From: a virus
Length of the DNA: 35,313 nt
Reading direction: 5' to 3' (one strand)
Virus record (IMG/VR): IMGVR_UViG_3300023178_002828
Location: 1-35,313 of that record
Below, in pieces: positions 1-35,313 of this stretch. Position 1 is the stretch's first letter; every line of letters begins with the position of its first letter. Below the pieces are notes generated by a model. It searched no databases. It saw only the letters and a list, made by a program, of their open reading frames with translations, and was not told the DNA's origin. A program made the position numbers and the translations under genes.

Positions 1-2
1 CA

Positions 3-230
3 ATCAAAGAACAGATTCCTTCATTTGAAATATTTTATAATGAAAATTATCAAGACCCCGATAAGAGAGATTATATTGTTTCAAATTCGAAGTTAGAATC
101 TAATGGTTGGATTCCTCAATATAGTTTAGATGATGGAATTAGTGAATTGATTAAAACTTATACAATACTAATTTCAGATTTAAGTTCAAAATATAGAAAT
201 GATTTTCCATTAGGTTATGGCATTAAATAG
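3..230 (+). CDS. C-terminal fragment of an NAD-dependent sugar epimerase/dehydratase (5' end outside window)
   Basis: The reading frame is open from the window edge to a TAG at 228-230, giving 75 residues. The piece with Ser-Lys-Leu-Glu, then GWIPQYSLDDGI, then ELIKTY resembles the last segment of extended short-chain dehydrogenases acting on nucleotide sugars, where a (K/L)GW.P.(Y/T)sL.dGi..l piece is usual. The two SDR genes further on end in a similar way. The Rossmann fold and catalytic residues lie outside the window, so the substrate cannot be inferred. Its last 14 bases overlap the next gene, so it is part of the same overlapping operon. The family call is fairly secure; the exact function is not. 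Confidence 0.6.
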   Translation: MKEQIPSFEIFYNENYQDPDKRDYIVSNSKLESNGWIPQYSLDDGISELIKTYTILISDLSSKYRNDFPLGYGIK

Positions 231-801
231 AAGTATATTTTATAAAGAAAGAAGCTGGAATGATTTTCACTTCTACAATGGCAGTGTTCTTAATGATATA
301 AAAATAGTACAACCTTCAATATATCATGAATATAGGGGTAGTATTTCTACAACATATCATTCAGATTACTATGATAGATTATTACCTGCTAACGAAAGAA
401 ACGAAGGATTGCAATTTAAACACGATAGATATTCAAAATCTAAGTTCGCGGTTTTAAGGGGATTGCACTATGATGATAAAACTTGGAAATTAGTAAGTTG
501 TTTACATGGTAAAATTTATCTTGTAGTATTAGATGTTAGACCTCACTCATTAACTTATGGTAAATGGGAATCATTTATAATTTCACCTGAAACGGGTACA
601 CAAGTTCTTGTACCGCCTATGTTTGCAAATGGACACTTTGTAATGGAAGATGATTCTATTTTTCATTATAAGATGGCATATAAAGGTGAATATAATGACG
701 AAAATAAACAAAAGACAATTTTATTTAACGATAAAAGATTTAACATAGATTGGCCAGTACAAAATCCAATCTTATCAAAACGAGATGCAAATGGAAATTA
801 A
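217..801 (+). CDS. RmlC-like dTDP-4-dehydrorhamnose 3,5-epimerase family protein (cupin)
   Basis: The 194-residue protein has the RmlC signature. RGLHYD at residues 81-86 contains the family's catalytic His (H84). K91 is in the KLV motif, LDVRP follows at 105-109, VPPMFANGHFV at 132-142 corresponds to the usual P-x-FAHGF block, and IDWP...P-x-LSKRD near the C terminus is also typical. The family epimerises C3 and C5 of a 4-keto-6-deoxy nucleotide sugar. FANGHF in place of FAHGF shifts a usually conserved His, so substrate or positional specificity may differ. The length is normal for the family. It overlaps the upstream epimerase by 14 bases and the next gene by 17, which suggests translational coupling. 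The family call is good; the exact sugar is unknown. Confidence 0.85.
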   Translation: MALNRSIFYKERSWNDFHFYNGSVLNDIKIVQPSIYHEYRGSISTTYHSDYYDRLLPANERNEGLQFKHDRYSKSKFAVLRGLHYDDKTWKLVSCLHGKIYLVVLDVRPHSLTYGKWESFIISPETGTQVLVPPMFANGHFVMEDDSIFHYKMAYKGEYNDENKQKTILFNDKRFNIDWPVQNPILSKRDANGN

Positions 802-1429
802 AAATTTAAATTATCACGAAGATAGATGGTCAGAAGGCAATTATTCAAAAGAGGATTTAATCAATTTTGAAGATGATATCATTTCTCATTGGGAAAATGG
901 AGAAATTACAGGTCCTATACATTTATCAAATGGAAACGAAGAACAACTAATAGAAATATTCAAAAAAATATCTCCAACTGATTGGGTATTTTCAACTTGG
1001 AGGTCTCACTATCATGCACTTTTACATGGTGTGGAAAAAGATAAACTAAAACAAAAAATTCTTGATGGTAAATCAATCACAATTGTAGATAAAGATTCCA
1101 AATTCTATGCATCTGCAATTGTAACTGGTACTTTACCTATTGCATTGGGAGTTGCTAAATCAATTAAGTACAATGGTGGTGATGATAAAGTTTGGGTATT
1201 TTTGGGTGATATGGCATTTGAAAGTGGAATCTTTTATGAAGTTCACAAATATGCAAGAAACTATGATTTGCCACTTCACTTTGTGGTAGAAGATAATGGT
1301 GTATCTACAAATACACCAACATTGGATACATGGAATGGGATTCAGAGAGATGTACCAGAAGATGTGATATATTATAAATACGAATCTAAGTACCCACATT
1401 ATGGAACGGGAAAATGGGTAGTATTTTAA
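785..1429 (+). CDS. Thiamine-diphosphate-dependent E1-alpha-like subunit, minimal form
   Basis: This 214-residue protein resembles the ThDP-binding (PP) domain of 2-oxoacid dehydrogenase E1-alpha subunits. Visible marks are WRSHYHALLHGV at 72-83, ASAIVTGTLPIALGVA at 109-124, the diphosphate/Mg motif beginning GDM at 141-143 and continuing to EDNGVS at 169-174, then TPT and PHYGTGKWV at the C terminus. Normal E1-alpha chains are well over 300 residues, so this is a pared-down version. The complementary pyrimidine-binding half is encoded at 5695-6243, four genes away. In sugar clusters, E1-like pairs can transfer a two-carbon unit from pyruvate to a keto-sugar, as in aldgarose biosynthesis. That role here is inference from context. 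A second in-frame ATG at 791 is an alternative start. Confidence 0.82.
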   Translation: MQMEIKNLNYHEDRWSEGNYSKEDLINFEDDIISHWENGEITGPIHLSNGNEEQLIEIFKKISPTDWVFSTWRSHYHALLHGVEKDKLKQKILDGKSITIVDKDSKFYASAIVTGTLPIALGVAKSIKYNGGDDKVWVFLGDMAFESGIFYEVHKYARNYDLPLHFVVEDNGVSTNTPTLDTWNGIQRDVPEDVIYYKYESKYPHYGTGKWVVF

Positions 1430-2655
1430 ATTTTATTAAGTTACCAAATACCAAATATAATGGTGAGGGGTTAGTTCATAAAAAAGATGATAATGTTCCA
1501 TTGTTTCATTTATCTATTTTTGAAAATTGGCTAACAGGCACCTCATATCAAATTAGTAATGAGTATCAAAAAGGTAAAAAAAACATTTTTTATATTGAAT
1601 GTTTTGAAGGATTAAAAAATTTTTATATAAAAGATGATTATACAAAGAAAACTATTTTAGATACACTACCAAACTCGTTATTAAAAAAAATACAAGAAGG
1701 TAAGTGTAAAATCCTTCTAACATCGCTTTCAGAATCGATTACATTTGATTACGAAATAATAGATAATATTGAAAAAGAACTAAAAAGATTTGATATTAAA
1801 AATGAATCTTTAATCTGCATGGAATCAAACTTTAGATATACACAAGAAAAAACAAAATTTCGATTTTTTGGTTCAAATCACTATTTTATACATTCTGCAG
1901 AAACATTTAATTTATTAGATGGTGGAATTACTGATTTGGGTTACCCAATCTCAGTACCAAATATATCAGAATGTAAAAATACAAAAAGAAATAAACATTT
2001 TTTGTGTTTTATGAGAAACACACAACGATTTCACAGACATTGGTTGTTGTTATATTTAAGACATGAAAACTTATTAGATAAATTTATATTATCCGCAATA
2101 AGAAAAATAGATAAACAATATAGTATAGATACACAAGGTAGTAAACTATCTCATTTAACAAAATATGTAGATGAGATGAATGAAAAAATTCCAATTGAGA
2201 TTGATACACATGATTTTCAAAATAAAATGGGATTTTCTACTCTAAATTGCTACAGAAAAAAAGAATATTTAGATTCTTATATTCATATTGTAACTGAAAC
2301 TTCATTTGAAGATGATATATTATTTTTTACTGAAAAGATTTCAAAACCAATAATTGGATTACAGCCATTTATTGTTTTTTCCAATAAAGGATTTTTAAAA
2401 CAATTAAAAGAATTTGGTTTTAAAACTTTTGATAAAATTATAGATGAATCTTATGATGAAGAAGAAGATAATGTTGAGAGATTTTTAAAAATTACAAATG
2501 AAATTAAAAAATTATCTTCATTATCATTAGATGAGTTACATGAATTATACATTTCTGTTTTAGATATATGTATATATAACAGAAACCATCTTAAAAAAAT
2601 ATACAAAGAAGATATGATGGATAAAAATATTAAGGTTATAGAAAATGAGTGGTAA
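1414..2655 (+). CDS. Putative glycosyltransferase-like protein, paralogue of 6233-7639
   Basis: The 413-residue protein has no textbook motif that I can name with certainty. Its second half contains FLCFMRNTQRFHRH, then YLDSYIHIVTET, FFTEKISKPI, a QPFIVFSNKGFLKQL block, GFKTF and IDESYD. The same ordered blocks occur in the 468-residue product at 6233-7639, so the two are paralogues. A TEK..KPI..xxPFI arrangement recalls the donor-site region of fucosyltransferase-type GT-B enzymes. Together with the sugar-gene neighbours this suggests transfer of the sugar made here. The N-terminal half is divergent. It overlaps neighbours by 16 bases upstream and 11 downstream. It could also be a non-catalytic relative; function is tentative. 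Confidence 0.5.
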   Translation: MGSILNFIKLPNTKYNGEGLVHKKDDNVPLFHLSIFENWLTGTSYQISNEYQKGKKNIFYIECFEGLKNFYIKDDYTKKTILDTLPNSLLKKIQEGKCKILLTSLSESITFDYEIIDNIEKELKRFDIKNESLICMESNFRYTQEKTKFRFFGSNHYFIHSAETFNLLDGGITDLGYPISVPNISECKNTKRNKHFLCFMRNTQRFHRHWLLLYLRHENLLDKFILSAIRKIDKQYSIDTQGSKLSHLTKYVDEMNEKIPIEIDTHDFQNKMGFSTLNCYRKKEYLDSYIHIVTETSFEDDILFFTEKISKPIIGLQPFIVFSNKGFLKQLKEFGFKTFDKIIDESYDEEEDNVERFLKITNEIKKLSSLSLDELHELYISVLDICIYNRNHLKKIYKEDMMDKNIKVIENEW

Positions 2656-3583
2656 AACAATATTAGTAACAGGTTGTAGTGGTTTAGTTGGAACTCACTT
2701 GGTAAACAAACTTCTACAAAAAGAATACATAGTGGTTGGTGTAGATATTAAAGAATCTACAAACTTACCACAAAATGAAAATTTTACATTTTTAAACTTA
2801 GATTTAAGAGATGTTGAAACGGTTGAAGCTCTTTTTCAAGAATTTGACTTTTATGGAGTTGTAAATGCATTTGGAATCAAAGGTTCACCAATCAGAGCAA
2901 AAGAAAGACCATTGGATTTTCTTGAACCATCTATAAAAGTTAATACAAATATTATAGAAAACTCTCACAAACACAATTGTTGGTTAGTATTTATGAGTTC
3001 GGTTGGCGTTTATGAACCAGCAGAAGAATTTGTAGAAGATACAGTATGGAAAACACTTCCATCACCAAACGATTGGTTTCCATCGTGGAGTAAAAGAATA
3101 CCAGAAATTTATTTGGAGGCATATAAAGTACAACACAATTGGGAAGATTGGACAATCGTAAGACCAGCAAATATTTTTGGTGAATATGATAACTTCGGTG
3201 AAGGTGCAACTGTAATCGGAGCAACTTGTAGAAAGGTTTATGAATCCGATGGTGAGATTGAAGCATGGGGAGATGGAACACCAACAAGAGATTTCATATA
3301 CGCTGGAGATGTTGCAGATGGTTGTATCAAATGTTTAGAAGATAAATTACATATAACAACTAACTTAGGTAGTGGTGAAGAAATATCAATCAAAAGAATG
3401 ATTGAAACTGTTGCTAAGGTTAGTGGTAAAGAAATAAAAATAAATTGGGATACTTCCAAACCCAATGGTGATATGAGAAGAAGAATGAGTACTAAGATAC
3501 AAGAACAATTCGGATTATTACCAAAACTTGGATTCGAAGAAGGTATAAAAGAAACATACAAATATTATGAACAAAACAGATAA
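2645..3583 (+). CDS. Extended SDR family NAD-dependent sugar epimerase/dehydratase, atypical active site
   Basis: The 312-residue protein starts with a Rossmann nucleotide-binding motif (TGCSGLVG, residues 9-16). It also has the FMSSVGVY strand with the active-site Ser (around 118-119), IVRPANIFGE at 171-180, WGDGTPTRDFIYAGDV at 208-223, and a GFEEGIKETY tail, all standard for UDP/GDP-sugar epimerases and dehydratases. The expected Tyr of the YxxxK pair appears to be missing. The aligned segment is FPSWSKR, with Lys at 150 and Pro at 146 where Tyr should be. Either another residue serves, the enzyme catalyses a different step, or it is a binding partner of the SDR encoded next. It overlaps the downstream SDR by 17 bases. 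Confidence 0.8.
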   Translation: MSGKTILVTGCSGLVGTHLVNKLLQKEYIVVGVDIKESTNLPQNENFTFLNLDLRDVETVEALFQEFDFYGVVNAFGIKGSPIRAKERPLDFLEPSIKVNTNIIENSHKHNCWLVFMSSVGVYEPAEEFVEDTVWKTLPSPNDWFPSWSKRIPEIYLEAYKVQHNWEDWTIVRPANIFGEYDNFGEGATVIGATCRKVYESDGEIEAWGDGTPTRDFIYAGDVADGCIKCLEDKLHITTNLGSGEEISIKRMIETVAKVSGKEIKINWDTSKPNGDMRRRMSTKIQEQFGLLPKLGFEEGIKETYKYYEQNR

Positions 3584-4559
3584 AATTTTAGTTACAGGTG
3601 CAAGTGGATTTATTGGTTCACGATTAATCAAGATGTTATACGAAAATGGGTACACCAACCTTAGAGCAACATCTTGGAGTAGAGATTTAAGAAACGATTT
3701 CGAAGGATGTGAAAATGTTGAGTTTTTAAAAGGAGATTTAAGAACTGCAGAATTTTGTGAAGAAGTATCAAAGGATGTAGATGTTGTATTTCATGCAGCA
3801 GCAAATACTTCAAATGCTTTAGATACAAAAGTGAATCCACTTCTTCATGTTACTCCTAATGTTGAAATGAATACAAACCTTATGGAACAAAGTTGGAGAA
3901 ACAAAGTTCGTAAGTTTATGTTTATTTCTTCTAATACAACATATCCAGATGTTGGTGAAGAGTATTGCACAGAAGATATGAATGTACAAACACCAAACAT
4001 CTATCCTGTTTACAAAGCAGTGGGTTGGATGAAGAGATATGGAGAAACTCTTTGTGAGTTCTTTTCAAATCAAATCCATGACCCAATGCAATGTGTAATT
4101 ATCAGACCATCTAACTCGTTTGGACCAAATGATAAGTACGATTTTGAAAAGTGTCATGTAACACCTGCGAATATCAGAAAAGTTGCAGATAATTTAAATC
4201 CAATTCCACTTTGGGGCGATGGTACTGAGGTAAGAGATATCATCCATGTTGATGATATGGTTAGTGGATTTATCACAGTTGCAGAAAATGTGGATACCTA
4301 TGATATCTACAATGTATGTTTTGGTAAAGGATATACTGTAATGGAAGTGTTAGAACTTATCAAAGAGATTGAGGGGAACGACAATCCAATTGAGTTTGTT
4401 AACAATAAAGCACCGATGATTCCAAAGAGATTATTATCAAATGAAAAATTATTAAAACTTGGTTGGAAACCAAAATACGATTTAAGAAGTGGATTAGAAG
4501 ATGCACTTCGTTGGTATAAAGAAAACAAAGACCAGTTTGACCCAAATTCAAGACCGTAA
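3567..4559 (+). CDS. Extended SDR family NAD-dependent sugar epimerase/dehydratase
   Basis: The 330-residue protein has the cofactor motif TGASGFIG (10-17), the FISSNTTYP active-site strand (119-127), an intact YPVYK catalytic pair (Tyr146, Lys150), RYGE at 157-160, IIRPSNSFGP, WGDGTEVRDIIHVDDM, and a C-terminal KLGWKPKYDLRSGLEDAL block. It is a complete, normal-length nucleotide-sugar epimerase, dehydratase or reductase. The YxxxKxxxExxxR-like spacing recalls GDP-L-fucose synthase-like members, but substrate cannot be assigned. Its stop shares one base with the next gene's ATG (TAATG at 4557-4561). It probably works with the adjacent SDR and the 3,5-epimerase on the same sugar. Confidence 0.87.
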   Translation: MNKTDKILVTGASGFIGSRLIKMLYENGYTNLRATSWSRDLRNDFEGCENVEFLKGDLRTAEFCEEVSKDVDVVFHAAANTSNALDTKVNPLLHVTPNVEMNTNLMEQSWRNKVRKFMFISSNTTYPDVGEEYCTEDMNVQTPNIYPVYKAVGWMKRYGETLCEFFSNQIHDPMQCVIIRPSNSFGPNDKYDFEKCHVTPANIRKVADNLNPIPLWGDGTEVRDIIHVDDMVSGFITVAENVDTYDIYNVCFGKGYTVMEVLELIKEIEGNDNPIEFVNNKAPMIPKRLLSNEKLLKLGWKPKYDLRSGLEDALRWYKENKDQFDPNSRP

Positions 4560-5698
4560 TGATTTCAACAATGATATTTGCAGGTTGTTCTTATACATGG
4601 GGACAAAGTTTGCATTTATATGGTGGTTTTAATGATGATAAACATCCTCGTGATGGGTTTTTCTATGACAAATTATTATTACCACATCATTATCAATATA
4701 ATGTAGATAATAGATTTGCAACAAAAGTTGCTGATTACTTTGGAAGAAAACCAATCGTGGCTGCTAGGAATGGAAATTCAAATCCATTAATGGTTACATG
4801 GATTTATCAAAAGTTAAAAGAAAATCCAAACACCGATTGTATTATAGTTCAGAGTACAAGTTTTGCAAGAGGATATAATCAACTTGGAGATGATAACAAA
4901 CAAATAGATGAATTTAATAAATTAATTAAGTTTGTAGAAGAAAAAGATATCTTAATAAGATTTATTCACATGGATTTGGGAGGTGAGCATTCTACATTAG
5001 AACTTTCAGAAGAAATTAAAAGTAGAACTATTTTATATGATAATAAATTGGATTTTTATCATACTATGTTAGTAGTAAACGAAAAAAGAGATTATAGAAC
5101 AATTGGTGCGGATTTCTCAAATAGTGATACACATTTTAATCTTAAGGGTCATGAGTATTTAACAAAAATTATTATTGAAGAATTAGAAAAAAGTAATTAC
5201 GAAAATGTTAAAAAAATAGAATTACCAAAGTTAGTAAAAAATAAAATTTTTAATAAGAATGATTTTGATTCATTATTGGATGTTGTAAAACATAATGATA
5301 AAAAACAATATTTACTATATTCTGTTGATAAAAATAATGTTGCTTATGATGAAGATTTGACTGATACTAATTTAATTGATGATGTAATCAAAAAATTACA
5401 AAATTTTAAATTATTAAATATTTGGTTAATGAAATATCCACCAAATTATAGTTTAGGATACCATCAAGATTCGACACACGATTCAAACAGATATGTTTAT
5501 GAAATACAGCCATCAGATAATTCATTTTTTGAATTTTTTAACTATAATAAAATATCTAAAATAGAAAATATTAATGATGATATATTATACATAGGTAATA
5601 CTTTTCATGATTTTAAAAATAATAGCAAAACAAATACAAGAATATCTGTGGTATTCGATACAAAACTAAAAATTAATAAAATAACAGATATATTATGA
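4559..5698 (+). CDS. SGNH-hydrolase-like domain fused to a 2OG-Fe(II) oxygenase-like domain
   Basis: The 379-residue protein shows two parts. Residues 1 to about 212 look like an SGNH/GDSL fold: GCSYTWG at 9-15 carries the block I Ser (S11), NGNSN at 71-75 fits the Asn block, and SDTHFNLKGHEYL at 189-201 fits the C-terminal Asp/His block. Residues from about 280 to 370 look like a 2-oxoglutarate/Fe(II) dioxygenase core: HQD at 302-304 (HxD), a distal His at 350 in NTFHDF, and Arg361 in RISVVFD as the likely 2OG-binding residue. The expected reactions are acyl/acetyl ester cleavage or transfer, and hydroxylation. The fusion in one chain inside a sugar operon is unusual. ATGA overlap (5695-5698) couples it to the next gene. 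The domain calls are pattern-based. Confidence 0.65.
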   Translation: MISTMIFAGCSYTWGQSLHLYGGFNDDKHPRDGFFYDKLLLPHHYQYNVDNRFATKVADYFGRKPIVAARNGNSNPLMVTWIYQKLKENPNTDCIIVQSTSFARGYNQLGDDNKQIDEFNKLIKFVEEKDILIRFIHMDLGGEHSTLELSEEIKSRTILYDNKLDFYHTMLVVNEKRDYRTIGADFSNSDTHFNLKGHEYLTKIIIEELEKSNYENVKKIELPKLVKNKIFNKNDFDSLLDVVKHNDKKQYLLYSVDKNNVAYDEDLTDTNLIDDVIKKLQNFKLLNIWLMKYPPNYSLGYHQDSTHDSNRYVYEIQPSDNSFFEFFNYNKISKIENINDDILYIGNTFHDFKNNSKTNTRISVVFDTKLKINKITDIL

Positions 5699-6243
5699 GT
5701 AAACCAGAATTTACACCATATGTAGATGCACTTACAGAAGCTATGAAACTTTGTATGGGCAATCCATCTACAATTTTTATTGGCCAACAGATTGTGTATT
5801 ACGGAAACCCAATGTCAAAAACCATTGAAGGTTTACCAAAAGATAGAATGATTGAAACTCCAGTAATGGAAGAAACTCAAATGGGAATGACAATGGGTCT
5901 TGCAATGACAGGACACCAAGTTGTTACTTTCTACCCAAGATGGGATTTTCTTATTCTTGCAGCAAACCAACTTATTAATCACTTGGATAAGTTAGAAGCG
6001 ATGTCTGATGGTGAGTGGAAACCAAACGTAATTGTAAGAGTTGGTAAAGGTTCTGATAAACCATTAGACCCTGGCCATCAACACAAAGCAAACTATACAG
6101 AACCATTCAAACAAATGTTAACAAATGTTACCATTCAAGATTTAAAATCATCAGAACAAATATTGCCTGCTTACAAAACAGCTTTATCTAAAGGTGGAAT
6201 ACATATATTAGTAGAATATCCTGAATTGTATTATGCAAGTTGA
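5695..6243 (+). CDS. Thiamine-diphosphate-dependent E1-beta-like (transketolase pyrimidine domain) subunit, minimal form
   Basis: The 182-residue protein matches the pyrimidine-binding domain of E1-beta/transketolase-type subunits. It has RMIETPVMEETQMGM at 51-65, with Glu59 in the position of the Glu that activates the cofactor aminopyrimidine. GLAMTGHQVV follows at 68-77, then AANQLINHLDKL at 89-100, IVRVGKGS, and a GHQHKANY loop. The C-terminal transketolase domain of a normal E1-beta (about 325 residues or more) is absent. With the PP-domain chain at 785-1429 it should form the smallest possible two-chain ThDP active site, comparable in size to sulfopyruvate decarboxylase subunits but E1-like in sequence. 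No E2 or E3 partner is encoded in the window, so a classic dehydrogenase complex is unlikely. Confidence 0.8.
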   Translation: MSKPEFTPYVDALTEAMKLCMGNPSTIFIGQQIVYYGNPMSKTIEGLPKDRMIETPVMEETQMGMTMGLAMTGHQVVTFYPRWDFLILAANQLINHLDKLEAMSDGEWKPNVIVRVGKGSDKPLDPGHQHKANYTEPFKQMLTNVTIQDLKSSEQILPAYKTALSKGGIHILVEYPELYYAS

Positions 6244-7639
6244 AAAAATAAAAAATCTGAATATAATTTATGATTTTAGAGGACCAAATGACTGGATTCC
6301 TAATGCATTAAATTACTATTATTCACAAAAATACTTTGAAAAAGATTTCGTATCAGATTTTGAATTACAAAATCATTTTTTTAAAAATTTTGTACAACCA
6401 TCTGTATTTAATGTATTTTTAAATTCAGACCATTTATTGTTTAATAAATTAACAATACATGATTACTTAAATAATACAAGATATAAAAATGATGTGTGTT
6501 TTTATCTCGTAGAGCCATTTGGTAATTTTAATCATTTTTTAGGAAAACAATTTGGAGGATTTTCAGAAAGTTGTTTTATAGATTTTATTTCGAAAGATAG
6601 TTTAAATAACATTAAAACAAATGATAATTTTTATCTTATTATAAACTATGGCACTGAGGGAGTATTTCCTATTGATTTTTTCTCTAATTTGTATGAAGTA
6701 TTAGAAAAATATGAAATACCAGAAAATAAAGTAATTTTATTATCATCCGCAGTTGATATTGAAACATTACATAAAAAAGTAAGAAACCATAATCCGAAAA
6801 AAGTAAAAATGGTTTACTGGCCATGGTCTTTACGATTTAAATCAAAAGAATTAAAAGAGATTTATGATGGGGTTGATTATAAATTTTGGGATGATATCGA
6901 CCAACAAAATAGTATTGTTAAATCTGAAGATTTAGATTCAAAAATTCGTAAAACAAAGTTTTTATTGATGAATAGAAGATTAAGACCTCAACGAATGATT
7001 TTGTTATGTTTGTTAGGTTTAGATTTTATAAAAGAAAACTTGGTTTCTTATGATATAAGTTTATTTGATAGAGAAAATGATTTATCATTTTACTTACATC
7101 ATGCAGGTGATGTTATAGGTGAGGAACTTTACGAAAAATCGTTTGATATTATAAACAATAAAAAAGAAACTATTGATTATGATGATATAAATTCTGTTTG
7201 GGGATTTAATTTTGAAAACAAACAACCTTACTTAGATTCATATATTAATATTTGTACCGAAACAAATTTTTATGAAGATGGTTTATACCTTTCAGAAAAA
7301 ACTTGGAAACCAATAGGACATTTACAACCATTTATACAAGTTAATAAAGCTGGTGCATTACAAGAATTACGAAATATAGGTTTTAAAACATTTTCACCTT
7401 TTATAAATGAAGAGTATGATAATGAACATAATGATGCGTTAAGAATAAAAATGATTTCTGATGAAATACTAAGATTAAATTCGTTATCAACTGAAGAAAT
7501 ACATAATTGGTATGATTCAATTAAAGATATACTTATACATAATCAATCTTTACTTTTTAAATATGCTGAAAGTAAACAAGATACTGAAAGAGAATTTATA
7601 ACAAACTTAAAAAATTATGTGGTTGATAAAAAAAATTAA
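6233..7639 (+). CDS. Putative glycosyltransferase-like protein, paralogue of 1414-2655
   Basis: The 468-residue protein shares its second half with the product of 1414-2655. The common blocks are KFLLMNRRLRPQRM, YLDSYINICTET, LYLSEKTWKPI, a QPFIQVNKAGALQEL block, GFKTF, NEEYD and the ...EILRLNSLS.EE helix. The first 200 residues are different and contain hydrophobic strands such as NFYLIINYG and KVILLSSAVD, compatible with an N-terminal GT-B lobe. Having two diverged copies at either side of the SDR/ThDP core suggests two transfer steps or two acceptors. The assignment is tentative because no catalytic residue can be named. It overlaps the previous gene by 11 bases and the following tiny gene by 23. 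Confidence 0.48.
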   Translation: MQVEKIKNLNIIYDFRGPNDWIPNALNYYYSQKYFEKDFVSDFELQNHFFKNFVQPSVFNVFLNSDHLLFNKLTIHDYLNNTRYKNDVCFYLVEPFGNFNHFLGKQFGGFSESCFIDFISKDSLNNIKTNDNFYLIINYGTEGVFPIDFFSNLYEVLEKYEIPENKVILLSSAVDIETLHKKVRNHNPKKVKMVYWPWSLRFKSKELKEIYDGVDYKFWDDIDQQNSIVKSEDLDSKIRKTKFLLMNRRLRPQRMILLCLLGLDFIKENLVSYDISLFDRENDLSFYLHHAGDVIGEELYEKSFDIINNKKETIDYDDINSVWGFNFENKQPYLDSYINICTETNFYEDGLYLSEKTWKPIGHLQPFIQVNKAGALQELRNIGFKTFSPFINEEYDNEHNDALRIKMISDEILRLNSLSTEEIHNWYDSIKDILIHNQSLLFKYAESKQDTEREFITNLKNYVVDKKN

Positions 7640-7733
7640 AGAATACTTAAAAAAAAGAAAGTTAAATAAGCAATATAAAAAAAGATTAGAAGAACTTCGT
7701 AAAAGAGACCCTTTCATTTATAAGAATCACTAA
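7617..7733 (+). CDS. Small, very basic conserved-looking protein (38 aa)
   Basis: The ATG at 7617 lies inside the end of the upstream gene, and the frame stops at TAA 7731-7733. The 38-residue product is rich in Lys/Arg with heptad-like Leu/Ile, and ends with KRDPFIYKNH. A short basic peptide with a DPFIY-type ending is familiar to me from T4-like marine phages, though I cannot confirm this by search. Overlap with the upstream gene (23 bases) suggests translational coupling. It closes the sugar run just before the first late-promoter-like element. The role is unknown; a nucleic-acid-binding or helical scaffold peptide would fit its composition. Confidence 0.5.
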   Translation: MWLIKKIKEYLKKRKLNKQYKKRLEELRKRDPFIYKNH

Positions 7734-7746
7734 TCTTTAAACATAT

Positions 7747-7758
7747 TATATTTATATA
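7747..7758 (+). promoter_or_regulatory. Late-promoter-like element TATATTTATATA
   Basis: An exact copy of the 12-mer that recurs before several transcription units in this window. It ends 19 bases before the ATG at 7778, immediately after the sugar cluster. T4 late promoters use TATAAATA, which is the reverse complement of the TATTTATA core here. The orientation relative to a gp55-type sigma is therefore open. Confidence 0.55.
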
Positions 7759-7777
7759 CTGATAAGGTATATTGAAT

Positions 7778-10700
7778 ATGAATGAACTTTCACAATATCT
7801 CGTAGAGCAAATGCTCTTAGAGGATGAAAATCCTATTAAAAAGGTCGTAGTAATTTATGGTGGTAGATTTCAACCATTCCATAAAGGACACTATGGCACA
7901 TACCAACACCTTGTCAAAAAATTCGGTAAGAATAATGTTTTTATCAGTACTTCCAACAAAGTAGAAAAACCCAAATCACCTTTTAACTTCAAAGAGAAGG
8001 TGAAAATCATGACTACGATGTTCAATATACCTAAATCAAAAATAGTACAGGTAAGAAACAATTATGCACCGAAAGAAATCCTCGATAAATACGATAAAGA
8101 AACAACTGCCTTCGTAACCGTTGTTGGTGAGAAAGATTCTGGTAGATTAGGTGGAAAGTATTTTAGACCATGGAAAGGAAAGGCCGAAATTGGTTATGAA
8201 GAGGGTGGATATGTTTATGCTTCACCATCACAAGGTAGGGGTATAAGTGGAACTGAAACTCGTAATGGGTTATCAGTTGGTTCGGATGAACAAAAACAAA
8301 ACTTCTTTAAGAATCGTGCATATGGAAAGTTCAATATGACGATTTTCAAAATGATTACTGATAAACTTAATGAAGGAATTGAGATTCCTAAAGAAGTAAT
8401 TGAAGAATGGCTCATCAATGAGAGTTCTAACTTAGGTGGGAACGCTGGAAGTGATGTTGATGATGGGCCAAGCTTCTTTTTTCCAAATTACGATGTGTTT
8501 TCAAAGGTAAATATAGATAGAGCTAAGAAAATAGGTTGGGAAGTTCTTAATATGATTACCACACAAGAAATCGAAGATTATTATGACCACCCAAACTATC
8601 CAAATGGACCTGTTAAGGCAACTTCATTCTTTCCAGCAGGTATTATTGGTAATATGACTCCCAACAACCAGATAGATATTTACTCAAGTGGTGCATACTC
8701 ACAATGGTTTAAACATGCAACCCGTAAGGCAACTTTAGCTGGATATGAATTAGTAAAATCAATTTCTGCAAAAGCTGATATTTCTCAAGATAAAAATCAA
8801 TCTGGTAATTTAGCAAAAGGTGATAAAGAATTGAAAGATGAATTTGAAAATTCTTTAAACGAAAATATTGTATTACCTGTTAAGGTTGGTGATACTATCC
8901 TAACGGGTAGATTTAAAAATAAAAAAGTAACTGTAAAAACAATTGGTAAAGATGAACATGGAATGCCAACTATCAATGGTAAAAAGGTAGTAACCTTTAG
9001 ATTGATGAAAGAAGGTTTCCAAGCAATATTTGAAGATGAAAAAGAAGATGAGAAATATACCCATGTAGGTAATGGTAACTATAAACTAAAAGGTAAAGAA
9101 GGTGAAGATGACCCAACTTTCAAAAAAGATGATAGTGGAAAATATATTGAGTTAGATAAAGATGGTAAAACTAAACCACAGCCAAAACAAGGTACATCTT
9201 TAAAACAAGGTGGGTATGACAATAAAGTAAAAAAAGAAAAAGAGATTCAAAAAAAGATTAGTGGAGATACTTCAAATGAAAAACCACAACCCAAAGAAGA
9301 ACCAAAATCAAAAGTAACAACTTTACAAGGAAAAAAGTCTGGTAAAGAAATTCAAAATCTTGGTTTAGATGGTGGTGGTAAAGTATATGGAACGGAGCAC
9401 GGAGAAACCGCAATGGTTGATGATATCCTTGATGATGTTAAAAAGAACATACCAAAAGAAAGATGGAAAGATATTGTATTCGTAGGTGAAGGTGGTGCAA
9501 CTGGAGATAATGGTGAATTAGAATTCAATGATGAAATGGATTATGCTGTTCCTAAATTCAAAGAATTGGGTGCAGGTATTGATACATGGGATGGTGATGA
9601 AATGGATGTTCATAATGACCAATCCAAATTGTATAAAAGACAAATGGAAAAAACTGGTCTTAATCAATCACAAGTTAATGCAGGTAATTGGGCAAGTATG
9701 ATTGGACAGGGTGAAGGAACTGATACCATGAGTCCTGATGATTTTTTAGATGATGAAGGAAAAGAATACATACAATCTGCAGCAAAAGAGGCAGGATTTC
9801 CTCCAATAGAAAATTGGGAGAATCCAACAGGTGAAACCCCAAGTGATGAAAATGATTGGAAAGGAAGTGGCGATAAAGGAACATTATATCGTTTAGCATT
9901 TCCAGAAGATAACAAAGATAAACAAACAAAGATAGGTGATATTCAAGATGCATTTAATGAAACAAGAGATGAACACCTTATTAAAAAAAGTAAAGAATTA
10001 TCTTCTCAAGGAAAAATACCAATTGTCATAGCAGGTGAATCTCATGTAGGGTTGGTTGATAAAATGATGAAGAATGAATCTATTGGTTTAAGAGAATCTA
10101 TTGCTGGAACAGAAGTTAAGTGTGAGAAATGTAATCACTCTTGGGAAATAGAATCAGAAGATACTGAAAAATACTTATGTCATTCTTGTGGTTGGGATTC
10201 ACAAAAACAAGAATATGATTTTGATGCATTTGATTCTTGGCAAGAAAAAATGGGATTATCTGAAGATGTAGATATAGATGAAAGAAGTAAAGGAAAGTTA
10301 AGACCAGCAGATTTACTAAGAAGAAAGGCTAAAATGGCTGGTAAACGAGCACAGATTCAACGAAGAAGAGCTCGTACCATGAAAAGAAGAAAATCTATTG
10401 ATAAACTTAAAAAGATTGCATACAAAAAAGCATACTTAGAAGTTTACAAAGAATTTATGGAAGATTTGTTTCCTGGTAAAACAAAAGCAGAATTAACTAT
10501 TCAACAGGCAAAGGTAGTTCATAAAAATGTACTTAGAAAAAAGAAAAGAGTTTTAAAAAGAGCAAGATTTAAGTTCTTACCTAAACTTAGAGATGCAGAA
10601 GTAGATAAATTTGATAACAAATCAAACATTTCATTTAATAAACCAAAAGAAACAAATGAAATGTCTAAATCTACTCTTAATAAGATTGAAAAATATGCTG

Positions 10701-13036
10701 AGAAACAATTATCACCAGAAGATATTGAGTTCACAAAACATTTTTTCGATAGATTGAACGACCCTCGTAATGGAAAAGAAATTTCTGATGCAGAATTGAC
10801 GGGATTTTTTAAAAGATTATCAAAGTATAAAAAGAAATTTAAAGAATTCTTAGAAAAATATCAACAAATCGTTGTAAAAGATAAAAGACATGATATCAAT
10901 ATTCCATTTGTTAAACAAGCAAATCAGATTATTGCAAAAACAGTAATGAGAAAGGATGATTTTAAAACATCTAACCCTGTTCTTGCATTTGAACAACTTG
11001 CAAAAGGTATGAGTTTAAGAGATATTGCAGAAAAACACGAAGTTTCTTTCGAAGAATTAAAGAAAGAAGCAGGAAAAGGTGTTAAAGTTGAAATGGAACA
11101 CACTTCAGATGTAAAAGTTGCATACGATATCGCTAAAGACCACTTATTCGAGGACCCAAAATACTACACAAAACTTGCAACCATAGAGGAAGTAGGAGTT
11201 GGTACTGGTCAAAGTGGTATTCGTATGGGATATCCATCTAAAGATGATTTAAAACGAATCGAAAAAAGAGTTAAGAAACAAAGAAATAATACTGATTCAA
11301 ATCAAGAGTATCAATATGAACCAATTAGAGAAGGTAAAGAACTTAAAAAATTAGGAATCACCGATTTCAAATCACTCTTTAAGAAAATGCCATCTGATTT
11401 ACAAAAGAGAGTGTATAACTTAAAGAACTTTGGACAGAGAATTGATAAACACCCTGAAGGGAATGTACTTAAACATACAATCACAGTTGTAAATCGTTCA
11501 ATCAAAGAAGATGATATCGATATTGCAATCGCAGCAATGTTCCACGATATAGGAAAAGATGAAACTGCGGGAATTCATCCAAAGAAAGGACATATCACAC
11601 ACTTTGGACATGAGAAAGTATCTGCTAATTTAGTAAATAAGTACAAAAAATGGATTGAATCAGTTGGTGGTAATGTAGATACGGTTCACTATATAGTAAA
11701 AAATCATATGAGATACAAACAACTATCTGATATGAGACCTAAGAAACAATCTGATTTAAAATCTCATCCAAATTTTGATAAATTAAGTAAGTTTTCTAAA
11801 CATGATAGAGGTGGATTAGGAGAAGGTATCATTACAGAAGGTGGTGCGTATGGACATATGTCTCACCCATTCGATACTGATATCAATTTAACCTTTGGAC
11901 AATTAAAAGATATCGTAAATCGTGCACTCGAAGGTACACTTGAGTTTACAAGAGAGAAAACTGATGGTCAAGCTCTTGCAATTTCATGGAGAGATGGAAG
12001 ATTAGTAGCAGCTAGGAACAAAGGACACCTTAAAAACAAAGGTGAGAACGCATTAGATATCAAAGGTGTATCAGATAAGTTCCAAGGTAGAGGTGGATTA
12101 TCAGATGCTTACAACTATGCAATGAAAGACCTTTCAAATGCTATATCTTCTCTTAACGATAAACAAAGAGATAAGATTTTTAAACAAGGTGCGTGTTTTA
12201 TGAACCTTGAAGTGATATATCCAACATCAGTTAATGTAATTCCTTACGGTCAAGCGTTACTTGTATTCCATGGAACGATGGAATATAACGATGAGGGTGT
12301 TGCAATTGGTGAAAATGGTGAGGCTGCAAGAATCTTGGCAGGTATGATTAAACAAGTTAACAAAGATGTACAAGATAATTATACGATTCAAGGCCCACCT
12401 GTTGTAAAACTACCTAAATCTACCGATTTATCAAAGAAAAGAAGTAAATATTCATCTCAAATCTCTAAATTACAAAAAGAATTCGGATTAAAGGATACGG
12501 ATGGTGTTGCAAACTACCATCAAGCATGGTGGGAACAATGGGTTGATAAAAATTCACCATCAACACTTGATAACAAAACTAAAATGGGGTTAGTTAAGAG
12601 ATGGGCATTCATGGATAAGAAGTTTAGATTAGATAATAAGAATATTACTGATTCTAAAACACTTGAATGGGCTAAAAAGATAGATAAAGAGGACCAAAAG
12701 AAGATTTCTAAACAGAATTTAATGAAGTTTGAACAGATTTTCTTAGGATTAGGAGCAGAAGTGTTAGAATTTACTTCATCTGCTCTAACTGTAAACCCTG
12801 ATGCAGCAGTTCGTGATATGAAAAAGAGAATTGATAAAACAATCAAGGATGTTAAGAAATCAGGAGACCCAAAAAAGATAGAAAAACTTAAATTAGAACT
12901 CCAAAGATTAAATTCTATTGGAGGTTCTAAAAAAATAGTACCGAATGAAGGTATAGTTTTCTTATATAATGGAAATACCTTCAAACTTACAGGTACATTT
13001 GCATCAGTAAACCAAATACTTGGTATTTTCTTCTAA
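7778..13036 (+). CDS. Giant multidomain virion polyprotein (nucleotidyltransferase, zinc ribbon, DUF5661-like, HD, ligase-like)
   Basis: The ATG at 7778 is preferred over TTG 7772 because AAGG at 7764-7767 is better spaced; the product has 1752 residues. Domains in order: a cytidylyltransferase-like fold at about 15-200 (FHKGH near 35, ISGTETR near 157); an unknown segment; a possible hydrolase-like region at 540-760 (EHGE, VGEGG, GESH); a CxxC...CxxC zinc ribbon at 782-804; a very basic stretch at about 835-920; a virion-type domain at about 980-1070; a DUF5661-like segment from about 1101; an HD phosphohydrolase (FHDIGK, His1256-Asp1257); and a nucleotidyl-ligase-like domain with EKTDG (Lys1394) and NLE (Glu1478). 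Sites matching T4 gp21 cleavage (I/L-x-E before G/S) fall between domains: LINE/S ~215, LRE/S 773, IRE/G 1185, ITE/G 1354. I infer an internal capsid polyprotein cut during maturation. Confidence 0.75.
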   Translation: MNELSQYLVEQMLLEDENPIKKVVVIYGGRFQPFHKGHYGTYQHLVKKFGKNNVFISTSNKVEKPKSPFNFKEKVKIMTTMFNIPKSKIVQVRNNYAPKEILDKYDKETTAFVTVVGEKDSGRLGGKYFRPWKGKAEIGYEEGGYVYASPSQGRGISGTETRNGLSVGSDEQKQNFFKNRAYGKFNMTIFKMITDKLNEGIEIPKEVIEEWLINESSNLGGNAGSDVDDGPSFFFPNYDVFSKVNIDRAKKIGWEVLNMITTQEIEDYYDHPNYPNGPVKATSFFPAGIIGNMTPNNQIDIYSSGAYSQWFKHATRKATLAGYELVKSISAKADISQDKNQSGNLAKGDKELKDEFENSLNENIVLPVKVGDTILTGRFKNKKVTVKTIGKDEHGMPTINGKKVVTFRLMKEGFQAIFEDEKEDEKYTHVGNGNYKLKGKEGEDDPTFKKDDSGKYIELDKDGKTKPQPKQGTSLKQGGYDNKVKKEKEIQKKISGDTSNEKPQPKEEPKSKVTTLQGKKSGKEIQNLGLDGGGKVYGTEHGETAMVDDILDDVKKNIPKERWKDIVFVGEGGATGDNGELEFNDEMDYAVPKFKELGAGIDTWDGDEMDVHNDQSKLYKRQMEKTGLNQSQVNAGNWASMIGQGEGTDTMSPDDFLDDEGKEYIQSAAKEAGFPPIENWENPTGETPSDENDWKGSGDKGTLYRLAFPEDNKDKQTKIGDIQDAFNETRDEHLIKKSKELSSQGKIPIVIAGESHVGLVDKMMKNESIGLRESIAGTEVKCEKCNHSWEIESEDTEKYLCHSCGWDSQKQEYDFDAFDSWQEKMGLSEDVDIDERSKGKLRPADLLRRKAKMAGKRAQIQRRRARTMKRRKSIDKLKKIAYKKAYLEVYKEFMEDLFPGKTKAELTIQQAKVVHKNVLRKKKRVLKRARFKFLPKLRDAEVDKFDNKSNISFNKPKETNEMSKSTLNKIEKYAEKQLSPEDIEFTKHFFDRLNDPRNGKEISDAELTGFFKRLSKYKKKFKEFLEKYQQIVVKDKRHDINIPFVKQANQIIAKTVMRKDDFKTSNPVLAFEQLAKGMSLRDIAEKHEVSFEELKKEAGKGVKVEMEHTSDVKVAYDIAKDHLFEDPKYYTKLATIEEVGVGTGQSGIRMGYPSKDDLKRIEKRVKKQRNNTDSNQEYQYEPIREGKELKKLGITDFKSLFKKMPSDLQKRVYNLKNFGQRIDKHPEGNVLKHTITVVNRSIKEDDIDIAIAAMFHDIGKDETAGIHPKKGHITHFGHEKVSANLVNKYKKWIESVGGNVDTVHYIVKNHMRYKQLSDMRPKKQSDLKSHPNFDKLSKFSKHDRGGLGEGIITEGGAYGHMSHPFDTDINLTFGQLKDIVNRALEGTLEFTREKTDGQALAISWRDGRLVAARNKGHLKNKGENALDIKGVSDKFQGRGGLSDAYNYAMKDLSNAISSLNDKQRDKIFKQGACFMNLEVIYPTSVNVIPYGQALLVFHGTMEYNDEGVAIGENGEAARILAGMIKQVNKDVQDNYTIQGPPVVKLPKSTDLSKKRSKYSSQISKLQKEFGLKDTDGVANYHQAWWEQWVDKNSPSTLDNKTKMGLVKRWAFMDKKFRLDNKNITDSKTLEWAKKIDKEDQKKISKQNLMKFEQIFLGLGAEVLEFTSSALTVNPDAAVRDMKKRIDKTIKDVKKSGDPKKIEKLKLELQRLNSIGGSKKIVPNEGIVFLYNGNTFKLTGTFASVNQILGIFF

Positions 13037-13040
13037 AAAT

Positions 13041-13054
13041 ATCGGTTTTCCGAT
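13041..13054 (+). terminator. Weak hairpin just after the polyprotein stop codon
   Basis: ATCGG and CCGAT can pair around a TTTT loop, 4 bases after the TAA at 13034-13036. There is no clean T-run, only an A/T stretch leading into the next promoter-like element. It may be a 3'-end stabilising hairpin or a weak terminator. Confidence 0.3.
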
Positions 13055-13059
13055 TATTA

Positions 13060-13071
13060 TATATTTATATA
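13060..13071 (+). promoter_or_regulatory. Late-promoter-like element TATATTTATATA
   Basis: An exact copy of the recurrent 12-mer, ending 25 bases before the ATG at 13097, in a 60-base gap that otherwise holds only a small hairpin. It would drive the packaging genes from 13097 to 16023. Confidence 0.55.
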
Positions 13072-13096
13072 CAATAATATAACCTAATATATAACA

Positions 13097-13756
13097 ATGG
13101 GTAAAGATTTCAAAAAAAAATATATGCATCCAACTCGTAGAAAGTTGGTAGATATGATTCATACTGGTGAGTATGATAAAAATACTCAAATTGGTTGGAC
13201 AAAAACTGAAGAACAACGAAAAGTTGGTGATACTTGGGAAGATGAAACCCACAGATATGAGAAAAAGGAAGGTTATATCTTAAAAACAGGTAAAAACTCA
13301 GAAGCACTTCAAGAAATTAGAAAATATCTTGAAGAAAAATCAAAATGTAAGAATTCGGAGTGTAAAACACTTAAAAAAAGTGAAAAAGATTTAAAATTTA
13401 TCCAAAAAGGTGGATTTTGTTTAAATTGTACGGTTGATAGAGAACACGAAATAAAAATGGCAGGGTTATGGATTCCATATGAAGATTATAAGATTGCAAC
13501 TCGTATGATTGTGTATGGAAAGACTAAATTAGAAGAATTAAAACAATCTTTATCAGAAATTAAAGAACAATATGAAATGATTGGTTCTGATGGTAAGGTT
13601 ACAGAAACTTGGAAACTACCGAAACCAATTGAAGAGGTAAAGGCAGAGATTCAAGAGATGATAGACAACGGAGAAAAAGAATTAGAGGTGATTGTAGAAA
13701 AAAGAAACGAAGCCTTTAATCAATTAAAGGAAAAAAACTATGAGCATTATATTTAA
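13097..13756 (+). CDS. Four-cysteine, coiled-coil protein upstream of terminase (unidentified)
   Basis: The 219-residue protein has a basic N terminus, then a probable zinc-binding knuckle made by Cys84, Cys89, Cys108 and Cys111. A long charged, heptad-like helical region runs from about residue 140 to 212. No Shine-Dalgarno site is evident before the ATG. In T4 the small terminase (gp16), a helical DNA-recognition protein, precedes gp17, so this gene or its neighbour could fill that slot. I see no sequence signature that proves it, and the Cys knuckle is not part of T4 gp16. It overlaps the next gene by 17 bases. Confidence 0.45.
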   Translation: MGKDFKKKYMHPTRRKLVDMIHTGEYDKNTQIGWTKTEEQRKVGDTWEDETHRYEKKEGYILKTGKNSEALQEIRKYLEEKSKCKNSECKTLKKSEKDLKFIQKGGFCLNCTVDREHEIKMAGLWIPYEDYKIATRMIVYGKTKLEELKQSLSEIKEQYEMIGSDGKVTETWKLPKPIEEVKAEIQEMIDNGEKELEVIVEKRNEAFNQLKEKNYEHYI

Positions 13757-14429
13757 TTTACTTTCAAAAAGATGGAAAGAACTACTTATCCTTATTTTGG
13801 TATCAGTTATCTTCTTAATGAGAGGATGTGGAACTGATTTTGAAGATAAAGAAATTGTAAAAGTAGATGGTAAGGATTATGAGTTATTAAAACAAGAAAT
13901 TGATACAGTTTACGTTGAAAAAGAAGTAAAGGTAACAAAGTATGTACCCAAATACATAACAAAAGAAGTAATTAAAGAAGTGGAAATACCTGCTGATGTA
14001 GATTCACTTGCAATTGTAAGAGATTATTTCGCATCTTATAAAGTTACAGATACCTTACAACTTGATTATGATTTTCCAACGGAAGTTACTGATTCTCTTG
14101 GTAATAGACCACCAAGTAATTTAGGATATGGTATTCTTACCGATGTAATCTCACAAAATACAATTCAATCAAGAGAAATTGATTGGTTCTTTAGAATTCC
14201 AACTGTTTATAACACTACAATTGTAAAAGAGTTACCGAAAAATGAATTTTATTACGGATTAGGACTTGGTGTTGACCAAGTAAATGGTTTTGGTAGTTTT
14301 AGTGTTAATGGGTTGTTAAAAACTAAGAAGATGAATATCTATGGATTAAATATAGGTTTATCAAATCAACTTGGTGAATACAAACCATTCGTTGGGACAT
14401 CTTTATATTGGAAATTAGGCAAAAAATAA
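13740..14429 (+). CDS. Membrane-anchored protein with periplasmic stalk and beta-rich end
   Basis: The 229-residue protein has a short basic start, a hydrophobic segment at about 15-28 (ELLILILVSVIFLM) followed by RGCG, then a stalk with alternating Lys/Glu/Val pieces such as VYVEKEVKVTKYVPKY. The last 60 residues alternate hydrophobic and polar residues with many Gly and Tyr, like outer-membrane beta-hairpins. RBS AAGGA precedes the ATG. The cysteine after the helix is a possible lipidation or disulfide site, although the context is not a clean lipobox. Topology suggests a spanin-like or envelope-associated protein. Its place between the Cys-knuckle gene and the terminase is odd. No function can be named. 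Confidence 0.5.
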   Translation: MSIIFNLLSKRWKELLILILVSVIFLMRGCGTDFEDKEIVKVDGKDYELLKQEIDTVYVEKEVKVTKYVPKYITKEVIKEVEIPADVDSLAIVRDYFASYKVTDTLQLDYDFPTEVTDSLGNRPPSNLGYGILTDVISQNTIQSREIDWFFRIPTVYNTTIVKELPKNEFYYGLGLGVDQVNGFGSFSVNGLLKTKKMNIYGLNIGLSNQLGEYKPFVGTSLYWKLGKK

Positions 14430-14430
14430 A

Positions 14431-16023
14431 ATGGCTAAACAAAGTTTAAAGGAAATAATTAAACTTGAGTATCAAAAATGTGCTCAAGACCCAATACACT
14501 TCATGAAGAAGTATTGTATGATTCAACATCCAGTCCGAGGCAAAATTCCTTTTCACTTATATCCATTCCAAGAAAGAACTTTAGACCAATTCAATGAACA
14601 CAGATACAATATAATTCTAAAATCTCGACAAACAGGTATCTCAACCTTAACTGCAGGATTTGCATTATGGAAAATGTTGTTCAATCAAGATTTTAATGTA
14701 TTAGTTATTGCAACTAAACAAGAAGTTGCTAAGAACCTTGTAACGAAGGTTCGTGTAATGAATCAGTACTTACCATCGTGGTTAAAACAAACAACAGTAG
14801 AAGATAACAAATTATCCCTAAGATACTCAAATGGTTCTCAGATAAAAGCAACTTCAGCCGCTGGAGATGCTGGTCGTTCTGAAGCACTATCACTTTTAGT
14901 ATTTGATGAGGCTGCTTTTATTGATAAGATTGAGGATATTTGGGTATCGGCTCAATCTACCTTATCTACTGGTGGTAATGCAATTATTCTTTCTACACCC
15001 AATGGTGTCGGAAATTTCTTTCACAAAACTTGGGTAGGTGCAGAAGAAGAAGAAAATGGATTCAATACAATTCGTTTACATTGGTCAGTTCATCCTGAAA
15101 GAAACCAAGATTGGAGAGATGAACAGGAAAAACTATTAGGACCAAAGGGAGCGGCACAAGAATGTGATTGTGATTTCGTTTCTTCTGGTGATACTGTAAT
15201 AGACCCACAACTTTTAATGTTCTACAAAGAATCTTATTGTCAAGAACCAATAGAAAAGACAGGATTTGATGGAAACCTTTGGAAATGGGAATACCCAAAC
15301 TACAATAAATCTTACATGGTTGTAGCCGATGTTGCTCGTGGAGATTCATCGGATTATTCAGCTTGTCATGTTTTTGATGTTGAAGAAGCATCTCAAGTAG
15401 CAGAATATAAAGGTAAATTAGATACAAAGGATTTTGGAAACTTCCTTGTATCACTTGCAACAGATTATAATCAAGCATTACTTGTGATTGAGAATGCAAA
15501 CATTGGATGGGCGGTTATACAACAAGTAATTGATAGAGGATATCAGAACTTATTCTATATGAGTAAGGATTTAAAATATGTAGATGTTGAACATCAACTA
15601 TCAAATAGATACCGTGCCGAAGAACGAGGTATGGTTGCAGGATTTAGTACTACATCCAAAACAAGACCTTTGATTATATCAAAGTTGGATGATTATTTTA
15701 GAGATAAATCAGTAACAGTTCGTTCATCAAGATTAATCGATGAATTATTCACTTTCATATGGAAAGGAAATAGAGCAGAAGCAATGACTGGATACAATGA
15801 TGATTTAACTATGTCATTTGCAATTGGTCTTTGGGTTCGTGATACAGCATTAAGATTAAGACAAGAGGGAATTGATTTAACCAAACAAGCATTGGGTGGT
15901 ATTGGAGCACATCAATTAGATATAGTAGGTATGGGATTTGGTGGTAATTCTGCACTCGAAGAAAATCCATGGAAACAACGAGTTGGTGATACAAATGAGG
16001 ATTTAACTTGGTTAATTAAATAA
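14431..16023 (+). CDS. Terminase large subunit (gp17-like DNA-packaging ATPase/nuclease)
   Basis: The 530-residue protein has an ATPase domain with KSRQTGIST at 64-72 as Walker A, LLVFDEAAF at 155-163 as Walker B, and ILSTPNG at 186-192 as the coupling motif. It also has an RNase-H-like nuclease domain with VVADVARGDSSDYS (Asp300, Asp308), LVIENANIGW (Glu354) and YNDDL (Asp457/458). This order and length match phage large terminases, which pump DNA into the prohead and cut concatemers. The Walker A has Ile where T4 has Lys before Ser/Thr, a variant also seen in other terminases (for example RQLGFST types). It starts one base after the upstream stop and lacks a clear RBS, so translational coupling is likely. 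Confidence 0.95.
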   Translation: MAKQSLKEIIKLEYQKCAQDPIHFMKKYCMIQHPVRGKIPFHLYPFQERTLDQFNEHRYNIILKSRQTGISTLTAGFALWKMLFNQDFNVLVIATKQEVAKNLVTKVRVMNQYLPSWLKQTTVEDNKLSLRYSNGSQIKATSAAGDAGRSEALSLLVFDEAAFIDKIEDIWVSAQSTLSTGGNAIILSTPNGVGNFFHKTWVGAEEEENGFNTIRLHWSVHPERNQDWRDEQEKLLGPKGAAQECDCDFVSSGDTVIDPQLLMFYKESYCQEPIEKTGFDGNLWKWEYPNYNKSYMVVADVARGDSSDYSACHVFDVEEASQVAEYKGKLDTKDFGNFLVSLATDYNQALLVIENANIGWAVIQQVIDRGYQNLFYMSKDLKYVDVEHQLSNRYRAEERGMVAGFSTTSKTRPLIISKLDDYFRDKSVTVRSSRLIDELFTFIWKGNRAEAMTGYNDDLTMSFAIGLWVRDTALRLRQEGIDLTKQALGGIGAHQLDIVGMGFGGNSALEENPWKQRVGDTNEDLTWLIK

Positions 16024-16026
16024 ATC

Positions 16027-16038
16027 TATATTTATATT
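16027..16038 (+). promoter_or_regulatory. Late-promoter-like element TATATTTATATT
   Basis: Matches 11 of 12 bases of the recurrent element, directly after the terminase stop and 17 bases before the ATG at 16056. An AAGGAG ribosome site at 16041-16046 follows at once, so the untranslated leader would be very short. Confidence 0.5.
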
Positions 16039-16055
16039 ATAAGGAGAAAAATATT

Positions 16056-16436
16056 ATGATTTCAATGAAAAACTTACTTAATGAAAACGAATCATATTGC
16101 AATGAATATTTCGTAGAAAACTATCACGATATCAAAGAGTTTAAAGAATTCATGGAATCGTATAAACCAGATATTAACGAAGCGGAATATCAAGGTAGAA
16201 CAGTAAAACTTGGTAAACCAATGCAAGGTGATGTTAAAAAGTTCAAAGTATATGTTAAAAATCCCCAAGGTAATGTAGTAAAAGTAAACTTTGGTCATAA
16301 AGGAAAAGGTGGAGAGAAAACGATGTCAATCAAAAAGAATAACCCTGAAAGGAGAAAATCTTTTAGAGCAAGACATAATTGTGATAATCCAGGCCCAAGA
16401 CACAAAGCTAGATACTGGTCATGTAGAGCATGGTAA
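16056..16436 (+). CDS. Small cargo-like virion protein with Cys/Arg-rich C terminus
   Basis: The 126-residue protein begins with a short amphipathic leader (MISMKNLLNENES), then reaches DINE/A at residues about 45-48. This matches the (I/L)-x-E/A cut site of the T4 prohead protease. After the site comes a compact basic domain that includes GRTVKLGKPMQGDVKKF and ends with NPERRKSFRARHNC, then RYWSCRAW. That tail (ARHNCD...P.xKARYWSC.xW) is one I associate with conserved small proteins of T4-like and other myoviruses, function unknown. A strong RBS (AAGGAG, spacer 9) and its own promoter-like element indicate late expression. It lies where T4 has sheath and tube genes (gp18/gp19), but it is neither. 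Confidence 0.6.
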   Translation: MISMKNLLNENESYCNEYFVENYHDIKEFKEFMESYKPDINEAEYQGRTVKLGKPMQGDVKKFKVYVKNPQGNVVKVNFGHKGKGGEKTMSIKKNNPERRKSFRARHNCDNPGPRHKARYWSCRAW

Positions 16437-16476
16437 AAACAAACAAATAAAGGTTATAATTTAAATTAGGAATAAA

Positions 16477-18201
16477 ATGGCAGATACTTCATTTTTTGGT
16501 AGATTAACTAAACTCTTTCGTACTCAAGCAGTTGTTACTGTTGATAAAGAAGGTAAGAGAAGAGTAGTTGATACTGATGAAAGACAACAAACGAATCTAT
16601 CATCTTTAAGAGATAGATACACTAAATTACAGAAATCTTTCTTCGAACAGGCTGGTGGTGCTCAATCAATGGCATACCAACAAGTTCGTAGAGAAGTTTT
16701 TCGTGATTATGATGCAATGGATAATGACCCAATATTAGCATCAGCACTCGATATATACGCAGATGAATCAACACTAAAAAATGAATTTGGTGATACTCTC
16801 TTGGTTCATTCAGATAATCAAAAAGTACAAGATTTATTAAACAACTTATTTTACGATATCCTTAACGTTGAATTCAACTTATGGCCATGGGTAAGAAATA
16901 TGTGTAAGTATGGAGATTTCTTCTTAGGTTTAGAAATCGCTGAAGGTAAAGGTATCGTAAATGTTACTCCTCACTCTGTTTACAATACAGAAAGATTAGA
17001 AAGAACAGACCCATCAAATCCAAATTCAGTAAAATTTAAAATTACTGAGGACCCGAATGGAAAAGAAGAATATGAAAACTTTGAAATCGCTCACTTTAGA
17101 TTGTTAGCGGATACTAACTGGTTGCCTTATGGTAAATCCATGATTGAGAATGGAAGAAGATTGTGGAAACAATTATCTCTGATGGAAGATGCTATGTTAA
17201 TTCATAGAATCATGAGAGCACCAGAAAAAAGAGTTTTCAAAATTGATATTGGTAATATCCCACCAACAGAAGTGGATAACTATATGCAGAGAATTATCAA
17301 CAAAATGAAGAAAGTTCCTTTCGTTGATAGAAATACTGGTGATTACAACTTAAAGTACAATATGCAAAACCTAACTGAAGATTTCTTCTTACCAGTTAGG
17401 GGTGGTGATAGTGGTACATCAATTGATAACCTTGCTGGTTTAGAGTACGCAACTATCGAAGATATTGATTACCTAAAAAATAAATTATTCGCGGCTCTTA
17501 AAATTCCAAAAGCTTATTTAGGATATGAAGAAAATGTAAATGGTAAAGCAACTCTTGCTGCAGAAGATGTGAGATTTGCAAGAACAATCGAAAGAATCCA
17601 AAGAACAGTAGTTTCAGAATTAACTAAGATTGCAATTGTTCATTTGTATTCACAGGGTGTTACTGATTCTGAAATGACTAACTTTGAATTAGGATTAGTT
17701 AATCCATCTACAATTTACGAACAAGAAAAAGTAAACCTTTGGTCAGAAAAAATTCGTTTGGCTCAAGATATTGCAGGATTAAATATGTTATCTAAAGATT
17801 GGGTTTATGAAAACATCTTTAAATTATCTGAAGGTGAACAAGATGAAGAAAGAGTTAAGATGTTAGATGATTTGAAAGATAGATTCAGATTCCGTTCTAT
17901 TGAAGATGAGGGTAATGACCCTGCAATGGAAGATGAGGAACCAGAAGATATTGAGGAATCTTTAGAAAATCTTAAAAACGAACTTAAGGATAAGGGTGGT
18001 AGACCAAGAGAAGGAAACACATATGGAAAAGATAAACATCCTTACGGTAGAGACCCACTTGGGGATAAAGAAAGAAAAAAAGAGCGTTCTCGTACTTCGG
18101 AAGATAGAGCTATAGAATATATTAGTGGTATTGCATCAAAACGAAAGTATTTACATGAAATAAAAGGTATGTTAGATGAAGATAACATACTCGAAGAGTA
18201 A
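16477..18201 (+). CDS. Portal vertex protein (gp20-like)
   Basis: The 574-residue protein matches T4-type portals. It has YDAMDNDPILASALDIYADE near residues 85-105, WPWVRNMCKYGDFFLGLEI near 135-155, the RRLWKQLSLMEDAMLIHRI helix, APEKRVFKIDIGNIPP, and the FALKIPKAYLGYEE-type crown/stem segment. The dodecameric portal sits at one capsid vertex and is the channel for packaging with gp17. The last 80 residues are an Asp/Glu-rich then Lys/Arg-rich tail, longer and more charged than I expect for the family, ending in HEIKGMLDEDNILEE. It follows the terminase unit and precedes the core proteins, as in T4, except that sheath and tube genes are missing between them. Confidence 0.93.
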   Translation: MADTSFFGRLTKLFRTQAVVTVDKEGKRRVVDTDERQQTNLSSLRDRYTKLQKSFFEQAGGAQSMAYQQVRREVFRDYDAMDNDPILASALDIYADESTLKNEFGDTLLVHSDNQKVQDLLNNLFYDILNVEFNLWPWVRNMCKYGDFFLGLEIAEGKGIVNVTPHSVYNTERLERTDPSNPNSVKFKITEDPNGKEEYENFEIAHFRLLADTNWLPYGKSMIENGRRLWKQLSLMEDAMLIHRIMRAPEKRVFKIDIGNIPPTEVDNYMQRIINKMKKVPFVDRNTGDYNLKYNMQNLTEDFFLPVRGGDSGTSIDNLAGLEYATIEDIDYLKNKLFAALKIPKAYLGYEENVNGKATLAAEDVRFARTIERIQRTVVSELTKIAIVHLYSQGVTDSEMTNFELGLVNPSTIYEQEKVNLWSEKIRLAQDIAGLNMLSKDWVYENIFKLSEGEQDEERVKMLDDLKDRFRFRSIEDEGNDPAMEDEEPEDIEESLENLKNELKDKGGRPREGNTYGKDKHPYGRDPLGDKERKKERSRTSEDRAIEYISGIASKRKYLHEIKGMLDEDNILEE

Positions 18202-18225
18202 AAATTTCCTTTAACTTAATAAATT

Positions 18226-18237
18226 TATATTTATATA
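18226..18237 (+). promoter_or_regulatory. Late-promoter-like element TATATTTATATA
   Basis: An exact copy of the recurrent 12-mer in the 74-base gap after the portal gene, ending 38 bases before the ATG at 18276. It probably drives the prohead-core, protease and cargo genes to 26801, which otherwise have gaps of 10 bases or fewer. Confidence 0.55.
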
Positions 18238-18275
18238 TGGGAATTTTTACTATATCATAATAGGAAATTATAAAG

Positions 18276-19148
18276 ATGAGAAAAATAAAGCATTCAAAAT
18301 TTAAAAACACAGGATTTCTTTTCGAGCTATTAACTCGACAAGTTACCCTTGAAATTATCAATGGTAATGAGGAAAGGGCCAAAGGAATTATCAGAGAATT
18401 CTATGGTAAAGGTACTGAATTATCTAAAGAACTTAGATTATTTAACCTTTTAATAAACGAAAAATATAATACAGATTCAAAGGCTGAAAAGTTTATTGAT
18501 GTTGTATTGGAGGCACATACTAAATTAGATTATAAAAAACTTCAACGAGAAAAGTATAATCTTGTAAAAGCTATCAAGGAAAACTTTGAAATTAATAATT
18601 TCTTATCTTCCCCGGTAACAAACTATAAAATTTTAGCTTCAATTCACAAACTATTTGAAGGTAAAAAGAATGATATCCTTGATATTAAAGATGTATTCGA
18701 TTCAAAACTTACTCTTGTAGAACATATCTCATCTAATTCCCCAGCTACATTAAAAGAAAAAGAAGATAAGTTAGTAGAAGAATACAGAAAACAAGAAAAA
18801 GATTTAAGATTATTGACGTACAAGATTCTTGTTGAAACATTTAACAAAAAATATACAAACTTAAATGAATCTCAAAAAGGTTTATTGAGAGAGTATATTA
18901 ATAATGTTAATAACACTTCAAAGTTCAACGAGTATTTTGAAAAAGAATTAATCAAAACTATCACTTCTTTACACGAAATGTATAAAGGAATGAAAGATAA
19001 GATTACAAAAATCAAGTTGAGAGAAACAATTAATGTTTTGAAAAAACAAAAAATTGGTAAAAAGATTACCGATGAGCAAGTTTCAGCTTTGATGATGTCT
19101 TATGAATTGATTAAGGAGATAAAAAATGTCAATGGAAAAAACTCTTAA
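18276..19148 (+). CDS. Helical prohead-core-like protein next to portal
   Basis: The 290-residue protein is almost entirely charged and helical in character. It opens with KHSKFKNTGFLFELLTRQVT. A K(Y/F)(R/K)NTG.LFELL.RQ.T start is one I associate with conserved proteins located just after the portal in marine T4-like phages. T4 carries the core proteins gp67 and gp68 at this spot, so a prohead-core or capsid-assembly role is likely by position, but sequence identity to gp67/68 is not evident. No (I/V)NE/G-type repeat is present, although LNES at about 196-199 would fit a weak cut site. Its last 23 bases overlap the next gene. Confidence 0.5.
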   Translation: MRKIKHSKFKNTGFLFELLTRQVTLEIINGNEERAKGIIREFYGKGTELSKELRLFNLLINEKYNTDSKAEKFIDVVLEAHTKLDYKKLQREKYNLVKAIKENFEINNFLSSPVTNYKILASIHKLFEGKKNDILDIKDVFDSKLTLVEHISSNSPATLKEKEDKLVEEYRKQEKDLRLLTYKILVETFNKKYTNLNESQKGLLREYINNVNNTSKFNEYFEKELIKTITSLHEMYKGMKDKITKIKLRETINVLKKQKIGKKITDEQVSALMMSYELIKEIKNVNGKNS

Positions 19149-19914
19149 AGAAATCTTAGATGAAATTCTTGATGAAGTAGAACAAGAATTAGAAGAGGCT
19201 ACCACAACAGGTAATGTTGCTGGGTATAATACTCCTTTTGCTTTTGGTAATAATCGTAAAAAAGATAAGAAGAAAGAAAAAGAAACTGCTACTCAAGCAG
19301 GATATACTCTTGCAGAAGGATTGATATCTCCAAAATCAGGACATAAATACTTTCAACTTACTAAAGATGCACCTGTACAATATATTGCAGGACATTCTGG
19401 TTTAGGACTTACAACTCCTGGAGTTTTATTGAAAAACATACCTGGATTTATTGATGGTAAAAAGGGTGCGTATTTAATTGATTATCATGGAGCACTTTTT
19501 TATGTAGATTTAAAAAAGAAAGTTGCTGTTCGATTAGGATATGATTTAAGTAAACAACCTAAGTTAAGGTATAAAACTAATTTTATAGAAGTTCCTCAGG
19601 CACCAGAATTTTCAGATTGGAAAAAATATTTAAAAGAATCAGTAAACGAAGCTAAAATAAAAAGACCAGTAAATCGTTGGTTAGAATTAAAAAACGATGA
19701 AACCATGCATCCTCATAAGAAGATGGCAATGGGTTTAAAAGAATTAAAGTATCAATTAAAAGAAGTAGAAAAGTTTTTCAATTGGTATAATAAAATTAAA
19801 ACGATGAACGAGTTAGATTCTCAGAACTATTGGAAAAGAACAAATAATCATATTTATACTATAAAAGAGAAACTAATCAAAATCGCTAAAACGATACAGG
19901 AGATTGAGAAATGA
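19126..19914 (+). CDS. Cargo-like capsid-internal protein with two predicted protease sites
   Basis: The 262-residue protein starts at an ATG with AAGGAG 7 bases upstream. The acidic, amphipathic leader (MEKTLKEILDEILDEVEQ) ends at ELEEA, an L-x-E/A cut site, and is followed by TTTGNVAGYNTPFAFG, a phrase I recognise from other T4-like phage virion proteins. A beta-rich middle domain (about 65-170) follows. Then KESVNE/A, encoded by the 16-bp repeat at 19636-19651, leads into a C-terminal helical domain rich in Lys/Trp/Asn. I infer that the leader is a capsid-targeting peptide and that the protease releases two domains. The stop overlaps the next ATG (ATGA). Confidence 0.55.
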   Translation: MSMEKTLKEILDEILDEVEQELEEATTTGNVAGYNTPFAFGNNRKKDKKKEKETATQAGYTLAEGLISPKSGHKYFQLTKDAPVQYIAGHSGLGLTTPGVLLKNIPGFIDGKKGAYLIDYHGALFYVDLKKKVAVRLGYDLSKQPKLRYKTNFIEVPQAPEFSDWKKYLKESVNEAKIKRPVNRWLELKNDETMHPHKKMAMGLKELKYQLKEVEKFFNWYNKIKTMNELDSQNYWKRTNNHIYTIKEKLIKIAKTIQEIEK

Positions 19915-20645
19915 AAATTACTAAAGAACAACTTAAAAATATTGTAAGAGAAACTTTACAAGAAGAATCAGAGTATCAAACTTTCTTTAAAAAGGCATTA
20001 GAAAAGGCTGGAAAATCTATTCCTTCTATGTCTGATGAAGAAAAGAAGGCATTCTTTAACAAGATTGAAAAAACTTGGCAAGGTAGAGGACAGAAATCTG
20101 AAGGTAATGCATTTGGAGCTGCTGTAGCAAAAGCGAAAAAAGATGGTGATGATTCTTTTGAAGTAGATGGTAAAGAATATAAAACAGAAAGATTTGGTAG
20201 AGGACATGAAGGACCAACATTTGGTTCTGAAGAAGAATCAGTAAACGAAGCAAGAACTGTATCTAAACCAATCAAAGTAGATAATGATACTATGGTTCAA
20301 ATTGTTGGAGATAATAAGGGATTCAGAGAACTAACTGCAGCCTTAAATCCTAAAACAGGTAAACCAATCCAAAAGTTTGGTTTTGATAGAGGTAATGAAA
20401 CTGCTAAAAGTAAAGAAGAACTTATTAAAAAATTACAAAAAAAATACGGTAAATCAATCAAGTTTGAATCAGTAAACGAAGAATCAATAAACGAAGGGCC
20501 TTCTACTGAAGAAAAAAGAATAGCATTGTTGGCTGTAAGAAAACAAGCTAAATACAGAAATGTAGATTTAGCAACAGCAATACAAGACCAAATTAGAGCA
20601 CTCGAAGATTTAATGAGAGATGCAAAAAAAGGTAAATTAAAATAA
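19911..20645 (+). CDS. Cargo-like capsid-internal protein with three repeat-encoded protease sites
   Basis: The 244-residue protein has a helical leader (MKITKEQLKNIVRETLQEES), then an FFKKALEKAGK...EEKKAFFNKIEKTW module. This resembles a YxxFFxxALkKfg..s...eekkkFFd.vd..W element seen in T4-like phage structural proteins. ESVNE/A at 107-112 (DNA repeat 20235-20250) starts a second module. ESVNE and ESINE/G in tandem (repeats 20466-20481 and 20481-20496) then release a short C-terminal helical module (about 60 residues). The sites match the T4 gp21 rule of a hydrophobic residue two before Glu. Function of the modules is unknown. It is followed after one base by a tiny gene. Confidence 0.55.
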   Translation: MKITKEQLKNIVRETLQEESEYQTFFKKALEKAGKSIPSMSDEEKKAFFNKIEKTWQGRGQKSEGNAFGAAVAKAKKDGDDSFEVDGKEYKTERFGRGHEGPTFGSEEESVNEARTVSKPIKVDNDTMVQIVGDNKGFRELTAALNPKTGKPIQKFGFDRGNETAKSKEELIKKLQKKYGKSIKFESVNEESINEGPSTEEKRIALLAVRKQAKYRNVDLATAIQDQIRALEDLMRDAKKGKLK

Positions 20646-20646
20646 A

Positions 20647-20823
20647 ATGACTAAGAAAGAGTTGTATGATATTATCAATGAGGAAATCGTTAATTTTAAA
20701 AAAGGAACAATCAACGAAGAACTCAATGAATCTGATAAGGATTTAATCCGAAAAATTATCAGACAAGAGGTATCAGCAATCTTTTTTGATTTGTTTAAGA
20801 AAAGAAAAACTTGGGGAGCGTAA
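20647..20823 (+). CDS. Small protein directly before the prohead protease (58 aa)
   Basis: The ATG at 20647 lies one base after the upstream stop. The frame ends at TAA 20821-20823, which shares its last base with the protease ATG (TAATG). The 58-residue product has a helical leader (MTKKELYDIINEE), two possible protease sites (TINE, then LNE/S), and a C-terminal half with IRKIIRQEVSAIFFDLFKKR ending TWGA. Its size and position match T4's small prohead-core genes before gp21, and the sites fit a core protein that is degraded or trimmed. No homology to gp67 or gp68 can be claimed by eye. Confidence 0.6.
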   Translation: MTKKELYDIINEEIVNFKKGTINEELNESDKDLIRKIIRQEVSAIFFDLFKKRKTWGA

Positions 20824-21416
20824 TGAGTAAACTATTAATAGAAACCAGATTATTCGAAGGTAGAGTAAACGAAGATGATAGTGGAAGAACTATCGTTAAG
20901 GGTATTTTACAAAGAGCTGGTGCGGAAAATCAAAACGGAAGAATCTACCCAAAAGAGATTCTGATGAGAGAAGCAAAAAAATACGAAACACTTATTAAAG
21001 AAAGAAGAGCATTGGGTGAATTAGACCATCCTGATTCTTCTGTAATCAACCTAAAGAATGTATCTCACAATGTAAGAGAGATTCATTGGGATGGTGAAGA
21101 TTTAGTTGGTACAGTAGAGATATTACCTACACCAAGTGGAAACATCTTAAAAGAATTATTAAAAGCAGGAATCCTTCTTGGTATATCATCTCGTGGTATG
21201 GGTTCGGTAGAACCTTTATCGGGTGGTAAAGTACAAGTAGGAGAAGATTTTGAATTGATTGGTTGGGATTTTGTATCCAATCCATCTACACATGGTGCAT
21301 TTATGGTGCCAATGAATGAATCTGTGAATAAACAACTTCAAAAACAAACAGTAGTTTGTAACGAATGGTGTAAGGCACAAGATATGATGAGAGAAATTAT
21401 AACAGAATTAAGTTAA
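20823..21416 (+). CDS. Prohead maturation protease (gp21-like serine protease)
   Basis: The ATG at 20823 (197 residues) is preferred over the upstream TTG 20811 because it overlaps the previous stop in a TAATG junction, and MSKLLIETRLFEG is a natural start. The herpesvirus-assemblin-like S77/U35 fold is shown by ALGELDHP at 63-70 (catalytic His69), GISSRGMGSV at 120-129 (catalytic Ser in the SSRG motif, 122 or 123), and DFVSNPSTHGA. It is expected to assemble inside the prohead, cut scaffold, core proteins and capsid subunits after Glu, and then self-destruct. An RVNE/D site at about residue 16 and a NESVNK piece near the C terminus may be self-processing sites. This is the enzyme predicted to act on all the cargo-protein sites in this window. 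Confidence 0.92.
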   Translation: MSKLLIETRLFEGRVNEDDSGRTIVKGILQRAGAENQNGRIYPKEILMREAKKYETLIKERRALGELDHPDSSVINLKNVSHNVREIHWDGEDLVGTVEILPTPSGNILKELLKAGILLGISSRGMGSVEPLSGGKVQVGEDFELIGWDFVSNPSTHGAFMVPMNESVNKQLQKQTVVCNEWCKAQDMMREIITELS

Positions 21417-21420
21417 AATT

Positions 21421-21603
21421 ATGGCATTTAATGTACAGGACTTTATGTCCAAAAATAAATTTAAGTTGGGTAAAGTTACCAGAGAAGTAGGAGAAACTCC
21501 ATTCAAAGGTGGACACAACGATATAAGAAAAACTAATTATGAAGTTAAGTTAACCGAAGATGGTAAACTTGATTTATATACACATAAAACGGAGACAAAG
21601 TAA
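21421..21603 (+). CDS. Small basic protein (60 aa), unidentified
   Basis: The 60-residue product starts 4 bases after the protease stop. It is polar and basic, with GKVTREVGETPFKGGHNDIR and a short beta-like end (YEVKLTEDGKLDLYTHK). No leader of the LxxLLxE type and no (I/V)NE site are present, unlike its neighbours. It lies within the core/cargo operon, so a virion or assembly role is likely by position only. Confidence 0.45.
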   Translation: MAFNVQDFMSKNKFKLGKVTREVGETPFKGGHNDIRKTNYEVKLTEDGKLDLYTHKTETK

Positions 21604-21604
21604 G

Positions 21605-23032
21605 ATGATTAAATTAGGTGGTCTTGTTGATTTAAAACCGATTACTGAAGCAGATGTATTCACTGCTACAAGTAAAGAAACTGGTACAACTTCTGTATTC
21701 AAATCTAAAGCTGCGAGAGATGCTGCAATAAAAGCAGGAACTCATGAAAAAAGAAAAGATGATAAAGATGGTGGAGTCAAAGACCCATCTAAAAAAGATA
21801 CACCTAAAGTAAACATCTTCAACAAAGATAAAGAAGAACCTAAATCTGAACCAAATTCAGAACCTTCTAAATCATATCTACCATACTCTGATGATGCATA
21901 CAATGAGATAGAAGAAATAAGTTCAGCTGATGCACTATTAGATTATGCAGAATCAAAAGAAGGTTTATCGGATGAACAAAGAAAAAAATTAAAAGATTTA
22001 GCCGCAGATTGGGAAGATGCAGAAGGTGAAATGATGATGGGTGGAGATGATGATGAATATGAAGAAGCAACATCAGAAATTACAGCTAAAGCTATGGAAG
22101 TAGTACTTGGTCCGTATGATACTTGGCCAGAACCAAAACAAGATGAACCAAAATCAGAACCATCTCAACCAAAATTAGAATCAGACCCTCAAGCTGAAAA
22201 AGTTGCTGATAAGATTTCCAAAAAATATGGCATCACTCCTCAAAAAATGGGTGAAGAAGATTATAAGGTTGCAATGGGTAGAGCTGTTTATTCGGCATTA
22301 ACTAATTCTAACTTCCATACTGAAGCAAGAGAGTTAATTGCAGTTTTAGAAGATAAACCAGAACTTGCAAAAAGACCAGAGTATCCTTCAATATCAGACC
22401 CAGATTTCGACAAGAAAATGGGTGATATTAGAAAAAAATATGCTTCTACATATAGTGAAAGAGATGATTATTCATCGGCATTGGGTAGAGAAACTTCAGA
22501 TGCAGCTGAATGGGATGGAGTTAAATCAGTAGGAACTCTAACTAAACAACTACGAGATAATGGTATGAGTGATTTTGCTGATAAAATCGAATCTATCTTT
22601 GATAAGAAAGAATATATGAAGAAAGAAGGTAGAATTAGTATTTCAAATCTTGTTAAAGAAAATATAATCAACGAAGGAACTCGTTCACAAGTTGGTATCA
22701 TTGATAGAAGTGGTAAGATTGCATCAGCATATGTTCACTACGATGGTTATCCATCAAATATGAAACCAGGCCTTAAAAAACACATGAAGAATGAAAAAGA
22801 TGTTCTTAAGTTAATTAAGAGTGGTGGTGCAAGAGGAATCTATAATGATAAAGATATTGAATATTACAAAAGTGGAAAACCAACTAAAGGTAATCTAAAA
22901 GATTTTGGTAAATATGTAGATGCTGCTGATAGAAACGGTATGGCAGAATATGTATATTTATACAATATGAAAGATAAGAAGTGGTACTTCGCTGATGTTT
23001 ATGGTGATAAAAAATTAAAAAAATTATTTTAA
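21605..23032 (+). CDS. Modular cargo-like capsid-internal protein with FKSK module and C-terminal released domain
   Basis: The ATG at 21605 (475 residues) has GGAG at 21591-21594 with a 10-base spacer, so it is chosen over an ATG at 21560 inside the previous gene. Parts in order: a leader ending PITE/A (an I-x-E/A cut site); an FTATSK...TSVFKSKAARDAAIKAGTHE module (about 17-48) shared with 25048-26433; an acidic, Glu-Pro/Ser-rich linker; a helical middle domain; then VKENIINE/G (near 22660-22678) and a C-terminal domain with AYVHYDGYPSNMKPGLKKH and EYVYLYN, which looks like an independent small fold. I infer capsid-internal processing at both sites. Function is unknown. Confidence 0.55.
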   Translation: MIKLGGLVDLKPITEADVFTATSKETGTTSVFKSKAARDAAIKAGTHEKRKDDKDGGVKDPSKKDTPKVNIFNKDKEEPKSEPNSEPSKSYLPYSDDAYNEIEEISSADALLDYAESKEGLSDEQRKKLKDLAADWEDAEGEMMMGGDDDEYEEATSEITAKAMEVVLGPYDTWPEPKQDEPKSEPSQPKLESDPQAEKVADKISKKYGITPQKMGEEDYKVAMGRAVYSALTNSNFHTEARELIAVLEDKPELAKRPEYPSISDPDFDKKMGDIRKKYASTYSERDDYSSALGRETSDAAEWDGVKSVGTLTKQLRDNGMSDFADKIESIFDKKEYMKKEGRISISNLVKENIINEGTRSQVGIIDRSGKIASAYVHYDGYPSNMKPGLKKHMKNEKDVLKLIKSGGARGIYNDKDIEYYKSGKPTKGNLKDFGKYVDAADRNGMAEYVYLYNMKDKKWYFADVYGDKKLKKLF

Positions 23033-23042
23033 GGAGAGAACA

Positions 23043-23756
23043 ATGAAACTAACCCAACTAATGAAAGAAAATGAAGAAAGACCTCTATCAACAGAGGTTA
23101 AAAAACATTTTCTTGAAATTGTTTCTACTTACAACAAGTATCAAGAATCAATGGATAGGAAATCAGATATTACTCAAGTAGCAGAAACACTTGGTGGAAT
23201 TACTGAGGCTGCTAGAACACTTGCTATTAGAGAAGCAGGAGATTGGTTCGATAAACATACTGTTAAGAGAAACATGAGTGAATTGGATAAGTTGGGTAAA
23301 CAATTCGATAAAGTTGCTCTTGAAGCTCGTGCACTTGACCAAAGAATGGCAGGATTATACGAAGATATGGGACACATCCTTTCAAGATACTATAAGTTCG
23401 GAGAGATTACAGAGGACCAAATGAAACAAAGATTGGGTATCAAAGAATCTACTGAAGATTGTGGATGTGATTCAATTAATGAAACACCAGTAATGGTTTC
23501 CAAAAGAAATTCTAATGGAACTATTACTACTACTCTTAAAGAAGTAACTGATTTAAACGAAGAAGAAATGAAACTCTATGAGTTTGGTCAGAAAGTAGAA
23601 AAATTAATGGAAAAAAGTTGTCCTACTGATAAAGGTAAATGGGCAGCATCCAAAGCAGCAGCTAAATCTAAATTTGATGTTTATCCATCTGCATACGCAA
23701 ATGGTTGGGCAGCAAAAAATTACAAATCAAAAGGTGGTGGTTGGAGAGACTGTTAA
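23043..23756 (+). CDS. Cargo-like virion protein with YPSAYAN C-terminal motif
   Basis: The 237-residue protein follows a strong RBS (AAGGAG). The leader MKLTQLMKENEE matches the cargo group. A helical domain (about 18-125) includes REAGDWFDKHTVKRNM and RMAGLYEDMGHILSRY, phrases I associate with proteins of marine T4-like phages. A Cys pair (CGC) and SINE/T at about 145-148 follow. The C-terminal module, KGKWAASKAAAKSKFDVYP then SAYANGWAAKNYK, is a small Lys/Ala-rich domain widespread in phages. Domain shuffling between such pieces is typical. Role unknown; DNA or capsid-interior binding fits the basic composition. Confidence 0.55.
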   Translation: MKLTQLMKENEERPLSTEVKKHFLEIVSTYNKYQESMDRKSDITQVAETLGGITEAARTLAIREAGDWFDKHTVKRNMSELDKLGKQFDKVALEARALDQRMAGLYEDMGHILSRYYKFGEITEDQMKQRLGIKESTEDCGCDSINETPVMVSKRNSNGTITTTLKEVTDLNEEEMKLYEFGQKVEKLMEKSCPTDKGKWAASKAAAKSKFDVYPSAYANGWAAKNYKSKGGGWRDC

Positions 23757-23765
23757 GGAGTAGAT

Positions 23766-25037
23766 ATGGCATTTAAATCAAACGATAGAACATTCGAAAA
23801 AGTATATGGTATCTTTGATAAAAGAGATTACTTCAACGCTCAAGGTTTAGCAAAAACTCAAATTGGAAACTTTGAAAGAGCATTACAAAGAAATGATAAA
23901 GGTGCTCAACAAATCTTAGATAAATTCAAAGGTGATATGGGTAAGGCAAAAGATTATATTACTCAAGTTATCACAGATAGAAGAAAAGAACAAGCATTTA
24001 ACGATTATAAAGCATTCAAAGTAGCAGTTGATTCAATCCAAAAAGGAAAACCTCAATATGGTGCAGTTGATTTAGTAAAATCAAGAATCCATAATTCATC
24101 ACAGAAATATACAATCGCTCTTTATAGTGCACTTCGTAATAAAAAATTTACTAAGTGGAAAGATGTACACAATGATGTAGATTCTTTAATCGGTGAATCA
24201 GTAAACGAAGGACAAAAAAGATACAATCAAAAAGATGGTGTTGGTAAATCAAAATATGTAATTTCTTACCACGATGGTAAAAAGAAACATAAAGATGGTA
24301 GTGATTTCTTTGATATCCAAATTTTCAGAAACAAAAAAGATTTAGCAAAGTTTGTAAATACATTACACAAAGGCGGGTACAAATATGGATTCGATGAATC
24401 AGTAAACGAAGAATCATATAAAGTTGCAGGTAGACCTGTTACCTTAATAAAAGGTAAAAAGTCTAATGGAACTGATTGGAAAGTAAAATTCCAAAATGGT
24501 AAAGAAACTTCATTAGGAGATGTATTATCATTAATTAAACCATTTCCAAAAGGTATTAAAGAATCAGTAAACGAAGGAAAATTCAAACCATCACAAGTTC
24601 GTTCAGCAATCTCAAAAGTTAAAAAAGGACTAATGAGAAAGTGGAAACAAAAAGGTGGATACGAAAACTTCGGACAAAAAGAACTTCGTCAATTACAAAA
24701 CAAGTTTGATTACAATGCATATGGAGATAAAGATGAAAGAGAAATTTCACATATGTTAGATGCATTTGATAATTGGGCTATGAACTACGATGGTAATATG
24801 AGAGAAAATATTAACGAATCTAAAACGAAAGAAAGTAAAGTAATTCAGAAAATACACACATACACAAAAACTGAAAAAAAGTTTTATGATGAACTTGCAA
24901 AACATGAAGTAAGAATCGGTCAAAGAGATTACGCTAAATTTATTATTAACGCACTAAGAGGATTTGGTATCAATCCAAGAGAATTCAAAAGAATACCCGA
25001 TGCCGAAGAAAAACTCTATCAAATAGTATCAAAATAA
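23766..25037 (+). CDS. Multi-module cargo-like protein with four repeat-type protease sites
   Basis: The 423-residue protein has RBS GGAG with a 5-base spacer. It is the clearest string of modules: an N-terminal helical domain (1-142), GESVNE/G, a beta-rich domain of about 65 residues (KYVISYHDGKKKHKDGSDFF...), DESVNE/E, a small GRPVTLIKGKKSNGTDWKV domain that looks like a KOW or SH3-type barrel, KESVNE/G, a Lys-rich helical domain, then RENINE/S and a final helical module. Three of the boundaries carry the exact 16-bp DNA repeat (24195, 24396, 24561). If cut by the gp21 homologue, it would yield five small proteins inside the capsid. Unlike its neighbours it lacks the LxxLLxE leader. Confidence 0.58.
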   Translation: MAFKSNDRTFEKVYGIFDKRDYFNAQGLAKTQIGNFERALQRNDKGAQQILDKFKGDMGKAKDYITQVITDRRKEQAFNDYKAFKVAVDSIQKGKPQYGAVDLVKSRIHNSSQKYTIALYSALRNKKFTKWKDVHNDVDSLIGESVNEGQKRYNQKDGVGKSKYVISYHDGKKKHKDGSDFFDIQIFRNKKDLAKFVNTLHKGGYKYGFDESVNEESYKVAGRPVTLIKGKKSNGTDWKVKFQNGKETSLGDVLSLIKPFPKGIKESVNEGKFKPSQVRSAISKVKKGLMRKWKQKGGYENFGQKELRQLQNKFDYNAYGDKDEREISHMLDAFDNWAMNYDGNMRENINESKTKESKVIQKIHTYTKTEKKFYDELAKHEVRIGQRDYAKFIINALRGFGINPREFKRIPDAEEKLYQIVSK

Positions 25038-25047
25038 AGGAAAAGCT

Positions 25048-26433
25048 ATGAGACTAAGAGATTTATTACCAGAACAAGAAACATTTACGGCTACTAACAA
25101 AAAGAGCGGAAAAACTTCAGTATTCAAATCTAAAGATGCAAGAGATAATGCAATCAAAGCAGGAACTCACGAACCTATTGAAAAGAAAGGTGATGAAAAA
25201 TCTGATAAACAGAAATCGCCTGGTAAAGTAAGTGGGAAAGATATGTTTCAACATTCTCCTGATATCAAAAAAGATAAAGAAGAACCTAAAAAAGATAATC
25301 AAGAAGATTGGGATGGGAAAACACTTCCAAAAACTCCAGCTTTTAGTGGTGATAGAGAAACTGGTTATTTGAGTGATATAACTAATACCATGGATATGTA
25401 CAAAAGTGGTAAAGTGAATAGTAGTCCGGAAGCAAGAGATAAATATTTTAAAGAATTGGAGAATGAGGTTATTTGGTCGTTTGAGAATTTCATACATGAC
25501 GCAGGATATAAAAAATCTGATGTTGACGTAGATTCACTTCGAAAAAAAGTTGATGAATTATATAAAAATGTAATGGGTGATGAAGAATATACTGAAGATA
25601 CAATGGGTACAAAAATCACACCTGCTCAGAACCAAGAAATTCAAAATGAAATAGGTAGAATAGCTAAAGAAATTTCGCAAAAAATTGACAACCCAACAGA
25701 ACATACTCGAAAAGAGTGGGATAGAAATATGCCAAAAAACTCTGATATGTTTGGTGAGGGTGATAATCAAATAGATTTCGACCAAAAAGAGTTCAACGAT
25801 GGAGAAATTTGGTATCAACAATCTGCAGAAGATATTAATAAAGAAGGAAGTTATGATAATTTTATAGGAACTACTCAGAGGGTCTACGATGAAATGAGAG
25901 ATTGGCTTCGTTCCAATACAAATCTCGATAGAGAAGAAGTATCCGATATGCTGTCAGGCCTTTATGGGAAAACTTTGAAAATGCAAAAAGACGCAGAAAG
26001 ATTTGATAAACTTTCAGCCTTTCATAAGAGAGAAGTTGAAGATGAAGTAGGTCATTTAGCTAATTTAATTGGAAAAAAGTACAAACAACCAAAACCTGAA
26101 CCAAAACCTGAACCAAAACCTGAACCAAAATCAGAACCAAAATCAGAACCAAGAACTGAACCAAGACCTGAACCAAAACCTGAACCATCGCCAGAAGAAA
26201 AGGCTAGAAAAGAATTAAGTGGTGCAACTGCTTTAGGATTTAGTGATATTGAAAAATTAGGTTCTAAAGCTGCTAGTGATATTGATATGGCAGTTAGAAG
26301 AGACCCTAATTATACTCGTGGTAGTAGACCTGGTGATGATGATAGATTAAGAGCTAAAAAAGCAAAAGAATTAGGATATATAGATGAAGTTAAATCAATG
26401 AAACTAATAGATTTATTACCTAATTTAAAATAA
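25048..26433 (+). CDS. Modular cargo-like protein with FKSK module and PKPE repeat linker
   Basis: The 461-residue protein starts with MRLRDLLPEQE, a leader of the cargo type. It then carries the FTATNK...TSVFKSKDARDNAIKAGTHE module (about 12-42) shared with 21605-23032. A helical, acidic middle follows, then a Pro/Glu repeat linker encoded by eight 12-bp units (26089-26184), and a final small helical domain. The last residues, MKLIDLLPNLK, nearly repeat the gene's own leader, with close DNA identity. This looks like a relic of a joined gene or of recombination at leader sequences. Function unknown. Confidence 0.52.
   Translation: MRLRDLLPEQETFTATNKKSGKTSVFKSKDARDNAIKAGTHEPIEKKGDEKSDKQKSPGKVSGKDMFQHSPDIKKDKEEPKKDNQEDWDGKTLPKTPAFSGDRETGYLSDITNTMDMYKSGKVNSSPEARDKYFKELENEVIWSFENFIHDAGYKKSDVDVDSLRKKVDELYKNVMGDEEYTEDTMGTKITPAQNQEIQNEIGRIAKEISQKIDNPTEHTRKEWDRNMPKNSDMFGEGDNQIDFDQKEFNDGEIWYQQSAEDINKEGSYDNFIGTTQRVYDEMRDWLRSNTNLDREEVSDMLSGLYGKTLKMQKDAERFDKLSAFHKREVEDEVGHLANLIGKKYKQPKPEPKPEPKPEPKSEPKSEPRTEPRPEPKPEPSPEEKARKELSGATALGFSDIEKLGSKAASDIDMAVRRDPNYTRGSRPGDDDRLRAKKAKELGYIDEVKSMKLIDLLPNLK
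26089..26184 (+). repeat. Eight tandem 12-bp units (consensus CCAAAACCTGAA) coding a PKPE-type linker
   Basis: Units start at 26089, 26101, 26113, 26125, 26137, 26149, 26161 and 26173. Some carry TCAGAA or AGAACTGAA variants. They encode alternating Pro-(Lys/Arg)-(Pro/Ser/Thr)-Glu, an extended flexible linker. Copy number may vary between related phages. Confidence 0.9.
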
Positions 26434-26801
26434 TGCAACTCCAACAACTATTTAACGAAATCATAGAAGAAAACAGATGTATCCATTGTGGAAACATTGT
26501 TAACGAAGATTTGCGTAATTGGTTCAAATCAAAGTGGGTTAATATTGGTAAGAAAGATAAAAGTGGAAAACACCCACCATGTGGAACAAGTGGTGATAAG
26601 AGTGGATATGCTAAATGTGTTCCAGCTGCAAAAGCAAAAACTATGAGTAAAAAAGAAAAAGAATCTGCAACTCGTAGAAAAAGAGCGGCTCAAAACAAAG
26701 CAGGTAGAGGTGGAGTTAATTCACCAGGACAAGGTAAAAAACCTATAAATGTATCTACACATACAAAAGGAAGAAAATCAGGAACTGGAAAAGGTTCTTA
26801 A
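26433..26801 (+). CDS. Small basic cargo-like virion protein with leader and IVNE/D site
   Basis: The 122-residue protein begins MQLQQLFNEIIEEN, then has a CxxC pair (RCIHCGN) and IVNE/D at about residues 22-25, followed at once by DLRNWFKSKWVNIGKKDK. This body (KWVNIGKK...GKHPPCG, GYAKCVPAAKAKTMS, KESATRRKRAAQNKAG) is a module I associate with small conserved proteins of T4-like and other large phages. The tail is very basic with Gly and Ser. The predicted leader would remove the CxxC pair upon cleavage. DNA binding inside the capsid would suit its charge; the actual role is unknown. It starts one base before the upstream stop ends. Confidence 0.55.
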   Translation: MQLQQLFNEIIEENRCIHCGNIVNEDLRNWFKSKWVNIGKKDKSGKHPPCGTSGDKSGYAKCVPAAKAKTMSKKEKESATRRKRAAQNKAGRGGVNSPGQGKKPINVSTHTKGRKSGTGKGS

Positions 26802-26803
26802 TA

Positions 26804-26815
26804 TATACTTATATA
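26804..26815 (+). promoter_or_regulatory. Variant late-promoter-like element TATACTTATATA
   Basis: Matches the recurrent 12-mer except for C at position 5. It lies in the 42-base gap between the cargo genes and the bS21-like gene, 28 bases before the ATG at 26844. It may give weaker or separately timed expression. Confidence 0.4.
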
Positions 26816-26843
26816 AAACATTGTTACAATTAAATAAAGGAGA

Positions 26844-27149
26844 ATGAGTAAAAACAAAACATTGGTATCTGTTAAAGTATTTAAAGGAGATATTAACAGA
26901 GCATTAAAAAAATTCAAAAGAGGTGTAATAGAATCAAATCATCTACAAGAACTACGAGATAGAAAAACTTACACAAAACCCAAAACAATTCGTAGAAAAC
27001 AAAAACAACAGGCAATTAGAGAACAACAAAAACTAACTATTTTAGAAAAAATAGAAAATGGTGATAGTAAAGCTATGATGTTTTTTAGAAAAAAGAAAAG
27101 AAAAAAATCCAATAAACCACAAAATAAAAATAAATCTACTCAAAAATAA
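26844..27149 (+). CDS. rpsU-like: Phage-encoded ribosomal protein bS21 homologue
   Basis: The 101-residue protein shows the bS21 pattern in its first 60 residues: VSVKVFKGDINRALKKFKR, then a LQELRDRKTYTKP segment, then a basic helix (RRKQKQQAIREQQK). This aligns with E. coli bS21 features (ALRRFKR, R.REFYEKP, long basic helix). bS21 sits at the 30S platform near the anti-Shine-Dalgarno end of 16S rRNA and affects initiation. The extra C-terminal 30-40 residues, almost all Lys/Arg/Asn, are longer than typical. The GGAG at 26839-26842 is only one base from the ATG, unusually close for efficient initiation. Phage bS21 homologues are known in other large and marine phages. Position just before scaffold and capsid genes suggests late expression. 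Confidence 0.8.
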   Translation: MSKNKTLVSVKVFKGDINRALKKFKRGVIESNHLQELRDRKTYTKPKTIRRKQKQQAIREQQKLTILEKIENGDSKAMMFFRKKKRKKSNKPQNKNKSTQK

Positions 27150-27167
27150 CCTTTTTGTTATAGATTG

Positions 27168-27179
27168 TATATTTATATA
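27168..27179 (+). promoter_or_regulatory. Late-promoter-like element TATATTTATATA before the scaffold/capsid unit
   Basis: An exact copy of the recurrent 12-mer, but 145 bases before the ATG at 27325, far more than the 17-38 bases at the other sites. It would drive the gp22 and gp23 genes up to the terminator at 30197. Confidence 0.55.
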
Positions 27180-27324
27180 CTGAATAACCCACCTAATGTG
27201 GGTTTTATACTTAGGTTAATGAATACCCACGATTCTTATGTGAGGTGACCAAAAAAACCTTTACAAACTAATCTTATTGAAAATCCCTTAATATTTTCAC
27301 GAAACAAAACGAAAGGTAACTATT
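27180..27324 (+). promoter_or_regulatory. Long structured leader before the scaffold gene
   Basis: The 145-base leader begins with a 7-bp hairpin: AACCCAC 27186-27192, loop CTAAT, GTGGGTT 27198-27204. Competing pairings exist: GTGGGT 27198-27203 with ACCCAC 27225-27230, and ACCTAA 27191-27196 with TTAGGT 27211-27216. Two tiny ORFs overlap the stem (ATG 27196 to TAA, 7 codons; ATG 27218 to TGA, 9 codons). This may be an attenuator, an mRNA-stabilising 5' hairpin, or a protein-binding operator. I see no known riboswitch signature. The scaffold RBS (AAGG 27312-27315) is outside the structure. Confidence 0.4.
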
Positions 27325-28497
27325 ATGGCAAATTCAAATTTGTTAAAAGAAGCTATCGCTGATGCAAAAGCTGTTCGTGAAACTGCAATTGCTAATGCCA
27401 AAATCGCTTTAGAAGAAGCTTTCACTCCAAGATTACAATCAATCTTATCTCAAAAACTTCAACAAGAAATTGAAGAAGGTGAGGATGAGGATGAAGTAAA
27501 CGAAGAGTACTCAGATGGTGCTGAAGCACCTGATGCTGATGCTTCTGATATAGGCGATGGAGACAATAAGCAACCTGCGGATGGTGCAAACTCTTCATCA
27601 GACTTAGCTCAAGGAAATCCTGATACGGATGTAGAAACTTCAGAAGTAGGGTCAGAAGATGACAATACTGAAAAAGTATCTGTTTCTGAATCAGAAGAAG
27701 AAGGTGATGATGAATCTATCGAAGAAGGCGAATATAACGCTGACGGAGAAGAAGAAGTTGTTGCTGAAGAAGAAGGCGAAGAAGATGACTTAGACCTTGA
27801 ATCAATCATTAGAGAACTTGAAGAAGAATTAGCTGAAGATTCTCACGAAGAAGAAGAAGCTGAAGTTGAAGAAGAACTTGATGATGAGGAAAAAGGTGAA
27901 GTTGAAGATATCGCTGATGACGCTGTTGATTCTCACGAAGAGGAAAAACACGAAGAAGGATATGGACACTCTGAAGAAGAGGAAGAAGTATCAGACGAAG
28001 AAGATTTGGATGAAGAAATCGACCTTAACGAAATCCTAAGAGAAATGGGATATGGCGAAGAGGAAGAGGACGAAGTATCTGAAGGTGAAGATGAAGAAGA
28101 AGGTAACGAACTTGATGAGGTTAAAGCTGAATTGGAAGAGGCAATGTCTACTATCAAAGAACTTAAATCTACTATCAACGAAGTTAACTTGTTAAACGCT
28201 AAACTTCTTTACACAAACAAACTATTCCGTTCTTATGACTTGACTAACGAACAAAAAATGAAAGTTGTTGAGACATTAGACAGAACAGGTAACGTAAGAG
28301 AAGTAAAATTGGTATTCAGTACTTTAGCTGAATCATTCAAATTTACTGGTACTACGAAAAAACAAAAACAATCTGCAAAAATTAATGAATCATTCGCATC
28401 TAAACCAGTTGCATCAACTGCTCCTAAAAAGGAAGTAATTGCTGAATCAACTAATGTGATGGCTGATAGATTCAAGAAACTTGCAAACATTCGCTAA
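27325..28497 (+). CDS. Prohead scaffold/core protein (gp22-like)
   Basis: The 390-residue protein lies directly upstream of the capsid gene, as T4 gp22 does. The first 50 residues are helical (NSNLLKEAIADAKAVRETA, ALEEAFTPRLQSILSQKL). Residues of about 50-275 are extremely Glu/Asp-rich. The C-terminal 110 residues hold a coiled-coil (ELKSTINEVNLLNAKLLYTN), then a segment ending in NVREVKLVFSTLAES that fits gp22-like proteins of marine T4-like phages. Possible protease sites include IEE/G, TINE/V, KINE/S and IAE/S. It should form the inner core on which gp23 assembles and then be degraded. The very large acidic insert is longer than in T4 gp22 (about 270 residues), perhaps mimicking DNA charge or filling a core crowded with basic cargo. 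Confidence 0.88.
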   Translation: MANSNLLKEAIADAKAVRETAIANAKIALEEAFTPRLQSILSQKLQQEIEEGEDEDEVNEEYSDGAEAPDADASDIGDGDNKQPADGANSSSDLAQGNPDTDVETSEVGSEDDNTEKVSVSESEEEGDDESIEEGEYNADGEEEVVAEEEGEEDDLDLESIIRELEEELAEDSHEEEEAEVEEELDDEEKGEVEDIADDAVDSHEEEKHEEGYGHSEEEEEVSDEEDLDEEIDLNEILREMGYGEEEEDEVSEGEDEEEGNELDEVKAELEEAMSTIKELKSTINEVNLLNAKLLYTNKLFRSYDLTNEQKMKVVETLDRTGNVREVKLVFSTLAESFKFTGTTKKQKQSAKINESFASKPVASTAPKKEVIAESTNVMADRFKKLANIR

Positions 28498-28525
28498 TTA
28501 ACAAAATTATTAAGGAGATAAAAAA

Positions 28526-30151
28526 ATGGCAAATTTTGATTTATCTAAACTTATGGAAGGAAAGAACCCAACTCAAGTTATGCTTGCTGAGACAAGAGAA
28601 CTTAAGGGAAAATGGGAACAAACTGGACTTCTTGAAGGTTTAGAAGAAAGAGAACAATCACAGATTTCTGTATTGTTAGAAAACCAAGCAAAACAATTGC
28701 TTGATGAAGCTACTTCGACTGGTACATCAGCAGGTAGTGAAGAGTGGAGTGGTGTAGCCCTTCCACTTGTAAGAAGAATCTTCGGTGAAATCGCATCGAA
28801 AGAATTCGTTAGTGTACAACCAATGAACTTACCTTCAGGTCTTATTTTCTATTTAGACTTTAAGTATGGTTCAACAAACAACGGTAAATCTACTGGAGCA
28901 GCTGGTTCACTATTTGGTGGTGCTGGTGGTGCTACTATCGATGCTGGATTTGGTCAAACAAGAACAGCTGAGAACGGTCTTTATGGAGACGGTCAGTATG
29001 GTTATACTGTAAACGAAGCAAACGTTGCAGGTGCATCTGTTGCATCTTGGGATTCAGCTTCTTTAGCTGATGTATCTTATGATTCATCTTTATCAGCTTC
29101 AATCGCGGCTGGTGAGTTAGCTAAAGTAACTGTTGCTTTATCAGCTTTATCTGGATACGATGGTGATGCAGTAAGAAGTTTTAGAATCGCTGATTCTGTA
29201 ATTGCTGATTACTATCCAGCACATTCATCTGAAGATGGAACTAACGTAACATTTATCGTTAAGGCAAATGGTGCAGCTAACCCATCTACAATTGATAATA
29301 TCTATTATGCTAAAGAACCAACTGATATCACAAGAGGTGATTTCGAAGCAACTGGTTCTGCATTAGGTTCTGATTCATCTGATTCAGGATTTGATATTTC
29401 TATTCCAGAAGTTGACCTTGAGTTGAAATCTGAAGCAATCGTTGCTAAGACAAGAAAACTTAAGGCTGTATGGACACCTGAACTTGCTCAAGACTTAAAT
29501 GCTTACCACTCAATTGATGCAGAAGCTGAATTAACTTCTATGTTATCTGAGTACATCTCATTAGAGATTGACTTAGAAATCTTAGATATGTTAAAATCTA
29601 ATGCATTAACTACTGAGTACTGGTCAGTAACTTTAGGTGAAGAGTATGATTCAATTGCTCAAACTTGGTTAGCAGGTTCTAACTCAGCTGCTTATACTAA
29701 GAACTCTTGGTTCCAGACTTTAGGTGCTAAACTTAACAAAGTTTCGAACAAGATTCACCAATTAACATTAAGAGGTGGAGCTAACTTCGTTGTTGCTTCT
29801 CCTGATGTATGTACAATTTTAGAATCAATCCCAGGATTTACAGTTTCTGCTGATAAAGATGCTTCATCTTTCGCAGCTGGTGTAACTACTGTTGGTTCTA
29901 TTGCTAACAGATATACTGTTTACAAAAACCCTTATATGACTTCTAACGAAATCTTATTAGGATTTAAAGGAAGCAACTTCCTTGAAACAGGAGCTGTATA
30001 TGCACCGTATGTACCATTAATCATGACACCTCTTGTATATGACCCAACTAACTTTACACCAAGAAGAGGTGTAATGACTAGATATGCTAAGAAAATGGTA
30101 AGACCAGAATTCTATGGTAAAATCTATGTTAAAGATTTATCTAACCTATAA
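28526..30151 (+). CDS. Major capsid protein (gp23-like, HK97 fold)
   Basis: The 541-residue protein has a strong RBS (AAGGAG) and the T4 gp23 pattern: a helical N-terminal delta-like region (NPTQVMLAETRELKGKWEQTG), then LLDE/A at residues 58-62 (Glu61/Ala62), very close to T4's Glu65/Ala66 cut. EWSGVALPLVRRIFGEI, then FVSVQPMNLPSGLIFYLDFKYG, and a C-terminal APYVPLIMTPLVYDP...RRGVMTRYAKKMVRPEFYGKI block are all typical. A Gly/Ala/Ser-rich insert (about 130-280) probably forms a surface insertion domain. It includes a TVNEA stretch near 29008-29022 that resembles the cargo protease site. Codon use is richer in GCT/TCT/GGT and C-ending codons than the sugar genes, consistent with high expression. 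Confidence 0.95.
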   Translation: MANFDLSKLMEGKNPTQVMLAETRELKGKWEQTGLLEGLEEREQSQISVLLENQAKQLLDEATSTGTSAGSEEWSGVALPLVRRIFGEIASKEFVSVQPMNLPSGLIFYLDFKYGSTNNGKSTGAAGSLFGGAGGATIDAGFGQTRTAENGLYGDGQYGYTVNEANVAGASVASWDSASLADVSYDSSLSASIAAGELAKVTVALSALSGYDGDAVRSFRIADSVIADYYPAHSSEDGTNVTFIVKANGAANPSTIDNIYYAKEPTDITRGDFEATGSALGSDSSDSGFDISIPEVDLELKSEAIVAKTRKLKAVWTPELAQDLNAYHSIDAEAELTSMLSEYISLEIDLEILDMLKSNALTTEYWSVTLGEEYDSIAQTWLAGSNSAAYTKNSWFQTLGAKLNKVSNKIHQLTLRGGANFVVASPDVCTILESIPGFTVSADKDASSFAAGVTTVGSIANRYTVYKNPYMTSNEILLGFKGSNFLETGAVYAPYVPLIMTPLVYDPTNFTPRRGVMTRYAKKMVRPEFYGKIYVKDLSNL

Positions 30152-30196
30152 TTGATAAATTTTAGTTAACGGTCATTACTTAGTGATGATAAAATT

Positions 30197-30229
30197 AGAG
30201 GGATTCCGAAAGGTTTCCCTCTTTTTTTT
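30197..30229 (+). terminator. Strong rho-independent terminator after the capsid gene
   Basis: AGAGGGA (30197-30203) pairs with TCCCTCT (30216-30222). An inner CC/GG pair closes a GAAA tetraloop, with a TT/TT internal loop between. A run of eight T (30222-30229) follows. A second hairpin precedes it: TCATTAC 30173-30179 with GTGATGA 30183-30189, loop TTA. Placement directly after the capsid gene and before a new promoter-like element fits. Confidence 0.9.
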
Positions 30230-30256
30230 ATATTATACTCTCCTTTTTAATTAATT

Positions 30257-30268
30257 TATATTTATAGT
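30257..30268 (+). promoter_or_regulatory. Late-promoter-like element TATATTTATAGT
   Basis: Ten of 12 bases match the recurrent element, placed after the terminator and 31 bases before the ATG at 30300. It probably drives the neck and tail genes. Confidence 0.5.
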
Positions 30269-30299
30269 AGTATAATTGTATAACTAAGGGAGAAAATAT

Positions 30300-31451
30300 A
30301 TGTCTCAGGCAAGAATTTGGACAGGAACATCAACATTTACTTCAGGTTCATCAACCCCATTTGGAATTTATGATTCGGATTCTTTATTTCAAGTAGATGC
30401 ACCTAAAGTTGCTTCATGGTGTGCTAAAAGGTTAGGGTATCCTATAATTGATATTGAATTACAAGGTGAAAACTTTTTTGCAGTATTTGAAGAAGCAGTT
30501 TCTGAATATTCTGCACAGGTAAATCAATTTAATATTAGAAACAATCTTGGTTCACTTGAAGGACACCCAACAGGTTCAAACTACACAGGACAATCAGTAT
30601 TAGGTTCGGAATTAAATAATGTTGCAACAATAGCAGAAACTTATGGTAATTTCGCTAATGTTGGTGGTAGAACTGATATTAAATCAGGTTCGATTCAATT
30701 ATATAAAGGTAGGCAAGATTACGATTTACAGGCTATTTGGGGAGATGTAAGTGAAAGTGGAGAAAGAATAGATGTAACTAAAGTATTTTACGAAACTACT
30801 CCTGCTATACAGAGATTCTTTGACCCTTATTCGGTAAGTGGACAAGGTACACTTAACTTAATTGATGAATTTGGTTTCGGTTCATTCTCACCAGCGGCAC
30901 AATTTATCTTGATGCCAATTTATGAGGATATGTTAAGAATTCAACAAATAGAATTCAATGACCAAATTAGAAAATCGGCACATACATTTAATCTCGTAAA
31001 TAACAAGATACAAATATTTCCAATACCAACAACAGATTATAAACTTTTCTTTGAGTATCAAGTTGTAAAGGATAGACGAGAAAATTCTACCATTATAACT
31101 CCAAATGTAGTTTCAGATTACTCAAATATTGGATATAATTTTGCACAATATACTCAAATAAATGATGTGGGCAAACAATGGATTAGAAAATATACACTCG
31201 CTTTGGCAAAAGAGATGTTGGGTGCAATTAGAGAAAAATATTCAACAATACCAATTCCAGGTTCGGAGGTTTCTTTAGATGGTTCAGCATTGAGAGCAGA
31301 AGCACAAACAGAAAAAGATGCTCTTATAGAACAACTAAGAGAAAATCTTAATGAAGTAAGTAAAAAACAAAGAATGGAAAACGAGGCATCAATGGTTGAA
31401 CAACAACAACAAGTAATGACTCGTGTTCCGTTAAACATTTATATAGGATAA
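30300..31451 (+). CDS. Neck / head-completion protein (gp13-like, tentative)
   Basis: The 383-residue protein has RBS GGGAG. Marks are WCAKRLGYPIIDIELQGENF, then FFAVFEEAVSEYSAQVNQF near 60-80, SAHTFNLVNNKIQIFPIPT, and WIRKYTLALAKEMLGAIREKY followed by PIPGSEVSLDG. These blocks are those I associate with the gp13-type neck protein of T4-like phages, which joins the portal to the tail after packaging. The C terminus is a Gln/Glu-rich helix (RENLNEVSKKQRMENEASM) ending in RVPLNIYIG. It is the first gene after the capsid terminator; in T4 the neck genes precede gp17 instead. Exact equivalence to gp13 needs a profile comparison. Confidence 0.65.
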   Translation: MSQARIWTGTSTFTSGSSTPFGIYDSDSLFQVDAPKVASWCAKRLGYPIIDIELQGENFFAVFEEAVSEYSAQVNQFNIRNNLGSLEGHPTGSNYTGQSVLGSELNNVATIAETYGNFANVGGRTDIKSGSIQLYKGRQDYDLQAIWGDVSESGERIDVTKVFYETTPAIQRFFDPYSVSGQGTLNLIDEFGFGSFSPAAQFILMPIYEDMLRIQQIEFNDQIRKSAHTFNLVNNKIQIFPIPTTDYKLFFEYQVVKDRRENSTIITPNVVSDYSNIGYNFAQYTQINDVGKQWIRKYTLALAKEMLGAIREKYSTIPIPGSEVSLDGSALRAEAQTEKDALIEQLRENLNEVSKKQRMENEASMVEQQQQVMTRVPLNIYIG

Positions 31452-31455
31452 TATC

Positions 31456-32019
31456 ATGCCAAAGTTTTTCAATGCAAAAGATTTGGATTTCATCAAAACT
31501 ATTTCTGAGGAAGTAGTAGATTATGTGGTTGAAACTGCTGTAACTTTATTTAAAGTATCAGTTGGTGAAACTAAAACTAATCTATACGGTGAATCTTTAG
31601 GTAAAGTTTGGAGAGCACCTTCAACTCTAATGGCAATAGTTGATAGAGAACCAACGAATGTTGTATATGAAGGATTTGGTGCGGATAAGCAACAGGCAGT
31701 AGAATTTAGATTTAATAGAATGAGATGTAGAGAAACTTCTTATTCAGTTCCAAAAGTTAGAGATATCAATGGTACTCTTGTACCAACTGAAGCAATACAA
31801 AACTTAACAGTTGGATATCCTGAAATTGGTGATGTAATTCTTTTCGATGGTGCATACTACGAAATTGATAATATTAGAGAATCTAAATTAATAGGAGGTT
31901 CACCTGAAATTTATGACCAAACTGATGGTTCATTTGATGATGCTAGAACTGAATTAACGGCTATTGCATTTATGGTAAGAAGAAGTCAAATTCAAATAGA
32001 TGAGAGGACATATCACTAA
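31456..32019 (+). CDS. Neck protein (gp14-like, tentative)
   Basis: The 187-residue protein starts 4 bases after its neighbour. It contains VVDYVVETAVTLFKVSVGET, NLYGESLGKVW, and GDVILFDGAYYEIDNIRES, a typical GD-I/V-hydrophobic-YYEI strand pattern of T4-like neck and head-closure proteins. The order gp13-like then gp14-like matches T4. It ends in a TAATG overlap with the next gene. The assignment rests on pattern and position, so it could instead be another head-to-tail connector. Confidence 0.6.
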   Translation: MPKFFNAKDLDFIKTISEEVVDYVVETAVTLFKVSVGETKTNLYGESLGKVWRAPSTLMAIVDREPTNVVYEGFGADKQQAVEFRFNRMRCRETSYSVPKVRDINGTLVPTEAIQNLTVGYPEIGDVILFDGAYYEIDNIRESKLIGGSPEIYDQTDGSFDDARTELTAIAFMVRRSQIQIDERTYH

Positions 32020-33182
32020 TGGCAGTAGACCCTTTAAAAAATAAACCGATAAACAGAGCCTTACAATACAAAAAAGAAAGTATTGAAAAAGGAAAGGGAG
32101 TAAAATTATATGATGTTGATTTAGCAATCGCAGAACATATGATTGATACTGTACTGCCTACCGTTGAAATATTTGAAGAAAAACAAAAGATACCAGTTGT
32201 ATATGGTAATCCTGAAAGATGGAAAGCAATACAAAAAGATGGATTTTTAAGAGATAGAAAAGGAGTATTACAAATTCCTCTTGTAATGTTTAAAAGAAAT
32301 TCAATCGCAAGAGATGATGCATTTGCAAACACAATGAATCGCCATGTTTCGTATCCATCAGTATCACGATATTCTAAAAAACACAAATACGATAAGTTTT
32401 CAGCTATGACTGGTACAAAAAGACCAGTTGAATTGTATGATGTTGTAATGCCTGATTATGTAAATATTACATATGAGGTAATTATTTGGACTGATTTTAC
32501 AGAACATATGAATAAAATTGTTGAAGCCTTCCAATATGCAACAGATGAGTATTGGGGTGATAAAGACGGTTTTAAATTTAGAGTAAAAATAGACAATTTT
32601 GATAACACAACAGAAGTAAGTGAAGGTTCTCAACGAATTGTAAGAACAAACTTTACAATGGCTGTTTATGCTTATCTTTTACCAGAACAATTTGATAACG
32701 AATCTACTCATAAAAAATCATTAAGACCTAAAAAAGTTGTTTGGGGTACTGAAACAGATTTGACGGGATTAGGAAAGGGAGGTAGTGTTACAAATTCACA
32801 ATTAGAAAAACAATTATATAATGAGTATTCAGATATAATCGATTTTATGTCTATTCGTGGTTCAAAAGAAGCAACTTTTGTAGATGCTGATACTGTAAAA
32901 TTAGAAAATGTAGAGTTACCTAAACTACCACCTGATTTAGTTGGGGTGTTTGATACAAATGATTGGTTTAGAGTTTATATAAATGGAGTTTTTATTCCGA
33001 ACGCAAAATATTCATATACCGGTTCGTATGAAGATAATGAAATTTATTTTAATTTTAGTACAGGTTCACTTTCAGTTGGTGGAACTTATCCTGATGATTT
33101 ACAATCAACTTCAAATGATTTAGGTTATATTTTAGAAAATGATGATGAATTTGGTATAACCGGTAAATTTATTGAATTATAA
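32019..33182 (+). CDS. Tail-completion / neck structural protein (gp15-position, tentative) with C-terminal beta module
   Basis: The 387-residue protein starts MAVDPLKNKPINRALQY. It contains IPVVYGNPERWKAIQKDGFL near 58-77, then a PLVMFKRNS segment, PDYVNITYEVIIWTDFTEHM, EYWGDKDGFKFRVKI and RIVRTNFTM. A VP..YG....W opening recalls T4 gp15 (tail terminator and sheath stabiliser). By order (gp13, gp14, then this) a gp15-type role is reasonable but not proven. The last 80 residues, with WFRVYINGVFIPNAKY and IYFNF, form a separate beta-rich module also seen in the two following proteins. Confidence 0.5.
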   Translation: MAVDPLKNKPINRALQYKKESIEKGKGVKLYDVDLAIAEHMIDTVLPTVEIFEEKQKIPVVYGNPERWKAIQKDGFLRDRKGVLQIPLVMFKRNSIARDDAFANTMNRHVSYPSVSRYSKKHKYDKFSAMTGTKRPVELYDVVMPDYVNITYEVIIWTDFTEHMNKIVEAFQYATDEYWGDKDGFKFRVKIDNFDNTTEVSEGSQRIVRTNFTMAVYAYLLPEQFDNESTHKKSLRPKKVVWGTETDLTGLGKGGSVTNSQLEKQLYNEYSDIIDFMSIRGSKEATFVDADTVKLENVELPKLPPDLVGVFDTNDWFRVYINGVFIPNAKYSYTGSYEDNEIYFNFSTGSLSVGGTYPDDLQSTSNDLGYILENDDEFGITGKFIEL

Positions 33183-33184
33183 AA

Positions 33185-33514
33185 ATGGCTATTAAAGATT
33201 TACAAAAAATATTGAAACAAGTACATGAACCTGATGAATATCAGTTGATTCCACATAATATGACTCATGGGTTGTATTGGATATGGAAATTGGAAAATGC
33301 AAAAATGAAAGATTTAAACACATATTTGCGTGAATTTAGAAAGGAACATGCGAGGTTCGATATATTTATAAATGGTCAGTATATACTTGAAAGAGATTAT
33401 ATCAAAGAACAAGTTAATAATGATTTGCATATAAAATTTAAAAAATCTAATTTTGGTTTTAATTTACAAACCAACGATGAGATTAAAATTGAGGGAGATA
33501 TAGATTTAGTATGA
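33185..33514 (+). CDS. Small beta-module protein, virion-associated by position
   Basis: The 109-residue product has a helical first half (YQLIPHNMTHGLYWIWKLEN, LREFRKEHARF). Its second half carries FDIFINGQYILERDY and HIKFKKSNF..., then DEIKIEGDIDLV. This matches the end module of the preceding protein and the body of the next one. It overlaps the next gene by an ATGA junction. No known family is evident to me. A connector, baseplate or fibre-base component is plausible from context. Confidence 0.45.
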   Translation: MAIKDLQKILKQVHEPDEYQLIPHNMTHGLYWIWKLENAKMKDLNTYLREFRKEHARFDIFINGQYILERDYIKEQVNNDLHIKFKKSNFGFNLQTNDEIKIEGDIDLV

Positions 33515-33876
33515 GTAAATCCAAACCAAATATTATAACTCCTTTCGATGATAAACAAAGATTTAAAAATCTGGTAAAAGAAGTAATAAATGATACATCT
33601 ATATTTACTCATATACCAGATTCGATTAGTTTGAGTGGTGATTTGTTTACACTTACTCTTTCTAATAAAAAGTTTACATTCGAAGAATTAAAAGTAGATG
33701 GATTATCAGATTATATTGATATATACCTACAAGGTGTAAAAAAACCATCTGATATCTACTCGGTTACTGATAATGGAACAAATATAGTAATTAATTTTAC
33801 TGAAAGTATTACACTAAGACCTGTGGATATAGTGAATACAGATTTTTCAGTAAAAGGAAAGATAGTGAGTAGATAA
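33511..33876 (+). CDS. Small beta-module protein, virion-associated by position
   Basis: The 121-residue product has a short polar, helical N terminus and a beta-rich body: SISLSGDLFTLTLSNKKFTF, then YIDIYLQGVKKPSDIY, NIVINFTESI and DIVNTDFSVKGKIVSR. The IDIYLQG...IY...IxxxF...D-V-x-G-x-I layout repeats that of the two upstream products. The stop shares one base with the ATG of the fibre-like gene (TAATG), suggesting that they work in the same structure, for example at a fibre attachment site. No function can be named. Confidence 0.45.
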   Translation: MSKSKPNIITPFDDKQRFKNLVKEVINDTSIFTHIPDSISLSGDLFTLTLSNKKFTFEELKVDGLSDYIDIYLQGVKKPSDIYSVTDNGTNIVINFTESITLRPVDIVNTDFSVKGKIVSR

Positions 33877-35313
33877 TGGCAACATTAATTCAAAGTAAAC
33901 AGATAGAAGGTGTAGTAACCGCCTCGGTAATCGAAGGGGAATTTAAAGTATCAGGTTCGTTTATTGCTACTGGTTCTAATTCGATATTTGGAGCAATAAC
34001 CGCATCTGCTATTTCATCTTCAGGTCCAATTTATGGAGTTAGATATAACGATATCGATGGTACTCCAAGTTTTATTGGTGGTACTGGTATTACAATTACT
34101 CAAGTTGGTGATGTTTATACTATCACAAATGATTTAGGAGCAACAGATAACACAGGTTCCGATTCTCAAATACTTTCTATTGTTGGTGACCAACTTACAA
34201 TATCCGATGGAAATACTGTAACAATACCTACTGGTAGTGGTGGAGGTGGTGTTTCATCTTGGAATCAACTATCAGATATCCCAGGTGGTTTAGTAAGCGG
34301 TAGTTCTCAAGTAATTGGTATTCTTACTTCTTTAAATGATTTTACATCATCATATCTTACTGATTCAGCTTCATTCGATTCAAGAATAAGTGGTATTTCG
34401 GCAAGTGGTAGCGGTGCTGATTGGAATACAAACCTACAAAACATTCCAACGGGTCTGATTAGTGGTTCATCACAATTAACTTCTTCGTATGATTCAAGAT
34501 ATGCTTTAAGTGGTTCATCAGGTACATCAGATTTTACTGAATTAACAAATGTTCCAAGTGGATTGATTAGTGGTTCATCACAAGTAACAGATGGAAGCGG
34601 TATTCTATCCGCTTCAGTAGATTTTGCTACATATTCATCTTCTGTACAAACCACAATAGATAATATAACACATACTCAAATACCTGGTGGAACAATTAGT
34701 GGTTCACAACAAATTACTGATTTAGGATTTATCAGTTCATCTACATCTGTACCAGAAGGAACTATTAGTAGTTCTGCACAAATAACTGCATTAGGATTTA
34801 CAAGTGGTTCACATACAGAATTACCAAGTGGATTACTTTCAGCTTCAGTAGATTTTGCTACTTATTCTTCATCAGTACAAACAACTATTGATAATATTGT
34901 TCATACTCAAATTCCAAGTGGAACAATATCAGGTTCATCACAATTAACATCATCTTTAGATTCAAGATATGCTTTAAGTGGTAGTGGTGGAAGTGGTACA
35001 TCTGATTTTACTCAACTAACAAATGTTCCAAGTGGATTGGTATCATCTTCAGAACAAGTTCTTGGTGGAACTGGCATTTTAAGTGGTTCACATACAGATA
35101 TTTCTTCTCTTAACAATTATACATCTTCAACTGATAGTAGAATATCTTCATTAGAATCATTTACAGGTTCTTTAGATTCAACATACGCAACAGATAGTGA
35201 ATTAACAAGTTTATCTGCATCTATTACAACTACAATAGATAATATTGTTCATACACAAATCCCTACAGGAACTATTAGTGGTTCGGAACAAATATCTTTA
35301 TTAGGATTTATAT
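33876..35313 (+). CDS. Ser/Gly/Thr-rich repeat protein, probable tail fibre or head decoration (3' end outside window)
   Basis: The frame opens at ATG 33876 and stays open for 479 codons to the window edge. The product is dominated by Ser, Gly, Thr and Ile, with almost no Cys or Trp. A motif of the form G(L/T)(I/V)S(G/S)SxQ(L/V/I) recurs eight times (near 34290, 34453, 34561, 34690, 34759, 34919, 35036 and 35271). Larger units repeat too: SVDFATYSSSVQTTIDNI at about 34615 and 34855, and DSRYALSG at 34493 and 34963. This composition is typical of trimeric beta-structured phage fibres or adhesin-like proteins of marine phages. The receptor-binding end would be beyond the window. Confidence 0.6.
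   Translation, partial: MATLIQSKQIEGVVTASVIEGEFKVSGSFIATGSNSIFGAITASAISSSGPIYGVRYNDIDGTPSFIGGTGITITQVGDVYTITNDLGATDNTGSDSQILSIVGDQLTISDGNTVTIPTGSGGGGVSSWNQLSDIPGGLVSGSSQVIGILTSLNDFTSSYLTDSASFDSRISGISASGSGADWNTNLQNIPTGLISGSSQLTSSYDSRYALSGSSGTSDFTELTNVPSGLISGSSQVTDGSGILSASVDFATYSSSVQTTIDNITHTQIPGGTISGSQQITDLGFISSSTSVPEGTISSSAQITALGFTSGSHTELPSGLLSASVDFATYSSSVQTTIDNIVHTQIPSGTISGSSQLTSSLDSRYALSGSGGSGTSDFTQLTNVPSGLVSSSEQVLGGTGILSGSHTDISSLNNYTSSTDSRISSLESFTGSLDSTYATDSELTSLSASITTTIDNIVHTQIPTGTISGSEQISLLGFI

Follow-up and report, generated by a model that had tools for sequence, protein, structure and literature searches.

The bS21 Gene and Its Genomic Neighborhood

The stretch of DNA analysed here, a virus record of 35.3 kb, is referred to below as the window. 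An ORF encoding 101 aa and opening with an ATG is located at 26844-27149 on the plus strand. Its product is a real bS21, as profile PF01165 matched residues 9-61 with an E-value of 1.1e-11 and 44.7 bits, relative to a gathering cut-off of 27, confirming the identity proposed in the initial annotation. The bS21 chain of F. johnsoniae (7jil) aligned to the protein ungapped, with chain residues 11-56 corresponding to residues 16-61 of the phage protein. The predicted structure has helices at residues 17-31 and 33-39 and a long helix at residues 49-71, after which there is a basic, low-confidence tail. The best Foldseek matches of this model were ribosomal chains of the bS21 type, but their E-values were above 1. 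To our knowledge, phages encode bS21 more often than any other ribosomal protein; a phage bS21 is a gene of a kind already known, and it is what accompanies the gene here that is new.

The gene lies within a T4-like head cluster, with genes for the terminase (terL, 14431), portal (16477), protease (approximately 20820), a scaffold-like protein (27325) and the major capsid protein (MCP) gp23 (28526), and is on the same strand as these structural genes. It is preceded by a small ORF at 26433 and followed by the scaffold-like and MCP genes, consistent with its earlier description as being next to capsid genes. By terL, a Flavobacterium phage was the closest isolate. The isolates nearest in terminase and MCP included Flavobacterium phage immuto (56% and 51%, respectively) and "Microcystis phage" Mel-JY01 (55% and 53%). 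A bS21 gene is also located upstream of the MCP gene in Mel-JY01 and in the 484-kb phage LR756508, and no bS21 was among the matches listed for immuto. No cellular relative was found when genomes were initially scanned with the phage bS21 alignment.

Several other features of the head module were observed. A single ORF of 1754 aa (7772-13036) has a nucleotidyltransferase-like start (GGRFQPFHKGH) and, by eye, HD-like and ligase-like stretches; in immuto, a NadR-like gene is annotated near the matching place. Many head-module ORFs between 16056 and 26801, including that at 26433-26801 before bS21, open with a short MK..L..E stretch, and these starts resemble, at the sequence level, the leaders that target internal head proteins to the capsid. 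Between bS21 and the scaffold gene is a leader (27150-27324) conserved in 19 relatives, which contains a TATATTTATATA box, a conserved ATGAATACCCAC...GTGACC stretch, a TGAAAAT/ATTTTCA hairpin and a 7-bp hairpin, AACCCAC-CTAAT-GTGGGTT. The sides of the latter stem change together across the relatives (AACCTAC/GTAGGTT, AATCCAC/GTGGATT, AGTCTAC/GTAGACT and AACACAC/GTGTGTT). No Rfam family reached threshold in this leader.

Residue 59 and the Basic Tail of the Phage bS21

Within the bS21 core (residues 9-61), Arg59 aligned without a gap to Tyr54 of the F. johnsoniae chain, and this arginine was nearly invariant among 41 relatives. Tyrosine was present at position 54 in 80 of 80 Flavobacterium-group bS21 sequences. 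In F. johnsoniae, Tyr54 stacks on A1534 of the 16S rRNA and helps hide the anti-Shine-Dalgarno (anti-SD) sequence; the Y54A change or loss of the bS21 C-terminus increased translation from strong-SD mRNAs, and ribosomes without bS21 read SDs (PMC9976891). Arginine is usual at this position in cellular bS21 of other Bacteroidota classes. It is therefore not foreign to bS21, and arginine alone may not free the anti-SD.

The extended basic tail remarked upon in the initial annotation is real: the long helix ends at residue 71, and residues 72-101 are basic and predicted with low confidence. The tail is kept in the window's clade and makes the phage protein longer than the bS21 of hosts (64 aa in F. 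johnsoniae). Values of dN/dS were 0.11-0.37 in the core, indicating purifying selection, and 0.14-0.81 in the less constrained tail. Two Arg-type relatives that have no tail (G014 and G015, bS21 of approximately 69 aa) had SDs on 17/26 late versus 6/32 early genes, and the tail is thus not required for the late-SD pattern described below. Separately, the loci L065-L067, close kin of the window's bS21 family, have tyrosine at the site that hides the anti-SD and are without the AGGAGA leader (see below); no late genes were recognized in G008, the sole labelled contig of this type.

SD Sequences in the Window and the Leader of the bS21 Gene

The window had been described as having many strong AAGGAG sites. 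This held in part: broad SD motifs preceded 16 of 25 head-module genes (a count in which one start, 21608, was set wrong by a few bases) versus 0 of 8 surface-sugar genes (p=0.003). By the strict measure, AGGAG or GGAGG at canonical distance, 6 of the 31 called window genes had an SD. On the plus strand, AAGGAG was present before the MCP gene (28512-28517, at canonical spacing) and before the head-module genes at 16056 (16041-16046), 19126 (19113-19118), 23043 (23031-23036) and 23766 (23755-23760), and the neck-protein gene has AAGGGAG (30286-30292). The eight genes of the surface-sugar module (217-7639, plus strand) have no SD at all and provide an internal contrast to the head module.

The bS21 gene itself has an SD-like AGGAGA (26838-26843, plus strand) abutting its ATG with 1-nt spacing. 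Only a single base separates GGAG (26839-26842) from the ATG, as had been noted from the sequence initially, and AGGAGA-ATG was found before 27 distinct related bS21 proteins. Across 21 distinct leaders the hexamer was unchanged, with no variation at positions -6 to -1, -10 and -11. The 136 AGGAG sites of other genes in the same loci were all 4-13 nt away, most often 6-8 nt, and the 1-nt spacing is not a product of chance. By what is generally known of SD spacing (reportedly from Chen et al., 1994, as cited in PMC5303271), AGGAGA at 1 nt from the ATG cannot be an ordinary SD. A downstream start served by this odd SD was rejected, as neither the window nor the relatives inspected had an ATG, GTG or TTG 4-13 nt beyond it. 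Also rejected was GGAGAATG as a genome-wide motif, its 3 matches being near chance.

Strict SDs were found on 110 of 356 other genes in loci with the AGGAGA leader versus 39 of 434 in loci without it (p=4e-15). The confinement of the leader to SD-rich loci supports anti-SD pairing as its function. A different explanation, which concerns the leader only and is compatible with the switch proposed below, is that AGGAGA-ATG is no SD but serves as a processing site or is bound, as an operator, by an RNA-binding repressor of the phage. The fixed distance to the ATG and the fully conserved hexamer do look like a unit that includes the start codon, but an operator or processing site does not account well for a leader present in the SD-rich loci and not in the SD-poor bS21 loci. 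In addition, the GGAG-cutting RegB nuclease family (PF10715) was absent from G001-G003, and cleavage by RegB was discarded as a candidate. We consider the operator or processing-site explanation doubtful.

SDs Are Found on Late Genes

Genes were called with a simple ATG-ORF script and classed as early or late from their homologues among the annotated genes of immuto, Mel-JY01 and T4. An SD was scored as AGGA, GGAG or GAGG at -18 to -4, and the region from -38 to -24 served as a mock. In the window's clade, 67 of 97 late genes had an SD versus 4 of 27 early genes (mock 2/97 and 0/27). In G007, G010 and G004, which have Bacteroidia-type promoters, SDs were present on 18/48 late and 0/46 early genes. 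When genes were labelled by promoter, an SD was found on 42/85 genes with the TATA(T/C)TTATA late box versus 1/13 with host-type promoters, and in the other group on 8/47 versus 1/60. The structural region of G001 (276 kb) at 100-160 kb had SDs on 21/41 genes versus 4/60 at 0-40 kb, which is the mock level; stretches at 40-80 and 220-240 kb were among others also bearing SDs. We found no report of late-specific SDs in such phages in the literature searched. This split within genomes is the strongest evidence for the interpretation below.

Control phages were scored as well. T4 had SDs on 19/28 late and 20/32 early genes, with no early/late difference. In immuto, a Flavobacterium phage without bS21, the counts of 3/30 late and 1/27 early genes were at background level. 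Late SDs were on 0/18 genes in FCL-2, 0/6 in phi38:1 and 7/19 in crAss001 (mock 2). Phages whose bS21 has an aromatic residue at position 54 were at background, with late SDs on 5/84 genes (mock 5/84), versus 147/212 (mock 4/212) for those with arginine. On a per-phage basis, among those having two or more late genes, the pattern was present in 36/36 Arg-54 versus 3/26 aromatic-54 phages. In the MCP tree, however, the phages split deeply into an Arg-type and a Tyr-type clade, so that the contrast between them is confounded by descent and is nearly one event. Two phages of the wider Arg-side clade in which an Arg-type bS21 is absent, immuto (no bS21) and LR756508 (Met at the site), have no late SDs, which fits the switch, although only two late genes were labelled in LR756508. 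There were also exceptions: in Mel-JY01, which has lysine in this position, early genes bear SDs too (5/12), G013 has SDs throughout with no clear early/late difference, the Tyr-type L391 has SDs (9/38), and crAss001 has the late SDs given above (7/19). The notion that SD use is a plain reflection of host type was dropped once early and late genes were considered separately, and it is also undercut by immuto, a true Flavobacterium phage without host-type promoters.

Promoter-Like Boxes and the Host

A late-type promoter-like box, TATATACTTATATA, precedes the bS21 gene (26802-26815, plus strand) and is followed by GTTACA at 26823-26828. The TATATTTATA box was present upstream of window genes 7 times versus 0.1 in shuffles and 0 times on the other strand, and bS21 has the TATACTTATA variant of this late-type box. 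As a side observation, a TTTTCGTATATTTATA motif was strongly enriched between genes in G001 (L107-L120) and G007 (L127-L140); it precedes SD-poor genes (2/20) and so may mark an earlier promoter class.

Bacteroidia-type promoters were scored as TTG-N17-23-TAnnTTTG against shuffled sequences and numbered 30 versus 2.6 in G007, 18 versus 1.8 in G010 and 10 versus 1.4 in G004. In Mel-JY01 (PP395634.1; L103, L165) there were 8 versus 0.5 in shuffles, and the true host of this phage may therefore be a Bacteroidota bacterium that was a companion in the culture. Host-class profile scores on the window's bS21 did not separate and indicated no clear host class. An MCP search for a host in 395 Bacteroidota genomes returned nothing, an empty answer that is uninformative for that search.

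These data bear on the possibility that the window's clade infects hosts that, like most bacteria, make use of SDs, in which case the SDs would be ordinary and the phage bS21 a spare ribosomal protein. The SD-rich members of the clade showed no enrichment of Bacteroidia-type promoters (G001, 5 versus 3.2 shuffled), as would suit such hosts, as would the SDs throughout G013 and the lack of a clear host class for the window's bS21. However, immuto, a proven Flavobacterium phage, is also without these promoters, and their absence thus proves nothing on the host. An SD-using host leaves the nearly SD-less early genes (4/27; 0-40 kb of G001 at mock level) unaccounted for, and T4, which grows in such a host, shows no such split. 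Furthermore, the relatives with Bacteroidia-type promoters have SDs on late genes only, and two of them, G004 and G007, nest inside the window's clade in the MCP tree, which favors an SD-blind host. We therefore regard ordinary SD use by the host as rather unlikely.

A Proposed Late Switch in Translation

Based on these findings, we propose that the phage bS21 is made late and would take the place of its host counterpart on the 30S subunit. The host protein of Bacteroidia helps to conceal the anti-SD via Tyr54; with arginine at that site and a different C-terminus, the phage protein would leave the anti-SD exposed on exchanged ribosomes, which would then prefer the SD-bearing late phage mRNAs. 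The early genes, mostly without SDs, would be read by unmodified ribosomes. If reading is SD-blind early in infection, late SDs pay only if the ribosomes change. The AGGAGA at the bS21 start would be too close for a productive SD and would be ignored while the anti-SD is hidden. Once the phage bS21 is installed, it may trap or misplace ribosomes, a negative feedback that would be the mirror image of host rpsU. If the leader regulates, its sign is probably opposite to that of host rpsU autoregulation.

We give about an even chance to the proposal that late phage bS21 replaces that of the host and frees the anti-SD, so that formerly SD-blind ribosomes read late mRNAs, with its own SD as a brake. 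The fuller statement, that a Tyr-less bS21 is swapped in to convert SD-blind Bacteroidota ribosomes to SD reading, that SDs are consequently on late and not early genes, and that the too-close SD limits the swap, is made more tentatively, at somewhat below even. From the observed protein family, residue change, late-specific SDs and conserved leader, we infer the ribosome exchange, the anti-SD release, the feedback and the SD-blindness of the window's host.

It is also conceivable that another late phage factor, or loss of the host bS21, enables SD reading, and that the phage bS21 just completes the 30S subunit. The SD reading of F. johnsoniae ribosomes lacking bS21 (PMC9976891) is in keeping with this, as is the occurrence of Arg-54 in cellular bS21 of other classes. 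In addition, the bS21 of phage HTVC008M enters E. coli ribosomes, which then translate poorly (PMC6375957). However, the aromatic-54 phages have orthologous late genes and a bS21 gene in the corresponding neighborhood, yet their late SDs are only at the mock level, and immuto, without bS21, has none above background. This explanation thus appears improbable to us. A late bS21 without the anti-SD-hiding tyrosine would be the simplest cause, in agreement with the Y54A and C-terminal-deletion results (PMC9976891).

The suggestion in the initial annotation that the protein tunes initiation is partly supported by the late-gene SDs, the arginine in place of Tyr54 and the background-level controls, while its mechanism stays at the level of a proposal. 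The late-biased SD code turns this idea of tuning into a specific, testable switch, for which the residue and the target mRNAs can be named and which has a control built in. If this is true, the phage would stand as a clear example of viral production of specialized ribosomes. The role of bS21 for phages has been open, and late-biased SDs in phages may here be tied to an SD-blind lineage.

Comparison with Known Systems

Chen et al. (2022; PMC9723584) described bS21-encoding Bacteroidetes myoviruses, predicted late use of the gene and proposed exchange of the protein into host ribosomes. In both those phages and the window, bS21 is near the terL, portal, protease and MCP genes. In the former, bS21 is on the opposite strand and has an aromatic residue 54, whereas in the window it is on the same strand and has Arg59. 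Several of our Tyr loci, with bS21 on the strand opposite the head genes, have the layout of Chen et al., and loci of this layout had no SDs on late genes. The window differs further from those phages in the longer basic tail of its bS21, the late-type box before the gene and the SDs on late genes.

Pelagibacter phage HTVC008M also encodes a bS21, shown to enter E. coli ribosomes; it differs in its host group, and the available part of that report makes no link to SD usage (PMC6375957).

The autoregulation of rpsU in F. johnsoniae (PMC9976891) is similar in having an SD on a bS21 gene and an anti-SD hidden by bS21. The self-control envisaged initially, by host-like autoregulation, does not carry over in that form, as the host gene uses a long SD (9-13 bp) at normal spacing, and 67 of 80 Flavobacterium-group rpsU genes had AGGAG at a distance of 11 nt from the start codon. 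The phage SD, in contrast, is approximately 7 bp (AAAGGAG) and 1 nt from the ATG. The strong conservation of AGGAGA at this wrong spacing is consistent with self-control of another kind, in which the mis-spaced SD of the bS21 gene may act as negative feedback.
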